A stretch of DNA of 64,000 bases, from NCBI RefSeq assembly GCF_017916275.1, contig NZ_JAFMST010000007.1, forward strand, positions 124,001-188,000, written 5' to 3'. Position numbers and translations under genes: made by a program. This document shows positions 1-64,000 of the stretch, piece by piece. Origin of the DNA: Rubellimicrobium arenae. Its GTDB lineage: Bacteria > Pseudomonadota > Alphaproteobacteria > Rhodobacterales > Rhodobacteraceae. Every line of letters starts with the position of its first letter. Within the stretch, counting starts at the first letter, position 1. Under the pieces are notes generated by a model. That model made no database searches and was not told the origin of the DNA. It was given only the letters and a program-made list of their open reading frames with translations.

Positions 1-2
1 TG

Positions 3-92
3 GAGCAGGCCTTCGGGATCGCCAAGCCCGACTGGCAGGCCGCGCTGCGCGAGGTGCTGCGGGACCTCCACGCACAGGCGGCGGCGGGCTGA
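3..92 (+). CDS. rfbD: dTDP-4-dehydrorhamnose reductase, C-terminal end (partial)
   Basis: Only the last 29 codons are in the window, ending in TGA at 90-92. The visible tail contains FGIAKPDWQAAL followed by a short Leu/Arg helix. This FGI-x-x-PDW-x-x-x-L pattern is typical of the C-terminus of RfbD (RmlD), the NADPH-dependent reductase that completes dTDP-L-rhamnose. It points toward rfbA and rfbC, which lie on the opposite strand 30 bp away. The match is short but the neighbouring pathway genes make it convincing. Confidence 0.8.
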   Translation, partial: EQAFGIAKPDWQAALREVLRDLHAQAAAG

Positions 93-122
93 CGCCGCCG
101 CCCCTGGGGCCATCCAACCGCG

Positions 123-1016
123 TCAGCGGCCCATCGGCCGTCCGTCGGACATGAGCCCCAGAAGATACTGGCCGTAGGCGTTCTTGCCGAACAGCTTGGC
201 CCGCGCGGTCAGCTCCTCGGCCGAGATCCAGCCCTGCCGCCAGGCCACCTCGTCCGGGCTCCCCGTCTGGAGGCCCTGGCGGTCCTGGAGCGTGCGCACG
301 AAGTTGCCCGCGTCCAGCAGCGAGGCGTGGGTCCCCGTGTCGAGCCAGGCGTAGCCCCGGCCCATGGTCTTCACGTTCAGCAGGCCCTCGTGCAGATAGG
401 TCTCGAGCAGGGTGGTGATCTCGAGCTCGCCCCGGGCCGAAGGCGCCACCGTCCGGGCCCGCTCGGACGCGGTGCCGTCCAGGAAGTAGAGCCCCGTCAC
501 GGCATAGCTCGACGGCGGGACCTGGGGCTTCTCGATGATCGCGCTGGCCTGCCCATCGGCGTCGAACGCGACCACGCCATACCGCTCCGGGTCGGCGACA
601 TGGTAGCCGAAGACCGTGCCGCCCGTGGCCTGGACGTCCGCCTCGGCCATCAGGTCGGGAAGGCCGTGCCCGAAGAAGATGTTGTCCCCCAGCACCATGG
701 CCGAGGGCGCCCCGGCCAGGAACTCTTCCGCGAGGATATAGGCCTGCGCGAGCCCGTCCGGCGAGGGCTGGGCGATGTAGGTGAAGCTGAGCCCCCACTG
801 GGACCCGTCGCCCAGGGTGCGGCGGAACTGGTCCTGATCGGCGGGCGTGGTGATGACCGCGATCTCCCGGATTCCCGCCAGCATCAGCACCGACAGCGGA
901 TAGTAGATCATCGGCTTGTCGTACACCGGCAGGAGCTGCTTCGAGAGCCCCAGCGTGATCGGGTAAAGGCGCGTCCCCGACCCGCCTGCGAGGATGATGC
1001 CCTTGCGATTCGTCAT
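123..1016 (-). CDS. rfbA: Glucose-1-phosphate thymidylyltransferase
   Basis: Cytosolic first enzyme of dTDP-L-rhamnose synthesis, joining dTTP and glucose-1-phosphate to give dTDP-glucose. The 297-residue length is normal for RfbA/RmlA. The nucleotide-binding loop GGSGTR is at residues 11-16, followed by [17 protein letters not shown], and the metal-binding Asp lies in VLGDN at about 111. The start is the ATG at 1014-1016, where the motif-bearing protein begins. The frame stays open further upstream but that part only reads through rfbC. The start overlaps the rfbC stop by four bases (ATGA), implying translational coupling. Rhamnose made here probably feeds surface polysaccharide. Confidence 0.96.
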
Positions 1017-1582
1017 TCCGCTCCGTCCCATGTGAAGGGGCTGTCCCAGTCGGCAAAACGCGGCGCGACGCGATCCTTGTCGGACAGGACGGCGGTCGCC
1101 GGGTCGATGCTCCAGTCGATCGCCAGGGTGGGGTCGTCCCAGGCGATGGCGCCGTCGCAGTCGGGCGCATAGACATCGCTGCACTTGTAGACGACCTGCG
1201 TGTCCGGCCGCAGCGTGACGAAGCCGTGGAGGAACCCGATCGGCACGAGGAGCTGCCTGCCATTCTCGGCCGAGAGTTCCTCCGCCACCCAGCGCCCATA
1301 GGTCGGGGAGCCTTTTCGGGCGTCCACGGCCACGTCGAGGATCGCGCCTGCGACCACACGGACGAGCTTGTCCTGGGCGCGCGGCGGCCGTTGGAAATGA
1401 AGGCCCCTCACCGTGCCCGCGGGCCGGCTGAGCGAGTGGTTGTCCTGAACGAAATCAAGGTCGATGCCCCGGCCTCGCAGGGTTTCGCGGTTCCAGGTCT
1501 CGCTGAACCAGCCACGCGCATCCTCGAAGCGTCGTGGCGTCAGGACCTTGACGCCCGGCAGGGCGGTGTCGTCGATCTGCAC
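1013..1582 (-). CDS. rfbC: dTDP-4-dehydrorhamnose 3,5-epimerase
   Basis: Epimerises dTDP-4-keto-6-deoxyglucose at C3 and C5 in the rhamnose pathway. From the chosen GTG the product has 189 residues, the usual RmlC length. The catalytic His is at about 62 in RGLHFQ, the general-acid Tyr at about 132 in VVYKCS, and the conserved FLHGF lies near 118. The GTG at 1580-1582 has a GGAAG ribosome-binding site about eight bases upstream and gives the usual N-terminus [10 protein letters not shown]. An upstream in-frame TTG at 1621 would add 13 residues but has no clear binding site. It is the first gene of the rfbC-rfbA pair. Confidence 0.95.
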
Positions 1583-2116
1583 GAAAGTTCTTCCCAGGCT
1601 GTCCCGCCCCGGCTGTAGCAAGGCGGTCCCGGTCCGTCACGGCCTTTCGAACGTGGGTTGCCCCGACGAGAGCGCCGAAGGCCCGGAAAGTCCGTTTCCC
1701 GGGCAGAATCGGCCCTCGCCGCCTCCCGGAGCGAGCCTGTCCCAGTCGCGGCCCCGGCGGCCCGCCCCTCCCGCCGGCTGCGCGCCCATGCCGCCGGAAG
1801 AGCCTGCGCCTATTGCGTGGCGGAATCCGAATCACTTGGCCGATAGACCCGAGAACGGTGGCGACTTGCCGGAGTCTGGGGCGTTCGACCGCGTTTCCCA
1901 TACGACATGCCCGAAATAATGTCCGCAATTATGAAACAATACATCCCGTGTCCATGAAATGTAAACGCGCACGCAGGGTAAAGTTAATTGGGCCGCTCGC
2001 TTCCGCCACGGAGCATTGACCGGAGTGGAGGCTGTGTTACGAGAACTTAGGAATTTATTCACCGTGATCTGTCATTGATGTTCGGTGAGTTGGGGCTGCG
2101 CCCAAAGGAGATGAGA
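1583..2116. other. Intergenic region, no gene recognised
   Basis: This stretch separates rfbC (leftward) from the VPLPA-CTERM gene (rightward), so it should hold two divergent promoters. The part from about 1900 to 2070 is clearly richer in A and T than its surroundings, as expected of promoter DNA. I could not assign a -35/-10 pair with confidence. The open frames crossing it are rich in Arg and Pro and resemble nothing. A strong ribosome-binding site, AAAGGAG at 2104-2110, closes the region. Confidence 0.5.
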
Positions 2117-2800
2117 ATGAAGACTCTGATGGCCTTCACAGCCGCGCTGCTCATGGCTGGCACGGCACAGGCGGCGACGATCCGCGCGATCGGACCGCTG
2201 GACTTCCCTGGTGAGAACCACCCCTGGCTGGGCACGACGTCGGTCGAGCTCGATCCGTCAGCCTTCCAGAAGGCAGACGGCGCGGCGTGCGGCAGCGGCG
2301 GATCGGTCGAAGGGGACGGCTGCTCGGCGCTGTCCGTCGCGCCGCTGGGCCATGCCTCGGACTACGGGCGGAACAATCCGCTCAAGGAAAATGGCAATTG
2401 GATCGATAGCCAGGACATTAGCGATCTGACCTGGACCATTGAGAGCGAAACCGAATTCAATTCGCTCACCTTCGCTCTGGTGGACGCATACGACCAGCCC
2501 TTCAGCGAAGTGGATGGGGACAGCTTCTTCAACCTGACCGCAAGCTCGCTCGGCGAAAGCGTGAATTGGACGATCGACGGCGTTCAGGTGAACAATAACG
2601 TGTATTGGATCACCGTTTTCTTCGACAAGGCCACGACGAACGCGACCGTTGATTTCCACACCCGCCACAACGACGGCTTTGGCATCGCCTCGGCCACCAC
2701 GGCGCTGGTGCCCGTGCCGGCGGCCTCGTGGATGCTGTTGAGCGGTCTGGGGGCCCTTGCCGGCCTGCGCCGTCGCAAGTCGTCCAAGCAGTCTGCCTGA
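2117..2800 (+). CDS. VPLPA-CTERM sorting domain-containing surface protein
   Basis: Secreted protein of 227 residues with no recognisable enzymatic domain. Residues 1-19 form a signal peptide ending in AQA. The C-terminus (198-227) has the tripartite sorting signal: VPVPAASW, a hydrophobic stretch and RRRK. Such signals are processed by exosortases and are common on proteins linked to exopolysaccharide in Rhodobacterales. The central part is rich in Asp, Asn, Ser and Thr and lacks the GC-skewed Ala/Arg bias of its neighbours. The ATG at 2117 was chosen over those at 2075, 2078 and 2111 because AAAGGAG ends six bases before it. A terminator follows immediately. The ligand and function are unknown. 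Confidence 0.85.
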   Translation: MKTLMAFTAALLMAGTAQAATIRAIGPLDFPGENHPWLGTTSVELDPSAFQKADGAACGSGGSVEGDGCSALSVAPLGHASDYGRNNPLKENGNWIDSQDISDLTWTIESETEFNSLTFALVDAYDQPFSEVDGDSFFNLTASSLGESVNWTIDGVQVNNNVYWITVFFDKATTNATVDFHTRHNDGFGIASATTALVPVPAASWMLLSGLGALAGLRRRKSSKQSA

Positions 2801-2825
2801 TCGCTCTTCGAGCACTACAATCGAC

Positions 2826-2853
2826 GGGGGCGCTCGCACGAGTGCCCCCTTTT
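2826..2853 (+). terminator. Rho-independent terminator of the VPLPA-CTERM gene
   Basis: A nine-pair stem with one G-T wobble, GGGGGCGCT / AGTGCCCCC, closes a six-base loop and is followed by TTTT. It begins 25 bases after the stop codon of the preceding gene. Confidence 0.85.
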
Positions 2854-3508
2854 CGTTTCTGCGCAAGGCCGTCCTCACCACCGCAGCGCGTCGATGGCCA
2901 CCTTCCAAGTCCTTCGACGGACCGAAGCGGGCCATTAGAATCCTCGGCCTGAAGATCCGGCAGGAACGTTGCGACCGGCCGTCCAGGGTCGAGATTCATG
3001 CCGGTAGGTCGCAGGTCGGCACGATCCCGTGGCCCGCTCGATCGGCAGGGCATTGTTCCCGAACCCTGCCAGTGAGGACGATCTGCGCTGGACTTGCGAC
3101 CGTCGCGTCGGGATCGGCGCAGCCGCAGCTCGAGAGCGGCAAAGACGATCCCTTCCAGCGTCAGGTGTCGATCGCTGCCGGTAGTTCAAGCCCCTCCGGG
3201 CGCACCAGACCCGTCCGGCCCGGCGCGCCGGCGGGGCAGCTGTCCGCCGATGAAGGCACAGGCAGAGGACGCAGCGCGCCCTGACCTTCGACACACCAGC
3301 GGCTCCCGCTGCCTGGGATCCGCGGCGGCTGTCGGCGACGAGCAAGATGGCATCGACCGGGCCTCCCCGACCCGAGCCGCCAAGGCCTGCAATCGGCCGC
3401 GTGGCAAGAACGATCGGGCCAAGCCGATCGTTCGACCCGCGGCCGTTGCCGCTGACCTTCAGGCCTGCGCGCCCCTTGTCCTGGTCCGCTCGGGTCGCGG
3501 ACCGATCC
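2854..3508. other. Long intergenic region, no gene recognised
   Basis: About 650 bp between the VPLPA-CTERM terminator and the end of the leftward ABC operon. Open frames exist on both strands (for example 2935-3345 minus and 3094-3567 plus). Their translations are Arg/Pro/Ala-rich with no motif, no ribosome-binding site and no homology I recognise. The only structure seen is the inverted repeat at 3409-3432. It may be a decayed gene, but no family can be named. Confidence 0.5.
3409..3432 (-). terminator. Candidate terminator hairpin downstream of the ABC operon
   Basis: A perfect nine-base inverted repeat, AACGATCGG / CCGATCGTT, encloses six bases. It lies 77 bp beyond the stop of the leftward ATPase gene. 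There is no clean T run on either strand, so it could be a weak or Rho-assisted terminator or a protein-binding palindrome. Confidence 0.4.
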
Positions 3509-4570
3509 CTAGAGCCGCGCCTCGGTCACGGGGTCGAAGAAGTGCGCCTGGGTCATGTCCACGGTGACGACGCAGGGCTGACCCACCTGGACGGGGAAAC
3601 GGGGATCCACCTGCGCGGTCACGCGATGCCCGCCCACATCGCCCAGCACCAGCGTATGTGGGCCGAGCGGCTCGATGGCCCGCGGCTCCAGCGTCAGCGA
3701 GGCCTGATGCGCCGAGGGACGCATGTGCTCCGGCCTGATGCCGAACAGGACGTCGCCCCGTTCCCGGAGCCGCGCCGCCTCCTCGGGCGGGAGGGGCAGG
3801 ACCTGACTGACCAGGTGCACGGCGCCCCGCTCGATCCGGGCCGGCAGGAAGTTCATCGCGGGCGAGCCGATGAAGTTGGCCACGAAGCGGTTGGCGGGCC
3901 GTTCGTAAAGCGTGATCGGGTCGGCCGCCTGCTCGATCACGCCGGCGCGCATCACCACCACGCGGTCGGCCATGGTCATGGCCTCGACCTGATCGTGGGT
4001 GACATACACCGCCGTGGTGCCCAGGCGCCGTTGAAGGAGCTTGATCTCGGTCCGCATCTCGACCCGGAGCTTCGCATCCAGGTTCGACAATGGCTCGTCG
4101 AAGAGGAACACCTGCGGGTGCCGCACCAGCGCCCGCCCGATCGCGACCCGCTGGCGCTGGCCGCCCGACAGGTTTCGCGGCTTGCGGTCGAGGTATGGCT
4201 CCAATCCCAGGAGGCGGGAGGCTTCGGCCACGCGGGCGTCGATGGTGCCGCGATCGGTTCCATGGACGCGCATGGCGTAGCCGATGTTGTCCCGAACCGT
4301 CATGTGCGGGTAGAGCGCGTAGTTCTGGAAGACCATGGCGATGTCCCGTTCGCCCGGCCGGGCGTGGGTGACGTCGCGACCGCCGATGGCGATGCGCCCC
4401 CCGCTCACCGTCTCAAGCCCCGCGAGCATTCGCAGGGTGGTCGTCTTGCCGCAGCCCGACGGCCCCACGAGCACGAGGAATTCGCCGTCGCGGATGGACA
4501 GGTCGAGGGGCGGAATGACCGTCGCCGTCCCGAAGGACTTGCTGACCTGCTCCATCTCCACATGGGCCAT
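3509..4570 (-). CDS. Sugar ABC transporter ATP-binding protein (MalK/UgpC type)
   Basis: Cytoplasmic ATPase that powers the CUT1-type importer encoded just upstream. The 353-residue length is normal for MalK/UgpC/SmoK proteins. The Walker A loop GPSGCGKT is at 36-43, the Q-loop at FQNY (81-84), the signature LSGGQ at 134-138, Walker B VFLFDEP at 154-160 and the switch His at 192. A C-terminal TOBE/OB region with GIRPEH follows at about 275-280. It is the last gene of the leftward string. A very stable hairpin separates it from the binding-protein gene. The substrate cannot be read from the ATPase. Confidence 0.93.
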
Positions 4571-4592
4571 CGGGTATCTCCAAGAGAAGGGT

Positions 4593-4618
4593 CCCGGGCC
4601 GGCGGCAACCGGCCCGGG
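4593..4618 (-). other. Strong intercistronic hairpin between binding-protein and ATPase genes
   Basis: A perfect ten-pair G/C stem, CCCGGGCCGG / CCGGCCCGGG, with loop CGGCAA, starts nine bases after the binding-protein stop and ends 22 bases before the ATPase start. No T tract follows on the minus strand. It is more likely a 3'-end stabiliser or partial attenuator than a full terminator. This would let the binding protein be made in excess over the ATPase. Confidence 0.6.
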
Positions 4619-4627
4619 AGGATCGGG

Positions 4628-6076
4628 TCAGTTCTCGAGCGGCGGCAGGCCGACCGAGGCGCGATAGGCGGCAAGCTGGGTCTCGCGGCCGAACTCGTCG
4701 GTCAGCCGGTCCCACTCGGCCGCGATGTTGTCGAGCGCGGCCTGCGGCTCCTCTTCGCCGGCCAGGGCCTTGGACAGTTCGATCTCGAGGACCTCGGTGT
4801 AGGAGAAGAAGCCTGGCAGCCGGAGGTCGAGCGCGACGTTCGGCGCATCGAGCGAGGCCCGCTGGGCGCCCAGGTAGCTCTGCGCCTCCTCCGGCGTGAA
4901 GATGGACGACCAGGCGTCGGTGTTCTCATAATGCGAGAACCGGTAGGGGTTCACGCCCGAGTTGGCGGTCACGATGGCCTTGCCGGACACGGCAGGGCTG
5001 ATCACCTCCTTGACGAAGTCCCAGGCCGCCTCGGGGTTGGCGCTGTCGGCCGGCACGCCCAGCTGCCAGCCGCCGAACGCCAGGAAGGGCGAATGGATCA
5101 CCTCCGGGAAGGTGTCCCATTGCTGGGTCTTGGCGTTCCAGATCTCGGTGGAGCCGGGCAGCATCGCGGTGCGCACGGTGTTCTCGGCCGCGTCGCCCCC
5201 TTCGGTCGCCCGAAGCACGCCCGAGTCGGCCCAGTCGATGTTCATCGCCACCGTGCCGCCGGCATAGAGCGGACGCACGTCGCCCGAACCGTTGTTCAGC
5301 GCCCCCGGCGGGTTGAGGTCGAGCGCCTTCTTGTACTCCTCGAGGGCGCGCAGCCAGCCGGGGTTGTTGATCTGGGCGTCCATCGTCTCGGGATCGAAGA
5401 ACATGGAGCCGGGATAGTTCGGGTTGTTGGTGTAGGCCGCCGCGTGGCTGAAGAAGTACCAGAACTGCTGGCCCCCGCGCTTGTAGGCCTCGGCGGTGCC
5501 ATAAAGACCCTGGTCGGGCCGGTTGAAGAACTCGGCCTGGTCCAGGTACTGCTGCCAGGTCTCGGGCGCGGCGAGCGGATAGCCGTACTTGGCTTCGAAG
5601 GCGGCCTTCTCGTCCGGGTTGTCGAGCAGGTCGGCCCGAAGGTTCAGGAGGTGCATGTCGCCGTCCATGGTGGCCGACTTGACCTCGCCGTTCCAGGTCA
5701 TCAGCCGGTCGCGGTAGACCGGGTGGATATCCTCCCAGTCCGCGCCTTCCTGAAGCTCGGCGGGCATGGTGGACAGGAAGGGCGCGAAGTCCGGCAGCCA
5801 AGCCGGCACGAAGCCGATCACGTCGAAGTCGCCCGTCTGCTGCGACATGGCGGTCAGGAACTTGGGGTAAAGCTCGCCGAAGGGGAATTCGACGACGTTG
5901 ACCGTGCCGCAGGTCCGGGCCTCCCAGCCCTCGGCCGCGGCGGCAAGGGCCGACGCGATGGCCGGGCCGTTCTGGGTGGACACGGTCAGCGTCACGCCGG
6001 TGAAGTCGGGCTCGCAGGCCAGCGCCGGACCGGCGACGATCCCGGCCAGCGCCACGGACAGACAGAGTTTCTTCAT
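4628..6076 (-). CDS. CUT1-type extracellular solute-binding protein
   Basis: Periplasmic binding protein that should deliver a sugar or polyol to the two permeases encoded upstream. It has 482 residues, longer than the 400-440 usual for family 1 solute-binding proteins. A signal peptide covers about 1-20 (MKKLCLSVALAGIVAGPALA), with a Cys directly after the cleavage site but no clear lipobox. The body has aromatic-rich segments such as FWYFFSHAAAYTNN, typical of carbohydrate clefts. It lies 24 bp after permease 2 and before the ATPase, so the order permease-permease-binding protein-ATPase is unusual. The substrate is unknown. Confidence 0.88.
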   Translation of the reverse strand: MKKLCLSVALAGIVAGPALACEPDFTGVTLTVSTQNGPAIASALAAAAEGWEARTCGTVNVVEFPFGELYPKFLTAMSQQTGDFDVIGFVPAWLPDFAPFLSTMPAELQEGADWEDIHPVYRDRLMTWNGEVKSATMDGDMHLLNLRADLLDNPDEKAAFEAKYGYPLAAPETWQQYLDQAEFFNRPDQGLYGTAEAYKRGGQQFWYFFSHAAAYTNNPNYPGSMFFDPETMDAQINNPGWLRALEEYKKALDLNPPGALNNGSGDVRPLYAGGTVAMNIDWADSGVLRATEGGDAAENTVRTAMLPGSTEIWNAKTQQWDTFPEVIHSPFLAFGGWQLGVPADSANPEAAWDFVKEVISPAVSGKAIVTANSGVNPYRFSHYENTDAWSSIFTPEEAQSYLGAQRASLDAPNVALDLRLPGFFSYTEVLEIELSKALAGEEEPQAALDNIAAEWDRLTDEFGRETQLAAYRASVGLPPLEN

Positions 6077-6100
6077 GTTTTTCTCCTCCCTTTGGTTGTC

Positions 6101-7117
6101 TTACTTGATCGAGCCGGACAGCAGCCCCGACCGCATCATCCGGCCGAGGATCGTGGCCACCACCACCATCGGCGCGATCGAGATGAGCGCCGCCACGGCG
6201 ATGGCCCACCATTCGTCCCCGCGGCTCGAGTTCTGGCCGGCCAGCAGGATCGGCAGGGTCTGCCACTTGCCCGAGGTCAGCAGCAACGCGAACAGGAACT
6301 CGTTCCAGATGAAGGCCAGCACGATCATCGACGTGGCGATGAGGCCCGGCAGCGACATGGGCAGCACGATCTGGAAGAAGATCCTGAACCGTCCGATGTT
6401 GTCCACGAGAGCCGCCTCCTCCACCTCGAGGGGAACGGTCTGGAGGAAGTCGCGCATGAGCCAGACGGCGAAGGGCAGGCCAAAGGCAGTGTAGGCCAGC
6501 ACGAGGCCCGGGAAGTTGTCGAGGAGCCGGACCCCGGCCTTGCCCAGCTCGGAATAGAGCAGGAACAGGGCGAAGGCCGACACGATGGGCGGGAAGATCC
6601 GCTGGGACACGAACCAGAAGGTCACGTCGTCGTTCTTCATGACCGGCCCGGGCAGGGGCAGCCGGTTCGCGAGGACCGACAGGACCAGCGCCGCGACCAG
6701 CACGATCCCCAGCGCATAGGGCACGCGCAGTCCCCACAGGCTGTTGAGGACCAGGAAGCCGCCGATCGAGACGACGGCGAAGATCACCCCGGCCAGCAGC
6801 CGGATCCGGAACTCGAAGCGGAGCAGCGCGTAGGCGGCCATGGAGCCCAGCAGCACCGCCAGCGCCGTTGCCGAGAGCGAGACCAGCACCGAGGACACGA
6901 CCGGCCCCCAGAAGTCGCCCCGGAGCCCCGACAGCGCGTCGCGGAAGGCCTGCAGCGTGGGCTGGAAGTCCAGCCACGGGATGTAGGTCGGGCCCTGGCT
7001 GACCGCGATCGGCGGCTTGAAGGCCGTCACGAGCACGAAATAGAGCGGGAACAGCGACACGAAGAACCACAGGAGCGCCAGCACGAAGCCGGTGCGGCGG
7101 TAGCCCTGGGCCTCCAT
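6101..7117 (-). CDS. Carbohydrate ABC transporter permease (MalG-like) with extra hydrophobic insertion
   Basis: Inner-membrane permease of the CUT1 importer, 338 residues against about 275-290 for most MalG-like proteins. The N-terminus VLALLWFFVSLFPLYFVLV is the first membrane segment. The EAA-type loop (EEAALVDNIGRFRIFFQIVLP) lies in the C-terminal half. Between the second segment (AAYALLRFEF) and RIFPPIV there is an extra stretch of about 65 residues with two predicted membrane spans, which accounts for the length. The ATG at 7115-7117 shares its A with the preceding permease's TGA, so the two are co-translated. The much longer frame to 7957 is read-through of permease 1. Confidence 0.92.
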   Translation of the reverse strand: MEAQGYRRTGFVLALLWFFVSLFPLYFVLVTAFKPPIAVSQGPTYIPWLDFQPTLQAFRDALSGLRGDFWGPVVSSVLVSLSATALAVLLGSMAAYALLRFEFRIRLLAGVIFAVVSIGGFLVLNSLWGLRVPYALGIVLVAALVLSVLANRLPLPGPVMKNDDVTFWFVSQRIFPPIVSAFALFLLYSELGKAGVRLLDNFPGLVLAYTAFGLPFAVWLMRDFLQTVPLEVEEAALVDNIGRFRIFFQIVLPMSLPGLIATSMIVLAFIWNEFLFALLLTSGKWQTLPILLAGQNSSRGDEWWAIAVAALISIAPMVVVATILGRMMRSGLLSGSIK

Positions 7118-8004
7118 CACGCGTACCTCCGGGTCAGGCGCTGCGCGAGCGCGAGATAGACCGTGCCGAAGACGATCACGACCACCAGGAAGGTGAAGCT
7201 CAACGCCGAGGTCATGCCGATGTTGAACTTCTTGAACCCCTCGTTGTAGGCGAACAGGGTCAGCGTTTCGGTGGACGTTCCGGGGCCGCCTCCGGTCAGC
7301 ACGAACACGGTGTCGATGACCTTGAAGCCTTCGATCAGGCGGATGAACACAACGGCCACCGACAAGGGCAGGAGCATCGGGAAGGTGATGTCCCAGAAGC
7401 GCCGCCAGACGGGCACGTTGTCCACGCGGGCCGCCTCGAACACCTCGCCCGGCAGGCTTTGCAGTCCGGCCAGCAGGAGGAGCGTGACGAAGGGCGTCCA
7501 CTGCCAGACCTCGACGGTGATGAGCACCGCCATCGCGAGGTTGGGCTCGGTCAGGAAGGGAAGGTTGCCGACCCCCAGCGCGCCCATGAGGTCGTTCACC
7601 GGCCCGAGATAGGGGTGGAACACCATGCGGGCGATCAGGGCCACGCCCACCGGGGCCAGGAACATGGGCAGCAGGAACGTCACCCGGTAGAGCGACGCCC
7701 CCGGCACGTTGTGGTGCAGCGCAAGCGCCAGCGCAAAGCCCAGGATGTATTCGAGCACCACCGACAGGACGGTGATGACGGCCGTGGTCCACATCGATCC
7801 CCAGAACCGCGCCGAGGCCAGGATCTCGGCGTAGTTCTGGACGCCCACGAACCGGGGCGGCATGGGCGGAACGATCCGCATCGTCTGGAAGCTGACCGTC
7901 AGCGCGTAGATGAGCGGAAAGAGCGAGATGAGCAGGACGACCAGGAACGCCGGCCATAGGAAGGCGTGCTTGATCCCGTCGCGGCGCGCGGTTGCCGAAT
8001 TCAT
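7117..8004 (-). CDS. Carbohydrate ABC transporter permease (MalF-like)
   Basis: First inner-membrane permease of the CUT1 importer, 295 residues, normal for the family. Membrane segments start at about 15-35 (FLWPAFLVVLLISLFPLIYA). The EAA loop (EVFEAARVDNVPVWRRFWDITFP) precedes the last two spans. It begins 84 bp downstream of the SDR gene on the same strand, the widest gap in this string, so a separate promoter is possible. No clear promoter was seen. Its stop overlaps the start of permease 2. Confidence 0.94.
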   Translation of the reverse strand: MNSATARRDGIKHAFLWPAFLVVLLISLFPLIYALTVSFQTMRIVPPMPPRFVGVQNYAEILASARFWGSMWTTAVITVLSVVLEYILGFALALALHHNVPGASLYRVTFLLPMFLAPVGVALIARMVFHPYLGPVNDLMGALGVGNLPFLTEPNLAMAVLITVEVWQWTPFVTLLLLAGLQSLPGEVFEAARVDNVPVWRRFWDITFPMLLPLSVAVVFIRLIEGFKVIDTVFVLTGGGPGTSTETLTLFAYNEGFKKFNIGMTSALSFTFLVVVIVFGTVYLALAQRLTRRYA

Positions 8005-8087
8005 GTGGTTCTCCCTGGCGGCAGGATGGGCCAGGGCCGTCTCCGGATCAAGCGTTCGCGCGGGCCGCGCAGCTCAGCCATCCCGTC

Positions 8088-8855
8088 TCACCAGCAGGTG
8101 TAGCCCCCGTCCGCGAGGACGATGGACCCCGTCATGAGCGAGGCGGCCTCGGAGGCCAGGAACAGGATCACCGCCGCGACCTCGTCGGGCCGCCCCATCC
8201 GGCCCTGGGGCGTGCCGCCGATCCAGTGCCGCATGAGGTCTTCGCGTTCGTAGACGTAGGTGTTCATCGCCGTCTCGATGTAGGTCGGCGCGACCGAGTT
8301 CACCCGCACGCCGCGCGGCGCCCATTCGGCGGCGAGGCTGCGGGTGAGCTGGTGCACGGCGGCCTTGGAGGCGTTGTACTGCGCCTGCTCCTGCGGACGG
8401 TTCACGATGAAGCCCGACATGGAGCCGACGTTGACGATGCTCCCCTGCCCGCGCTCCAGCATCCGCGCCCCGAAGGAGCGGCAGCACCAGAACAGCCCGT
8501 TCAGGTTGATGTCGAGGACGGAAAGCCATTCATCGTCGGACATCCGTTCGGCCGGGATGTTGGACCGGGCGATGCCGGCGTTGTTGACCAGCACGTCCAC
8601 CTCGGGGTGGCGGTCGGCCAGGGCCTGCACCTCGGCCGAGCTGGTCACCTCGAGCCGGTCGGCCACGACGTCATGGCCCTGCGCCCTGAGCGCGGCCGCC
8701 GACTCCTCCGCCGCGGCGGCGTCGCGGTCGGTCAGGATCACGCGGGCGCCGGCCTGCGCCAGCGCCTCGCAGGTGGCAAGGCCGATGCCACGCGCGCCGC
8801 CGGTGACAAGGGCGGTGCGTCCATCCAGGCGGAAGCGGTCGAGATAAGGTGTCAT
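8088..8855 (-). CDS. SDR family oxidoreductase, probable polyol or sugar dehydrogenase
   Basis: NAD(P)-dependent classical short-chain dehydrogenase of 255 residues, the usual length. The cofactor loop TGGARGIG is at 18-25, NNAG at 91-94, and the catalytic triad is Ser147, Tyr160 and Lys164 (YNASK). An Asp after beta-2 (LTDRD) favours NAD over NADP. Its ATG overlaps the stop of the upstream FGGY kinase gene, and it lies between two sugar importers. It therefore probably interconverts a polyol and a ketose for the same pathway. The exact substrate cannot be inferred; sorbitol-, ribitol- and arabinitol-type enzymes all look alike. Confidence 0.9.
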   Translation of the reverse strand: MTPYLDRFRLDGRTALVTGGARGIGLATCEALAQAGARVILTDRDAAAAEESAAALRAQGHDVVADRLEVTSSAEVQALADRHPEVDVLVNNAGIARSNIPAERMSDDEWLSVLDINLNGLFWCCRSFGARMLERGQGSIVNVGSMSGFIVNRPQEQAQYNASKAAVHQLTRSLAAEWAPRGVRVNSVAPTYIETAMNTYVYEREDLMRHWIGGTPQGRMGRPDEVAAVILFLASEAASLMTGSIVLADGGYTCW

Positions 8856-10360
8856 GCGGGGGTTCCAGTCAGGCGATCGAGATCATCATAAAAGGCCTGC
8901 GAATGCAGGTAGAGCCGGTCGAAGACGGGTTGCATCGCGGCATAGCGGTCGGCCCAGGCCGGGTCGGGCGTGACCTCGCGGGTATGCCGCACGGTGCGGG
9001 CGGCGGCCTCCGGCAGGTCGCGCGCCTGCCCCAGCGCGACCGCGCACAAGGCCGCGCAGCCCACGAGGCCGCACTCCGGCTCCTCCGGAATCAGGATCGG
9101 GCGGCCGTAGATGGCGGCCTTGATGCGCAGCCAAAGGTCGGCCCGGGCCCCGCCTCCGCTGGCGATCAGCACCTCCGGACGGGTGCCGGTTGCCTGCTCC
9201 ATGACGCGGAGATGCCGGTTCACGGCAAAGCCCACGCCTTCGAGGACGGCCCGATGCATGTGCGGCAGCCCGTGCCCGGCCGCCAGTCCGAAGAACTGCG
9301 CCCGGCTGTTGCGATGGGCGCCAAGCCTCTCGCCGGCCAGATAGGGCAGGAAGAACAGGGCGTCCGAGCCCACCGGCGCGGCTTCGGCCATGGCAACGAT
9401 CTCGCCGTACCCCAGTTCGTTGCCGTGGAAGGCCCGTCGCGCCCAGCGTGCCGCATCGCCCCCGGACTCGAGGAGCACGAAGGCGCCCCAGTTCCCTTCG
9501 GGCGTGCCGACATTGCTGATCTCGGGGTCGAGGACCGGACGCTCGGCCACCAGGGTCACGATGCACGAGGTTCCCGCCACCTCGGAGGCCATGCCAGGAC
9601 GGCACACCCCCGACCCGAGGAGGGCCACCGGATAGTCCGCCCCGCCCACGAGCACGGGCGTCCCCTGCGCCAAGCCCGTCGCCTCGGCAGCCTCGGCGGT
9701 CACGGTCCCGAGGATCTCGGTCGGGAGGCGGATCGGGGCCAGCTTGCCGCGATCGAGTCCCAGGCGGTCCAGCACCGTCTGCGACCAGTCCCCCGACGCG
9801 GCGTCCATGAGGAACGAGCAGCCCGCGTCGGTCCAGTCCATCGCCCGTTCGCCAGTCAGGCGCAGGTTCACGTAGTCCTTGGGCATCAGGACATGGGTGG
9901 TCCGCGCCCAGGCGTCGGGATCGTGGTCGCGGAGCCACTGGAGCTTGAACGCGGGCCAGGCCGGGGTGGGTGGATTCGCCGTGATCGGCAGCCAGTCCGC
10001 GAGCCGCTCCTCGGCTTCGAAGCGGCGCACGTAATCAAGGGTCCGCTTGTCGTTCCAAAGGGGCACGGCGTCCCGCGCGGGCTGGCCCTCTGCGTCGACC
10101 AGCACCGTCCCGTGCATCTGGCCGCAGGCGGCGACCGCCTGGATGCGCCAGCCTTCGGCGCGCGCGCGCCCGGTCACCTCACGCAGGCTGGCGCAGGCGG
10201 CGGCCCACCAGTCGGCCGGGCGCTGCTCGGACCAGCCGTAGGACGGCACGATCTGGTCGTAGGCCTGCGAGGCGACCGCGAGCACCCGTCCGTCGGCGGT
10301 CATGGCAGCGGCACGGGTGGACCCCGTGCCGATGTCCAGGGCGATCGTGCAGTCCACCAT
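8852..10360 (-). CDS. FGGY-family carbohydrate kinase, xylulokinase-like
   Basis: ATP-dependent kinase of 502 residues that should phosphorylate the imported or oxidised sugar. The N-terminal actin-like fold opens with LDIGTGSTRAAAM, the conserved CGQMHG follows near 79-84, and WND follows in the substrate region. The ATPase domain carries GGADYPVALLGSG and the late GGGARADLWLRI loop. The product resembles XylB in length and layout, but the GGADYP segment differs from the usual GGGDN of xylulokinases, so another ketose or polyol may be used. It shares one base with the permease stop upstream and four with the SDR start downstream. Confidence 0.88.
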   Translation of the reverse strand: MVDCTIALDIGTGSTRAAAMTADGRVLAVASQAYDQIVPSYGWSEQRPADWWAAACASLREVTGRARAEGWRIQAVAACGQMHGTVLVDAEGQPARDAVPLWNDKRTLDYVRRFEAEERLADWLPITANPPTPAWPAFKLQWLRDHDPDAWARTTHVLMPKDYVNLRLTGERAMDWTDAGCSFLMDAASGDWSQTVLDRLGLDRGKLAPIRLPTEILGTVTAEAAEATGLAQGTPVLVGGADYPVALLGSGVCRPGMASEVAGTSCIVTLVAERPVLDPEISNVGTPEGNWGAFVLLESGGDAARWARRAFHGNELGYGEIVAMAEAAPVGSDALFFLPYLAGERLGAHRNSRAQFFGLAAGHGLPHMHRAVLEGVGFAVNRHLRVMEQATGTRPEVLIASGGGARADLWLRIKAAIYGRPILIPEEPECGLVGCAALCAVALGQARDLPEAAARTVRHTREVTPDPAWADRYAAMQPVFDRLYLHSQAFYDDLDRLTGTPA

Positions 10361-11361
10361 CAGCGCCTGCGAAGGATGTGGCTGGCGTGCTGGAGAACGA
10401 CGGCCACCACGATGATGACGCCCAGGTAGACCTGCTGGTGGTAGCCCGGCACGCCGGCGAGGTTCATGATGTTGCCGATGATGCCCAGGATCAGGACGCC
10501 CAGGAAAGTGTTGAGCACGCCGCCGCGGCCGCCCATGAGGCTTGCGCCGCCGATCACGACCGCCGCGATCACGTCAAGCTCGGCCCCGTCGCCGACGCTG
10601 GCCGAGCCCACGCCCGACCGGGAGGTCACGACGATGCCCGCGATGGCCGCCAGGGCGCCCGAGATGACGTAGACCGCCATCACGTACCAGCCGACCGAGA
10701 TGCCGGACAGGCGCACCGCCTCTTCGTTGGAGCCGATCGCCTTTACCAGCCGCCCGAACCGCGAGAAGTTCAGAACGATGAACGCCAGCGCGAAGACGCC
10801 GAACATGAGGAGCGCCGGCGCCGGCACCCCCAGCGGGAAGGCCGTCCCGAAGACCGAGAGCGCGGCCCCGGGCTCGCCCAGCATGATGGGCTGGCCGTTC
10901 GACAGGATCAGGGCCATGCCGCGGGCCGCCGTCATCATGGCCAGCGTGACCACGAAGGCGGGCAGGCGCAGGAAGGCCACGAGGAAGCCCGAGACCGCCC
11001 CGCAGGCCGCCCCGATCCCCACCACCATGAGCAGGGCGACCGGCAACGGGTAGTCCTGCACGAGCACGGCGGTCACCACGGCGCCCAGCGCCGAGATGGA
11101 GCCGACCGACAGGTCGATCCCGCGGGTCAGGATGACATACAGCATCCCCACCGCCATGATGCCGGTCCCGGCATGCTGGCGCAGGATGTTCATGATGTTG
11201 CGCTCGGTCAGGAAGGCGTCCGACTGGAGCGACGCAAGGCCCAGGAGGATCAGGAAGATCGCAAAGGTCCCGAACTGCCGGAACAGCTTTCCGAACTGGA
11301 ACCTGCGGGGCGCGGCCTCCCTGGTGACCGATTGACCGTAACCGGCGGCGTTGTCCGTCAT
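10360..11361 (-). CDS. ABC transporter permease, RbsC/XylH type
   Basis: Inner-membrane permease of a CUT2-type sugar importer, 333 residues. Eight or more hydrophobic segments begin at about 33. Family landmarks are GIDLSVGSI near 85-93, the LPAFVVTLAMM stretch, and AAVVIGGASLMGGRGG, the RbsC loop before the last spans. Its gene lies between the matching dual ATPase upstream (ATGA overlap) and the kinase downstream. One gene serves as homodimeric permease, as in ribose, xylose and autoinducer-2 systems. The substrate is not readable from the sequence. Confidence 0.95.
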   Translation of the reverse strand: MTDNAAGYGQSVTREAAPRRFQFGKLFRQFGTFAIFLILLGLASLQSDAFLTERNIMNILRQHAGTGIMAVGMLYVILTRGIDLSVGSISALGAVVTAVLVQDYPLPVALLMVVGIGAACGAVSGFLVAFLRLPAFVVTLAMMTAARGMALILSNGQPIMLGEPGAALSVFGTAFPLGVPAPALLMFGVFALAFIVLNFSRFGRLVKAIGSNEEAVRLSGISVGWYVMAVYVISGALAAIAGIVVTSRSGVGSASVGDGAELDVIAAVVIGGASLMGGRGGVLNTFLGVLILGIIGNIMNLAGVPGYHQQVYLGVIIVVAVVLQHASHILRRR

Positions 11362-12857
11362 GCGCGTGCCCTTTCCTCGGCTCCGCTCGTCATCGAGAGC
11401 ATGAGCAGGTTCTCCTCGCTGTAGTCCGGCGGCAGGAGCTCACCCCTGAGCCGCCCCTCGCCCATCACCAGCACCCGATCGCAGAGACCGAAGAGCTCGG
11501 CGTGCTCGGAGGATATCACGAGCACCGCCTTTCCTTCGGCCGCCATCCGGTGGATGAGCGAATAGATCTCGGTCTTGGCGCCGACATCGACGCCGCGCGT
11601 CGGCTCGTCAAGGATGACGACGTCGCCGCCCGCATGGAACCACTTGGCCAGCACGACCTTCTGCTGGTTTCCGCCCGAAAGGGACGAGACGGGGTCGCCC
11701 ATGTCGCCCAGCTTGATCCGCAGATCGTCGATCAGGCCACGCACCACGCTCCGTTCCTTGCCGCCCGAGAAGAAGCCCAGGCGCGTGACCGGCCCGGTGT
11801 TGGCCATCGTGGCGTTCTTGCGGATGGCGAGGTCGAGCACCACGCCCTGCCCCTTGCGATCCTCGGGGACCAGGGCGATGCCGTGCCGGACGGCCTGCTT
11901 GGGGGAACGGGGGCGGTAGTTCTCTCCGCGCAGGGTGATCGTGCCGGAGCTGATGGGGTCCGCGCCGAAGATCGCGCGGGCCACCTCGGTCCGCCCCGAC
12001 CCCACGAGCCCGCCCAGCCCGACGACCTCGCCCCGTCGCAACGAGAACGACACGCCCGCCACCCCGTTGGGCAGGGCCAGGTTCTCGACCCGCAGCAGCT
12101 CCTCGCCGACCGTGGTGTGGGGCTTTTCCCCGAAGAGCTGGCTCAGCGGCCGCCCGACCATCATGCGGATGAGCTGGTCCACCGGCACCGCGTCCGGCGT
12201 GACCGTATCGACGTTGCGCCCATCCTTGAGGACCGAGATCCGGTCGGCGATCGCATAGATCTCGTCCAGCCGGTGGGAGATGTAGACGATGCCGACGCCC
12301 TCGCGACGAAGGCCGCGGATGATCTCGAGGAGGCGCTTGGCGTCGCCCATCGACAGCACGGCCGTGGGTTCGTCGAAGACGATGACCCGAGCCCGGCGCG
12401 ACAGGGCCTTGGCGATCTCGACCACCTGCTGGTGGGCGACCGACAGGTCCGACACCGTGGCGCGGGGCGAGATGTCGAAGCCCAGGCGCGCGATCAGCTC
12501 CTTGGCCTGGGTGTTCAGCCTGCCCCAGCCGATGCGGGCGGGCAGCTCGCCCAGGAAGATGTTCTCGGCCACGGACAGGTCCGGGGCCAGCGCCATCTCC
12601 TGGTGGATGATGCTGATGCCGCGGCGGATCGCGTCCGTCGGCCCGGTGAGGCGCACGGCTTCGCCGCCGACCTCCACGCTGCCGGCATCGGGCCGCAGCT
12701 CGCCCCCCATCACACGCATCAGCGTGGACTTGCCGGCGCCATTCTCGCCGACCATGGCGTGCACCTCGCCCGGCCGCACGTCGAAGCTGACGCCGGACAG
12801 GGCGTGGATGCCCGCAAAGGACTTGTCGATGCCGCGCAGGGCGACCAGGGGGGTCAT
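11358..12857 (-). CDS. Sugar ABC transporter ATP-binding protein, tandem domain (RbsA type)
   Basis: ATPase of the CUT2 importer, 499 residues, with two fused ABC domains. Domain 1 has Walker A GENGAGKST at 38-46 and VIVFDEPTAVLS as Walker B. Domain 2 has the degenerate P-loop GLVGSGRTE, usual for RbsA, then LSGGNQQKV and VVILDEPTRGVD. The ATG at 12857 was chosen because GGAGGAG lies about five bases upstream; a longer in-frame start at 12908 would include unrelated sequence. A hairpin lies between it and the upstream binding-protein gene. Confidence 0.95.
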   Translation of the reverse strand: MTPLVALRGIDKSFAGIHALSGVSFDVRPGEVHAMVGENGAGKSTLMRVMGGELRPDAGSVEVGGEAVRLTGPTDAIRRGISIIHQEMALAPDLSVAENIFLGELPARIGWGRLNTQAKELIARLGFDISPRATVSDLSVAHQQVVEIAKALSRRARVIVFDEPTAVLSMGDAKRLLEIIRGLRREGVGIVYISHRLDEIYAIADRISVLKDGRNVDTVTPDAVPVDQLIRMMVGRPLSQLFGEKPHTTVGEELLRVENLALPNGVAGVSFSLRRGEVVGLGGLVGSGRTEVARAIFGADPISSGTITLRGENYRPRSPKQAVRHGIALVPEDRKGQGVVLDLAIRKNATMANTGPVTRLGFFSGGKERSVVRGLIDDLRIKLGDMGDPVSSLSGGNQQKVVLAKWFHAGGDVVILDEPTRGVDVGAKTEIYSLIHRMAAEGKAVLVISSEHAELFGLCDRVLVMGEGRLRGELLPPDYSEENLLMLSMTSGAEERARA

Positions 12858-12888
12858 CGGCGCTCCTCCATCCGACGCAGGAAAGGAC

Positions 12889-12917
12889 GGCCGCCCGGCA
12901 GGAGACACCGGACGGCC
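12889..12917 (-). other. Intercistronic hairpin after the RbsB-like gene
   Basis: GGCCGCCCGG / CCGGACGGCC forms a ten-pair stem with one mismatch around a nine-base loop. It sits directly beyond the binding-protein stop and before the RbsA-type gene. The 11-mer GGACGGCCGCC also occurs as a direct repeat here. As with the hairpin at 4593, no T run follows, so stabilisation of the upstream message is the likelier role. Confidence 0.5.
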
Positions 12918-12928
12918 GCCATGTTGGA

Positions 12929-13894
12929 TCAGAACAGCGAGTTCGGGTCCATGTAGTCGGCGACGTTCTCCTGGGTGATCACCGCCGGATCCGTGTAGAT
13001 CAGCTTGGGCGTGTCTTCCGGCAGTTCGCCGTTCAGCGCCTGCAGGCCGATCTCGACCGCGCGGCGGGCGATCTCGTTGGGGTTGTTGAGGCCGGTCGCG
13101 CCGTACTCGCCCTTCTGGATCAGGTCGTAGGCTTCCTTCTGGCCGTCGGCGGCGGCCACGAGGGTCACCTCGCCCAGGCGGCCGGCGGCTTCCAGCGCCT
13201 GACGGGCGCCCAGCACCATGGAGTCGTTCTCGCCCAGCACGACGTTGATGTCGGGATGCGCGGTGAGAAGGTCTTCCATCGCGGTCAGGCCGCCTTCGGT
13301 CGACCAGTTGCCCCAGCCCTGGCCCAGCACCGTCACTTCGGCATGGCCCTGGTTGGTCAGCATCGCATCCATCAGACCGGTCAGGACGCCCAGGCGGCGC
13401 TCACGCCCGACGAGGTTCCCCTGCGACCCGGAGATGAGCGCGATGCGCGCCGGCTCGCCGTTCAGCTGCTTGGCCAGCCATTCGCCCACGAGCTGCCCGT
13501 TGGCGCTGTTCGACGACTGGATCTGGGTGATGAAGTTCGCCGAAGGATCGAGCGTGGAGTCGATCGCGACGACATGCACGCCGGCAGCCGAGGCGGCGTT
13601 CACGGCGGGGATGAGGCCTTGCGCGTCGCGGGGGTTCACGATCAGCACGTTGATGCCCGAGGCGACCATGTCCTCGATGTCGGCGATCTGCTTGACCATG
13701 TCGTTCTGGCCGTCGGCCGAGCGGACCTGGCAGCCAGCCGCCTCGGCGGTGGCGCGGGCGGTCGCTTCCTGGGCGGCGAAGTAGGGTGCGCCGAGCGTGT
13801 ACATCGAGATGCCAAGCACGCAGTCCTGAGCGTGGGCAGCCGTGCCCGCCATGAGCGCCGCAGCCGCGACGCCCGCAAGTGTCTTCATCGACAT
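12929..13894 (-). CDS. Sugar ABC transporter substrate-binding protein, RbsB-like
   Basis: Periplasmic binding protein of the CUT2 importer, 321 residues, usual for family 4 (ribose/galactose type). A signal peptide ending AHAQ covers about 1-22. The two-lobe fold is marked by VLGISMYTLGAPYFAAQ at the first strand, VNPRDAQGLIPAV, and LGENDSMVLGARQAL before the hinge. The start ATG at 13892-13894 has GGAGG five bases upstream; a second ATG six bases on is less well spaced. It is the first gene of the leftward string and faces the cupin operon across a 219-bp divergent promoter region. Confidence 0.94.
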   Translation of the reverse strand: MSMKTLAGVAAAALMAGTAAHAQDCVLGISMYTLGAPYFAAQEATARATAEAAGCQVRSADGQNDMVKQIADIEDMVASGINVLIVNPRDAQGLIPAVNAASAAGVHVVAIDSTLDPSANFITQIQSSNSANGQLVGEWLAKQLNGEPARIALISGSQGNLVGRERRLGVLTGLMDAMLTNQGHAEVTVLGQGWGNWSTEGGLTAMEDLLTAHPDINVVLGENDSMVLGARQALEAAGRLGEVTLVAAADGQKEAYDLIQKGEYGATGLNNPNEIARRAVEIGLQALNGELPEDTPKLIYTDPAVITQENVADYMDPNSLF

Positions 13895-14113
13895 GTCATC
13901 CTCCACTGTAGTTCTTCGCCCCCTCCCGGGCGACGGCCGGCACGTCACCGGTAGCAACATGGAGCGTAGTTACAGGAATTTTTCTCGTCAACTCTGTTTA
14001 ACGCCCATCCTGCTCGCATTTAGGTCATTCGGGATTGCCAGACGGGTCCGCCTGCGGTTAATCCTGAATCAAGATGTAGCAACGCTACCAAATTTGGCGA
14101 TGGAGGAGATCAC
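13895..14113. promoter_or_regulatory. Divergent promoter region with palindromic candidate operators
   Basis: This region drives the leftward importer/kinase string and the rightward cupin operon. It contains GTAGCAACGCTAC at 14076-14088, a palindrome with a three-base centre. Overlapping its end is a perfect ten-base palindrome, CCAAATTTGG, at 14088-14097. The octamer GTAGCAAC recurs at 13951-13958, followed by GTAGTTAC at 13966-13973. Repeated half-sites around two divergent starts suit control by the RpiR-family regulator encoded at the end of the rightward operon. That link is inferred only from position. Confidence 0.5.
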
Positions 14114-14740
14114 GTGACCCTACAGGAACCCCGCCTCTGCCAGGTATCGGTCGAGACCGGCCTGCTGGGCAACGCGGACGGCCACTACCAGAAGCGTTTC
14201 ACCGACCTCGCCGGGCTTTACGCCGATGCGGCTGCCTTCGACCGCCTGCTCGCGCAGCGCGGCAATGAGGTCGCCTACGAGGTGACCTCGTTCACGCCCG
14301 GCCAGAAGGTGAGCGACCTCATCGTCGGCGTCACCCGGATGGAGCCGGGCAAGGTCGGCGAGGAGTATTTCCTCACGCGCGGACACATCCACGCGCGCGG
14401 CGACCGGCCCGAGGTCTACTACGGCCAGGCCGGCCACGGCCTGATGCAGATGGAAAGCCCCGACGGCGAGGTGCGGATCGTCGAGGTCGGCCCCCAGAGC
14501 ATCTGCTATGTTCCCCCCTTCTGGATTCATCGCAGCATCAACGTCGGCTCGACCGATCTCGTCATGATGTTCACCTACCCGGCCGATTCGGGCCAGGACT
14601 ACGGGATCATCGAACGGTCGGGCGGCATGCGCGTCCGGATCGTGGACGATGGGCGCGGCGGCTGGCGCCAGGTGGAGAATCCCGACTGGCGCCCCCGGTC
14701 CCGCGAGGAGGTCCAGGGCATTCTGGACGCCGCGGCATGA
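14114..14740 (+). CDS. Cupin-type phosphoglucose isomerase family protein
   Basis: Resembles the metal-dependent glucose-6-phosphate isomerase of archaeal type (PgiA, PF06560), a small cupin unrelated to ordinary bacterial Pgi. The product has 208 residues. The cupin metal motif reads TRGHIHA and continues to PEVYYGQAGHGLMQM, providing His, His and Glu ligands. A later His lies in PPFWIHRSINVG. The start is a GTG at 14114 with GGAGGAG five bases upstream. In this setting it probably isomerises a phosphorylated aldose produced by the neighbouring kinase, not glucose-6-phosphate for glycolysis. Its stop overlaps the next start. Confidence 0.85.
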   Translation: MTLQEPRLCQVSVETGLLGNADGHYQKRFTDLAGLYADAAAFDRLLAQRGNEVAYEVTSFTPGQKVSDLIVGVTRMEPGKVGEEYFLTRGHIHARGDRPEVYYGQAGHGLMQMESPDGEVRIVEVGPQSICYVPPFWIHRSINVGSTDLVMMFTYPADSGQDYGIIERSGGMRVRIVDDGRGGWRQVENPDWRPRSREEVQGILDAAA

Positions 14741-15717
14741 GCGGGCCCGCCACGACCGCCGAGCCCTCGGCCCGGGTCTATGCCCCGTGCGAACGGCCCA
14801 CGCTGCACTTCATCGGCGTGACGACGACCAAGAGCAGCATCATGAAGGTATTTCCCGCCTGGGCCCGCCACCTGGGACTGGGGGATGCGGCGATCCGGGG
14901 CATCGATTTCGCCCCCCACTCCGACCCCGCTGCCTACCGCGAGGCGGTGGCCTTCATCCGGGACGACCCCAACTCCATGGGGGCCCTCGTCACGACGCAC
15001 AAGATCGACCTGTTCCACGCCGCGCGGGACATGTTCGACGAGGTGGACCACTTCGCCGCCCTGATGGGCGAAACCTCCTGCATCTCCAAGCGGGACGGGA
15101 GGCTCGTGTGCCATGCGAAGGACCCGATCAGCTCGGGCCTTTCGATCGATGGCTTCCTGGCGCCCGATCATTTCGCGCGCACGGGCGGGCAGGTCGTGTC
15201 GATGGGGGCCGGCGGCTCCACCATCGCGCTGACCTGGCACCTGATGCAGGCGCGCCAGGACCGTCCGTCGCGCATCGTGGTGACCAACCGGTCCCAGCCG
15301 CGCCTGGACGAGATCCGCCACGTCCACCAGCAGATCGGCAGCGACATTCCCGTGGACTACGTTCTCGCCCCCGAGCCTTCGGCCAACGACCGGGTGCTCG
15401 ACGGGCTCCCGCCGGGATCGCTGGTCATCAACGCGACCGGCCTGGGCAAGGATGCGCCCGGATCGCCCCTGACCGACGCCGCCCGCTTTCCGGAGAACGG
15501 CGTGGCCTGGGACCTCAACTACCGCGGCGACCTGATCTTCCTCGACCAGGCCCGCGCGCAGGCGGCCGAACGGCGGCTGCAGGTGGAGGACGGCTGGACC
15601 TACTTCATCCACGGCTGGACGCAGGTCATCGCCGAGGTCTTCGGCATCACCATCGACACCGGCGCCGACAACATCGCCGAGCTGACCCGCATCGCCAACG
15701 CGGCGGCAAAGGGCTGA
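14737..15717 (+). CDS. Shikimate dehydrogenase (AroE)-like oxidoreductase of unknown substrate
   Basis: NAD(P)-dependent enzyme with the AroE two-domain layout, 326 residues against about 270-290 for biosynthetic AroE. The N-terminal substrate domain has VTTHK at 85-89, keeping the catalytic Lys but lacking the usual N and P of NVTxPxK. The Ser-x-Ser substrate motif is replaced by TTTKSS near 30-34. An Asp near 129 (AKDP) may match the catalytic Asp. The cofactor domain has GAGGST at 157-162 and TNRSQ. Its place inside a sugar operon, with ATGA coupling to the cupin gene, argues against a role in aromatic biosynthesis. A cyclic polyol or sugar-acid substrate is an inference. Confidence 0.8.
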   Translation: MSGPATTAEPSARVYAPCERPTLHFIGVTTTKSSIMKVFPAWARHLGLGDAAIRGIDFAPHSDPAAYREAVAFIRDDPNSMGALVTTHKIDLFHAARDMFDEVDHFAALMGETSCISKRDGRLVCHAKDPISSGLSIDGFLAPDHFARTGGQVVSMGAGGSTIALTWHLMQARQDRPSRIVVTNRSQPRLDEIRHVHQQIGSDIPVDYVLAPEPSANDRVLDGLPPGSLVINATGLGKDAPGSPLTDAARFPENGVAWDLNYRGDLIFLDQARAQAAERRLQVEDGWTYFIHGWTQVIAEVFGITIDTGADNIAELTRIANAAAKG

Positions 15718-15721
15718 TGGG

Positions 15722-16660
15722 ATGGAGCGCATCCTTGTCACGCCCCGGTCCCTGACCTCGGCCCCTCCCCCGGCCCTGGACCGGCTGACGGAGGCGGGCT
15801 TCGAGCTGGTGTTCTCCACGCCCGGAGCCACCCCGTCCGAGGCCGAGCTGCTCCGGCTCGTGCCGGGCTGCGTGGGCTGGCTCGCCGGAGTGGAGCCGGT
15901 GAGCGAGGCCGTCGTCGCGGCCGCCGACCGCCTGCGCATCATCAGCCGCAACGGCACCGGGGCCGACAACCTCCCGCTCGCGGCGCTGTCGGCGCGCGGC
16001 ATCCAGGTCGCCCGCGCGATGGGCGCCAATGCGACCGGCGTGGCCGAACTGGCGCTGGGCCTGATGCTGGCCGCCTGCCGGCACATTCCCCAGACCACCG
16101 CCGGGGTTCAGGTCGGCGGCTGGCCCCGGCTCAAGGGCCGGGAGATCGAGGGCTCGACCGTGGGCATCGTCGGCATGGGCGCGATCGGCCGCCGCGTGGC
16201 CCGCGTCCTCGAGGCGCTGGGGGCGCGGATCGTGGCGCACGACCCGTTCCGCCCCGATCCGGGGGGCATCCGGCTGGACTACGTCAGCCTCGACGAACTG
16301 CTGGAACGGTCGGGGATCGTGACGCTCCATTGCCCTCCGCCCGAGGATGGCCGCCCCCTTCTCGGGCATGGGCAGCTCGGCCGGCTGCCCAAGGGCGCGA
16401 TCCTGGTGAATACGGCGCGGGCGAACCTCGTGGACCCGGCGGCCGTGCTCGCCGCGCTCGATGAGGGGCGGATCGAAACCTACGCGACCGACGTTTTCGC
16501 GGTGGAGCCCCCGACCGGCGATCCGCTGGCCGGGCATCCCCGCGTGCTCGGGACCAGCCATGTCGGGGCCCTGACCGACGGCAGCGTCGCCCGTGCCACC
16601 GAAGCGGCCATCGACAACCTCCTCGTGGCGCTCAGGACCTCGGCCGATGCGGCTCTCTGA
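15722..16660 (+). CDS. D-2-hydroxyacid dehydrogenase family protein (SerA-like)
   Basis: NAD-dependent dehydrogenase of 312 residues, typical of short members without an ACT domain. The cofactor loop GMGAIG is at 151-156 with Asp174 (AHDPF) after beta-2. The catalytic residues are Arg233 (NTARANLVD), Glu262 (AVEPP) and His280 (TSHVG). It lies four bases after the AroE-like gene and overlaps the next gene by 14 bp. Here it is likely to act on a 2-keto or 2-hydroxy acid formed from the imported sugar, not on 3-phosphoglycerate. The exact acid is unknown. Confidence 0.9.
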   Translation: MERILVTPRSLTSAPPPALDRLTEAGFELVFSTPGATPSEAELLRLVPGCVGWLAGVEPVSEAVVAAADRLRIISRNGTGADNLPLAALSARGIQVARAMGANATGVAELALGLMLAACRHIPQTTAGVQVGGWPRLKGREIEGSTVGIVGMGAIGRRVARVLEALGARIVAHDPFRPDPGGIRLDYVSLDELLERSGIVTLHCPPPEDGRPLLGHGQLGRLPKGAILVNTARANLVDPAAVLAALDEGRIETYATDVFAVEPPTGDPLAGHPRVLGTSHVGALTDGSVARATEAAIDNLLVALRTSADAAL

Positions 16661-17495
16661 GCGATCCTTGTTCGGCCCGCTGGCCGATCTCCTCGCCCGG
16701 CCGCCGGGCGAAGCCTTGGGGATCGTGTGGCTCGGGCAGGCCGGGTTCGTCGTGGACGGGGCGGGCCTGCGGGTGGTGATCGACCCCTACCTGTCCGACA
16801 GCCTGGAGGAGAAGTACCGCGGCTCGGCCCTGGACCACCGCCGCCAGATGCCGGCGCCCGTCGCGCCGGACGGCATCCGGCACGTGACCGCCGTGCTGTC
16901 GACCCACGCGCATGGCGACCACATGGACCCCGGGACGCTGCCCGGCCTCCTGGCCGCGAACCCTGGCGCGGTGCTCGTCGCGCCGGCCCACTCGACCGCA
17001 CAGGCGCTCGAACGCGGCGGGATCGGCCCGGACCGGCTGCGCCCCATCGACGCCGGACAGACCCTGACGCTCGGTCCCGGACTTGAGGTGACGGCAACCC
17101 GCGCCGCCCACGAGAGCCTGGAAACCGATGCCGAGGGCCGGCACCGCTGGCTGGGCTTTGCCCTGCGGCTGGCCGGGGCGACCGTCTTCCATTCGGGGGA
17201 CACGATCCCCTTCGAAGGGCAGGTCGAGGAGGTCCGCGCGCTACGCCCGGACGTGATGCTCCTGCCCGTGAACGGGCGCGGCAAGGGCGTGCCCGGCAAC
17301 ATGACGCCCGACGAGGCGGCCAGCCTCGCCCGCGGCGCAGGCGCGGGGGCGGCGATCCTCCACCACTTCGGCCTGTTCGCCTTCAACACGGTCCCCCGGC
17401 CGGAGCTCGACGTCGTCGTGGCGCGCGTTCGGGACATCCCCCTTGCGCCCGCCCGGCCCGATGTCATCTACCGGCTCGAACCGGAGGCGACATGA
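16647..17495 (+). CDS. Metallo-beta-lactamase-fold hydrolase, UlaG-like
   Basis: Predicted cytosolic metal-dependent hydrolase of 282 residues. The metal motif HAHGDH is at 87-92 (THAHGDHMDP). Further ligands are likely in HSGDT and in LHHFGLFAFNT near the C-terminus. The early WLGQAGF and IDPYLS segments match UlaG (L-ascorbate-6-phosphate lactonase) and related YtnP-like lactonases. In a sugar operon, lactone opening is the natural reading, but many homologues are uncharacterised. The ATG at 16647 begins inside the preceding gene (14-bp overlap). An upstream frame to 16593 only re-reads that gene. Confidence 0.83.
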   Translation: MRLSERSLFGPLADLLARPPGEALGIVWLGQAGFVVDGAGLRVVIDPYLSDSLEEKYRGSALDHRRQMPAPVAPDGIRHVTAVLSTHAHGDHMDPGTLPGLLAANPGAVLVAPAHSTAQALERGGIGPDRLRPIDAGQTLTLGPGLEVTATRAAHESLETDAEGRHRWLGFALRLAGATVFHSGDTIPFEGQVEEVRALRPDVMLLPVNGRGKGVPGNMTPDEAASLARGAGAGAAILHHFGLFAFNTVPRPELDVVVARVRDIPLAPARPDVIYRLEPEAT

Positions 17496-18379
17496 CCGTC
17501 AACGAAAGCAGCGACCTTGCCGGAGCGCGAAACGTCCTGGAGGTGATCCGCACCGTCCTGGGCGACCTGCGGAAATCCGACCGGCGCGTGGCCGAGGCAG
17601 TCATGGCCGACCCCCAGCGCATCCTGGGGGCGACCGTGGCCGAAACCGCCGAGCTGGCGGGCGTGAGCCAGCCGACGGTGATCCGGTTCTGCACGGCCAT
17701 CGGCTGCGACGGCTTCCAGGACTTCAAGATCCGCCTGGCGCAGAGCCTGGCGCTTGGCACCTCTGCCTCCCATTCGGCCATCGCCGAAGAGGATTCGCCC
17801 GACGAGGTCGCGAGGAAGATCTTCGACTACACCATGACCTCGCTCGACTGGTCGCGGCACCGGCTCGACATGACGCAGATGAACGCCGCCGTGGACCTCA
17901 TCCTCGAGGCCGACCACATCGAGTTCTTCGGCTTCGGCGCCTCGGCGATCGTGGCCCAGGACCTCCAGCAGAAGTTCCCCCTGTTCGGGATCCCCTGCAA
18001 TGCGACCATGGACAGCCACCAGCAACTCATGGCGGCCTCCATGATGCGGCCGGGGGCGGTGGCGGTCGCGATCTCGAACACCGGGGGAACCCGCAGCATC
18101 ATCGAGCTGGCCCGCCTCGCGCGCGAGCAGGGGGCCAAGGTCATCGCCATGACGGGGTCGATGGACTCCGCGCTGATCAACTACGCCGACGTGGTGATCA
18201 ACATCGAGACGCTGGACAACACCGACGTCTTCACGCCCACCACGAGCCGCATCGCGGCCCTGGTGACGGCGGACATCCTGTCCACCCTCGTGGCGCGCCG
18301 CCTGGGCAAGGCGCACAACCAGCGGCTGGTGCGGATGAAGCGCTTCCTCAGCCAGATGCGCCGGAACGAGACGTTCTGA
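17492..18379 (+). CDS. MurR/RpiR family transcriptional regulator
   Basis: Sugar-phosphate-responsive DNA-binding regulator, 295 residues. An N-terminal helix-turn-helix domain spans about 14-90 (ETAELAGVSQPTVIRFC is the recognition region). A SIS domain from about 130 to 275 holds ISNTGGTRSIIE, the phosphosugar-binding loop. It overlaps the upstream hydrolase gene (ATGA) and closes the rightward operon, so it is probably autoregulated and acts at the divergent region near 14 kb. Its last 32 bp overlap the 3' end of the HAD phosphatase gene on the other strand. Confidence 0.94.
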   Translation: MTVNESSDLAGARNVLEVIRTVLGDLRKSDRRVAEAVMADPQRILGATVAETAELAGVSQPTVIRFCTAIGCDGFQDFKIRLAQSLALGTSASHSAIAEEDSPDEVARKIFDYTMTSLDWSRHRLDMTQMNAAVDLILEADHIEFFGFGASAIVAQDLQQKFPLFGIPCNATMDSHQQLMAASMMRPGAVAVAISNTGGTRSIIELARLAREQGAKVIAMTGSMDSALINYADVVINIETLDNTDVFTPTTSRIAALVTADILSTLVARRLGKAHNQRLVRMKRFLSQMRRNETF

Positions 18380-19022
18380 GCGCGGCCACGCGGCCCGGCA
18401 GGTCGGCCATGCGGGCGACGATCTCCAGGGCGCCCGCTTCCAGCAACCGCTCCCCGTGATCGGGATAGCTGTGCCGCCCGCCGGTGAAGCCGATCACCCG
18501 CATCCCGGCCGCCAGCGCCGCCGTGATGCCCGCCACGCTGTCCTCGATGATGAGGCAGTCGCGGGGCTCGGCCCCGGACCGGGCGGCGGCGAACAGGAAC
18601 ACGTCCGGCGCCGGCTTGCCGCGCGCCACCTGGCTCGCCGAATAGACATGCGGGTCGAAGACATGGAGGAGCCCGCAGCGCTCGAGCGAGCGCCGGAGCT
18701 TGGGCAGCGCCGAGGAGGACGCGACCGCGAGGGGCGGATCGATGCGCCCAAGCGCCTCGGCCACGCCCTCGACGGCCTGCAACTCCGTCTCGATCGCCCG
18801 GAGGAGGCGGGCCTCCGCCTCCTCGATGAGGCCCTCGGGCCAGGGCGCGCCACGCTCGGCCTCGATGCCGGCCCAGATCTCCCGCTTGGGCCGGCCGATC
18901 CAGGCGCGGATCAGGTCCTGCGCCGTGATCGGGTGGCCCGCGCCGGTCATGAGCTCGGCATCGATGGCGTTGGACAGGATCTCGCTGTCCACCAGCACGC
19001 CGTCGCAATCGAAGATGATCAT
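18348..19022 (-). CDS. HAD family phosphatase (beta-phosphoglucomutase-like)
   Basis: Haloacid-dehalogenase-type hydrolase of 224 residues. Motif I is IIFDCDGVLVDSE with the nucleophile Asp5 and acid/base Asp7. Motif II is the Ser in ASSSALPK, the conserved Lys lies in RGKPAPDVF, and IIEDSVAGI supplies the acidic motif. The fold and cap resemble YcjU/GPH-type sugar-phosphate phosphatases. The ATG at 19020-19022 overlaps the stop of the aldehyde dehydrogenase gene. It is the last gene of the leftward SorC operon and may remove dead-end sugar phosphates. The substrate is not determined. Confidence 0.9.
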   Translation of the reverse strand: MIIFDCDGVLVDSEILSNAIDAELMTGAGHPITAQDLIRAWIGRPKREIWAGIEAERGAPWPEGLIEEAEARLLRAIETELQAVEGVAEALGRIDPPLAVASSSALPKLRRSLERCGLLHVFDPHVYSASQVARGKPAPDVFLFAAARSGAEPRDCLIIEDSVAGITAALAAGMRVIGFTGGRHSYPDHGERLLEAGALEIVARMADLPGRVAALRTSRSGASG

Positions 19023-21364
19023 TCGCCGTAGGGCACCCAGATGTTCTTGACCTGGGTCGCGCGGTGGAGGAACTCCCTGCCCTGCCCCGCGGGCCCGAAC
19101 CAGTCGCGCGCCGCGCCATCCTCGGTCCAGGTCTGCTTGAGGTTCCCGGCCGAGGCCGCCTCGACCATCTTCGCGCCCGCTGCCGTGCCGAAGTACCACA
19201 TCGCGGCCACGTCGTCGTGGTCGGCCAGCGTCCTGGCCAGCGCGTCCCGCTCCCCGGTGACGATGTTGATCACGCCGCCGGGCAGGTCCGAGGTGTCGAG
19301 GACCTGATACAGGTCCGTCGCCGCCAGCGGATGCGCCTGCGACGGGATCGCGACCACCGAGTTGCCCATGGCGATGGCGGGCAGCACAAGGCTCACGAAG
19401 CCCAGGAGGGGCTGCGTCGCCGGACAGGCGATGCCGATCACCCCGAGGGGCTCGGGCACGGCGAGCGTGACGTGCTCGGTCTTGGTTTGGTGGACCGCCC
19501 CGTCGAACTTGTCGGCCTGGGCCGCGTACCAGAAGCAGCGACGGATCGCGGCGTCCACCTCGGCCTTGGCCGCCGGCCGGGCGATCCCGAAGGAGGCGAG
19601 CCGTCCCTCGAACTCGACCGCGCGAGCCGACAGGTTCTCGGCCAGGTAATAGAGCACCTGGGCGCGGTTGTGCCCGGTGGTCTTGCCCCAGCCCGCAACC
19701 TTGTGCGCGGCCTCGACGGCGTTGCGGATGTCCTTGCGGTTGCCCAGCCCGGCCAGGCCGCCCGGCACGGCGAAGACATAGCCGGAATCCGGCCGCGCCT
19801 GCTTGCCGCCGACATAAAGCTTGGCCGTCCGGTCGATGCCCGGCCCCGCCGATGCGAGACCCGGCGTGGCGACCGGAGCGTCGGGCTCGGCCTCGGGCCG
19901 GGACGCGGCGGGGCGCGGATGCGCCAGATAGGCCGTCATGCCCTCGCGCCCGCCTTCGCGGCCGTAGCCGCTCTCACGGTAGCCGCCGAAGCCTGCGCCC
20001 GCGTCGAAGATGTTGGTCGAATTGATCCACACGACCCCGGCCTTCACCTTGGCGGCGACGTCGAGGCACAGGTTCACGTTCTCGGACCAGATGGAGGCCG
20101 CGAGCCCGTAGCGCGTGGCGTTGGCCAGGGCGACGGCGTCCTCGGGGGTGCGGAACGTGGTGATCGTGGCGACCGGCCCGAAGATCTCCTCGGTCGCCAG
20201 CGTCGAGGCCGGCTCCACGTCGGCCGCGATGGTCGGCGGGAAGAAGCAGCCTTCCGGCGCCTCGCCCTGCGTCAGGGTCGCCCCCTCGGCCTGCCCCTTG
20301 GCGACCAGCGCCCGGATGCGTTCGAGCTGCACGGGGTGCACGATGGCCCCCATGTCGGTGTTCTTGTCGAGCGGATCGCCCACCCGCAGCGTCCGCATCC
20401 GGGCGGCCAGCTTCTTCTCGAAGCGGGGCGCGACGGCCTCGGCCACGAGGATGCGGGCCCCGGCGCAGCAGACCTGGCCCTGGTTGAACCAGATCGCGTC
20501 CACCACGCCCTCGACGGCGGCATCGAGGTCCGCGTCCGCGAAGACGACGAAGGGCGACTTGCCCCCCAGCTCCAGCGTCAGCGGCTTGCCCGTCCCGGCG
20601 GTCTGGCGGCGGATGATCCGGCCCACCTCGGTCGATCCGGTGAAGGCGATCTTGTCAATCCCTTCGGCGGCGACCAGGGCCGCGCCGGTGGCTCCGTCGC
20701 CGGTCACGATGTTCAGCACGCCCTCGGGCAGCCCGCATTCGGCGGCGATCTGCGCAAAGGCCAGCGCGGTCAGCGGCGTGTATTCGGCCGGCTTGAGCAC
20801 CACCGTGTTCCCGGCGGCCAGCGCGGGCGCCACCTTCCAGGCCAGCATCAGGAGCGGGAAGTTCCAGGGGATGATCTGGCCGCAGACCCCGTGCGGGCGG
20901 GCGCCCGGGAACTCGCTGTCGAGGATCTCGGCCCATCCGGCATGGTGGTAGAAGTGCCGGGCGACCAGCGGCACGTCGATGTCGCGGCTTTCCCGGATCG
21001 GCTTGCCGTTGTCGATGGTCTCCAGCACCGCAAGGAAGCGGGCGTGCTGCTGGACATGGCGGGCCAGCGCGTAAAGGTGCCGCGCGCGCTCATGGCCGGA
21101 CAGCGCCGCCCAGCCGGGCTGGGCCTTGCGCGCCGCCGCGACGGCAGCGGCCACATCCTCGGGCGTCCCCTGCGACACGCGGGCGATCGCCTCGCCCGTG
21201 GCCGGGTTCTGCACCTCGAAGGTCTCGCCGGGCGTGGTGAAGGCGCCGCCGATGAAATGGCCGAAGCCGCCGGGGAACTGCCCGAGCCAGTCGGTCACGA
21301 TCCGCGCGTCCTCGGGCGCGGGGCCGTAGTCCATGGAAGCCAGGATGTTGGAAACGGTGGTCAT
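19019..21364 (-). CDS. Tandem-domain aldehyde dehydrogenase (ALDH16-like)
   Basis: NAD(P)-dependent aldehyde oxidation by a 781-residue protein, about 300 residues longer than an ordinary ALDH. Domain 1 (about 35-480) is complete: PWNF with Asn168, GSTEVG at 243-248, Glu265 in LELGGKS, and catalytic Cys299 in GQVCC. From about 510 a second, shortened ALDH-like region begins (LYVGGKQARPDSGYVF). It keeps PLGVIGIACPATQPLL and GGVINIVTG but shows no catalytic Cys motif. This layout is that of the ALDH16 family, whose C-terminal domain is non-catalytic. It lies next to deoC, so the substrate is probably the aldehyde released by the aldolase. Confidence 0.93.
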   Translation of the reverse strand: MTTVSNILASMDYGPAPEDARIVTDWLGQFPGGFGHFIGGAFTTPGETFEVQNPATGEAIARVSQGTPEDVAAAVAAARKAQPGWAALSGHERARHLYALARHVQQHARFLAVLETIDNGKPIRESRDIDVPLVARHFYHHAGWAEILDSEFPGARPHGVCGQIIPWNFPLLMLAWKVAPALAAGNTVVLKPAEYTPLTALAFAQIAAECGLPEGVLNIVTGDGATGAALVAAEGIDKIAFTGSTEVGRIIRRQTAGTGKPLTLELGGKSPFVVFADADLDAAVEGVVDAIWFNQGQVCCAGARILVAEAVAPRFEKKLAARMRTLRVGDPLDKNTDMGAIVHPVQLERIRALVAKGQAEGATLTQGEAPEGCFFPPTIAADVEPASTLATEEIFGPVATITTFRTPEDAVALANATRYGLAASIWSENVNLCLDVAAKVKAGVVWINSTNIFDAGAGFGGYRESGYGREGGREGMTAYLAHPRPAASRPEAEPDAPVATPGLASAGPGIDRTAKLYVGGKQARPDSGYVFAVPGGLAGLGNRKDIRNAVEAAHKVAGWGKTTGHNRAQVLYYLAENLSARAVEFEGRLASFGIARPAAKAEVDAAIRRCFWYAAQADKFDGAVHQTKTEHVTLAVPEPLGVIGIACPATQPLLGFVSLVLPAIAMGNSVVAIPSQAHPLAATDLYQVLDTSDLPGGVINIVTGERDALARTLADHDDVAAMWYFGTAAGAKMVEAASAGNLKQTWTEDGAARDWFGPAGQGREFLHRATQVKNIWVPYGE

Positions 21365-21376
21365 GGGTCAGGTCCC

Positions 21377-22372
21377 TCAGGCCGGGGAATGGCGGTGCGA
21401 GGCGGCGTAGCGCCCGGTGACGTGATGCTCGAGCTGACGCTCGATGTCGCCCAGCATGGACGAGGCGCCGAAGCGGAAAAGATCCGGCTCCAGCCAGTCG
21501 CGGCCCAGTTCCTCCTTCATGAGGGTTTGCCAGGCCATCGCATCCTTGGCGCTCTTCATGCCGCCGGCGGGCTTGAAGCCGATCTTGTGACCCGTGATCT
21601 CGCCGTACTCGCGCAGGGCGCGCACCATCACGAGGCTGACGGGCAGGGTCGCGTTCACGCCTTCCTTGCCGGTCGAAGTCTTGATGAAGTCGGCCCCCGC
21701 CTGCATCGCGACCATCGAGGCCGCGTGGACGTTGCGGAGCGTGCTCAGGTCCCCGGTGGCCAGGATCGCCTTGAGATGGGCGGGCCCGCAGGCCTCGCGC
21801 ATGGCGGCGACCTCGTCGTAAAGGGCGGACCAGTTCTGGGTCATCACGTGCTCGCGGGTGATGACGATGTCGATCTCGTCCGCGCCCTGGTCCACGGCCC
21901 AGCGGATCTCCTCGAGCCGCAGGTGGAGCGGCATGAGCCCCGCCGGGAACCCGGTCGCCACCGAGGCCACGGGGATCCCCGATCCGCGAAGGGCGCGCAC
22001 GGCATGGGGCACCATGGTCGGATAGACGCAGACGGCGCCGACGGTCAGGGCCTCCAGTCCGAGGCCCTCCAGGATGTGCGACGCAAGCGGTTGCCGCGCC
22101 TTGGCGCAAAGCCGCTTGACCCGCCCTTCGGTGTCGTCCCCCGCAAGCGTGGTGAGGTCCACGCAACGAATGGCGTTCAGGAGCCAGGCAGCCTGGTAGG
22201 CCTTCTTGACGCTGCGCCGCGTGGTCAGGGTCGCCGCCCGCCTCTCGGCGGCGGACCGGTTCACGGCATGCCCCTCGAACATGGCGACGTCCAGGGGGAT
22301 GCCGGGGTTGCGGGCGTGGTTCGAATGAACCGGCGTGGCGTGGGCAAGGCTTGGGGGTCGGTCAGCGGTCAT
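21377..22372 (-). CDS. deoC: Deoxyribose-phosphate aldolase
   Basis: Class I aldolase that cleaves deoxyribose-5-phosphate, or a related ketose or deoxy-sugar phosphate, to an aldehyde and glyceraldehyde-3-phosphate. It has 331 residues, the long DeoC form. The Schiff-base Lys is at about 231 (FIKTSTGKEG), a second active-site Lys at about 267 (FKPAGG) and Asp168 in DEIDIV. About 60 N-terminal residues precede the barrel. The ATG at 22372, with GGAG seven bases upstream, overlaps the regulator gene by 11 bp. Adjacent ALDH16 and kinase genes suggest a dedicated catabolic pathway rather than nucleoside salvage. Confidence 0.93.
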   Translation of the reverse strand: MTADRPPSLAHATPVHSNHARNPGIPLDVAMFEGHAVNRSAAERRAATLTTRRSVKKAYQAAWLLNAIRCVDLTTLAGDDTEGRVKRLCAKARQPLASHILEGLGLEALTVGAVCVYPTMVPHAVRALRGSGIPVASVATGFPAGLMPLHLRLEEIRWAVDQGADEIDIVITREHVMTQNWSALYDEVAAMREACGPAHLKAILATGDLSTLRNVHAASMVAMQAGADFIKTSTGKEGVNATLPVSLVMVRALREYGEITGHKIGFKPAGGMKSAKDAMAWQTLMKEELGRDWLEPDLFRFGASSMLGDIERQLEHHVTGRYAASHRHSPA

Positions 22373-23339
22373 GAACATGCTCCAGGGCATAGGCGGCCGT
22401 CTCCTCGTCGGTGACGAGGACGTTGACGAGGCCGGCGCGCAGCGCGGCCAGGGTAATGCGGTGCTTGGCCCGGCCCGAGGCCACGCCGATGGCGCGGTCC
22501 CGCGCCTTGAGGTCCGCCAGCGCGAGGCCGACGGTGCGGGCGTCGAGCCCTTCGTCCACGATCTCGCCGCGCCGGTCGACATAGCGGCCGAGCACGTCGC
22601 CCACCGCCCCTTCGCGCGCCAGCGCCGCGATCTCGGCCGGGGTGACGTTGCCTGACTGCACGAGGGCGGCATCCTCGCTGAGCGCGCCCATCGAGAAGCA
22701 GAGCACCGGGGCCGACCGGGCCAGGCGCAGGACGTCGCCCACGATCCTGTCCTGCTCCAGCACCTCGCGGGTGACGCGGGCCCCCACCACGGCGGGAACC
22801 GGAAGGGGCACGAACGCGCCCCGCCCCTTGCGGGCGAAGGTCTCGGCCACCTCGTTGTGGCCGGTGGTCTGGGGGATCGGCGCCACCGTGCCGTTGATCT
22901 GCACGACCTGGACGCCGTCCGCCCAATCGGGGGGCAGCCAGTGCGCCACGGCGGCCATGGTGCGGCCCCAGCTCACGCCGATCAGGCGCGGCCTGGGCTT
23001 GATGGCGGCAAGGTACTGGCCCGCGGCCTGCGCGACGGCGTCCGCGCCCGCGGCCTCGGGCACCACCATGGCGTCGCGCAGCCCATAGGCCTCGACGAGC
23101 GCGGCTTCCACCTCGGGGCGGCGGCGCAGGCGCGGAACGATCTCGATCCGCACGATGCCAAGGTCCCGCGCGTCCTGGAGGAGCCGGCTGACCTGCCACC
23201 GGTTCAGGCCCGTCTCGGCGGCGATCTCGGTCTGGGTGCGGTCCTGCTGCCAGGCCATGCGCGCGACCTGCACCATGAGATGCTCGCGCCCCTCGTCCAC
23301 GGGCAGGCGCGGGCCGCCGGGGCGCTCCTCCTCGCTCAT
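22362..23339 (-). CDS. SorC/DeoR-type sugar-binding transcriptional regulator
   Basis: Regulator of 325 residues with an N-terminal helix-turn-helix at about 35-58 (TEIAAETGLNRWQVSRLL). A C-terminal sugar-binding domain from about 80 onward carries IGVSWGRTM, INGTVAP and CFSMGAL, the usual SorC effector-site segments. It lies inside the operon it probably controls, overlapped with both the kinase gene upstream and deoC downstream. The inverted repeat at 25892-25939, just before the first gene, is the best candidate operator. Confidence 0.93.
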   Translation of the reverse strand: MSEEERPGGPRLPVDEGREHLMVQVARMAWQQDRTQTEIAAETGLNRWQVSRLLQDARDLGIVRIEIVPRLRRRPEVEAALVEAYGLRDAMVVPEAAGADAVAQAAGQYLAAIKPRPRLIGVSWGRTMAAVAHWLPPDWADGVQVVQINGTVAPIPQTTGHNEVAETFARKGRGAFVPLPVPAVVGARVTREVLEQDRIVGDVLRLARSAPVLCFSMGALSEDAALVQSGNVTPAEIAALAREGAVGDVLGRYVDRRGEIVDEGLDARTVGLALADLKARDRAIGVASGRAKHRITLAALRAGLVNVLVTDEETAAYALEHVHDR

Positions 23340-24853
23340 GACCGCGTGCCCGTATCGCCCGACAGGGCATGGAGGATCGGGGCCAGCCGTTCCGTCGCGT
23401 CGCGGTAGTCCTGCAGGAGAGCCAGGTACTCCTCATGGCGGCTCATGTCGGGCTCCATGACGGTCACGGGGGCGCGATAGGCCGCGGCCGCCTCGGTCAG
23501 CGACGGGTGGAGCCCCAGTCCGGTGGCCGCCGCGACCGCTCCTCCGTAAAGGGACAGGTTGTCCTCGCGGGCGATGCCGACCGGCATCCCCAGCGCGTCC
23601 ACCGTCGCCCGCAGCCAGAGCGGGTTCTTCATGATGCCCCCGGCCAGCACGATCCGGTCGATCGCCACGCCCTGCCGGGCGAGGTCGAAGACCACATTGG
23701 CCGAGCCCAGCGCCACCGCGTTCACCAGGGCCCGGTAGATGCCTGCGCGGTCGTGCGACAGCGACAGCCCCAGGATCGCGCCGCGCAGGTTCGGATCGCG
23801 GTAGGGCGTGCGGTTGCCCATCCAGTAATCCAGCGCCAGAAGCCCCGTTCCCCGCGGCGGGATGCCCTCGGCCGCCGCGTTCAACGCCGCGAAGCCCGCG
23901 CCGTCGAGCCCATAGATGTCGCGGACGAGCCAGTTGAGGATCGACCCGGCCGAGACCTGCCCGCCCTCGATCATCCGCAGCCCCGGAGTCAGCGCATGGG
24001 GATAGGGCCCCCAGACCCCGGCGATCCGCGTTCCATCGTCGGGCACCTGCGTCAGGTGGACGTTGGAGGTCCCGCCGATCAGGAGCATGGACCCCGGCGT
24101 GACCGTATCCGCGCCAAAGGTGCCCATATGGGCGTCGATCCCGCCCTGCACGACCAGCGGCCGTCCCGGCAGGCCCAGCGCCTCGGCCGCCTCGGCCGTC
24201 ATGGGACCGATCGGCGCGCCGATATCAAGGATCTCGGGCGGGAGCTTGTCCATCAGCTCGGGCACGCCCAGCGCCTCGTAAAGGTCGGGGCAGAAGCTCC
24301 GCGCGCGGCTGTCGTAGTTCCACTTGCAGGTCGCGTTCATCAGCGACCCGACCCAGCGCCCCGTCAGGCGGTGGTTGACCCAGTCCAGCGCCTCGCAGAT
24401 CACGCCGGTGCGCGACCAGAGCTCCGGCTGGTGAGCCTTGAGCCACATCGCCTTGGGCACGAGCCATTCCACGGCGTCCGACCCGCCGGAATAGTCCAGC
24501 ACCGGATGCGCGACCTTGGCGGTCCGCGCCGCCTCGGCCCAGGCGCGGGCGTCCATCCAGAGGATCGCGGGTGCGAGGGGCGTGCCGTCCCGCCCGCAGA
24601 CGACCACGGTCGAGGAGAAGGTGGCGACCGTCACGGCCTCGATGCGCGGATGCCCGGCGGCGGCCAGCACGCGCGGCAGCAGGCGGCGCAGCGCCGCCCA
24701 CCAGTCTTCCGGGCCCTGCTCGCAGCGGTCGGGGGGAATGTGGGCGGTCGGATACCCTTCCTCGCCGGTGGCCAGCATGCGCCGCGCGGCAAGGTCGAAG
24801 ACCCCCGCGCGCGCGCCGTTCGTTCCGAAGTCGAGTCCCAGGACGGTGGTCAT
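23336..24853 (-). CDS. FGGY-family carbohydrate kinase
   Basis: ATP-dependent sugar kinase of 505 residues. It opens with LDFGTNGARAGVFDL, the FGGY N-terminal phosphate loop. WMDAR follows near 100 and GGIDAHMGTFGA marks the catalytic Asp region; IGGTSNVHL and the late LAGGIMKNPLWLRA follow. The first loop resembles ribulokinases and related FGGY kinases more than xylulokinases. It starts four bases after the alcohol dehydrogenase stop and overlaps the regulator start. It probably phosphorylates the ketose made by that dehydrogenase before the DeoC step. No more exact substrate can be given. Confidence 0.9.
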   Translation of the reverse strand: MTTVLGLDFGTNGARAGVFDLAARRMLATGEEGYPTAHIPPDRCEQGPEDWWAALRRLLPRVLAAAGHPRIEAVTVATFSSTVVVCGRDGTPLAPAILWMDARAWAEAARTAKVAHPVLDYSGGSDAVEWLVPKAMWLKAHQPELWSRTGVICEALDWVNHRLTGRWVGSLMNATCKWNYDSRARSFCPDLYEALGVPELMDKLPPEILDIGAPIGPMTAEAAEALGLPGRPLVVQGGIDAHMGTFGADTVTPGSMLLIGGTSNVHLTQVPDDGTRIAGVWGPYPHALTPGLRMIEGGQVSAGSILNWLVRDIYGLDGAGFAALNAAAEGIPPRGTGLLALDYWMGNRTPYRDPNLRGAILGLSLSHDRAGIYRALVNAVALGSANVVFDLARQGVAIDRIVLAGGIMKNPLWLRATVDALGMPVGIAREDNLSLYGGAVAAATGLGLHPSLTEAAAAYRAPVTVMEPDMSRHEEYLALLQDYRDATERLAPILHALSGDTGTRS

Positions 24854-24857
24854 GGCC

Positions 24858-25877
24858 TTACGGACGGAAAAGGACCTTGGAGAAGTGGATGTCGCGCTTG
24901 GCGAAACGCTCGAAGATCCCTGGCAGCTCGGCCAGATCCAGATCGTGCGAGATCAGGAACTCCCATTTCAGCTCGCCCGTCGCGAACTTCTCGATGGTGG
25001 TGGTCCATTGCGGCCCCGGGAAGGGCGCCCCGAAGCTGTTCCAGGAGCCATGGAGCGAGATCTCCTGGCGCAGGAAGGTCTGGAAGGTGGCGTTCGACAG
25101 GCTCACGTCCGGGACCGGGATGCCGATGAAGCTGACATGGCCGCCCGGCGCGGCAAGGCCGATGGCCGCGTTGATGGTCGAGTCGAGACCAACCGCCTCC
25201 ACCACGACATTGGCGCGGGCCTTGTTCTCGCCCAGGTCCTTGGACAGGACGCGGATCGAGGCCCCCGCTTCCTCGGCCAGGGCCAGCTTTTCCGGGCTGA
25301 CGTCGACGGCGATGACGTCGGACGCGCCCATCATCCGCATCCACTGGATCGCGAACAGGCCGATGGGCCCGCAGCCGACCACGGCGCCGGTCTGTCCGAC
25401 CGTCATGCCGCCGGCCTTCCAGATCGCGTGCAGCGCGATCGAGGCGGGGTCGGTCATCGCCACCGCGCGCGGATCGACGTGTTGAGGCACCTTGATGAGG
25501 TTCTCGACCGGAGAGGCGACCCATTCCGCATAGGCTCCGTCCCGGCGCGAGCCGAAATAGTCGTAGTTCCGGCAGCGCGAGAAGTTGCCCGTCTGGCACT
25601 GGTCGCATTCCCGGCACGGCAGGAGCGGCGCCACCGCGACCAGCTCGCCGGGCGCCCAGCCCGTCACGCCCGGCCCGAGGGTTTCGACCCGGCCCGAGAA
25701 CTCGTGCCCGGTGATCAGGGGCATCTTGTGCGCGCCCTTCACCAGCATCCGCGGCAGGTCGGAGCCGCAGACCCCGACCGAGGCGACGCGAAGCACGACC
25801 TCGCCCGGTCCGGCAACCGGGCGCTGCCGCTCCTCGAGCCGGATGTCCCCCGGGGCGTGCAGCACGATGGCGCGCAT
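24858..25877 (-). CDS. Zinc-dependent alcohol dehydrogenase, polyol dehydrogenase-like
   Basis: Medium-chain NAD(P)-dependent dehydrogenase of 339 residues. Catalytic zinc ligands are Cys37 (GVCGSD) and His58-Glu59 (TGHEFSG). The structural zinc cluster is Cys88, Cys91, Cys94 and Cys102. The cofactor loop is GCGPIGL near 168. The arrangement matches galactitol-1-phosphate, L-iditol and L-threonine dehydrogenase relatives. It is the first gene of the leftward operon, with GAGGAG about ten bases before its ATG and the inverted repeat 15-62 bases upstream. Oxidation of a polyol to a ketose is the likely first step. Confidence 0.92.
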   Translation of the reverse strand: MRAIVLHAPGDIRLEERQRPVAGPGEVVLRVASVGVCGSDLPRMLVKGAHKMPLITGHEFSGRVETLGPGVTGWAPGELVAVAPLLPCRECDQCQTGNFSRCRNYDYFGSRRDGAYAEWVASPVENLIKVPQHVDPRAVAMTDPASIALHAIWKAGGMTVGQTGAVVGCGPIGLFAIQWMRMMGASDVIAVDVSPEKLALAEEAGASIRVLSKDLGENKARANVVVEAVGLDSTINAAIGLAAPGGHVSFIGIPVPDVSLSNATFQTFLRQEISLHGSWNSFGAPFPGPQWTTTIEKFATGELKWEFLISHDLDLAELPGIFERFAKRDIHFSKVLFRP

Positions 25878-25891
25878 GGTTCTATCTCCTC

Positions 25892-25939
25892 ACCGGTCAC
25901 ATCACAAATGTGACCAACTCCAACATCTGTGATACCGGT
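25892..25939. promoter_or_regulatory. Inverted-repeat operator candidate of the SorC operon
   Basis: The arms ATCACAAATGT (25901-25911) and ACATCTGTGAT (25923-25933) form an 11-base inverted repeat with one mismatch and an 11-base spacer. Each arm is flanked outside by ACCGGT (25892-25897 and 25934-25939). Within the left half, TCACATCACAAATGTGA is itself a palindrome. The site sits just upstream of the first gene of the operon that encodes a SorC regulator. Assignment to that regulator rests on position. Confidence 0.6.
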
Positions 25940-26176
25940 TAGCGTCAGAGGCACCGTCCTGTCAACCACCCGCGATGCACCAGTTCCTGCTCTATGCCTC
26001 TCCACCTCGGACCCGAGTGAAGTGGGCCTGCCAATCTCGGCGGCCTTCCTGCCCATGGAGAAGTCGTCCAGCCCTGACGCGTTCGCGGGCCGGTCCCGCA
26101 AGGCGGTCGCGGGAACGCCCTCGTTCGCGCCGAACAGGCCGGTCGGGCGGCACGGCCGGCGGGCCTGCCCCGCGCG

Positions 26177-28165
26177 TCAGGCCTCCAGGTGGTCCATCGG
26201 GAGAGCCAGCACGATCCGCAGCCCCTCGGGCCGCCAATCCTGCTCCAGGGTCCCGCCAAGCTGATCCTCGACGGTGAGCCGGGCCAGCCGGGAGCCGAAG
26301 CCCGCATGGCGCGGCGCCATGACGGGGGGACCGCCCTCCTCGCTCCAGTCGAAGCGGAGCGTCCCGTCCGCCAGGTCCCAGCCCAGCTCCAACCGCCCTT
26401 CCGGCACCGAAAAGCCCCCGTACTTCGCAGCATTGGTGGCCAGTTCGTGCAGGACAAGCGCAAAGCCCGTGGCCGCGCCGGGGCCGAGCGACACGTCGGG
26501 GCCCTCCAGAGACAGACGGTCCCCTACGGCCCGGTGCGGCGCCAGGACGGCCGCCGCGACCTTGCGGAGGCAGACGGCCTCCTGTCCACCCAGTTCGCCG
26601 ACCACGGCGGCCTGGATCAGGTCGTGCGCGCTGGCCAGCGCGGTCAGGCGGCCCGACAGGACCCGCGCCATCTCGACCGAGGTTTTGGTGCTCCGCGCGG
26701 TCATGGCGACCATGCCGCCGGCGATGGCGAACAGGTTCTTCACCCGGTGGTTCAGCTCGCGCACGAGGAGCCGGCGGCTGTCCTCGACGCGCTTGCGCTC
26801 GGTGATGTCCTCGATCACCGACACGACGTGGTCGGGCGTCCCATCGGGCCTGCGGACGAGGCCGACCGACAGGTTCACCCAGACCGCCCGCCCGTCCTCG
26901 GCCAGGTAGCGCTTCTCCAGCGTGTAGGAGCCGATCTCACCGGCAATCAGCGCGGCGAGCCGATCAAGGTCGGAGGCCACGTCGTCGGGATGGGTGATCG
27001 CGGGGAACCCCGTCTCGACCAGGGTCTCGCGGCGATGGCCGCAGATCGCACAGAAGCGATCGTTCACCTCCAGGAAGCGGCCGTCGAGCGACACCCGCGC
27101 CACCCCCACCGCGGCCTGTTCGAAGAAGGCGCGGTAGCGCGCCTCGCTCGCCCGCATGGCCTCCTCGGCCTCCTTGCGGGCGGTGATGTCGGAATGCGCC
27201 CCCACGAGGCGCAGCGGGCGTCCCTCGGCGTCGTGCTCGATTTCGGCCAGGGCCCCGATCCAGCGCACCGCGCCGTCGCTCGGGCGGATGATCCGGTATT
27301 CGAAGTCGTAGCTGCGCAGGCCCTCGGCCACGGAGTCGAGAAAGATCCGCTCGGTCTTCTCGCGGTCATCGGGATGCAGGCGAGCGACCCATTCCTCGTG
27401 CCCTTCGTTCCACGCCTCGGGGGGCAGGCCATGGATGGCGAGATACTCGGGCGAGCAGCGGCTGCGGTTGGCGTCCTGGAGGTCCACCTCGAAGCCGCCG
27501 ATCCGTCCCACGCGCTGCGCGCGGGTGAGCTCGGCCGTCCGGTCCCGGAGCCGCGCCTCGGACGCCAAGAGCGCCTGCTCGGCCGCGCGCCGCTCCTCCT
27601 CCCGGGCATGGGCGGCGGCGATCTCGGCGTCGCGTTCGGCCAGGGCGCGGCGCAGCTCCAGCTCGGTCATCACCTGCCGGGCCAGCGCCGCGAGGATCCG
27701 CTCCTGCCGGGCCGACAGTCCGTCGGGGCGCGCCTCCATGTCGAAGACGCAGACGGTGCCGAGCGGCAGCCCCTCGGGCGTTTCGATGGGGGCGCCCGCG
27801 TAGAACCGGACCCCCGGGGCATGCGTCACGAACGGATTGTCGGCAAAGCGGGGATCCTGCGTCAGGTCGGGGACCACGAAGATCCCCCGCTCCCGGATGG
27901 CGTGCCGGCAGAACGAGGTCTCGAGCGGCAGGTCGCGCGCGCCCACGCCCATCTCGGACTTGAGCCAGTGGCGGTCCGCCGCGACAAAGCCCACCATGGC
28001 CACAGGCGCCTCGCAGATGTCGGCGGCCAGTTGCGCGATCTCGTCGAACAGGGCCTCGGGCGGGGTCCCCAAGATGGCATAGCCATCGAGCGCGGCGATT
28101 CGGTCGGCCTCGGACCAGTCCGGCCCGCCGCTCATGCCCGCGATCGCGGAGGGCATGTCCTCCAT
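26177..28165 (-). CDS. GAF-PAS-PAS HWE-family sensor histidine kinase
   Basis: Predicted soluble sensor kinase of 662 residues without membrane spans. A GAF domain covers about 35-170, then a coiled segment (170-215), PAS 1 (about 215-335, ending DITARKEAEE) and PAS 2 (about 342-460, ending DITERKR). The phosphoacceptor is His473 in RELNHRVKN. The N-box HELATNAAKYG is at 573-583 and the WxE signature of HWE kinases (WSE) at 607-609. HWE kinases in alphaproteobacteria often serve light or general-stress signalling, but no Cys-type LOV motif (GXNCRFLQ) is present in either PAS. No response regulator lies nearby, so its partner is unknown. Confidence 0.93.
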   Translation of the reverse strand: MEDMPSAIAGMSGGPDWSEADRIAALDGYAILGTPPEALFDEIAQLAADICEAPVAMVGFVAADRHWLKSEMGVGARDLPLETSFCRHAIRERGIFVVPDLTQDPRFADNPFVTHAPGVRFYAGAPIETPEGLPLGTVCVFDMEARPDGLSARQERILAALARQVMTELELRRALAERDAEIAAAHAREEERRAAEQALLASEARLRDRTAELTRAQRVGRIGGFEVDLQDANRSRCSPEYLAIHGLPPEAWNEGHEEWVARLHPDDREKTERIFLDSVAEGLRSYDFEYRIIRPSDGAVRWIGALAEIEHDAEGRPLRLVGAHSDITARKEAEEAMRASEARYRAFFEQAAVGVARVSLDGRFLEVNDRFCAICGHRRETLVETGFPAITHPDDVASDLDRLAALIAGEIGSYTLEKRYLAEDGRAVWVNLSVGLVRRPDGTPDHVVSVIEDITERKRVEDSRRLLVRELNHRVKNLFAIAGGMVAMTARSTKTSVEMARVLSGRLTALASAHDLIQAAVVGELGGQEAVCLRKVAAAVLAPHRAVGDRLSLEGPDVSLGPGAATGFALVLHELATNAAKYGGFSVPEGRLELGWDLADGTLRFDWSEEGGPPVMAPRHAGFGSRLARLTVEDQLGGTLEQDWRPEGLRIVLALPMDHLEA

Positions 28166-28338
28166 CGATCCCCGTCTCCTGTTCCCCTCGGATCAGCCTA
28201 GACGCGAACGGAATCCCCGACCAGCGGTTTAGTCGATGTCCCGGTCATGCCGCGCCGCGCCGCCCAGGATGACGGACGGGGTGGACGCCGCGGTCCGGCT
28301 GGGGGACATGGGGCCAGGTTTCGAACAAGGGACACGGC

Positions 28339-28683
28339 ATGGACCTCCTGGCCTTCTTCCACGTGGACAGCGCGGCCGAGCTGGCCTGGGTGCTGATCGG
28401 CTTCCTGGCCCAGGTCCTCTTCGGGGGACGCTTCATCCTGCAATGGTGGCATTCCGAGCGTGCGGGCGAATCGGTCGTGCCTGTCGGCTTCTGGTGGCTG
28501 TCGATCACCGGGGGCACGCTGATGCTGGCCTATGCGCTCTATCGGCGCGATCCGGTCTTCATCCTGGGGCAAGGCCTGGGCCTGCTGGTCTATGTCCGCA
28601 ACCTTGCCCTGATCCGCCAAAGCGCCCGGCGGGCCGGCGCGGATCAGTCCTCGTCCAGGTTGACGGCGCGCCGCACCGAATAA
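28339..28683 (+). CDS. LAB_N domain inner-membrane protein
   Basis: Small membrane protein of 114 residues related to the N-terminal domain found on some lipid A disaccharide synthases (PF07578). Three hydrophobic segments are visible at about 12-32, 47-66 and 71-90. The characteristic GGRFILQWWHSERAGESVVP runs between the first two. Such genes often sit next to ArnC-like glycosyltransferases and ArnT-like transferases in lipid A or undecaprenyl-sugar modification loci. Here its last 40 bp overlap the end of such a glycosyltransferase gene on the other strand. The biochemical role of the stand-alone domain is not established. Confidence 0.85.
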   Translation: MDLLAFFHVDSAAELAWVLIGFLAQVLFGGRFILQWWHSERAGESVVPVGFWWLSITGGTLMLAYALYRRDPVFILGQGLGLLVYVRNLALIRQSARRAGADQSSSRLTARRTE

Positions 28684-29666
28684 TGCGTCCGCGTCGCCGC
28701 GCGTCCGTAGTAGATGCGGACGAGCACCTCGCTGAGGACGCCGAGCGAGAAGAACTGCAGCGCCGACAACCCCGAAAGCACCGTGAGCATGAGAAGGGGG
28801 TTGCCCGTCATGTCCGTGCCGCCCAGCACCTTCATGACAATCACGCCCAGGAAGGCCAGGACGCCCACCAGCACCGCGATCAGGCCAAGCCCCCCGAACA
28901 GCCGCATCGGATGCGCCGAATAGTCGAGCAGGTACTTGAGCGTGATGAGGTCAAGGAGCACCACCACCGTCCGCCACAGCCCGTACTTGGTGACGCCGGC
29001 CATGCGCGGACGGTGCGTGGTGGGCATCTCGGTCCAGCGGGCGCCGCGCTGCACCATGAGGATCGAGACGAAACGGTGCATGTCGCCATAAAGCTCGAGC
29101 TCCGACAGGAACGGGCGCCGGATCACCTTGAGCGTGCAGCCCAGGTCCCGGATCGGCACGCCGGTGACGCGGCGGATCAGGCTGTTGGCCAGGCGGGATG
29201 GCAGCTTGCGCGTCAGTTGCGCGTCCTGCCGGTCGCGCCGCCACCCGGCCACGAGATCGTAGCCCTCCTCGAGCCTGGCGATCATCGCCGGGATGTCCGC
29301 CGGATCGTTCTGCAGGTCCCCGTCGATGGTCACGATCGCGCCAAAGCGCGCCCGGTCCATGCCGGCCCGCAGCGCCGAGGTCTGCCCGTAGTTCCGCCGC
29401 AGGAGGATGAGCTTGACCCGTTCGTCCCGCGCCGCGATCCCTTCCATCAGCCGGGCGCTGGCATCCCGCGAGCCGTCGTCCACGAGGATGATCTCGTAGG
29501 GCTTGCCCAGGCGATCCAGGGCCTGCGTCAGCTCGGCATGCAGCCGAAGGAGGTTTTCCTCCTCGTTGTGGATCGGGACGACGACCGACACGCCGTCCAC
29601 GGGCTCGGCGGCGAAGGCGGAGGACGCCTCGACGAGCGGATCGTGGAGCGGGGTCTCGAGCGGCAT
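28644..29666 (-). CDS. Family 2 glycosyltransferase, DPM/ArnC-like
   Basis: Membrane-anchored glycosyltransferase of 340 residues, expected to transfer a sugar from a nucleotide donor to a polyprenyl phosphate. The GT-A domain shows VVVPIHNEEENL at about 28-39, VDDGSRD near 62-68, and DGDLQND at 115-121. Two C-terminal membrane spans lie at about 246-270 and 277-300. The ATG at 29664-29666 has GAGGA seven bases upstream; a much longer in-frame extension only reads antisense to smc. With the LAB_N protein opposite it suggests lipid A or polyprenyl-sugar modification, although no ArnT-type gene is in the window. Confidence 0.92.
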   Translation of the reverse strand: MPLETPLHDPLVEASSAFAAEPVDGVSVVVPIHNEEENLLRLHAELTQALDRLGKPYEIILVDDGSRDASARLMEGIAARDERVKLILLRRNYGQTSALRAGMDRARFGAIVTIDGDLQNDPADIPAMIARLEEGYDLVAGWRRDRQDAQLTRKLPSRLANSLIRRVTGVPIRDLGCTLKVIRRPFLSELELYGDMHRFVSILMVQRGARWTEMPTTHRPRMAGVTKYGLWRTVVVLLDLITLKYLLDYSAHPMRLFGGLGLIAVLVGVLAFLGVIVMKVLGGTDMTGNPLLMLTVLSGLSALQFFSLGVLSEVLVRIYYGRAATRTHYSVRRAVNLDED

Positions 29667-29782
29667 CGGAAGGTCCTCGGTGGCAAAGTTGAACAGGGAC
29701 GATAGCACCGTTCGCCGGAGAGCACACCGCCCCCGCGCCGAACCGCCGCCGGAGGACACGGAAATGTCACGATTTGCCCCTG

Positions 29783-32700
29783 TCAGGCCACCATCGCCTC
29801 GGCGGCGCGCAGGTCCACGCTCACCAGCTGGCTCACCCCGCGCTCGGCCATGGTGACGCCGTAAAGGCGATCCATCCGGGCCATCGTGACCGCATGGTGA
29901 GTGATGACCAGAAAGCGCGTCTGCGTTTCCCGGGTCATCGCTTCCAGCAGGTCGCAGAACCGCCCCACATTGGCGTCGTCGAGCGGGGCATCCACCTCGT
30001 CCAGCACGCAGACCGGCGCGGGGGCCACCAGGAAGACCGCGAAGATGAGAGCGAGGGCCGTCAGCGTCTGCTCGCCCCCTGACAGGAGCGACAAGGTCCC
30101 CAGCGTCTTGCCGGGGGGCTGGGCCATGATCTCGACCCCCGCCTCCAGCGGATCGTCGCCGTCCACCCAGGCGAGCCGCGCCTCGCCGCCGCCGAACAAG
30201 CTCCTGAACAGGCGCTGGAACTCGGCGTTCACCCGGGCAAAGGCGCCATGCATCCGCTCCCGCCCTTCGCGATTGAGGGCGCCCAAGGCCTTGCGCAGCT
30301 CGCCGATCGCGGCGGTCAGGTCTTCGCTCTCGCGCAGGAGGCCGTCCTGCTCCTCGCGCAGGGCGCGGGCGTCCTCCTCGGCGCGCAGGTTCACCGGGCC
30401 GATGGCGTCGCGCTTGCGGCGAAGGGCGGCGAGCTCGGACTGCGCGGCGCCTTCGGCCGGGATGGACCGGGGGTCGCCCAGCGTGTCGAGCAGTTCGCGC
30501 GGGGTCAGGTCCCGCTCCTCCCGGATGCGGACCGCCGCCGCCGCCGCCGCATCCGCCGCCGCCGACCGCGCGACCTCCGCCCCGGCCCGCACCTCCCGCG
30601 CCGCGGAGGCCGACCGCTCGGCCGCACGTTCCGCGTCCTGGGCGGCCCGCAACGCGACCTCGGCCTCCGCCAGGCGAGCCTCCGCCTCCCGCCGCGCCGC
30701 CTCGGCCCGCGCCAGGGCGTCCGAGAGGTCCAGGGCGCGCGCCGCGATCCGCTCGGGCTCTTCGCGGGCCTCGTCGATCTCCTCGTGCAGCCGCTCGCGG
30801 CGGGCTGCCAGATCCTCGGCGCGGGCCAGGGCCGCCTCGTGCCGGCCGCTCCAGAGCCCCTCCTCGCGGCCGATGTCCGACAGCCGCCGCACCCGTCCCT
30901 GCGCCGCGCGCCGCCGCTCCTCGTCGGCCGCGCGGGCGGACAGGAGCGTGGCTCGGGCCGCAGAGGCCCGGGCGCTGGCCTCGGACGCCCGGGCCCGGGC
31001 CGCGGCCGGATCGGGCAGGCTCGCGCACAGGCCCTCCGCCTCGGCCAGGCTGGCGTCGGCGGCCTTCAACTCTGTCTCGGTCCGGACCAACGCGTCGCGT
31101 GCGGCCTCGGCCCTGGCCCGCGCGAGGACCCCGTCCGCGTCCGCCTTTCCAGCCGCCCGCATGGCGTCCTGCGCCTTCTGTTCGGCGGACCGGCGCGCAG
31201 CCCGCGCGTCGTCGGCCCGGGACAGCCCCTGCGCCAAGGCCCGGGCCGCATCCTCCTGCGCGGCCTTGGCCTCCTCGGCCCTCTCGGCCGCGTCGTCCGC
31301 CCCGGCCTCGAGAAAGGGAAGACGCGCGGCGCGGCGCATCGCCTCGGCCTCCTGAGCCGCCTCCGCGGCATCGGCGGCACTCACCCCGAAGCCGTCCCAG
31401 CGCCACAGGTCCCCTTCGCGCGACACGAGCCTTTGCCCGGGCCCGAGCCGGGGCCAAAGCCGCCCGCCGTCCTCGGCCGCGACCAGCCCGACCTGCGACA
31501 GCCGCCGCGCCAGCTCGGGCGGGGCCTCCACGAGGTCCGACAGCACTGGCATCCCGCCCGGCAGGGGAGGCGCCGTCTCGAAGGGCGGCAGCCGCCGCCA
31601 CCCCGAGCCGTCCTCGACCACCGGCGCCCGCATCTCGCGCCCGAGCGCCACCGCGACGGCGGCCTCCAGGCCCTCCGGGATCCGGAGCCCTTCGGCCACC
31701 TGCCCCTTGCGGGAGCCGTCCGCCGCCACCATCCGAGCCAAGGCCCGCGCTTCCGCCGCGAGCCCCGCGGCCCGCGCCTGAGCTTCGGCCGCCGCGGCGC
31801 GGGCCGTGGCATCCCGTTCGCGCAGGGACCCGAGCGCGGCCTCGGCCCCGGCCAGACCGCCGTCCGCAGCGGCCAGCGCCGCCTCGGCCTGCTCGGCCAT
31901 CTGCGCGGCCTGGTCCCCCTGCGCGGCAACCCGGCTCAGAGCCTCCTCGGCGGCCGCGACGCCAGAGGCGGCCCGGGCCGCTTCGGCCACGGCCCGGTCC
32001 CGCGCACGGATCAGCTCCTGCCGCCGTCGCACCGCCGCCTCGACTTCGGCCGTCAGACGGGCGGCCACCTCGGTGGCCTCGACCATGGCGGCTTCGGCGT
32101 CGCGCAAGGCCTCGCCCGCCGCTTCGGCGTCGGCGGCGACGCGGGCCAGCGCCTCAGCCTCGCCCTCGCCCGCCGATTCCAGCCGGGCGGCCTCGGCCCT
32201 CAACCGCGCCAGGGTGTCCGCCGCTTCACGTCCGAGACCGGTCTCGCGGGCCTCGTCGCGGGCCACGTCCCGGGCCGCGGCTTCCAGTTCGGCCACGCGC
32301 TGCGCCGCCCGTCGCGCGTCCTGGGCCTGCGCCTCGGCCTGGCCGCGAAGACGGGTGACCTCCTGCGCGGCTTCGGCCACCTGTGCACGCAGCGGCGGCA
32401 ACACCTGCTCGGCCGAGGCGCGCCGGTCCGCCGCGGCAAAGGCCTCGTCCTCTGCCCGGGCTGCCAGCGCCGCGCGCGTGCGGGCCTCGCCCTCCGCCGC
32501 CGCAAGAGCGGCTTCGGCCGCCTCGTAGGCGCGCCAGAGGAGTTGCGCCTCGGCGACCCGGATCGCCGCCGCGACCTCGCGGAAGCGTGCCGCGTTCCGC
32601 GCCTGCCGTTCGAGCGCCCTCAGCCGGTCGGCCAGCGCCCCCGTCACCTCGCCCAGCTTCCGGAGGTTCTCCTCGGCCGCGTTGAGCCGCTGCGACGCCT

Positions 32701-33205
32701 CGCCCCGCCGCGCCTGCAGGCCGGCCACCCCGGCCGCCTCCTCGATCACACGACGGCGAGCGTTGGGCTTCTGGCCGATCAGCTCGGAGATCTGGCCCTG
32801 CCGCACCAGCGCCGGCGACTGCGCCCCGGACGCCGCGTCCGCGAACATGACCTGGATGTCCCTGGCCCGGGCCTCCTTGCCGCCCAGCCGGTAGGCCGAG
32901 CCCCCGTCGCGGGTGATGCGGCGGACCAGCTCCGTCTCCTTTCCGTCCTTTTCGAAGGCAAGCACGACCTCGGCCTGGGCCCGGGCGCCCCGGCGCGAGG
33001 TGCCGGCGAAGATCACGTCCTCCATGCCGCTGCCCCGCATCTGCGTGGGCCGCGTCTCGCCCATGACCCAGCGCAGCGCCTCGAGGAGGTTCGACTTGCC
33101 GCACCCGTTCGGCCCCACGACCCCCGTCAGCCCTGGCGCGATGGCCAGCTCCGTCGGGTCGGCAAAGCTCTTGAAGCCGTTGAGACGCAGCCGCGTGAGG
33201 CGCAT
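29783..33205 (-). CDS. smc: Chromosome segregation protein SMC
   Basis: Structural maintenance of chromosomes ATPase of 1140 residues that forms the core of condensin. The Walker A loop GPNGCGKS is at 31-38, followed by the Q-loop region near QGQISELIGQKPNARR. Two long Ala/Arg/Glu-rich coiled coils flank a hinge-like segment near the centre (about 510-620). The C-terminal head has LSGGEQ at about 1041-1046 and Walker B VCVLDEVD near 1065-1072. The ATG at 33205 is followed by the standard RLTRLRLNGFKSF; an upstream GTG/TTG-type extension lacks motifs. No scpA or scpB gene is in the window. Confidence 0.97.
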   Translation of the reverse strand: MRLTRLRLNGFKSFADPTELAIAPGLTGVVGPNGCGKSNLLEALRWVMGETRPTQMRGSGMEDVIFAGTSRRGARAQAEVVLAFEKDGKETELVRRITRDGGSAYRLGGKEARARDIQVMFADAASGAQSPALVRQGQISELIGQKPNARRRVIEEAAGVAGLQARRGEASQRLNAAEENLRKLGEVTGALADRLRALERQARNAARFREVAAAIRVAEAQLLWRAYEAAEAALAAAEGEARTRAALAARAEDEAFAAADRRASAEQVLPPLRAQVAEAAQEVTRLRGQAEAQAQDARRAAQRVAELEAAARDVARDEARETGLGREAADTLARLRAEAARLESAGEGEAEALARVAADAEAAGEALRDAEAAMVEATEVAARLTAEVEAAVRRRQELIRARDRAVAEAARAASGVAAAEEALSRVAAQGDQAAQMAEQAEAALAAADGGLAGAEAALGSLRERDATARAAAAEAQARAAGLAAEARALARMVAADGSRKGQVAEGLRIPEGLEAAVAVALGREMRAPVVEDGSGWRRLPPFETAPPLPGGMPVLSDLVEAPPELARRLSQVGLVAAEDGGRLWPRLGPGQRLVSREGDLWRWDGFGVSAADAAEAAQEAEAMRRAARLPFLEAGADDAAERAEEAKAAQEDAARALAQGLSRADDARAARRSAEQKAQDAMRAAGKADADGVLARARAEAARDALVRTETELKAADASLAEAEGLCASLPDPAAARARASEASARASAARATLLSARAADEERRRAAQGRVRRLSDIGREEGLWSGRHEAALARAEDLAARRERLHEEIDEAREEPERIAARALDLSDALARAEAARREAEARLAEAEVALRAAQDAERAAERSASAAREVRAGAEVARSAAADAAAAAAVRIREERDLTPRELLDTLGDPRSIPAEGAAQSELAALRRKRDAIGPVNLRAEEDARALREEQDGLLRESEDLTAAIGELRKALGALNREGRERMHGAFARVNAEFQRLFRSLFGGGEARLAWVDGDDPLEAGVEIMAQPPGKTLGTLSLLSGGEQTLTALALIFAVFLVAPAPVCVLDEVDAPLDDANVGRFCDLLEAMTRETQTRFLVITHHAVTMARMDRLYGVTMAERGVSQLVSVDLRAAEAMVA

Positions 33206-33392
33206 GAGGGGTCCTGGCCGATGCGGGCCGCACCCTGCCAGCCTGCGAGGCTCCAAGTCAACTCGGGTCCGGGTCCGGACCTATCCCCGCGCCATGCCCT
33301 GGCAGCCCCCTGCGGTCCAGCCAGCGGCGGGCTATGGCACGGATGCGTCGCATTCGTGCTTGACGGTCGGAAGCCGCCTGCGCACAACGACA

Positions 33393-33596
33393 CCTGCATG
33401 GTTCCCCGCCTACCGCCCGAGGCGGCAGGGGACGAACAGGGAATGCGGAAGGACCCGACCCAGCCCGGGGGGACCCGCCCGCAGCCGCCCCCGCGACTGT
33501 CAGCGGCGAGCGCCCGTCAACGTGCCACTGGGGCTTTGCGCTCCGGGAAGGCGGCGAGGCGCAGCGACCCGCGAGCCAGGAGACCTGCCATGCAGG
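33393..33596 (+). promoter_or_regulatory. Cobalamin (B12) riboswitch
   Basis: The region has the full order of B12-riboswitch landmarks. A P1 stem CCTGCATG (33393-33400) pairs with CATGCAGG (33589-33596). GGTTCCCC begins the core, then GGGAATGCGG and GCAGCCGCCCCCGCGACTGT follow near 33481-33500. The B12 box AGCCAGGAGACCTGCC is at 33574-33589. It ends 45 bases before the cbtB start, so ligand binding could hide the CAGGAG ribosome-binding site at 33628-33633 or act through the CCCGTC/GACGGG hairpin between them. High cobalamin should lower cbtBA expression. Confidence 0.93.
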
Positions 33597-33641
33597 AGAA
33601 ACGCCAACCCCGTCGGGTGTGACGGGACAGGAGCCTGGACC

Positions 33642-33809
33642 ATGTTCTTCTCGATCGCGCGCGCGCGCCTCGATTCGCAGACCCTTTCCATCGCGGCGGC
33701 GGCCCTGCTCGGCCTGTCGCTGATCTTCGTCGCGGGCTTTGCCAACGCGACCGCGCTGCACGACGCCGCGCACGACCAGCGCCACGCCATCGCCTTCCCC
33801 TGCCACTGA
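33642..33809 (+). CDS. cbtB: Cobalt transporter subunit CbtB
   Basis: A 55-residue inner-membrane protein with one span at about 18-36 (AAALLGLSLIFVAGFANA). Its C-terminus HDQRHAIAFPCH is the conserved His/Cys metal-binding signature of CbtB. A CAGGAG ribosome-binding site precedes the ATG by eight bases. It lies directly behind the B12 riboswitch and seven bases before cbtA, the standard arrangement of this predicted cobalt uptake pair. Transport activity is predicted from comparative genomics rather than shown here. Confidence 0.93.
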   Translation: MFFSIARARLDSQTLSIAAAALLGLSLIFVAGFANATALHDAAHDQRHAIAFPCH

Positions 33810-33816
33810 ACGTCCA

Positions 33817-34551
33817 GTGACATCGCGGATCCTGTCCGGCGCGCTGATCGCCGGTCTCGCGGCGGGCCTGCTCGCCGCGGCCCTGAACCTTTGGACGCTG
33901 ACGCCCCTGATCCTGCAGGCCGAAGCCTTCGAAGGCCCGGCGCACAGCCACGCCGGGGATGGCACGGCCCATGACCACGGCGCCCACGACCACGATGGGG
34001 CCGAAGGGCTGGCCGACGCGGGCCATGTCCATGAGGACGCCAGCGGCCTGTCCCGCAGCTTCGGCACGATTGCCATGACCCTCGTGGCCTATGCGGGCTT
34101 CGGGCTGGTGCTCGGGGCCGGCATGGCGGCGGCCGAACGGGCGGGCCACGTCCCCTCGGCGCGCACGGGCGTCCTCTGGGGGCTGGCAGGCTTCGCCGCC
34201 GTCCAGCTTGCCCCGGCCGTGGGCCTCCCGCCCGAGCTTCCGGGCACCGTTTCGGCGGATCTGGCGGCCCGGCAGATGTGGTGGGCGCTCTGCGCCGCCT
34301 CGACGGCGACCGGGCTCGCCGCGCTGGCCTTCGGGCGGGGCGCGACGACTCCGCTGCTCGGGGTGGCGCTGATCCTCGTGCCGCACCTCCTGGGGGCGCC
34401 GCAGCCGCCATCGCACGAGGGCCTCGTGCCGCCGGGCCTCGCGGCCGCCTTCGCCACGCGGTCGCTGGGGGTGGCTGTCCTGTCCTGGGCCGTCCTGGGT
34501 GCCCTGACGGGTGCCCTGTCCCGGCGGGCGCCGGCCCGGGTGCCCGCCTAG
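33817..34551 (+). CDS. cbtA: Cobalt transporter CbtA
   Basis: Inner-membrane protein of 244 residues that with CbtB forms a predicted cobalt importer supplying the cobalamin pathway. The first span is about 5-25 (LSGALIAGLAAGLLAAAL), and four further spans follow. A His/Asp-rich loop at about 45-75 (HSHAGDG, HDHGAHDHDG, HVHED) is suited to metal binding. The GTG at 33817 fits the family N-terminus and the close coupling to cbtB, though no strong ribosome-binding site is visible. It ends in TAG, part of a CTAG that also supplies the stop of the opposing DUF1636 gene. Confidence 0.9.
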   Translation: MTSRILSGALIAGLAAGLLAAALNLWTLTPLILQAEAFEGPAHSHAGDGTAHDHGAHDHDGAEGLADAGHVHEDASGLSRSFGTIAMTLVAYAGFGLVLGAGMAAAERAGHVPSARTGVLWGLAGFAAVQLAPAVGLPPELPGTVSADLAARQMWWALCAASTATGLAALAFGRGATTPLLGVALILVPHLLGAPQPPSHEGLVPPGLAAAFATRSLGVAVLSWAVLGALTGALSRRAPARVPA

Positions 34552-34859
34552 TCGGGGATGCGGCCCCGCAGGCAGAACCGCAGGCGCCCGGCCGGCCGGG
34601 CGTCCGCGATCTCGCCGCGGGGCGCGTCCCGGTACAATCCGGCGAAGGCCACGACCTCCTCGGCCTGCGTCGCGGGATCGACCCCCGCGAACAGGTAGGT
34701 GGCCTTCCCCTCCCCCGTGACGGCAAGAGCAAGGGGCGCGCCGCAGGCGTTCAGGCACTCCACCAGCCGCACTTCGATCCCTGCGGCGGCGAGGTGATCG
34801 GCCAGCTTCGCCCCCGCCCCCTCGCGGCACGTCGCGCAGACTGTTATGCGATCGCCCAA
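34548..34859 (-). CDS. DUF1636 family ferredoxin-like metal-binding protein
   Basis: Small protein of about 103 residues, frequent in alphaproteobacterial cobalamin loci. Cysteines occur in ITVCATCR near the N-terminus and in VECLNACG in the middle, a spacing like thioredoxin-fold 2Fe-2S ferredoxins. KATYLFAG and the C-terminal GRLRFCLRGRIPD are characteristic. No ATG fits. TTG codons at 34859 and 34871 are in frame and the true start is uncertain. It is transcribed away from cobW, sharing a short divergent region, and its stop codon overlaps that of cbtA. A role in cobalt handling is inferred from context. Confidence 0.8.
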   Translation of the reverse strand: MGDRITVCATCREGAGAKLADHLAAAGIEVRLVECLNACGAPLALAVTGEGKATYLFAGVDPATQAEEVVAFAGLYRDAPRGEIADARPAGRLRFCLRGRIPD

Positions 34860-34887
34860 TTCCGTCCCCAACGCCCCGGAGCCCCCG

Positions 34888-35903
<1,016 letters not shown>

Positions 35904-35907
<4 letters not shown>

Positions 35908-36371
35908 GTCCGGCAGTCCGTCAGGTCGTGGTGAGGTCGGGCGACCCCCGATCCGGGGAAGGCCGGGCCCTCCTGGGGGCCAGCCACGCTTACCTCTCTT
36001 CCCTCTACCCGCCCGAGCACAACCATTATCTGTCCATCGACGAGCTCGCGCAGCCCCATATCGACTTCTGGATCGCCGAGGTGGACGGCCAGCCGCAAGG
36101 TTGCATAGCGCTTGCCCGGATGGGCGACTACGGCGAGGTGAAGTCGATGTTCGTGGACCCCGCCGCGCGGGGAACGGGCCTTGGCGCGGCGCTGCTTGCT
36201 GCGTTGGAGGATCGCGCCCGCGCCTCGGGGCTCCCCGTCCTGCGGCTTGAGACCGGCGACGACCTTTATCCGGCCCACCGGCTCTACCGCCGCCACGGGT
36301 TCACGGACTGCGGTCCCTTCGGCGACTACGTCGAAGGGCCACACTCCGTCTTCATGGAAAAGCGCCTGTGA
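35904..36371 (+). CDS. GNAT family N-acetyltransferase
   Basis: Acetyl-CoA-dependent acetyltransferase of 155 residues. The core GNAT motif is VKSMFVDPAARGTGLGAALLAALED at about 77-101, containing the R-x-x-G-x-G acetyl-CoA loop. RLYRRHGF follows as motif B, with EKRL at the end. The start overlaps the cobW stop (ATGA), so it is co-translated with cobW although no link with cobalamin is known. The substrate is unknown. Confidence 0.92.
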
Positions 36372-36409
36372 GGGTCCATGGCCGGCTCGGGACGGGACCC
36401 GTCCAGCCC

Positions 36410-36619
36410 TCAGGCATCGCCCTCGGTGCGCACCGAGGGCTCCTCGATGTCCTCCTGGCCTTTCTCCTTCTGGAGGTTGGCCCGCATCCGTTCCAGAAGG
36501 GCCGCCTTGTCCCCGCGCTTGCCGAACGGGTTCGCCGGGCCGCCGGGCTCGTTGTGCTCCCTGTGCGGCGGGCGGTTCTTCTGCGGCTTTCCGCTCTTCT
36601 GCTTGCTGTAGTCGGCCAT
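36410..36619 (-). CDS. Small conserved hypothetical basic protein
   Basis: A 69-residue hydrophilic protein with many Lys, Arg, Gly and Glu residues and no membrane span. It starts MADYSKQKSGKPQKNRPP and contains NPFGKRGDK followed by ALLERMRANLQKEK, probably a helix. I recognise this as a short protein commonly seen in Rhodobacterales genomes without an assigned function. It lies between the GNAT gene and cobN on the opposite strand. An AAGGAGACG ribosome-binding sequence precedes its ATG. Confidence 0.75.
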   Translation of the reverse strand: MADYSKQKSGKPQKNRPPHREHNEPGGPANPFGKRGDKAALLERMRANLQKEKGQEDIEEPSVRTEGDA

Positions 36620-36684
36620 TCGCGCGTCTCCTTCGGGGGCCGAAGGCTTGCCCCAGCCCGCCGATATAGTCCAGACCTCGCCTG

Positions 36685-39600
36685 ATGCATCTCCTCGCCG
36701 CCACCCCCGGCGCGCTCGACACCGGCGCGCAACCCGTCGATCCCCGCCAGACGCCCGCCGATCTGGTGGTGCTCAGCGCCGCCGACAGCGAACTGGCCCT
36801 TCTCTCGGCCGCCCATGGCGAGACGCCCGAGGGCCCGACCCTGCGGCTCTGGAGCCTGCAGAACCTCGCGCATCCGCTGTCGGTGGACCTCCACCTCGAC
36901 CAATGCGCGAGCAGGTCCCGCGTCGTCGTCGCCCGCATCCTGGGTGGCGCAGGCTATTGGCGCTATGGCTTGGCCCAGTACTCCGCCGCGCTGCACGCCG
37001 CGGGCGTCCCTTTCGTGGCGCTGCCCGGCGACGACAAGCCGGATGGCGAGTTGCGCGCCCTGTCCACCGTATCCGACGCCGACTACGCCGCACTCTGGGC
37101 CTATCTCGTCGAAGGCGGGCTGGAGAACGCCCGGCATTTCCTCCTCCATGCCAAGGCGATGCTCGACGGAACCGAAGCGCCCTCCGCCGCCAAGCCTCTT
37201 CTCAAGGCCGCGCCCTTCTGGCCGGGTCAGGGCGACGCCGACCTCGCTACGATCCAGGGCTACTGGACCGAGGGCGCTCCCGTTGTCCCTCTCGTCTTCT
37301 ACCGCGCGCTGATGCAGTCCGGCGCGACCGCTCCCGTCGCCCACCTCACCCGCGCGCTCCTGCGGCAGGGCCTCAACCCGCTCCCCATCTATGTCGCCTC
37401 CCTCAAGGACCCCCTCAGCCGCGCCACCCTCGCCGCGCTGTTCCAGGACGCACCCCCGACCGTCATCCTCAACGCGACCTCCTTCGCCGTCGGCACGCCC
37501 GAGACCCCCGGCGACAACCCCCTCGCCTCGCCTCAGGCCAACGGCGCGCCGGTCCTCCAGGTCGTCTTCTCGGGCTCCAGCGAGGAGCAGTGGGGCAGCG
37601 GCACGCGCGGCCTTTCCGCCACCGACATCGCCATGAACGTGGCCCTGCCCGAACTGGACGGCCGCCTCCTGACCCGCGCGGTCTCCTTCAAGGACGAGGC
37701 CCACTTCGACGAGGCCACCCAGTGCCCCATCGTCACCTACACCCCCAAGGCCGACCGCATCCGCTTCGTGGCCGACCTCGCCGCGAACTGGGCGAGGCTC
37801 CGCACCACCCCAGTGCCTGACCGCAAGGTCGCGCTCGTCCTTGCCAACTACCCCAACAAGGATGGCCGCCTCGCGAACGGCGTCGGCCTCGACACCCCCG
37901 CCTCGACGGTTCACGCCCTGCGCCTCCTGCGCGACGCCGGCTACAGCGTGGAGGCGCCACCGGACTCCGGCGCCCTCATGGCCCGCCTCCTCGCGGGCCC
38001 CACCAACTGGCTCCCCGACCGCAAGGACAAGCAAGGGGGCGAACGCCTCCCTCTTGCCACTTACCGCCGCTGGTTCGACGCCCTCCCGTGGGAGGTGAAG
38101 CTCCAGGTCACCGACCGCTGGGGCGCGCCCGAAGCCGACCCCTACCTCGACGGGGACGCCTTCGCCCTGTCGATCCATCGCCTTGGCCACGCGGTCGTCG
38201 CGCTCCAGCCCTCGCGAGGCTACGACATCGATCCCAAGGCGACCTACCACGCCCCGGACCTCGTGCCGCCGCACCACTACCTCGCCTTCTATCTCTGGCT
38301 TCGCGAGGCGTTCGGCGCCCACGCGCTGATCCACATGGGCAAGCACGGCAACCTCGAATGGCTGCCCGGCAAGGCCGTGGCGCTGTCGTCCGAGTGCTGG
38401 CCCGAGATCGCGCTGGGCCCGCTCCCCCACATCTACCCCTTCATCGTCAACGACCCGGGCGAGGGCACGCAGGCCAAGCGCCGCGCCCAGGCCGTCATCC
38501 TCGATCACCTGACGCCGCCCCTCACGCGGGCCGAGACCTACGGCCCGCTTCGTGATCTGGAGGTGCTGCTGGACGAACTCGCGCAGGCGCAGGCCACCGA
38601 CCCGCGCCGCGCCGACCACCTGAAACGCGAGATCGTCACCACCGCGCAGGCGACCGGACTAGCCGCCGACGCCGGACTAACGGATCAAGGCGACATACAA
38701 AAGCTGGACGCTTGGCTCTGCGACCTCAAGGAAGCACAGATCCGCGACGGTCTGCACGTCTTTGGCCAGAGCCCCCAGGGCCCCCTCGCCCGCGACCTTG
38801 CCATCGCGCTGGCCCGCGTCCCGCGCGGCGGCAACGCCTCGCTCCTCCGCACCCTGGCCTCCGACCTCGGGCTGCCTTTCGACCCACTCACCCCCGAGAT
38901 GGCCGCCCCCTGGACCGGCCCGCGCCCCGAGGCGCTGCGCCTGACCCAGGACCCTTGGCGCACCCAGGGCGACACCGTGGAACGGCTGGAACTCCTGTCC
39001 ATCGCCCTCCTCGACGGCACCGCCCAAGCTCCCGGGCCCGCCTCGACCGCCGTCCTCGGGGAACTCCGCGACACGCTGATCCCCCGGATCGCCGCCTGCG
39101 GCCCCGCCGAAACCGAGGCTCTCCTCACCGCCCTCGACGGTCGCGCCATCGCGCCCGGCCCGTCCGGAGCCCCCACGCGTGGCCGCCCCGACGTCCTTCC
39201 CACGGGGCGCAACTTCTTCTCCGTAGACGCCCGCGCGCTGCCCACCCCCGCCGCCTGGACCCTGGGTCGCGCCAGCGCCGAACTGCTGGTCGAGCGTCAC
39301 CTCCAGGACCAGGGCGACTACCCGCGCTCGCTCCTCCTGACCGCCTGGGGCACCGCCAACATGCGGACGGGGGGCGACGACATTGCGCAAGGATTGGCCC
39401 TGATGGGCGTCAAGCCCACCTGGGAGCCGATGTCGGGCCGCGTCACCGGCTTCGAGGTGCTGCCCCTTACGCTCCTCGACCGCCCCCGCGTCGACGTCAC
39501 GCTCCGCATATCTGGCTTCTTCCGCGACGCCTTCCCGCAACTCGTGGCGCTCTTCGACAGCGCCGCGCGGGCCGTCCAAGCCCTCGACGAGCCCGAGGAG

Positions 39601-40341
39601 ATGAACCCCGCCGCCGCCCGGGCCCGCGCCGGGGAGTCGGCGTCCCGCGTTTATGGCTCGAAGCCCGGCGCCTACGGGGCGGGGCTCCAGGCCCTCATCG
39701 ACGAACGCGTCTGGTCCGACCGCGCCGATCTCGGAAACAGCTACCTCGAATGGGGCGGCTACGCTTATGGCGCCCACGCCGAGGGCAAGCCCGACCGCGA
39801 CGGCTTCGCCACGCGCCTCCGCAGCGCCGACGCCGTCGTCCAGAACCAGGACAACCGCGAGCACGACCTCCTCGACTCCGACGACTATTACCAGTTCGAG
39901 GGCGGGGCGCTGGCCGCCATCGAGACGCTGCGCGGCGCCCCCGTTCCCGCCTACCACAACGACCATTCCCGCCCCGAACGGCCCGTGATCCGCACCCTCG
40001 ACGAGGAGGTCGCCCGCGTCCTCCGCTCCCGCGTCGTGAACCCCAAGTGGATCGCCGGCGTCATGCGCCACGGCTACAAGGGCGCCTTCGAGATCGCGGC
40101 CACGGTGGACTATCTCTTCGCCTTCGCCGCCACGACCCACGCCGTCCGCAACCACCACTTCGACGCCGTCGAGCAGGCCTTCCTGGAGGACGACCACGTC
40201 CGCCAGTTCATCGCCGACCACAACCCCGCCGCCCTGCGCGAGATCGCGGACCGCCTGCAGGAGGCCATCGACCGCGGCCTCTGGACCCCCCGCTCCAACT
40301 CCGCCCGCGCCCGCATCGAGGAGCTTCGCCATGCCGCCTGA
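36685..40341 (+). CDS. cobN: Cobaltochelatase subunit CobN
   Basis: Large subunit of the aerobic ATP-dependent cobaltochelatase, which inserts cobalt into hydrogenobyrinic acid a,c-diamide. It has 1218 residues, usual for CobN. Conserved family segments are seen at HMGKHGNLEWLPGK (about 552-565), the DVTLRISGFFRDAFPQL region near 937-953, and YQFEGGALAAIE near 1068. The gene stands free of upstream overlap. Its end overlaps a GNAT gene by 11 bp, and cobO follows, so cobN-GNAT-GNAT/cobO is one transcription unit. The partner subunits CobS and CobT are not in the window. Confidence 0.97.
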   Translation: MHLLAATPGALDTGAQPVDPRQTPADLVVLSAADSELALLSAAHGETPEGPTLRLWSLQNLAHPLSVDLHLDQCASRSRVVVARILGGAGYWRYGLAQYSAALHAAGVPFVALPGDDKPDGELRALSTVSDADYAALWAYLVEGGLENARHFLLHAKAMLDGTEAPSAAKPLLKAAPFWPGQGDADLATIQGYWTEGAPVVPLVFYRALMQSGATAPVAHLTRALLRQGLNPLPIYVASLKDPLSRATLAALFQDAPPTVILNATSFAVGTPETPGDNPLASPQANGAPVLQVVFSGSSEEQWGSGTRGLSATDIAMNVALPELDGRLLTRAVSFKDEAHFDEATQCPIVTYTPKADRIRFVADLAANWARLRTTPVPDRKVALVLANYPNKDGRLANGVGLDTPASTVHALRLLRDAGYSVEAPPDSGALMARLLAGPTNWLPDRKDKQGGERLPLATYRRWFDALPWEVKLQVTDRWGAPEADPYLDGDAFALSIHRLGHAVVALQPSRGYDIDPKATYHAPDLVPPHHYLAFYLWLREAFGAHALIHMGKHGNLEWLPGKAVALSSECWPEIALGPLPHIYPFIVNDPGEGTQAKRRAQAVILDHLTPPLTRAETYGPLRDLEVLLDELAQAQATDPRRADHLKREIVTTAQATGLAADAGLTDQGDIQKLDAWLCDLKEAQIRDGLHVFGQSPQGPLARDLAIALARVPRGGNASLLRTLASDLGLPFDPLTPEMAAPWTGPRPEALRLTQDPWRTQGDTVERLELLSIALLDGTAQAPGPASTAVLGELRDTLIPRIAACGPAETEALLTALDGRAIAPGPSGAPTRGRPDVLPTGRNFFSVDARALPTPAAWTLGRASAELLVERHLQDQGDYPRSLLLTAWGTANMRTGGDDIAQGLALMGVKPTWEPMSGRVTGFEVLPLTLLDRPRVDVTLRISGFFRDAFPQLVALFDSAARAVQALDEPEEMNPAAARARAGESASRVYGSKPGAYGAGLQALIDERVWSDRADLGNSYLEWGGYAYGAHAEGKPDRDGFATRLRSADAVVQNQDNREHDLLDSDDYYQFEGGALAAIETLRGAPVPAYHNDHSRPERPVIRTLDEEVARVLRSRVVNPKWIAGVMRHGYKGAFEIAATVDYLFAFAATTHAVRNHHFDAVEQAFLEDDHVRQFIADHNPAALREIADRLQEAIDRGLWTPRSNSARARIEELRHAA

Positions 40342-40774
40342 GATCCGCGCCGTCCCGGCCGACGCGCCGGTCCGCGACCGCATCCTCCAGGTGATCTTTT
40401 CCGAGGCCGAGGCCACCGGCCTGCCCTTCACGCCCGAGGAGATCGCGCTCGAGGCCTGGGAGGGCGACCGCTGGCAGGGTGGCCTCACCGCGCGCATCAC
40501 CCAGCGCTGGCTGTTTCTCCATCTCCTGGGCGTCGCCCCAGAGGCACGCGGCAGCGGCGTGGGCACCCGCCTCATGCAGGCCATCGAGGAGGAGGCGCGG
40601 CGGCGCGACTGCCTGGGCCTCTGGCTCGACACCTACAGCTTCCAGGCTCCGGGCTTCTACGCCCGGCTGGGGTTTGAGGAGGTCGGCCGCATCCCCGACT
40701 ACCCGCCGGGGCAGGCCCGCATCTTCCTGGCCAAGCGGCTTGATGGCCGTCCCGTGAACGGCTCCGCCCCGTGA
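40331..40774 (+). CDS. GNAT family N-acetyltransferase
   Basis: Acetyltransferase of 147 residues with a clear acetyl-CoA site, HLLGVAPEARGSGVGTRLMQAIEEE at about 64-88. The C-terminal LWLDTYSFQAPGFYARLGFEEVG is a typical GNAT motif B with the Tyr-x-x-x-GF pattern. The start lies inside the last codons of cobN. The stop overlaps the GTG start of the next gene (GTGA). It is therefore translated as part of the cobN-cobO unit. The substrate is unknown. Confidence 0.92.
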   Translation: MPPEIRAVPADAPVRDRILQVIFSEAEATGLPFTPEEIALEAWEGDRWQGGLTARITQRWLFLHLLGVAPEARGSGVGTRLMQAIEEEARRRDCLGLWLDTYSFQAPGFYARLGFEEVGRIPDYPPGQARIFLAKRLDGRPVNGSAP

Positions 40775-41877
40775 CCGGGCCGCGCCGCATCCTGCCGTCC
40801 GACCCGGCCTTGTCGCAGGTCCTGCCCCTGATCCGCCGGGCCTTCGCCGATATCGACGGGCTCATCGACCCGCCGTCCTCCCTGCACCGCATGGCCGATG
40901 GAGACCTCGTGCGCCTGGCCACCGACGGCGAGGTTTGGGCCTTGGGCGACCCCCTCGCGGCCGTGGTGATCCTGACCCCGCGCGAGGACGCGCTGTATGC
41001 CGGCCGTCTGGCGGTCCATCCGGATCACCGCCGGCAGGGCCACGCCCGCGCCCTCCTCCGGCATGCGGAGTCGCGCGCCCGTGCCCTGGGCCGGCCCCGC
41101 ATCACCCTTGGCTGCCGGGTGGAGCTTACCGGCAACCACGCGCTGTTTCGCTCCGAGGGGTTCCAGGAAACCCACCGCGAGACGCACGAGGGCTACGACC
41201 GCCCCACCTCCGTCTGGTTCGAAAAGCGAGTGACCCCCATGGACGACACGACGCCCGAGACGCCCGCCGAAACATCGGACGAGGCCCGCCACGCCAGCAA
41301 GATGGCCAAGAAGAAGGCCGCCCGCGACAAGATCATGGCCACCAAGACCGAGGAAAAGGGCCTCGTCATCGTCCATACCGGCAAGGGCAAGGGAAAGTCC
41401 TCCGCCGCCTTCGGCATGATCTTCCGCTGCATCGCCCACGACATGCACTGCGCCGTGGTCCAGTTCATCAAGGGCGCGATGCACACCGGGGAGCGCGACC
41501 TGATCCAGGCGCATTTCGGGGACCTTTGCGAGTTCCACACCATGGGCGAGGGCTTCACCTGGGAAACCCAGGACCGTGCCCGCGACGTGGCGGCGGCGAC
41601 CAAGGCCTGGGAGAAGGCCAAGGAGCTGATCCGCGACCCCGCGAACCGCATGATCGTCCTGGACGAGATCAACATCGCGCTCCGCTACGACTACATTCCG
41701 CTCGATGACGTGCTGGCCTTTCTGCGCGACGAGAAGCCCGCGACCACCCATGTCGTCCTGACCGGCCGCAACGCCCATGAACGCCTGATCGAGCAGGCCG
41801 ATCTCGTGACCGAGATGGAGCTGATCAAGCACCCGTTCCGGTCGGGCGTGAAGGCCCAGCCCGGGGTGGAGTTCTGA
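40771..41877 (+). CDS. cobO: GNAT domain fused in frame to cob(I)yrinic acid a,c-diamide adenosyltransferase
   Basis: One uninterrupted frame of 368 residues encodes two complete modules. Residues 1-153 form a GNAT acetyltransferase, with VHPDHRRQGHARALL at about 82-96 and FRSEGF near 126. Residues from 157 form a full-length CobO (about 212 residues) with P-loop HTGKGKGKSS and the VLDEINIAL Walker B segment. CobO adenosylates the corrin cobalt in the aerobic pathway. The junction EKRVTPMDD resembles the usual GNAT ending EKRL running into a CobO start. This could be a true fusion or the result of a small deletion that removed the GNAT stop. The start is a GTG overlapping the preceding stop. 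Confidence 0.85.
   Translation: MTGPRRILPSDPALSQVLPLIRRAFADIDGLIDPPSSLHRMADGDLVRLATDGEVWALGDPLAAVVILTPREDALYAGRLAVHPDHRRQGHARALLRHAESRARALGRPRITLGCRVELTGNHALFRSEGFQETHRETHEGYDRPTSVWFEKRVTPMDDTTPETPAETSDEARHASKMAKKKAARDKIMATKTEEKGLVIVHTGKGKGKSSAAFGMIFRCIAHDMHCAVVQFIKGAMHTGERDLIQAHFGDLCEFHTMGEGFTWETQDRARDVAAATKAWEKAKELIRDPANRMIVLDEINIALRYDYIPLDDVLAFLRDEKPATTHVVLTGRNAHERLIEQADLVTEMELIKHPFRSGVKAQPGVEF
41239..41877 (+). other. cobO: CobO module with possible internal translation start
   Basis: The ATG at 41239 is where a stand-alone CobO of 212 residues would begin, and all CobO motifs lie downstream of it. No good ribosome-binding site precedes it (the upstream bases read GAAAAGCGAGTGACCCCC). 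CobO may therefore be made only as part of the fusion, or by coupling to GNAT translation. It is listed separately so that the adenosyltransferase can be found under its usual extent. Confidence 0.6.
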
Positions 41878-41962
41878 GCATCGGCGTGGCGGCGGCCCTT
41901 GTGGACCTGCAAACGGCCATCGCGCCCTGCGCGGGCCCCGGGGCAAACGGACAGGTGAGTGC

Positions 41963-42430
41963 ATGAACGTCGTGGCCAGAGGGCTGATCCGGGCAGCGGT
42001 CTCCTCCTTCCAGGCGAGCCGCCGGGCCTTGTGGTTCGTGACCCGGCCCCTGTCCTTCGGGGTCCATGCCATCCCCTTGACCGAGCGCGGGGACCTGATC
42101 CTCGTGCGGCTCACCTATGCCAAGGGCTGGCGGCTGCCGGGGGGCGGGCTCAAGCGCGGCGAGGATCCGCAGGAGGCCGTCCTGCGCGAGCTGCGCGAGG
42201 AGATCGGGCTCACCGGCCATGCCGCCGTGGAGCGGGTCGGAGAGTTCCACCACAGGCCCGACCACCGGCGGGGCATCGCGCAGCTTTACCTGATCCGCGG
42301 CGTCACCTACGCCCCGCCCGCCTGGTCGCTGGAGGTCGAGGAGGTGCGCGCGTTCGCCCCAGCCGACCTACCGCCCGACCTCCCGGCCGTCACCGCCGAC
42401 CAGCTTCGGATGGCACGCCTGATCCCCTGA
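41963..42430 (+). CDS. NUDIX hydrolase
   Basis: Pyrophosphohydrolase of 155 residues. The NUDIX box GGLKRGEDPQEAVLRELREEIGL matches G-x5-E-x7-R-E-U-x-E-E-x-G-U, covering about 72-94. It therefore cleaves a nucleoside-diphosphate-linked substrate, which cannot be specified. An AGGTGAG ribosome-binding sequence precedes the ATG. It starts 85 bp after cobO and ends 17 bp before the end of the convergent TPP-enzyme gene, so it may be the last gene of the cob unit or separate. Confidence 0.93.
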   Translation: MNVVARGLIRAAVSSFQASRRALWFVTRPLSFGVHAIPLTERGDLILVRLTYAKGWRLPGGGLKRGEDPQEAVLRELREEIGLTGHAAVERVGEFHHRPDHRRGIAQLYLIRGVTYAPPAWSLEVEEVRAFAPADLPPDLPAVTADQLRMARLIP

Positions 42431-42447
42431 GCCGGAGGCCCTTCCGC

Positions 42448-44106
42448 TCAGCCCTGCGCCCGCATCCCTTGCTCCCGCGCCGCAGCAAGGGTCTGCGAGG
42501 GGGTGAGTGCTTCCGAATCCACCCGGCACTCGATGACGGCGACGGTGCCCGAGGCCCGCGCCCGTGCGAGGGCGTCGGGGAAATCCTCGCCCCGGGTGAC
42601 CGTTTCCCCGTGGCCGCCATAAGCGCGGGCCAGCATGGCATAGTCCGGGTTCGCGAGGTCCGTGCCCGAGACCCGGCCCGGATAGGTCCGCTCCTGGTGC
42701 ATCCGGATCGTGCCATAGCGGCCGTTGTTCATCACCACCACGATCGGGCAGGCGCCGTGCTGCACGGCGGTGCTCATCTCGTTCAGGGTCATCTGGAAGT
42801 CGCCGTCCCCGGCCACGCAGACCACCACGCGCCCCGGGTGCTCCAGCGAGGCCGCCACGGCCGCCGGAAAGCCGTATCCCATGCTTCCGGAGGTGGGGGC
42901 GAGCTGCGTGCGATAGCCCTTGTAGACGAAGTAGCGGTGCAGGAAGGCCGCGAAGTTTCCCGCCCCGTTGGTCAGGACCGCGTCCTCGGGCAGGGTTTCG
43001 GACAGCCAGCGGATGACCTCTTCCTGCCGGACGGCGCCGGGGGTCGGCTGCGGGCTGCGCCACCAGTCGTAGTCGGCGCGGGCGGCGCGGGTCCATTCGT
43101 CCCAGTCCGCGCCCATCGGCGACAGGTCCGCCAGCGCCCTGACGAAGGCGGGAGCCTCGGCGGTGATGGCGAACTCGGGCCGCCAGACGTGACCCGGCTC
43201 GTCGGGATCGGCATGGACATGGAACAGCCGCTTCCCGTGGTGGCGGGGGTCGAGCAGGGTGTAGCCCTGCGTCGCGATATCGCCCAGCCGCGACCCGAGC
43301 ACGAGCAGCGCGTCCGCCTCGCGCAGACGGGCGGCCAGACGTGGCGACGGGCCCACGTTGAGGTCGCCCACGTAGTTCGGATGCCGGTTGTCCATGTAGT
43401 CCTGCCGCCGGAACGAGCAGGCCACCGGAAGCCCCTGCGCCTCGGCGAACCGCGCGAGGTCCGCCGCCGCATCGGCGGACCAGTGCGGCCCCCCGACGAC
43501 CACGAGGGGCCGCGACGCGCCACGCAGCGCCTCCATCACCAGCCGGGCCGGAGCGGTCAGGTCCCCAGCCAGCCGCGGGAACCGTCCCGGCCGGTCCGGC
43601 ACCTGGGCCGCGCGGCTCAGCATGTCCTCGGGCAGGGCCAGCACCACCGGCCCCGGCCGCCCCGAGGTGGCGACCGCAAAGGCGCGGCCGATGTATTCCG
43701 GGATCCGCTCCACCGAGTCGATCTCGGCCGCCCATTTGGCCAAAGGCCCGAACATCGCGCGGAAGTCGACCTCCTGGAACGCCTCGCGGTCGCGGTGCCC
43801 GGTGTCGATCTGCCCGATGAACAGGATCAGGGGCGTCGAATCCTGGCGCGCCACATGCACACCCGCCGCCGCGTTGGTGGCCCCCGGCCCGCGCGTCACG
43901 AAGCAGATCCCCGGCTCGCCGGTCATCTTGCCCTGCGCCTCGGCCATCATCGCGGCGCCCCCTTCCTGGCGGCAGACGACGTTGGCGATGCCGCTGCCGT
44001 GCAGCCCGTCCAGCGCGGCCAGGAAGCTTTCCCCCGGAACCGAGAACACGCGCCGCACGCCGTGCAGCCGCAGTTGGTCCGCCAGGATCTGCCCACCGTG
44101 CCGCAT
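42448..44106 (-). CDS. Thiamine-pyrophosphate-binding enzyme, acetolactate synthase-like
   Basis: TPP-dependent enzyme of 552 residues with the three-domain layout of IlvB, oxalyl-CoA decarboxylase and benzoylformate decarboxylase relatives. The activating Glu is near 48 (CRQEGGAAMMAEAQGK). The central domain has PLVVVGG, and the TPP motif starts at GDGDFQMTLNEM near 440. There is no small regulatory subunit gene (ilvH) and no isoleucine/valine gene nearby, so a role as housekeeping acetolactate synthase is unlikely. It is transcribed alone, with 261 bp of upstream DNA. The substrate is unknown. Confidence 0.88.
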   Translation of the reverse strand: MRHGGQILADQLRLHGVRRVFSVPGESFLAALDGLHGSGIANVVCRQEGGAAMMAEAQGKMTGEPGICFVTRGPGATNAAAGVHVARQDSTPLILFIGQIDTGHRDREAFQEVDFRAMFGPLAKWAAEIDSVERIPEYIGRAFAVATSGRPGPVVLALPEDMLSRAAQVPDRPGRFPRLAGDLTAPARLVMEALRGASRPLVVVGGPHWSADAAADLARFAEAQGLPVACSFRRQDYMDNRHPNYVGDLNVGPSPRLAARLREADALLVLGSRLGDIATQGYTLLDPRHHGKRLFHVHADPDEPGHVWRPEFAITAEAPAFVRALADLSPMGADWDEWTRAARADYDWWRSPQPTPGAVRQEEVIRWLSETLPEDAVLTNGAGNFAAFLHRYFVYKGYRTQLAPTSGSMGYGFPAAVAASLEHPGRVVVCVAGDGDFQMTLNEMSTAVQHGACPIVVVMNNGRYGTIRMHQERTYPGRVSGTDLANPDYAMLARAYGGHGETVTRGEDFPDALARARASGTVAVIECRVDSEALTPSQTLAAAREQGMRAQG

Positions 44107-44367
44107 GGATCACCTCCGTTCGATTCGGGCGCACCTTGGTCCACCGGGCGGGGCGCGGCAAGCCGCCACACCCGTCCATGGCCGGCGTAAACCTTTCATT
44201 AACTCCTGTGCGGGAAACAGGCCCGACTCAGGCCCCGGGATCACAGGCAACCGCGGGCGGCAGACGGCGCAGGATCCCAACAAGAAGCCCGGCAGGACGA
44301 CCGGGCCAGGGATGCGCCTCCGGGACGCGGCCCCCTGCCAGGGACAGGGCGGGGGGCCGGAATCCGG

Positions 44368-45363
44368 TCATCCGCCGGCCCGGAACGCGGACGGGATCGC
44401 ATCCTGCCCATCCAGGATCAGGTCCGCCATCAGCCGCCCGACCAGCGGCGCCATGCCGAATCCGGTCCGGAACCCGCCGTTCGCCAGAAAGACCCCGGGC
44501 CGCTCCTCACCCAGCCACAGGGCTCCCGTGGCCGCGCGGGGCCGAACCGCCGCCCAGCGCTCGATGACCGGCGCGTCGCCCAGCGCCGGAACCAACGCGC
44601 GCGCCCGGGCGATCACCTCCTCCAGCTTTTCGTCGGTCGAGACGGGGTCCTCCCACGTCTTCTCCGCCGTCGAGCCCACCGCCACGGTGCCATCGGCGTG
44701 CGGCACCACGTAGATCCCCCCCGCATAGACCTGCGGGCAGCCCTCCACCCCCGGAAGCCGGAGCAGCGCCGCCTGCCCTTTCACCCCCGCGCCGCCCAGG
44801 CCCGCGACGCCCGTGGCCAGCACCAGCGGGCCGGCCTCGGCGCCGTCCCGCAGGACCTCTCCGCCCCGCGCCCGGACCGCCGCGACCAGAGCCGCCAGCG
44901 CCCGACGTGGCGCCACCCGCGCGGCCAGCGTATCCCGCACCACCAGGCCCGAGCCCGAGACCGGCGCCCAGCCCTCGGGTGCCGGAACCACCTCCCAACG
45001 GGCTTCGCCCCGCCAAAGGTCGCGGGCGGCCTCGCCCCGCCGGCGCGCGATCTCGATCCCCTTGGCGTCGGCCACCGGCATCAGCCGTCCCGTCCGGGCA
45101 TAGCCCGGGTCCACGCCGCCCGCCTCCCGCACGCGCGCCCAGAAGGCCCCCTGCATCAGCAGGCTTTCGAGCTGCGCGGCCTTCGCCTCGTCCCACCCCT
45201 CGGGCACATGGGGCGACAAGGCGCCGACCAAGCCGCCGCTCGCCCCCGCTCCGACGCCGCCCGGGTCGATCACCCGGACCCGGGCGCCCCGGTCCGCGCA
45301 GGCCCAGGCCACGGCAAGGCCCAGCACCCCGGCCCCCCGGATGGTCACGTCGATCCTTGCCAT
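44368..45363 (-). CDS. FAD-dependent oxidoreductase, MnmC oxidase-domain-like
   Basis: DAO-family flavoprotein of 331 residues. The N-terminal Rossmann motif GAGVLGLAVAWACADRGARV is at about 9-28, followed by ASGGLVGALSPH; a late GGFRTGFGMAPLVG loop contacts FAD. In gammaproteobacteria the FAD oxidase domain that converts cmnm5s2U34 to nm5s2U34 in tRNA is fused to the methyltransferase MnmD as MnmC. Here the gene directly faces a separate mnmD across about 50 bp, which supports the same role. Amino-acid oxidase activity cannot be excluded from sequence alone. The ATG at 45363 gives the correct Rossmann start. Confidence 0.82.
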   Translation of the reverse strand: MARIDVTIRGAGVLGLAVAWACADRGARVRVIDPGGVGAGASGGLVGALSPHVPEGWDEAKAAQLESLLMQGAFWARVREAGGVDPGYARTGRLMPVADAKGIEIARRRGEAARDLWRGEARWEVVPAPEGWAPVSGSGLVVRDTLAARVAPRRALAALVAAVRARGGEVLRDGAEAGPLVLATGVAGLGGAGVKGQAALLRLPGVEGCPQVYAGGIYVVPHADGTVAVGSTAEKTWEDPVSTDEKLEEVIARARALVPALGDAPVIERWAAVRPRAATGALWLGEERPGVFLANGGFRTGFGMAPLVGRLMADLILDGQDAIPSAFRAGG

Positions 45364-45412
45364 TCCCGCCCCCCACGCCCATACCGCCCGGGCCTTCAAG
45401 CACGGTTCCCCC

Positions 45413-46081
45413 ATGCCGGACCAGACCGCCCCCATCGACTGGCGCGAGGACATCCCTGTCTCGCGCCGCTTCGACGACCCCTACTTCTCGCTGCAAGGGG
45501 GGCTCGAGGAAACGCGCCATGTCTTCCTCGCGGGGAACGACCTGCCCGCCCGCTTCCGCCCCGGCTTCCGGATCCTCGAACTGGGCTTCGGCACCGGCCT
45601 CAACTTCCTGGTGACGCTCCGGGCCGCCCGCGCGGCGCAGGTGGCGGGACCGGTCCACTACACCAGCTTCGAAGCCTTCCCCATGTCGCCCGAGGACCGC
45701 GCCCGGGCCCTCGCCGCCTTCCCCGGGATCGCATCCGAGGCGGCCGAGCTCGCCCAGGCCCTCCGGGGCCCGGGGCCCTGGACCTTCGGCCCCCTCACGC
45801 TCACCATCGTCGAGGGCGACGCCCGCGCGACCCTGCCCGCTTGGCCGGGACCGGCGGACGCGGCCTATCTCGACGGCTTCTCGCCCGCCAAGAACCCCGA
45901 GATGTGGGAGCCCGCGCTGCTCCATGCCGTCGCGGCCAAGCTCGCCCCCGGGGGCAGGCTGGCCACCTACACCGCCGCGGGCCATGTCCGCCGCGCGCTC
46001 GCCGAGGCGGGCCTCACCGTCGAGCGCCGCCCCGGCTTCGGCACCAAGCGCCACATGACCACCGCGAGGGCCCCGTCATGA
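45413..46081 (+). CDS. mnmD: tRNA (5-methylaminomethyl-2-thiouridine)-methyltransferase MnmD
   Basis: SAM-dependent methyltransferase of 222 residues that finishes the wobble modification mnm5s2U34. The SAM loop LELGFGTGLNFL is at about 56-67 and the family motif DGFSPAKNPEMW lies near 155-166. It corresponds to the N-terminal half of MnmC. The ATG at 45413 begins MPDQTAPIDWRED, the usual N-terminus; the frame is open 24 codons further but that part lies in the divergent spacer. Its stop overlaps the DMT transporter start. Confidence 0.93.
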   Translation: MPDQTAPIDWREDIPVSRRFDDPYFSLQGGLEETRHVFLAGNDLPARFRPGFRILELGFGTGLNFLVTLRAARAAQVAGPVHYTSFEAFPMSPEDRARALAAFPGIASEAAELAQALRGPGPWTFGPLTLTIVEGDARATLPAWPGPADAAYLDGFSPAKNPEMWEPALLHAVAAKLAPGGRLATYTAAGHVRRALAEAGLTVERRPGFGTKRHMTTARAPS

Positions 46082-46986
46082 CCGCCGTCACCACCGCCCC
46101 GCCCCTCCAGCGCAACGACGCCCGCCTGGGCATCGCGCTCATGGCGCTGACCTCCTTCATCTTCTCGATGCAGGACGGCCTGTCGCGCCACTTGGCCGAA
46201 GCCACGAACGTCTACATGGTCGTGATGGTCCGCTTCTGGTTCTTCGCGGCCTTCGTGATCCTGCTCGGCCGGGCGCAGCAGGGGTCGGTCCGGGCGGCGG
46301 CCGCGACGTCGCAGCCGTTCCTGCAGATCGTCCGCGCCGTCCTCCTCGTGGCCGAGATCTGCGTGACGATCTATGCCTTCACCCTCCTCGGGCTGGCGCA
46401 GAGCCACGCCATCTTCGCGGCCTGCCCGCTCATCATCGCGGCTCTGTCGGGACCGGTCCTGGGCGAAACGGTCGGCTGGCGCCGCTGGACCGCCATCGGC
46501 GTGGGCTTCCTCGGCATCCTGGTGATCCTGAGGCCCGGAGTCGCGGTCTTCGATTCGGGGGCGCTGGTCGCCCTCGCCGGGGCGTTCATGTTCGCGCTCT
46601 ATGGCCTTCTCACCCGTCTGGCCGGGCGCAGGGACAGCTCCGCCACCAGCTTCTTCTGGACCGGCGTCGGGGGGGCCGTGGCGATGACGGCCGTGGGGAT
46701 GTTCCATTGGCAGCCGATGGCCGCCGGCGACTGGGCGATGATGGCGCTCCTGTGCCTGTCCGGCGTCGCCGGCCATTGGCTGCTCATCAAGGTCTACGAG
46801 GTGGCCGAGGCCTCGACGGTCCAGCCTTTCGCCTATCTCCAGCTGGTCTTCGCTTCGGCGATCGGCGTCACCGTCTTCGGCGAAACGCTGCACGCCACCA
46901 CCGTGATCGGCGCCGCCATCGTCGTCGGGGCGGGCCTCTTCACCCTCTGGCGCGAACGCGCGCGCCGCCGCAAGGTGCCCGCATGA
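46078..46986 (+). CDS. DMT family (EamA) transporter
   Basis: Integral membrane exporter or importer of 302 residues with about ten hydrophobic segments arranged as two EamA repeats. The first repeat starts near 18 (IALMALTSFIFSMQDGLSRH) and ends with GFLGILVILRPG, the second starts near 160. A Lys/Arg-rich tail closes the protein. Substrates of this family range from amino acids to S-adenosylmethionine, and none can be assigned. It is coupled to mnmD upstream and to the hydroxyacid dehydrogenase downstream by ATGA overlaps. Confidence 0.92.
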   Translation: MTAVTTAPPLQRNDARLGIALMALTSFIFSMQDGLSRHLAEATNVYMVVMVRFWFFAAFVILLGRAQQGSVRAAAATSQPFLQIVRAVLLVAEICVTIYAFTLLGLAQSHAIFAACPLIIAALSGPVLGETVGWRRWTAIGVGFLGILVILRPGVAVFDSGALVALAGAFMFALYGLLTRLAGRRDSSATSFFWTGVGGAVAMTAVGMFHWQPMAAGDWAMMALLCLSGVAGHWLLIKVYEVAEASTVQPFAYLQLVFASAIGVTVFGETLHATTVIGAAIVVGAGLFTLWRERARRRKVPA

Positions 46987-47921
46987 GCAAGCCCGCGATC
47001 CTGGTCCTCCGCCCCCTTCTCGTCGACGCCCGCCAGTCCGAGCTGGAGGCGACCTACGAGGTTCACCGCCTCGACACCGCGCCCGACCCGGACGCGCTGC
47101 TGCGCGAGGTCGCGCCCCGGATCGCCGCGGTGGTGACCGACGGCCACAAGGGCCTGACCGCCGCCCAGATCGACGGGCTTCCGGCGCTCCGCCTCGTCGC
47201 CTCCTCTTCGGCGGGGCTCGAGGGGATCGACCGCGCGGCCCTGCGCGCCCGGGGCATCCCGCTCACCAACCCGGCCCCGGCCCTGGCGGACGAGGTCGCG
47301 GACGTCGCGATGATGCTGCTCCTCGCCGCCTGGAAGAACCTGCCGGCGCTCGAACGTCACGTCCGGTCGGGCGATTGGGCCGACGGGGAGTTTCCCCTGG
47401 GCCGGGCGCTGCGCGGCAGGACGCTGGGCATCCTGGGCCTGGGCACCATCGGCACCGCCATCGCCCGGCGGGCCGAGGCGTTCGGCCTCGAAATCGCCTA
47501 CACCACCCGCCACCCCAAAGACGTCCCCTACCCACACGAGCCCGACCTCGTCCGACTGGCGGAACGCTCCGACATCCTGATGGTCGTCGTCCCCGGCGGG
47601 GCCGAGACGAAGAACATGGTCTCGACCGCCGTGCTGGCGGCGCTGGGTCCCGAGGGCGTCCTCGTCAACGTCGCCCGCGGCAGCGTCGTGGACGAGCCCG
47701 CCCTGATCGAGGCGCTCGAGGCGGGCCGGCTCGGCGGCGCCGGCCTCGATGTCATGTGGAACGAGCCGCAGCCCGATCCCCGGCTGACGCGGCTCCCGAA
47801 CGTGGTGCTGACGCCGCACATCGGCTCGGCCACCCGGGACACGCGCGACGCGATGTCGAAGATGGTCCTCGACAACATCGCCGCGCACTTCGCCGGAACG
47901 CCGCTCCTCAGCCCGGTCTGA
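46983..47921 (+). CDS. D-2-hydroxyacid dehydrogenase (glyoxylate/hydroxypyruvate reductase-like)
   Basis: NAD(P)-dependent dehydrogenase of 312 residues. The cofactor loop GLGTIG lies near 144-149. The catalytic Arg is in NVARGSVVD, the Glu in NEPQP and the His in LTPHIGSAT. TTRHPK after beta-2 (Arg/His instead of Asp) suggests NADP. The overall pattern is close to glyoxylate or hydroxypyruvate reductases. It is the last gene of mnmD-DMT-dehydrogenase and ends 12 bp from the end of the convergent denD gene. Confidence 0.92.
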   Translation: MSKPAILVLRPLLVDARQSELEATYEVHRLDTAPDPDALLREVAPRIAAVVTDGHKGLTAAQIDGLPALRLVASSSAGLEGIDRAALRARGIPLTNPAPALADEVADVAMMLLLAAWKNLPALERHVRSGDWADGEFPLGRALRGRTLGILGLGTIGTAIARRAEAFGLEIAYTTRHPKDVPYPHEPDLVRLAERSDILMVVVPGGAETKNMVSTAVLAALGPEGVLVNVARGSVVDEPALIEALEAGRLGGAGLDVMWNEPQPDPRLTRLPNVVLTPHIGSATRDTRDAMSKMVLDNIAAHFAGTPLLSPV

Positions 47922-47933
47922 CCGGCGGGCGGA

Positions 47934-48914
47934 TCAGGCGCCCTCGGCCACCGGGATGCGCCCGCCCAGCTCGTCCTCCACGTGGACGCGCAGGATCTCC
48001 TCGAAGCTCGACTCGGCCTCGAAGCCCAGCTCGCGGCCGCGCCGGGCCTCGAAGGCCTTGGCCCAGGTCTGCACGATGGCCCAGACGGCGGGATCGGGCC
48101 GCTCCTCGATCAGCGCCACGGCCTTCTCGCCCGCGACCTTGCGCAGCGCCTCGATCTCCTCGGCCACCGAGACGGCCACCCCCGGCGGCGTCACCGCGCG
48201 CCGCCCGCCCAGAGGCGCGGTGTCCATGGTCGCGGCGCGCAGGATGAAGTTCACCGCCGCCCGCGGGCTCGCCATGGTGTGCACGACGTCGCGCGGCACC
48301 GGCAGCACGGCGGGCAGGCCCACCAGCGGCTCCCGGATGATGCCGGAAAAGAACCCGCTCGCCGCCGCGTTGGGCTTGCCGGGCCGGACGCAGATCGTCG
48401 GAAAGCGGATCGACACCCCGTCGACAACCCCCCGGCGCGAGTAGTCGTTGACCAGCGCCTCGCCGATCAGCTTCTGCGTCCCATAGGAGGTGAGCGGCTG
48501 CGGCGCGAAGTCGTCCGGGATCACGTCCGGAAAGGGCCCGCCGAACACCGCCTCGGTCGAGGCATAGACGACCCGCGGCGCGAGCCCCGCCCTGCGGGCC
48601 GCCTCCAGCAGCTCGCGCGTGCCGTCGAGGTTCACCTTGTACCCGAGGTCGAAGTTCCGCTCGGCCTCCCCGGACACCACGCCCGCGAGGTGGACGATCA
48701 GGTCCGGCCGGTGCGCGATCAGCGCCTCGGCGGCACCCTCGGCCGACAGGTCCCCCTCCAGCGCGGTCACCAGCGGCGAATCGGCCTGCGGACGCACCAC
48801 ATCGTGCAGCACCAGCCCTTCGATCGGGTGCACGCCCAGGCCATCGTCCGCCAGAAGCCGCTGCACCAGCTTTTGCCCGATCATCCCGGCCGCGCCGGTC
48901 ACAAGGATCCGCAT
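47934..48914 (-). CDS. denD: D-erythronate dehydrogenase (NAD-dependent epimerase/dehydratase family)
   Basis: Extended SDR of 326 residues. The cofactor loop TGAAGMIG is at 6-13. The active-site Tyr and Lys lie in SYGTQK near 150-155, and a Ser/Thr pair lies in ASTEAVFGG. Full-length similarity is to DenD, which oxidises D-erythronate at C2 before phosphorylation by a DUF1537 kinase. Neither that kinase (DenK/OtnK) nor the following decarboxylase or isomerase is in the window, so the pathway is incomplete here. It follows the SDR gene by three bases. Confidence 0.8.
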   Translation of the reverse strand: MRILVTGAAGMIGQKLVQRLLADDGLGVHPIEGLVLHDVVRPQADSPLVTALEGDLSAEGAAEALIAHRPDLIVHLAGVVSGEAERNFDLGYKVNLDGTRELLEAARRAGLAPRVVYASTEAVFGGPFPDVIPDDFAPQPLTSYGTQKLIGEALVNDYSRRGVVDGVSIRFPTICVRPGKPNAAASGFFSGIIREPLVGLPAVLPVPRDVVHTMASPRAAVNFILRAATMDTAPLGGRRAVTPPGVAVSVAEEIEALRKVAGEKAVALIEERPDPAVWAIVQTWAKAFEARRGRELGFEAESSFEEILRVHVEDELGGRIPVAEGA

Positions 48915-48917
48915 CGC

Positions 48918-49658
48918 TCAGCCCCTCCCCACCAGCGGCATCTTGGTCGCCATCACCGTCATGAACTGGACGTTGGCCGACAAGGGCAGCCCCGCCATGT
49001 AAAGCACCGCGTCCGCCACCACCTGCGGGTCGATGGTCGGCTCGGCGCGGATGCTGCCGTCGGCCTGCGGCACGCCGATGGTCATCTGCTGCGCCATCTC
49101 GGTCAGGGCGTTGCCGATGTCGATCTGCCCGCAGGCGATGTCAAAGGGACGCCCGTCCAGCGACAGGCTCTTGGTCAGCCCGGTGATCGCGTGCTTGGTC
49201 GCGGTGTAGGCCACCGAGCCGGGCCGGGGCGCCTGCGCGCTGACCGAGCCGTTGTTGACGATCCGCCCGCCCCGGGGCTCCTGCCGGCGCATCTGGGCAA
49301 AGGCGGCGCGGGCGCACAGGAAGCTCCCCGTCAGGTTCACCGCCACGACATCGAGCCATTCCTCCACCGGCGTCTCGTCGATGGTGGCGGCCTTGAAGCC
49401 GCGTCCGGCGTTGTTGAAGAGGAGGTCCAGCCGCCCCCACTCGGCCACGACACGGCCCACCATGGCCTCGACCTGCGCGGGGTCGGTCACGTCGCAGGCC
49501 AGCGCAAGGCCGCCGCCCGCCTCCTCCACCGCCGCGCGCAGCAGCTCCTCCCGCCGGCCCACGAAGGCCACGCGCCAGCCCGCCTGCACCAGCGAGCGGG
49601 CCACCGCCCGCCCCACGCCCGTCCCTGCCCCGGTGACGATGGCGACCCCAGACCCCAC
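48918..49658 (-). CDS. SDR family NAD(P)-dependent oxidoreductase
   Basis: Classical short-chain dehydrogenase of 246 residues. The loop TGAGTGVG is at 9-16, NNAG near 87-90, a Ser in NNGSVSAQ, and Tyr-x-x-x-Lys in YTATK near 151-155. Arg after beta-2 (FVGRREEL) points to NADP. It is the first gene of a two-gene leftward unit with denD, and probably acts on the same or a related four-carbon acid or sugar. The substrate is not identifiable. The promoter should lie in the 230-bp region shared with the capsule gene. Confidence 0.9.
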
Positions 49659-49890
49659 GATGGCTCCTCCCTTTGGCCGTTTCGAGCGAGCCTAGCCTGC
49701 GGGGCTGGACGTCACAGCCCCATTCGCGACACGATGTGACGGCCCCGCCACGGCTCCACCGTCATCTCTGGTCATCCTTGCAACGGCCCTATAAAGTCGC
49801 ACATCGGAGTTTACCCCGATCCGGCGGTGCCGCTGTGCCGTCGGCTCGACCCTCAAGGTCCCTCGATCCCACACAGCAGCCCAGGTGATC

Positions 49891-51411
49891 ATGACCCCGC
49901 CAGGACCCGCCGACTCGCCCTCGATCCGCGATATCTCCGCAGACGAGTCCGAGGTCACCCCGCCTGCCGCTGCGCCGGACGCCCTTCCGCCCCCAGCGGC
50001 GGAGGCCCCGGCCGAATCCGCGCCGCCACGGAAGGCCGCCGTCCTGTCGGCCGAGGCCCTCGAGGCCCGCCGCGCCCATCAGCGCGCGCTCAAGGCCGCC
50101 CGCGGCGGACCGGAGGGGAAGGCCAAGCCCAACGGGGCGCCCAAGGTGGTGCGTGCCGAGCCTGCGCCCGCCGCTCCGGTGCGCGGACCCGTCCTGGCCG
50201 CCCCGCCGCCGCCCCAGCCCGTGCCGCGCCCCGCCGAGGTCGCGCAGCCGCGCGGACGCCACTGGGCCGTGCTCCTGAGCTTCGTCCTCCTGGTCGTGGT
50301 CCCCACTGCGGTGGTGGCCTGGTACCTGTGGGAACGCGCCTCCCCCCGCTACACCTCCGAGGTCGGCTTCTCCGTCCGGACCGAGGAGATGGGCTCCGCG
50401 ATCGATGTCCTGGGCGGGCTCGCCAACCTCGCGGGTGGGGGCTCCTCGTCCAAGGACACCGACATCCTTTACCGCTACATCCAGTCGCGCGAGATCGTTT
50501 TGGCGCTCGACGCCCGGCTGGACCTCCGCGCGCTCTGGGCCAAGGGCGACCCGGACCGCGACCCGATCTTCGCCTACCATCCCCCGGGCACCATCGAGGA
50601 TCTCGAGGCGTACTGGAACCGCATGGTGTCCGTGTACAACGACACCACCACGGGCCTCCTGGACGTGCAGGTCCAGGCCTTCACGCCCGAGGACGCCCAA
50701 CGCGTGTCCCAGGCCATCTACGAGGAGTCGCAGACCCTCATCAACAAGCTGAGCGACATCGCCCTCACCGACACCACCCACCTCGCCCGCCAGGAGCTGG
50801 ACGAAGCCGTGGCGCGGCTCAAGTCGGCGCGCGAGGCGATGACCCGCTTCCGCAGCACCAACCAGATCGTCGACCCGACCGCCGACATCCAAAGCCAGAT
50901 GGGCCTCCTGTCCTCGCTCCAGGCGCAGCTCGCCCAGCAGCTCATCGAGCTCGACCTCCTCCGCGAGAGCGCGCCCGACAGCGACCCGCGCGTCGAGCAG
51001 ACCCTGGCCCGCGTGGACGTCATTCAGGCGCGGATCGAGCAGGAGCGGGCCAAGTTCGGCCTGGGCTCCCAGGATGGCGCCGCCGACACGCGCGACGGCC
51101 CGGACAGCGTGCTCGGCACGGCGCCGGGCAATTCCGGCGACTATGCCGACCTCGTGGCCCAGTACGAAGGCCTTGCCGTGGACCAGGAGTTCGCGCAGCG
51201 GGCCTACCTGGCCGCGCTGGCCTCCTATGACGCGGCCCTGGCCAAGGGTCGCCAGCAAAGCCGCTACCTTGCCGCCCATATCGAGCCCACGCTGGCCGAA
51301 CGGGCCGAGTATCCCCAGCACTGGGCCACGACCGCCCTGACGGCGCTGTTCGCCGGGCTGAGCTGGATGGTCCTCACGCTGGCCGTCTACGCCTTCCGCG
51401 ACCGCCGCTGA
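49891..51411 (+). CDS. Capsule polysaccharide export inner-membrane protein (KpsE/Wzz-like)
   Basis: Polysaccharide co-polymerase-type protein of 506 residues. A low-complexity Pro/Ala/Lys-rich cytoplasmic N-terminus covers about 1-125. A first membrane span follows at about 128-150 (WAVLLSFVLLVVVPTAVVAWYLW). The periplasmic part has SEVGFSVRTEE and long coiled coils (about 290-430). A second span lies near the C-terminus (TALFAGLSWMVLTLAVYAF). This is the layout of KpsE/CtrB. The ATG at 49891 was preferred to a GTG at 49885 because AGGTGATC precedes it. No KpsD, M, T, C or S partner is adjacent. Confidence 0.88.
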   Translation: MTPPGPADSPSIRDISADESEVTPPAAAPDALPPPAAEAPAESAPPRKAAVLSAEALEARRAHQRALKAARGGPEGKAKPNGAPKVVRAEPAPAAPVRGPVLAAPPPPQPVPRPAEVAQPRGRHWAVLLSFVLLVVVPTAVVAWYLWERASPRYTSEVGFSVRTEEMGSAIDVLGGLANLAGGGSSSKDTDILYRYIQSREIVLALDARLDLRALWAKGDPDRDPIFAYHPPGTIEDLEAYWNRMVSVYNDTTTGLLDVQVQAFTPEDAQRVSQAIYEESQTLINKLSDIALTDTTHLARQELDEAVARLKSAREAMTRFRSTNQIVDPTADIQSQMGLLSSLQAQLAQQLIELDLLRESAPDSDPRVEQTLARVDVIQARIEQERAKFGLGSQDGAADTRDGPDSVLGTAPGNSGDYADLVAQYEGLAVDQEFAQRAYLAALASYDAALAKGRQQSRYLAAHIEPTLAERAEYPQHWATTALTALFAGLSWMVLTLAVYAFRDRR

Positions 51412-51419
51412 CCCCTGCG

Positions 51420-51441
51420 GCCCGGGGATCGGTCCCCGGGC
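51420..51441 (+). terminator. Hairpin after the capsule gene, candidate terminator
   Basis: GCCCGGGGA / TCCCCGGGC forms a perfect nine-pair stem around TCGG, eight bases after the stop codon. No T run follows, so termination would be weak or Rho-assisted. Confidence 0.5.
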
Positions 51442-51710
51442 GCTTCCAGCCGTCGATCCTTGCCCGCCCCGACCGGCGGCTGCCCGCCCATGATGCCCCC
51501 CACCCGGATGGGTCGCGCCGGTCCGTCACGGGACTGTCATGATGCCATGGTTGGTGGGGGTCGCGCACCACGACGTCCCCGCGCGCCTCGTCGTCGCGGC
51601 CGGAGATGGACGGCCAAGCCCCACCCTGTCCAGCCTCCGGCCGCGCTTTTCCCACCCCCGTCGACGGACCACGAGCCGCGCCCCGGCCCCGTTTAGTGGC
51701 CCGACATGCA

Positions 51711-51734
51711 AAAGGCGCCCCGAAGGGCGCCTTT
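51711..51734 (-). terminator. Rho-independent terminator of efp
   Basis: AAAGGCGCCC / GGGCGCCTTT, a ten-pair stem with a four-base loop, lies 26 bases beyond the efp stop. Read on the minus strand it ends in TTTT. It could also work in the other direction. Confidence 0.85.
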
Positions 51735-51760
51735 CCTGTCCGTCCGGGGCGCGCGGGACC

Positions 51761-52327
51761 TCAGTCCTGGGCGCGGCTCACGTAGGAGTTGTCCTCGGTG
51801 TTGATGATGATCCGCGTGCCCACGCCGATATGCGGCGGCACCATCACGCGGATCCCGTTCCCGGTCATCGCCGGCTTGTAGGACGAGGAGGCCGTCTGGC
51901 CCTTCACCACGGGCTCGGTCTCGGTGATCTCGACGGTGATCTTCTGGGGATACTCGATCCCCACGGCCGCGCCCTCGTAGGTCTTGAGGAACACGCGCAT
52001 CCCTTCCTGCAGATAGACCTTGTCGTCGCCGATCAGGTCGGCGCCCACGGTCACCTGCTCGTAGGATTCGGGCTGCATGAAGTGGAAGCCCTCGCCATCC
52101 TCGTAAAGGAAGTCGTACTCCCGCTCGTCGACGTTCACGCGCTCGACCTGCTCGACCGTGCGCCAGCGCTCGGACACCTTCACGCCGTCCGACAGACGGC
52201 GGAGGTCGGCGGAGGTGGTCGGCGTGCCCTTGCCGGGGTGGAAGTTCGAGACCGTCATCACGGCATAAAGCTTGCCGTCGATCTCGAGAACGTTGCCCTT
52301 GCGGAGCGAGGAAGCGATGACTTTCAC
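51761..52327 (-). CDS. efp: Elongation factor P
   Basis: Translation factor of 188 residues that relieves ribosome stalling at polyproline stretches. The KOW-like first domain carries NFHPGKGTP, with Lys33 at the position modified by EpmA in other bacteria. The C-terminal signature [23 protein letters not shown] is complete. The start is the GTG at 52325-52327, with AAGGATC six bases upstream; the frame extends to 52384 without further conserved sequence. It is divergent from epmA, the gene for its own modifying enzyme, and is followed by a good terminator. Confidence 0.97.
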
Positions 52328-52467
52328 GGTGTGATCCTTGGGTATCGATGGGTCGGCCCCGCGCGGGAGCCAGGATTCCCGCAAGAGAATCGTCGGAACC
52401 CCAGCATCCGGGACGCATCGCGTGGCCCCCTAGCGCATCCCGCCCGAATCCGCCAGAGGATGCCCGC

Positions 52468-53502
52468 ATGACCGACCCCTGGTGGACCCCATCGCGGCAC
52501 GACACGCGCCGCCCCCTCCTCCTCGCCCGGAACCGGCTCCAGGCGCGGCTCCGCGGCTGGTTCCTCGACCAGGACTTCCTCGAGACCGACCCGTCCGCGC
52601 TCCAGGCGAGCCCCGGGAACGAGGCGCATCTCCATGCCTTCGCCACCCAGGCCATCGGCAACGACGGACAGCCCCGCACCCTGTACCTGCACACGAGCCC
52701 CGAGTTCGCGCTCAAGAAGCTGCTCGCGGCGGGCGAACGGCGGCTCTTCGGCTTTGCCCATGTCTGGCGCAACCGGGAGCGCGGGCCCCTGCACCACCCC
52801 GAGTTCACCATGCTCGAATGGTATCGGGTGGGGGAGCCCTACGAGGTGCTGATGAGGGACTGCGCCGCGATCCTCGGCATGGCCGCCGAGGCGGCGGGCG
52901 CTTCCGTCCTGAGGTTCCGCGACCGCGCCTGCGATCCCTTCGCCGAGCCCGAGCGCCTGTCCGTCGCCGAAGCCTTCGGGCGTCACGCGGGCCTCGACCT
53001 CCTTGCCACGATCCGTCTCGACGGCTCGACCGACGCCGGGGCCCTGCGCGCGCAGGCCCACGCCGCCGGGCAGCCCACCTCGCCGGACGACACCTGGTCC
53101 GACATCCTGTCCAAGGTGCTGACGACCCGCGTGGAGCCCCATCTGGGCCATGGCCGTCCCACGATCCTCGACCGCTATCCCTCGGCCGAGGCCGCGCTGG
53201 CCCGCAAGGCCCCCGACGACCCCCGCGTGGCCGAGCGGTTCGAGCTTTACGCCTGCGGGGTGGAGCTGGCGAACGGGTTCGGGGAGCTCACGGACCCGGC
53301 CGAGCAGCGCCGCCGCTTCGAGGCCGAGATGGCCGAAAAGGCCCGCGTCTATGGCGAGACCTACCCGCTCGACGAGGACTTCCTCGCCGCGCTCGCCCAT
53401 ATGCCGCCCGCCTCCGGCATCGCGCTGGGTTTCGACCGGCTGGTCATGCTCGCGACCGGCGCGCCCCGCATCGACGAGGTGATCTGGGCGCCCGTGCCCT
53501 GA
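52468..53502 (+). CDS. epmA: Elongation factor P--(R)-beta-lysine ligase
   Basis: Lysyl-tRNA-synthetase-like enzyme (GenX/PoxA/YjeA) of 344 residues that attaches beta-lysine to the conserved Lys of EF-P. It has only the class II catalytic core: motif 2 in FAHVWRNRERGPLHHPEFTM and motif 3 in GIALGFDRLVML. The tRNA anticodon-binding domain of true lysyl-tRNA synthetases is missing, as expected. The ATG at 52468 has AGAGGA eight bases upstream. It lies divergent from efp across 140 bp. EpmB, which makes beta-lysine, is not in the window. Confidence 0.93.
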   Translation: MTDPWWTPSRHDTRRPLLLARNRLQARLRGWFLDQDFLETDPSALQASPGNEAHLHAFATQAIGNDGQPRTLYLHTSPEFALKKLLAAGERRLFGFAHVWRNRERGPLHHPEFTMLEWYRVGEPYEVLMRDCAAILGMAAEAAGASVLRFRDRACDPFAEPERLSVAEAFGRHAGLDLLATIRLDGSTDAGALRAQAHAAGQPTSPDDTWSDILSKVLTTRVEPHLGHGRPTILDRYPSAEAALARKAPDDPRVAERFELYACGVELANGFGELTDPAEQRRRFEAEMAEKARVYGETYPLDEDFLAALAHMPPASGIALGFDRLVMLATGAPRIDEVIWAPVP

Positions 53503-53521
53503 CCGGAGGGGCGCAGGCATG

Positions 53522-53545
53522 AAAAAGCCCCGCTCGCGCGGGGCT
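53522..53545 (-). terminator. Rho-independent terminator of the second VPLPA-CTERM gene
   Basis: AGCCCCGC / GCGGGGCT, an eight-pair stem around TCGC. On the minus strand it is followed by TTTTT (the AAAAA at 53522-53526). It lies about 70 bases beyond the stop of the leftward gene and also sits close behind epmA. Confidence 0.85.
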
Positions 53546-53612
53546 GAGGGCGGACCGGTCACCCGGCCCGGAACCGGGCCGCGGCACGAGGCCACGACCC
53601 TTGTCGTTCCGC

Positions 53613-54215
53613 TCAGGCGGCCTTGCGACGGCGGCGCAGCCCGGCGAGGCCGACAAGCCCGGTCACCAGAAGCCCGGCGCTCGCTGGCACCGGCACGGCG
53701 GCCACGGGATCGATCACTTTGTAATCCTCAGGGGCGGGAGTGGTCGCACCGAAAGTGAACTCGGTCCGCGGACGCGTACCGGTGCCGGTGGTTGCGCCGT
53801 AAACAACCCTGACGAGCGTTTCTTGGCCAGATTCAAGGTTGAAACTGACGCCTGCTTCCGCCGTGGTTTTGTCGCGTGCCTTGGTGTCAAGGATCTTCAA
53901 ATTGCCAACGAAGACCTGCAGGCCTCCTTGGAAGAAGGCAGAGACTTCCTTGACCGTAAAGCCGATCCCGACGCTGCGCGCCACATTGCCGGTGTTGGTG
54001 AACACCCATTGAAAGGATCCGCCGCTGTCGGCGGGGTTGAACATGGCGCCGAAATCCCAGCTGTCGTACGGGCCCGCAACGTCGGCGACGTTGTCACCTG
54101 CGACGTCGCCGTAGCCGATGGTGTTGTATGGATTTATCACCAATGCGCTGGCCGCCAGCGGCGTCAGAGCGAGCGCGGCGGCAAGCCCCGCGGCGCGAAG
54201 TATATTCGTAAACAT
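53613..54215 (-). CDS. VPLPA-CTERM sorting domain-containing protein
   Basis: Secreted protein of 200 residues. A signal peptide covers about 1-24 (ILRAAGLAAALALTPLAASA). The C-terminal sorting signal is at 174-200: VPVPASAG, a hydrophobic segment and RRRRK. The middle is beta-rich (FQWVFTNTGNVARSVGIGFTV) with no known domain. It resembles the protein at 2117-2800 only in its two end signals. The ATG at 54215 has GGAAGGGAAG upstream and gives the complete signal peptide. Base composition is less GC-rich than in the neighbours, as in the other VPLPA-CTERM gene. The exosortase that would process it is not in the window. Confidence 0.84.
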   Translation of the reverse strand: MFTNILRAAGLAAALALTPLAASALVINPYNTIGYGDVAGDNVADVAGPYDSWDFGAMFNPADSGGSFQWVFTNTGNVARSVGIGFTVKEVSAFFQGGLQVFVGNLKILDTKARDKTTAEAGVSFNLESGQETLVRVVYGATTGTGTRPRTEFTFGATTPAPEDYKVIDPVAAVPVPASAGLLVTGLVGLAGLRRRRKAA

Positions 54216-54829
54216 GGGCTTCCCTTCCCGGAATGAATTGTTGGTCTTGCTCCAGCCCAAACCCAACCAAGCCGGACGGGAGGGCTGGCTAAGTTCCTCG
54301 CTGCGGGATGTTCACGGCGAATTTATGGCGCATTGTTGTCAAATCCGACGATCTGCTTGCACGGTTCCAGCACACCGGAAATTCTGATACATCCCGGCAG
54401 CTTACCTGACCTGTCCCTTTGTACAGGTCCCCCCGATTAGCCCCATGCGCCCCCTTCAGGGACCTGCCGATCTCGCCCGACTGCCGCTTTGTTGGGCCGA
54501 TTCGACCGACGCCTCTGGCCAGTGGCTTGCCGTGTCCCGACCCTGCTTCGACCCTCTCGGGTGAGCCAGGACAATGAAGCCCCGTCAGGGACGCGACCGG
54601 CGATCCGAGGCCGCCTCCTCGGGCTGATCGCGAGACACGGGGCCGTTCGCCGCGCTGATCGCCGCCTCCCCCTCGGTCCCGGTGCCCCGGACAGGTTCCA
54701 CCTCACGACCACCGCCAAAGGCCCCGGGCGCGCACGATAGGCTGCCTGCGGGCCCCGCGCGGTGCGTGCGCCGCTGGACCCCAGGGCCCTCTTCCCCTAA
54801 AGACCCTGCGATCCCAGGGAGAAGACCCG
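54216..54829. other. Intergenic region upstream of ileS, no gene recognised
   Basis: About 610 bp between the leftward VPLPA-CTERM gene and ileS. Short open frames (for example 54437-54718 minus and 54489-54740 plus) have Arg/Pro-rich translations without motifs. The part at about 54290-54420 is A/T-richer and is a likely promoter area. No T-box, tRNA or strong hairpin was found. Confidence 0.5.
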
Positions 54830-57790
54830 ATGTCCCCCGATACCGTGACCGACACGCCCGCCCCGGACTACAAGTCCACGCTGAACCTGCCCGAGACCGC
54901 GTTCCCCATGCGCGCCGGGCTGCCCGAGCGCGAGCCGCAATGGCTCGCCCGCTGGGCCCGGATCGGCATCTACGAGCGGCTGCGGAGCACGGCGGCGAAC
55001 CGGACCCCGTTCATCCTCCATGACGGGCCTCCTTATGCCAACGGCAACCTCCATATCGGCCACGGGCTGAACAAGGTCCTCAAGGACATGGTGGTCCGGT
55101 CCCAGCAGATGATGGGCCGCGACTCGCGCTACATCCCCGGCTGGGACTGCCACGGCCTCCCCATCGAGTGGAAGATCGAGGAGCAGTACCGCGCCAAGGG
55201 CCTGAACAAGGACGACGTGGACGTGGTCGCCTTCCGTCAGGAATGCCGGAAGTTCGCGGAGCATTGGGTGGACGTCCAGCGCGAGGAGTTCAAGCGCCTC
55301 GGCATCACCGGCAACTGGGCCGACCCCTACCTCACGATGGATTTCCACGCCGAGGCGGTGATCGCCGGCGAGTTCCAGACGTTCCTGATGAACGGCAGCC
55401 TCTACCAAGGCTCCAAGCCCGTCATGTGGAGCCCCGTCGAAAAGACCGCCCTGGCCGAGGCCGAGGTGGAATACCACGACACGACCAGCCACCAGATCTG
55501 GGTGCGGTTCCCCGTCGCCTCGGCCCGTGAGCTGGCCGGCGGCGTCTGCCTCGACGCGACGCTCCTGGCGGCCTCGGTGGTGATCTGGACGACGACCCCC
55601 TGGACCATCCCGCAGAACCGCGCGGTGGCCTTCGGGCCGTCCATCGCCTACGGTCTGTATCAGGTCACCCGCCCCGCGACCGACGAGAAGCCCGCTTCCA
55701 CCGAGACGGTGATCCTGGCCGACGCCCTCGCCGCCTCCGTTTTCGCGCAGGCCAAGCTGGCCGAAGGCGACGTCCAGCGTCTCCGCGACGTCTCGGCCGA
55801 GGAGCTTCAGGCCCTGACCCTCGCGCACCCCTTCCGGGGCCTCGACGGCGCGAACGGCGAATGGGACTACGACGTCCCCATGCTCCCCGGCGATCACGTC
55901 ACCGAGGACGCGGGCACCGGCTTCGTCCACACCGCGCCGTCCCACGGCGACGACGACTACCAGTTGGGCCTCCGGTTCGGCCTGCCCATGACCTACAACG
56001 TGCTGGAGGATGGGTCCTACCGCCCCGACCTGCCGCTCTTTGGCGGGCAGCACATCATCACGCCTGAGGGCAAGGAAGGCCCCGCCAATGTCAGCGTCAT
56101 CAAGGCGCTCGCGGCCTCAGGCAGCCTTTTCGCCAAGGGCAAGCTCAAGCACAGCTACCCGCATTCCTGGCGTTCCAAGGCGCCGCTGATCTATCGCAAC
56201 ACGCCCCAGTGGTTCGCGGCGATCGACAAGCCGCTGGACGACGGCAAGGGCCAGTACGGCGACACGATCCGCCAGCGGGCGCTGACCTCCATCGAGGAGC
56301 TGGTGACCTTCACCCCCATCTCGGGCCGCAACCGCCTCCATTCCATGATGGAGGCCCGCCCCGACTGGGTGCTGTCGCGGCAGCGCGCCTGGGGCGTGCC
56401 GCTCACCTGCTTCGTCAAGCGCGGCGCCAAGCCGACCGACCCGGACTTCCTCCTCCGCCACGAGGAGGTGAACGCCCGCATCGTCGCCGCCTTTGACTCC
56501 GAGGGCGCCGACGCCTGGTACAAGGACGGCGCCAAGGAGCGGTTCCTGTCCGGCCTCGTGGACCCCGAGGCCTACGAGCAGGTCTTCGACATCCTCGACG
56601 TGTGGTTCGACTCCGGCTCCACCCACGCCTTCGTGCTGCGCGACCGCGCGGACGGGAGCGAGGACGGCCTCGCCGACCTCTACCTCGAAGGCACCGACCA
56701 GCACCGCGGCTGGTTCCACTCCTCCCTGCTCCAGGCCTGCGGGACCATCGGCCGCGCGCCCTACCGGGGCGTGCTGACCCATGGCTTCACGCTCGACGAG
56801 AAGGGCATGAAGATGTCCAAGTCGCTGGGCAACACGGTCGCGCCGCAGCAGATCGTCAAGGACTACGGTGCGGACATCCTGCGCCTCTGGGTCGCGCAGA
56901 CCGACTTCACCGTGGACCAGCGCATCGGGCCCGAGATCCTCAAGGGCACGGCGGACAGCTACCGCCGCCTGCGCAACACCATGCGGTTCCTGCTGGGCTC
57001 CTTGGGCGACGTCACCGCCGCCGACCACGTCGAGCCCGCGCAGATGCCCGAGCTGGAGCGCTGGGTCCTCCATCGCCTCGCCGAGCTGGATGAGGTCGTC
57101 CGCACCGGATACGCCGCCTACGACTTCCAGGGCGTGTTCCAGGCGCTGTTCAACTTCGCCACCGTGGACCTGTCGGCCTTCTACTTCGACATCCGCAAGG
57201 ACACGCTCTACTGCGATGGCGACACGCCCCGGCGCCGGGCCGCGCGGACGGTGCTGGTCCACCTGTTCGACCGCCTGACGACCTGGCTCGCCCCCATCCT
57301 GGCCTTCACCATGGAAGAGGTCTGGCTGGAGCGTCATCCGGGCGAGGACTCCTCGGTCCACCTTCAGGACTTCCCGGCGACGCCGGCCGACTGGCGCGAC
57401 GACGCGCTGGCCGCCAAGTGGCAGTCCATCCGCGCCGCCCGCCGCGTCGTCACCGGCGCGCTGGAAAAGCAGCGGACCGCCAAGGTCATCGGGGCCTCGC
57501 TCGAGGCGGCGCCGACGGTCTTCGTGCCCGAGGCGCTGGCCCAGGCGTTGCAGGATGTGGCCTTCGACGACCTGTCCATCACCTCGGGCATCAGCGTCAC
57601 GACCGACCCCGCGCCCGCCGACGCCTTCCGCCTGCCGGACGTGGCGGACGTGGCCGTGGTCTTCGCCCTGGCCGAGGGCGAGAAGTGCCAGCGCTGCTGG
57701 AAGATCCTGCCGGACGTGGGCACCCATGCCCATGCCTGCACCTGCGCCCGCTGCGACGAGGCCCTGACCGAGCTGGCCTTCCCGGCCTGA
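54830..57790 (+). CDS. ileS: Isoleucyl-tRNA synthetase
   Basis: Class I aminoacyl-tRNA synthetase of 986 residues. The HIGH motif is at 75-78 (NLHIGHGLNK) and KMSKS at 661-665. The editing domain lies between them (WTTTPWTIPQNRAVAF, and GTGFVHTAPSHGDDDY near 365-380). The C-terminal zinc finger has CQRC and CTCARC. The arrangement is that of the bacterial housekeeping enzyme. It is followed seven bases later by an EamA transporter gene, probably co-transcribed. A long non-coding leader precedes it. Confidence 0.98.
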   Translation: MSPDTVTDTPAPDYKSTLNLPETAFPMRAGLPEREPQWLARWARIGIYERLRSTAANRTPFILHDGPPYANGNLHIGHGLNKVLKDMVVRSQQMMGRDSRYIPGWDCHGLPIEWKIEEQYRAKGLNKDDVDVVAFRQECRKFAEHWVDVQREEFKRLGITGNWADPYLTMDFHAEAVIAGEFQTFLMNGSLYQGSKPVMWSPVEKTALAEAEVEYHDTTSHQIWVRFPVASARELAGGVCLDATLLAASVVIWTTTPWTIPQNRAVAFGPSIAYGLYQVTRPATDEKPASTETVILADALAASVFAQAKLAEGDVQRLRDVSAEELQALTLAHPFRGLDGANGEWDYDVPMLPGDHVTEDAGTGFVHTAPSHGDDDYQLGLRFGLPMTYNVLEDGSYRPDLPLFGGQHIITPEGKEGPANVSVIKALAASGSLFAKGKLKHSYPHSWRSKAPLIYRNTPQWFAAIDKPLDDGKGQYGDTIRQRALTSIEELVTFTPISGRNRLHSMMEARPDWVLSRQRAWGVPLTCFVKRGAKPTDPDFLLRHEEVNARIVAAFDSEGADAWYKDGAKERFLSGLVDPEAYEQVFDILDVWFDSGSTHAFVLRDRADGSEDGLADLYLEGTDQHRGWFHSSLLQACGTIGRAPYRGVLTHGFTLDEKGMKMSKSLGNTVAPQQIVKDYGADILRLWVAQTDFTVDQRIGPEILKGTADSYRRLRNTMRFLLGSLGDVTAADHVEPAQMPELERWVLHRLAELDEVVRTGYAAYDFQGVFQALFNFATVDLSAFYFDIRKDTLYCDGDTPRRRAARTVLVHLFDRLTTWLAPILAFTMEEVWLERHPGEDSSVHLQDFPATPADWRDDALAAKWQSIRAARRVVTGALEKQRTAKVIGASLEAAPTVFVPEALAQALQDVAFDDLSITSGISVTTDPAPADAFRLPDVADVAVVFALAEGEKCQRCWKILPDVGTHAHACTCARCDEALTELAFPA

Positions 57791-57797
57791 CGCGCCC

Positions 57798-58634
57798 ATG
57801 ACCACGGGCCTCATGGCGGCGGTCCTGTTCGCCGCCTTCCTTCACGCGTCCTGGAACGCCGTCGTGAAGGTGGGGACCTCCAAGATCGGGGCCATGCTGA
57901 TCGTCAGCGTGGCCGAGATCGTCCTTGGCCTCCTCGTCGTGCTTGTCCGCCCGGCGATCGACCCGGGCGCCTGGCCCTGGGTCATCGCGGCCTCCTGCAC
58001 GCATCTGTTCTACAAGTCGTTCCTGACCTTCGCCTATGAACGGGGCGACCTCAGCCGCGTTTATCCCCTTGCCCGGGGCGCGGCCCCGATGGCGGTGGCG
58101 CTGGTCGGCGCGGCGACGCTGCCCGACGCGGTGACGGCGCACGAATACGCCGGGATCTTCGTGCTGGGCCTCGGCATCCTTCTCATGGCCCGCGGGGTCT
58201 TCACCTCGCGCGAGGATCGCAAGCTCCTGCCCTTCGCCCTGGGCTCGGCCGCGGCGACGGCCACCTACACCCTGATCGACGGGATGGGCGCGCGCATCTC
58301 GGGCGAGCCGGTGGGCTATGTCGGCTGGATCTTCGTGGGCGGCGGGGCGCTGTTCTCGGCGGCCATGCTGATCTGGAAGGGGGTCGGCGTCGTGCCGCGG
58401 CGCCCGCGCGACTGGGCGCTGGGCACGGCGGGCTCGGTGGCCTCCTACGGGGCCTACGGGGTGTCCATCTGGGCCATGACCATCGCCCCCATCGCGGTCG
58501 TCGCGGCGCTGCGCGAAACCTCGATCCTGTTCGCCGTCCTGATCGGCTGGCTCGCGTTCGGGGAGCGGATGGACCGCGCCAAGGGGCTTGCGGTCGGACT
58601 GATCGTGACGGGCGTGGTGCTGACGCGCCTTTAG
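57798..58634 (+). CDS. EamA family transporter
   Basis: Inner-membrane DMT-superfamily protein of 278 residues with about ten spans in two EamA repeats (first repeat near 5-130, second near 145-278). Characteristic segments are FLHASWNAVVK at the start and ALRETSILFAVLIGWLAFGE in the second repeat. The start follows the ileS stop by seven bases. The stop TAG overlaps the opposing pcs stop by four bases (TTAG). The substrate is not known. Confidence 0.92.
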   Translation: MTTGLMAAVLFAAFLHASWNAVVKVGTSKIGAMLIVSVAEIVLGLLVVLVRPAIDPGAWPWVIAASCTHLFYKSFLTFAYERGDLSRVYPLARGAAPMAVALVGAATLPDAVTAHEYAGIFVLGLGILLMARGVFTSREDRKLLPFALGSAAATATYTLIDGMGARISGEPVGYVGWIFVGGGALFSAAMLIWKGVGVVPRRPRDWALGTAGSVASYGAYGVSIWAMTIAPIAVVAALRETSILFAVLIGWLAFGERMDRAKGLAVGLIVTGVVLTRL

Positions 58635-59326
58635 CCTTCCTTGCCGTAGACCAGCTGCTGCATCGCGCCCGCGCCCAGGAGATAGAAGGACGTGATGGTC
58701 AGGCCCCACTGCGCCCAGCTTTCCGGGTGGAAGTCCACCCAGGCCGCCCATCCCGCGAAGATCACCCACAGCAGCGCCAAGGGCAGGGTCACCGCCCGCC
58801 ACCGCTCGGTCCGGACGGGGTGGACGAACTTGACCGGCAGGAACATCGCCACGGCGAGGATCGTCACCAGGACGACGATAATCCAGAAATCGGGCTTCCA
58901 GGCGAACAGGGCCAGGACCACCATGTTCCAGCAGCCCGGAAAGCCCGAGAAGCTGTTGTCCTTGGTCTTCATCCGCGTGTCGGAAAAGTACAGCGCCGAG
59001 GTGAAGGTGATGACGATGATGCCGAACCAGCCCGTCCAGCCGTCCATCAGCCCCGACCGGAACAGTGCGTAGGCCGGCACGAAGACATAGGTCAGGTAGT
59101 CGATCACGAGGTCCATGAGCACCCCGTCGAAGACCGGGGCGTTCCGCTTCACGTCGTACCTGCGCGCCAGCGGCCCGTCGATCCCGTCCACGAACAGCGC
59201 CACGAGGAGCCAGAGGAACATCATGTTCCAATCCTCCTGCACCGCCTCGAGCATGGCGAGGATGGCCCAGACGGCCCCAGTGGCTGTCAGGAGGTGGACG
59301 GCGAGGGCTTTCTGCGCGAGCGTCAT
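58631..59326 (-). CDS. pcs: Phosphatidylcholine synthase
   Basis: Integral membrane CDP-alcohol phosphotransferase of 231 residues that condenses CDP-diacylglycerol with choline to give phosphatidylcholine. The catalytic motif begins DGIDGPLARR near 48-57 and continues with a twelve-residue gap to GVLMDLVID. This is the modified DG-x2-AR-x12-G-x3-D-x3-D signature of Pcs, rather than the x8 form of PgsA or PssA. About seven membrane spans are visible. The ATG at 59326 fits the family N-terminus; the frame runs open to 59401. The enzyme is common in Rhizobiales and Rhodobacterales. Confidence 0.92.
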   Translation of the reverse strand: MTLAQKALAVHLLTATGAVWAILAMLEAVQEDWNMMFLWLLVALFVDGIDGPLARRYDVKRNAPVFDGVLMDLVIDYLTYVFVPAYALFRSGLMDGWTGWFGIIVITFTSALYFSDTRMKTKDNSFSGFPGCWNMVVLALFAWKPDFWIIVVLVTILAVAMFLPVKFVHPVRTERWRAVTLPLALLWVIFAGWAAWVDFHPESWAQWGLTITSFYLLGAGAMQQLVYGKEG

Positions 59327-59546
59327 CCCCTGCTTGTTGCCCAAACTCGGTCGGGGCGCAACCGGCTCGGAACCGGGAGGGACGCTGCGTCCTGCTGCCA
59401 CGTCAGGGCGAAGGCGGGCCCATGGAGGACGGCCCTGCGGATCTCCTGCGCCACCCCGAGGCGGCGCGCGCCTGCTCGACGGGCGACGGCCGGCTCAGGC
59501 GGCTGATCCGGTTGCCGACGCTGGGGCTAACGGCTAGGCCCCCGTC

Positions 59547-60332
59547 ATGGCCCGTTATGCGCTCAGGATCGAATATCTCGGCACGCCCTTCGCCGGCTGG
59601 CAGCGGCAGGCCCAGCATCCATCCGTGCAGGGAGCGCTCGAGGCGGCGCTCCTCCGGCTCGATCCCGGGCCGCACAACGTGGCGGCGGCGGGCCGGACGG
59701 ATGCCGGGGTCCATGCCTGGGGACAGGTCGCCCATTGCGACATGCGGCGCGACTGGGACCCGTTCCGGCTGTCCGAGGCGCTGAACCACCACCTCCGGCC
59801 GCACCCGGTCGCGGTGACGGCCTGCGCCCGGGTGGCGGACGACTGGCACGCGCGGTTCTCGGCCCGCGAGCGGGGTTACCTTTACCGGATCGTGCAGCGC
59901 CGCGCGCCGCTGGCCCTTTCGGCCGGGCGGGGCTGGCGGGTCGCACGACCGCTCGACCCGGGGGCCATGGCCGAGGGGGCGGCGCATCTCCTGGGGCGCC
60001 ACGACTTCACCACCTTCCGGTCGGCCATGTGCCAGGCCGACAACCCGGTCCGGACCCTGGACGAGCTGTCCGTGGCGCAACTCGAGGGTCCCGAGGGCGT
60101 CGAGATCCACGTCAGGGCCCGGGCGCGGAGCTTCCTGCACAACCAGGTCCGGTCCATGGTGGGCAGCCTCGAACGCGTCGGCGCGGGCGCCTGGCCGCCC
60201 CGCCGCATGGCCGAGGCCCTGGCCGCCCGCGATCGCGCCGCCTGCGGGCCCGTGGCGCCGCCCGACGGGCTCCACTTCACGCATGTCGTCTATGCGGCGG
60301 ACCCGTTCGGTTCCGGCCCGGCGGAAATATGA
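59547..60332 (+). CDS. truA: tRNA pseudouridine(38-40) synthase TruA
   Basis: Pseudouridine synthase of 261 residues that modifies the anticodon stem-loop at positions 38-40. The catalytic Asp is at about 52 in [16 protein letters not shown] and the C-terminal [11 protein letters not shown] loop are present. The ATG at 59547 gives the normal start ([18 protein letters not shown]). It stands alone between pcs, which is transcribed away from it, and tamA. Confidence 0.97.
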
Positions 60333-60431
60333 GCCCGGCGTGGCCGGACCGCCCATCTGGCTTTCCGCGCCCGGACACCTACGCTTAAGCTCCGAAGGCG
60401 CACTGCCCCGCGCTGGTTCCTGCGAGGTCCG

Positions 60432-62246
60432 ATGGTCCGCCTGCCTACCTTTGTCCTGGCCACCCTCCTGCCGCTGGCCGCCCAGGCCCAGGACGCCACG
60501 CTCGTCCTGCCGCCGGACACGGACGACGATCTCCGCACCGTTCTCCAGAACGCCTCGCTCACCCTGTCGCTGGACGCCGAAGGGCTGACGGCGGCCCAGG
60601 ACTACGTCGCCGCCGCCCGGGCGGATTACCGGCGGCTGCTCGCCGGGCTTTACGCCGAGGGCTATTACGGCGGGGTCATCGCCATCACCATCGACGGGCA
60701 GGAGGCCTCGACGATCGCGCCGCTCGACGCGCCCGAACGGATCGGGCAGGTGCTCCTGTCCGTGACGCCCGGCCCGCGCTTCACCTTCGGCCAGACGGCG
60801 GTCGGCCCACTCGCCCCCGCCACCGAGCTGCCCCCGGGCTTCGCCCCCGGCGAGGTCGCCCGTTCCGAAACCGTCCGGGCCGCCGTCGACGCCGCCATCG
60901 CGGCCTGGCGGGACGAAGGCAACGCCAAGGCCAGCGTGGCCTCGCAGGAGGTCATCGCCAACCACCCGGCGCGCCGCCTGGACGTGGCGGTCGGGATCGA
61001 CCCGGGGCCCGAGCTGACCTTCGGCACCGTCACCGTGACCGGCAACAGGAACGTGCGGACCGCGCGCATCCTGGGCATCGCAGGCCTCCCCTCGGGGCGG
61101 GTCTTCTCGCCCGAGGTCCTCGAGAGGGCCACGAACCGCCTGCGCCGGACGGGCACCTTCGACAGCGTGGCGGCGGTCGAATCCGACACGATCGGGCCGG
61201 GCGACACGCTGCCCATCGAGCTGCAGGTGGTCGAGTCCCTGCCCCGCCGCATCGGCTTCGGCCTCGAGATCTCGTCTCTGGACGGGGTGTCGGCCAACGC
61301 CTTCTGGCTCCACCGCAACCTCCTGGGCGGGGCCGAGCGGCTGCGCTTCGACGCCGAGGTTTCGGGCATCGAGGGCAGCGCCGTGGACACGCGCGGCGGC
61401 GGCCTCGACTACGCCCTGGGGGCGAGCTTCGCGCGCCCGGCCACCTTCAGCCCGGACACCGACCTGACGGTGAACGCGCGGATCTCGCAGGAGGACGAGG
61501 AGGAGTACTTCCTCCAGCAGTTCACCTTCGACGTGGGCGTGACCCAGTACGTGGGCGACGACCTGACCCTGTCGGCGGCCGTGGGCGTCCTGGCCGCCCA
61601 CGAGGAGACCGAGATCGAGACGCGGGACTACACGCTGCTCACCCTGCCGCTGTCGGCCGTCTGGGACCGCCGCGACGATCCGCGCGACGCCCGGGCCGGC
61701 TTCTACATCGACGGCGAGGTCACGCCCTTCCTGTCGGTGACCGGCGACACGGGCAACGGCGCGCGGCTTTACGCCGACGCCCGCTACTACCGCAGCTTCG
61801 GCTCCCGGCTGACGCTGGGGGCGCGCGGCCAGCTGGGCAGCGTGGTGGGCGCAGAGCGGAGCGAGGTGCCGCAGGACTACCTGTTCTTCTCGGGCGGGGG
61901 CGGGACCGTGCGGGGGCAGCCCTTCCAGAGCCTTGGCGTCGAGGTTCCCGACCCCGACGATCCGGGCGAGACCGTCACCCTGGGCGGGGCCTCCTTCGTG
62001 GGCGCCCAGCTCGAGGCGCGGCTGGGCCTGACCGAAAGCTTCGGCGCGGTGGCCTTCGCGGATGCGGGCGTGGTGGACGAGGACTCCCTGCCCGACGCCG
62101 ACAGCCCCTACCAGGCCGGCGTGGGCCTCGGGGTTCGCTACAACAGCTTCGTGGGGCCGATCCGGCTCGACGTGGCCACCCCGGCGACGGGCGAAAGCTC
62201 CTTCGAGACGGTGCAACTCTACATCGGCATAGGTCAGGCGTTTTGA
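60432..62246 (+). CDS. tamA: Translocation and assembly module subunit TamA (Omp85 family)
   Basis: Outer-membrane barrel protein of 604 residues. A signal peptide ending AQA covers about 1-20. POTRA-like repeats follow (about 25-270), including FGTVTVTGNRNVRTARIL. The C-terminal 16-strand barrel begins near 275, and the Omp85 lid-lock motif VRGQ is seen in GTVRGQPFQSLG. It ends in an aromatic residue (GIGQAF), as outer-membrane proteins do. With TamB it inserts autotransporter-type proteins or moves lipids. The stop overlaps the tamB TTG start. Confidence 0.94.
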   Translation: MVRLPTFVLATLLPLAAQAQDATLVLPPDTDDDLRTVLQNASLTLSLDAEGLTAAQDYVAAARADYRRLLAGLYAEGYYGGVIAITIDGQEASTIAPLDAPERIGQVLLSVTPGPRFTFGQTAVGPLAPATELPPGFAPGEVARSETVRAAVDAAIAAWRDEGNAKASVASQEVIANHPARRLDVAVGIDPGPELTFGTVTVTGNRNVRTARILGIAGLPSGRVFSPEVLERATNRLRRTGTFDSVAAVESDTIGPGDTLPIELQVVESLPRRIGFGLEISSLDGVSANAFWLHRNLLGGAERLRFDAEVSGIEGSAVDTRGGGLDYALGASFARPATFSPDTDLTVNARISQEDEEEYFLQQFTFDVGVTQYVGDDLTLSAAVGVLAAHEETEIETRDYTLLTLPLSAVWDRRDDPRDARAGFYIDGEVTPFLSVTGDTGNGARLYADARYYRSFGSRLTLGARGQLGSVVGAERSEVPQDYLFFSGGGGTVRGQPFQSLGVEVPDPDDPGETVTLGGASFVGAQLEARLGLTESFGAVAFADAGVVDEDSLPDADSPYQAGVGLGVRYNSFVGPIRLDVATPATGESSFETVQLYIGIGQAF

Positions 62247-64000
62247 GGCTCCTTCCCGTCCTGGCGCTCTGCGCCCTTCCCCTCCCCGCCCTGGCGCAGA
62301 CGCCCGAGGAGCAGGAGCGCGACCGCGGCTTCCTGACCGGGCTGATCGAGGATTCCCTGTCCACGACCGCCCGGACCGTGATCATCGAAGGGTTCGAAGG
62401 GGCGCTGTCCTCGCGGGCGACGGCGGCCTCGCTGACCATCTCGGACCAGGAGGGGGTCTGGCTGCGGGCCACCGACCTCGCGCTCGACTGGAACCGGTCG
62501 GCGCTGCTGCGCGGCCGCATCGACGTCGAGGAGCTGACCGCCGGCAGCATCGAGATCCTGCGCGCGCCGGTCGCCGACCCCACGGCGCCCACCCCCGAAG
62601 CGACGCCCTTCGCCCTGCCCGACCTGCCCGTTGCGGTGCGCATCGGCCAGCTCCGCAGCGACCGGATCGTCCTGGGCGAGCCGCTCCTGGGCGAGGAGCT
62701 GGCCCTGTCCCTCGATGGATCGGTGAACCTCGAGGGCGGCGAAGGACAGGCCCAGATCGCCGCCCAGATCATCCAGGGCAGCGCCGGGCAGCTCGCGCTC
62801 GCGGCCTCCTACGCCAACGACACGCGCGTGCTCGCCGTGGACCTCAGCGTCGAGGAGGAGGCGCAGGGCCTCGTGGCGCGCGCCCTGGGGCTGCCGGGGC
62901 TGCCCTCGGTCGCGCTGACCGTGCAGGGCACCGCGCCCATCGACGATTATGCGGCGGACATCACGCTCGCCACCGACGACCAGCCGCGCATCGCGGGGAC
63001 CTTCGCCCTCAAGACCACGGCGACCGAGAACGGGCAGGTCACGTCGCGCGCCTTCGGGCTCGACGTCCGGGGCGACGTGACGCCGCTCCTTGCGCCCGAG
63101 GCGGGGGCCTTCTTCGGCCCCGACGTGGTGCTGCGGACCAAGGGCATCCGCCGCGCGGACGGCTCCTTCGTGCTCACCTCGCTGGGGCTGCGGGCCGAGG
63201 CCCTGACGCTGAACGGCCGGGCCGAGATCACGCCGCAGGGCTGGCCCGCGCGGATCGACCTCGACGGCTCCATCGGGCGCGAGGACGGCGGCGCGGTGCC
63301 GCTGCCCGGCGCGGCCGGGACCACCGTCACCGGCGTCACGCTGGACGTGTCCTACGACCAGGCGCAGGGCGAAGCCTGGACCGGCAACTTCGCGGTCGAG
63401 GACCTGGCCCGCCCCGGGCTCGCCATCCCGTCGCTCACGCTCGAGGGCGGCGGCACGATCCGCCCCGCGACCGACCAGGCGCCGGGCCGCTTCACCGGAG
63501 ACCTCGCCTATGCCGCCACCGGGCTGTCCTTCGCGGACGAAGGGATCGGCGAGGCGCTCGGGGCCGACATCTCGGGCCGCATCGACCTGGCCCAGCCCGA
63601 GGACGGCGGCCCGCTGCGGATCCGCCAGCTCACCGTCACCGGCCCCGGGGTCGAGGCGCAGGTCGAAGGCACGGTCGCGGGCTCGGCCTCGGGCTTCCTG
63701 ACCGAAACCTCGGTGCTGCTGCAGGCCGCCGACCTCGGCCGCTTTGCCGAGCTGTCGGGCCTCGACCTCGGCGGCTCGGCCGACGTCACCATCGTGAGCG
63801 CGGTCCGCCCGCTCGACGGGATCTTCGACGCGGCGGTGTCGGGCACCACGCGCGACCTGCGCGTGGGCATCGCCCAGCTCGATCCGCTGCTGGCCGGGGA
63901 AGGCCAGATCGCCATTGCCGCCGCCCGGGACGAGGCGGGCCTGCGGGTGGACCGGCTCGACGTCGGGACCGAGGCGCTGACCATCTCGGCCACGGCCGAC
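62243..64000 (+). CDS. tamB: Translocation and assembly module subunit TamB (partial, 5' part)
   Basis: An open frame of 586 codons runs from the TTG at 62243-62245 to the window end without a stop. It starts RLLPVLALCALPLPALAQ, a signal or anchor segment. The following beta-rich repeats (SLTISDQEGVWLRATDLALDW, IDVEELTAGSIEIL) are typical of the AsmA-like TamB taco-shaped region. The TTG overlaps the TGA of tamA. The C-terminal DUF490 part lies outside the window. It is the inner-membrane partner of TamA spanning the periplasm. Confidence 0.9.
   Translation, partial: MRLLPVLALCALPLPALAQTPEEQERDRGFLTGLIEDSLSTTARTVIIEGFEGALSSRATAASLTISDQEGVWLRATDLALDWNRSALLRGRIDVEELTAGSIEILRAPVADPTAPTPEATPFALPDLPVAVRIGQLRSDRIVLGEPLLGEELALSLDGSVNLEGGEGQAQIAAQIIQGSAGQLALAASYANDTRVLAVDLSVEEEAQGLVARALGLPGLPSVALTVQGTAPIDDYAADITLATDDQPRIAGTFALKTTATENGQVTSRAFGLDVRGDVTPLLAPEAGAFFGPDVVLRTKGIRRADGSFVLTSLGLRAEALTLNGRAEITPQGWPARIDLDGSIGREDGGAVPLPGAAGTTVTGVTLDVSYDQAQGEAWTGNFAVEDLARPGLAIPSLTLEGGGTIRPATDQAPGRFTGDLAYAATGLSFADEGIGEALGADISGRIDLAQPEDGGPLRIRQLTVTGPGVEAQVEGTVAGSASGFLTETSVLLQAADLGRFAELSGLDLGGSADVTIVSAVRPLDGIFDAAVSGTTRDLRVGIAQLDPLLAGEGQIAIAAARDEAGLRVDRLDVGTEALTISATAD

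Follow-up and report, generated by a model that had tools for sequence, protein, structure and literature searches.

In the Entner-Doudoroff pathway (Zwf, Pgl, Edd, Eda, HexR), hexose-6-phosphate is converted to a lactone, the lactone is opened and Eda cleaves a 2-keto acid, under a regulator of the KDPG type. The gene cluster analyzed here resembles a classic sugar pathway that has been rewired: it is proposed to share these features, but an AroE-like protein would stand in for Zwf, a metallo-beta-lactamase (MBL)-fold hydrolase for Pgl and a hydroxyacid dehydrogenase (HADH) for the dehydratase, while the kinase, the cupin isomerase and the importer are its own. RccR of Pseudomonas is a KDPG sensor with the 15-bp site TGTAGT-N3-ACTACA (PMC5489143); it makes nine contacts with KDPG, those to the C1-carboxylate being H148, R152 and K270, and KDPG binding is abolished in R152A (PMC10810197). 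In catabolizing polyols with an alditol dehydrogenase, the D-altritol and galactitol pathways of Agrobacterium tumefaciens C58 are, by description, also alike (Wichelecki 2015, as cited in PMC12193009). A literature search on the gene set, the S. meliloti locus tags, the 4ry9 protein and 3-deoxy sugar catabolism gave no named pathway for the set. An earlier sequence-only reading knew of no described pathway uniting the cupin isomerase, AroE-type dehydrogenase, D-2-hydroxyacid dehydrogenase and UlaG-type lactonase; the families are known and the combination is apparently undescribed.

In the 64-kb window (the whole stretch of DNA analyzed), the genes lie at positions 8088-18379 as originally read, which was confirmed by ORF and profile checks. 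The cluster holds nine enzyme or transport genes plus an RpiR gene; the sequence-only reading had the RpiR gene right but counted eight others. The minus-strand arm encodes an SDR oxidoreductase, an FGGY kinase and the permease, ATPase and solute-binding protein (SBP) of a CUT2 importer, and the plus-strand arm a GPI cupin, the AroE-like protein, HADH, MBL and RpiR. Overlaps of 1-14 bp had been said to lock the genes together; with the chosen starts they occur at six of the eight junctions (4, 1 and 4 bp; 4, 14 and 4 bp), while ATPase/SBP and AroE-like/HADH are separated by gaps of 20 bp and 4 bp respectively. The divergent gap of 219 bp holds if the SBP starts at 13894.

Conservation was analyzed in loci picked by the AroE-like gene, from named records: the analysis was confined to the best 80 of 247, and seven of these were dropped for short flanks, leaving 73 usable loci. 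A gene was scored as present when a match above identity thresholds lay anywhere in the locus (simple ORF calls), and residue counts took in all assigned proteins over thresholds, including the window protein where the gene was present. Among the 73 AroE-like loci, the GPI cupin was found in 72, the FGGY kinase in 69, RpiR and MBL in 68 each, HADH in 63 (64 with L072, found by tblastn) and an SDR of any seed used in 54; the whole gene set of the sequence-only reading was present in 42. With the full set retained in 42 of the 73 usable loci, the co-occurrence that the sequence-only reading had suggested looking for exists and the cluster is no chance grouping: it is real and conserved. The AroE-like gene or the cluster is carried by Rhizobiales, Rhodobacterales, Acetobacteraceae and Paraburkholderia (strain Ak57 being the sole S. 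meliloti PLSDB record with the AroE-like gene), in which it would constitute an unassigned catabolic route, together with a new AroE-fold dehydrogenase family. The gene set occurs in many soil, plant and marine bacteria and probably serves the import and breakdown of an unusual sugar or sugar alcohol.

A plain xylulose operon alone was rejected on co-occurrence across the 73 loci. The same data bear on whether two unrelated operons share a promoter region, namely a polyol operon (CUT2, SDR and kinase, leading to xylulose-5-phosphate) and a separate oxidoreductase operon. SDR, FGGY kinase and CUT2 together form a common polyol layout, and the transporter type does differ among loci (CUT2 in 50/73, CUT1 in 11/73); yet the kinase is kept in 69/73 whichever the transporter, it lies in S. 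meliloti (L088) in a same-strand run with the GPI and AroE-like genes, and the shared gap in the window holds two operators of one motif. We consider this arrangement very improbable.

For a single pathway, we infer the following reactions, including their order, cofactor and substrate: i) a linear polyol or ketose would be imported by CUT2 and here probably also by CUT1; ii) the SDR would convert the polyol to a ketose; iii) the FGGY kinase would convert the ketose to ketose-6-phosphate; iv) this ketose-6-phosphate would induce the operon via the RccR-like repressor; v) the GPI cupin would yield aldose-6-phosphate; vi) the AroE-like protein would use NADP to oxidize the ring form at C1, giving a lactone; vii) MBL would open the lactone to aldonate-6-phosphate; viii) the SerA-like HADH would oxidize C2 to give a 2-keto acid; ix) a KDPG-type aldolase (part of the cluster in most relatives but encoded elsewhere in this genome) would cleave it to a C3 acid and glyceraldehyde-3-phosphate. 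To this order from polyol through ketose to aldol cleavage, Entner-Doudoroff-like without the dehydratase, we give somewhat less than an even chance. The steps in the sequence-only reading (import, phosphorylation, isomerization, oxidation and lactone opening) are consistent with these families and with the catalytic residues checked, which are intact in the window proteins, but the hydroxyacid at which it stopped is likely not the end point. Moreover, its broad substrate class of sugar, cyclitol or sugar acid can be narrowed: because the core holds an FGGY kinase of the ketose type and an isomerase that interconverts aldose and ketose, a linear polyol or ketose is more likely than either of the latter two.

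The CUT2 importer has all the features of its type: an SBP (12929..13894, minus strand, longest ORF to 13960; Pfam Peripla_BP_4; 50/73 loci), a double ATPase with two ABC_tran stretches (11358..12908, minus strand, start possibly at 12857; Pfam ABC_tran, NCBIfam AraG below cut-off; 52/73) and a BPD_transp_2 permease (10360..11361, minus strand; Pfam; 52/73). The limits of 8088-18379 drawn for the cluster look too narrow, since a same-strand CUT1 importer (3509-8004) lies 83 bp beyond the SDR gene. It comprises a MalK-like ATPase (3509..4570, minus strand; Pfam ABC_tran, OB_MalK and TOBE_2; orthologues of 70-89% in 11 loci), an SBP (4628..6076, minus strand; Pfam SBP_bac_1; 75-94% identity in 11 of the 80 AroE-like-selected loci), permease 2 (6101..7126, start approximate, minus strand; Pfam BPD_transp_1; orthologues of 74-87% in 10 loci) and permease 1 (7117..8004, minus strand; Pfam BPD_transp_1; orthologues of 75-91% in 11 loci). 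The CUT1 SBP gave only weak sugar-binding matches in the PDB; the importer is probably a second one of the same system.

The closest solved binding protein to the CUT2 SBP is PDB 4ry9 (55% identity, Foldseek E 1.8e-33), whose ligand we take to be D-talitol. This match favors a reading in which the same reactions act on an ordinary rare hexitol or ketohexose (D-altritol/D-talitol, D-psicose or D-tagatose), so that the 3-hydroxyl stays on the 2-keto acid and an Eda-like enzyme releases hydroxypyruvate and glyceraldehyde-3-phosphate, or another aldolase acts. The polyol-type SDRs and the galactitol-1-phosphate 5-dehydrogenase-like enzyme in 11/73 loci speak for it too. However, a table in PMC12193009 has D-altritol (= D-talitol) and D-mannitol differing at C3 only, so a 3-deoxymannitol-binding protein could bind talitol. 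In a scan of Burkholderiales toward the Verminephrobacter relative of 4ry9, only 2 of 399 genomes were found, one of them the centre, and the 4ry9 gene was not placed in such a cluster.

The SDR, a proposed polyol-to-ketose dehydrogenase (8088..8855, minus strand; Pfam adh_short_C2), is encoded next to the xylulokinase-like FGGY kinase, a proposed ketose kinase (8852..10360, minus strand; Pfam FGGY_N/FGGY_C), which scored 335.1 bits against TIGR01312, under the cut-off of 380.25, and had xylulose kinase as its best PDB match. The GPI cupin, a proposed ketose-6-phosphate/aldose-6-phosphate isomerase (14114..14740, plus strand), fits the cupin phosphoglucose isomerases of PF06560 by profile (203.7 bits, cut-off 20.7) and by metal ligands: H91, H93 and E100 are present in 83/83 proteins and H139 in 81/83, so that the ligands of phosphoglucose isomerase are kept.

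The AroE-like protein, a proposed aldose-6-phosphate 1-dehydrogenase (14737..15717, plus strand), matched no Pfam family at E 0.001 and scored 35.8 bits against TIGR00507 (AroE), far under the cut-off of 200.2. With shikimate dehydrogenase and 5-ketofructose reductase it shares the fold and the catalytic Lys/Asp pair: Lys65 and Asp102 of AroE correspond to K89 and D129, kept in 88/88 proteins, and the Arg pair of the NADP motif is kept as well. Apart from its low score it differs from shikimate dehydrogenase in that Ser16, Asn86 and Gln244, presumably shikimate ligands of AroE, are replaced by I35, S114 and G293 (Ser14 is kept as S33), and in having extra invariant Lys and Arg residues (K128, K238 and R263 in 88/88); this invariance is weak evidence, because the comparison covers closely related proteins (A1 66-89% identical, Neff 1.7). 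Annotations now label the gene shikimate dehydrogenase. A biosynthetic shikimate role was rejected, a true AroE (229 bits) being encoded on another contig.

Fold matches listed for the AroE-like model were mostly shikimate/quinate dehydrogenases, which act on ring hydroxyls, while the third was 5-ketofructose reductase, a sugar enzyme. The former would suit a cyclitol or anhydro-sugar pathway in which the AroE-like protein oxidizes a ring alcohol, the cupin shifts the carbonyl on the ring, MBL opens the ring and the kinase takes the linear product. MBL-fold hydrolases do open many rings, and one variant locus (L092) has an inositol-monophosphatase-family gene. But the core kinase is of the FGGY family with xylulose kinase as best PDB match, the cupin retains the metal ligands of phosphoglucose isomerase, and the regulator's contacts are like those for linear KDPG, which make such a ring pathway rather improbable.

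For the proposed C2 oxidation of the linear route, the SerA-like HADH (15722..16660, plus strand; Pfam 2-Hacid_dh_C) keeps R233, E262 and H280 in 75/75 proteins. HADH was absent by thresholds from 9/73 loci, four of which hold a GlcD-like FAD oxidase (PF01565+PF02913), as against four of the 64 loci with HADH (Fisher p 0.006, the loci not being independent); this enrichment supports the C2-oxidation step. The linked oxidases of HADH-less loci came in 3/4 cases from Paraburkholderia, and GlcD-like homologues also occurred elsewhere in 6/6 searched genomes with HADH-less clusters; HADH homologues in such genomes were too numerous to inform. Among ten proteins from ORFs beside some HADH-less clusters, four had no Pfam match and are probably wrong-strand ORFs.

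The MBL hydrolase, a proposed lactonase (16647..17495, plus strand, longest ORF from 16593; Pfam Lactamase_B_2), keeps HxHxDH, H173, D203, H257 and H258 in 81/81 proteins. With UlaG (L-ascorbate-6-phosphate lactonase) it shares the metallo-beta-lactamase fold, the metal ligands and a proposed phospho-lactone substrate; however, it scored 22.8 bits against the UlaG profile NF008688 (cut-off 306), on which a UlaG-type ascorbate pathway was rejected. MBL was missing by thresholds from 5/73 loci (L016, L020, L029, L040 and L067). The smallest sets (L016, L020 and L067) have neither HADH nor MBL, and to these a seven-step route is hard to fit unless housekeeping enzymes help.

A KDPG-type aldolase (Eda) was encoded in 53/73 loci and missing from 20/73, the window's cluster having none while its genome has eda elsewhere. 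As most relatives carry this aldolase, the route probably does not end at the hydroxyacid but continues to a 2-keto acid, followed by C-C cleavage. With 1mxs as its best PDB match (E 1.5e-43), the Eda of these clusters is a canonical KDPG aldolase, and its site residues E/R/T/P/K/F are unchanged in 61/61 proteins sharing 40% identity or more with the seed. IlvD/EDD-family dehydratase seeds from the own genome, chosen by mutual similarity, matched only 1 of 87 loci (L081); in the window genome, edd and eda sit side by side on a different contig. Given that the aldolase has an intact KDPG-aldolase site but no dehydratase turned up with the cluster, we tentatively favor a substrate without the 3-hydroxyl, namely 3-deoxyfructose or a 3-deoxyhexitol. 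Such a substrate would account for most of the observations, and it would yield KDPG itself and hence pyruvate.

The Eda site also weighs against a rare hexitol or ketohexose, as it is that of a pyruvate-forming aldolase; in addition, hydroxypyruvate or glycerate genes are unannotated in six annotated plasmid loci, and epimerization to fructose-6-phosphate would be simpler, leaving little reason for a dedicated route. Although the regulator pocket accommodates any ketose-6-phosphate, we consider a rare-hexitol substrate unlikely. 3-Deoxyglucosone is a Maillard product, of which 3-deoxyhexitols and 3-deoxyfructose are reduced forms. If the 3-deoxy reading is true, it would explain bacterial recycling of glycation-derived sugars; a literature search for bacterial growth on 3-deoxyfructose found no report.

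By sequence, the RpiR-family regulator (17492..18379, plus strand) and its operator are of the KDPG-sensing RccR/HexR kind: PDB 8k3b (RccR/KDPG) was matched at 199 bits, while NCBIfam HexR (263.3 bits) fell short of its cut-off of 296. E. coli YebK, which we take to be the KDPG-sensing HexR, keeps arginine at the R152 position and has Asn and Val for H148 and H164; the latter two positions are thus not strict. The window regulator keeps S139, S183, H164, K270 and R277 of RccR, while S185 and S188 are replaced by Thr, so that seven of the nine contacts are kept or changed from Ser to Thr and those to the phosphate, C2-carbonyl and C5-OH are retained. Of the three residues that touch the carboxylate in RccR, two have changed: H148 to Gln and R152 to Leu or Met in 78/78 module regulators (Leu in the window regulator). 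Such a loss would be predicted for an inducer that carries CH2OH in place of the C1-carboxylate of KDPG, i.e., a (3-deoxy)ketose-6-phosphate; K270, the third contact, is kept in 78/78, which leaves room for a carboxylate effector.

The operator motif TGTARY-N3-RYTACA, which matches the 15-bp RccR site (PMC5489143), was found in 63/77 divergent regions searched (0.14 expected) and was absent from the other 14/77. In the window, operator 1 (TGTAGCAACGCTACC; 14075..14089, plus strand) lies upstream of GPI and operator 2 (TGGAGCGTAGTTACA, one mismatch; 13960..13974, plus strand) upstream of the SBP; they are the only two matches with at most one mismatch in 64 kb (0.04 expected). In contrast to RccR, the window's genome holds a single copy of the 13-base core, located at the regulator's own divergent cluster, operator 1 being the sole exact fit to GTAGYNNNRCTAC. 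A dedicated 3-deoxyhexitol/3-deoxyfructose route (reduced 3-deoxyglucosone), turning 3-deoxyketose-6-phosphate into KDPG through isomerization, oxidation at C1 by a new sugar-phosphate dehydrogenase of the AroE fold, opening of the lactone and oxidation at C2, without a dehydratase being needed for Entner-Doudoroff cleavage, under an RccR-like repressor retuned to the C1-alcohol analogue of KDPG, is conceivable, though as a whole a shade more doubtful than the 3-deoxy substrate taken by itself. If the 3-deoxy reading is true, the regulator would be a clean case of ligand retuning in the RccR/HexR family.

Beside the cluster, a neighbouring operon (18348..25877, minus strand) encodes a HAD phosphatase, a two-domain ALDH, DeoC, a SorC-type regulator, a second FGGY kinase and a Zn-dehydrogenase. 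All six genes are kept in three of the loci (L008, L011 and L019) and some of them in two (L017 and L039); this operon is possibly an allied pathway.

ORF and family searches confirmed the module genes claimed by the sequence-only reading at 8088-18379: an SDR, an FGGY kinase and the permease, ATPase and binding protein of a CUT2 importer on the minus strand, and a GPI cupin, an AroE-like protein, a SerA-like 2-hydroxyacid dehydrogenase (HADH), an MBL-fold hydrolase and an RpiR regulator on the plus strand. The 219-bp divergent gap was borne out, while the 1-14 bp overlaps described at the junctions held for six of eight; at the remaining two the genes lie 20 bp and 4 bp apart. The R. arenae genome comprises 39 contigs (4.55 Mb in total), and the closest named relatives among the matches found were R. 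roseum and R. mesophilum (both Rubellimicrobium), at 88% identity in the AroE-like protein.

Named genome records were scanned with the AroE-like protein, yielding 247 relatives, of which the best 80 were used; neighbouring ORFs were called and assigned by blastp, and counts were made on the 73 of these 80 loci with sufficient flank. GPI was found in 72 loci, the FGGY kinase in 69, RpiR and MBL in 68 each, HADH in 63 (64 when L072 was added), any SDR in 54, a KDPG-type aldolase (Eda) in 53, the CUT2 binding protein in 50 and a GldA-like dehydrogenase in 47. The core of six was complete in 55/73 loci, and the whole set of families, whose co-occurrence in other genomes had been proposed as a check, in 42/73; moreover, gene orders were alike in annotated plasmid records. 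The AroE-like gene itself was found in 6 of 61 sampled genomes of relatives, 6 of 198 of the family, 8 of 289 of the class (three of them weak) and 2 of 399 of a Paraburkholderia's order (own genome or centre counted in each). Such patchy spread makes the module look like an accessory pathway.

The smallest modules (L016, L020 and L067) have FGGY, GPI, AroE-like and RpiR as sole module enzymes and regulator; HADH, MBL and Eda are absent from all three, and CUT2 is present in L016 and L020. L020, titled Mycobacterium sp. KBS0706, has the same module order as Inquilinus limosus L016 at similar identity, and the Mycobacterium name looks wrong. A more distant version with a different kinase occurs on a Shinella plasmid (L092, 11842-18472) and, similar by blast, on an Ensifer plasmid (L093): its AroE-like, HADH and GPI proteins show 57-58%, 52% and 35-37% identity, and it holds a GlpK-like kinase and two sugar phosphate isomerase/epimerase genes.

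Every gene family in the module is already known; we found no description of their combination in the literature searched, outside which most subscription papers lay. We infer an Entner-Doudoroff-like route that differs from the classical pathway in having three steps taken by other folds: a polyol would be converted to a ketose and ketose-6-phosphate, then to an aldose-6-phosphate, via a lactone to an aldonate-6-phosphate, and to a 2-keto-aldonate-6-phosphate that would undergo aldol cleavage. Eda sits between GPI and AroE-like in the loci mapped (exceptions, the distant L092 and L093), its nearest PDB structures are the KDPG aldolases of Pseudomonas and E. coli, and its active-site residues were identical in 61/61 proteins compared. 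It is missing from the window's cluster and likewise from 20/73 loci; in the own genome eda adjoins edd on another contig.

A pyruvate-forming aldolase requires a 2-keto-3-deoxy acid, which the classical pathway makes via a dehydratase. A seed search of 87 loci for the Edd/IlvD dehydratase family alone gave a match in one (L081); outside these loci, a Marinovum plasmid has an Edd/IlvD-type gene in an adjacent TRAP operon. With no such dehydratase found in the remaining loci, HADH would yield the acid only from a sugar already without its 3-hydroxyl. An ordinary rare ketohexose is the main rival substrate. For a 3-deoxy substrate, 3-deoxyfructose-6-phosphate would yield exactly KDPG; in animals, aldo-keto reductases produce 3-deoxyfructose from 3-deoxyglucosone, a Maillard product (PMC8227408). 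The closest solved structure to the CUT2 binding protein is PDB entry 4ry9 (55% identity). This is presumably a complex with D-talitol, which is the same compound as D-altritol. Since D-altritol differs from D-mannitol at C3 alone (PMC12193009), a 3-deoxymannitol binding site might accept D-talitol.

The metal ligands of GPI were kept in 83, 83, 83 and 81 of 83 proteins, the MBL metal site in 81/81 and the HADH Arg/Glu/His in 75/75. HADH is missing in nine of the 73 loci, and four of the nine have a GlcD-like FAD oxidase, a family that oxidises 2-hydroxyacids, versus 4 of the 64 loci with HADH. Since Paraburkholderia accounts for three of the four, and GlcD-like genes occurred elsewhere in 6/6 searched genomes with HADH-less clusters, the support this lends to the C2 oxidation step is moderate. 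The copy of L089 scored 240.5 bits against a glcD model cut-off of 567.9. Aldo-keto reductase genes of one kind were found in 6/73 loci.

The AroE-like protein had no Pfam match at E 0.001 and only below-threshold matches to NCBIfam AroE; its predicted model (pLDDT 90.3) has the shikimate dehydrogenase fold, with 2hk9 as best match and the 5-ketofructose reductase 7cok as third. In comparison with E. coli AroE, the catalytic Lys65/Asp102 align with K89/D129, whereas Ser16, Asn86 and Gln244 are replaced by I35, S114 and G293, and R185/R189 are compatible with NADP. K128, K238 and R263, invariant in 88/88 proteins, could hold a phosphate, a hint only because these proteins are closely related.

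The palindrome TGTARY-N3-RYTACA (15 bp, outer bases free) occurred in 63/77 divergent regions, window counted (chance mean, 0.14 of 77 over 100 shuffles), with two sites in 25 and none in 14. With one mismatch permitted, the 64-kb window had two matches only, both inside the gap; the 13-base inner part (GTAGYNNNRCTAC) has a single occurrence in the own genome, versus 105 per strand for a reversed control pattern. The motif equals the 15-bp site TGTAGT/ACTACA of RccR, a Pseudomonas RpiR regulator freed from it by KDPG (PMC5489143). The nearest PDB structure to the window RpiR is 8k3b, the RccR/KDPG complex, in which nine contacts hold KDPG, three of them (H148, R152 and K270) its C1 carboxylate (PMC10810197). 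In the window RpiR, S139, S183, H164, K270 and R277 are unchanged, with Thr in place of both S185 and S188. In all 78 module regulators H148 is Gln and K270 is retained, and R152 is replaced by Leu (76) or Met (two). In comparison, E. coli YebK, which we take to be HexR, keeps the Arg and Lys and has Asn and Val, respectively, at the H148 and H164 positions; the distant L092 RpiR, outside the 78, has Leu, Arg and Ser at the three positions. Loss of the H148 and R152 contacts suggests a KDPG-shaped effector without the carboxylate, i.e., a ketose-6-phosphate, a lead short of proof because K270 is kept.

Next after the SDR gene lies a CUT1 importer (3509-8004), and the window carries both importer kinds. 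The CUT1 binding protein has 75-94% identical orthologues in 11 of the 80 loci; CUT1 sets of this kind occur in 11/73 loci, one (L082) with CUT2 too, and 13/73 have neither by the seeds used. Right of the module, a minus-strand operon (18348-25877) encodes a HAD protein, a two-domain ALDH, DeoC, a SorC-type regulator, a second FGGY kinase and a Zn-dehydrogenase; it is found together with the module in L008, L011 and L019, and in part also in L017 and L039. Its DeoC scores above the deoxyribose-phosphate aldolase cut-off, and this conserved operon is a further hint at deoxy-sugar chemistry. In the S. meliloti locus L088, deoC is within the module itself. A GAF/PAS HWE-family histidine kinase (26177-28165) adjoins this operon, and nucleotidyl transferase and dTDP-4-dehydrorhamnose 3,5-epimerase genes at 123-1621 (minus strand) form a dTDP-rhamnose-type set with no relation to the module.
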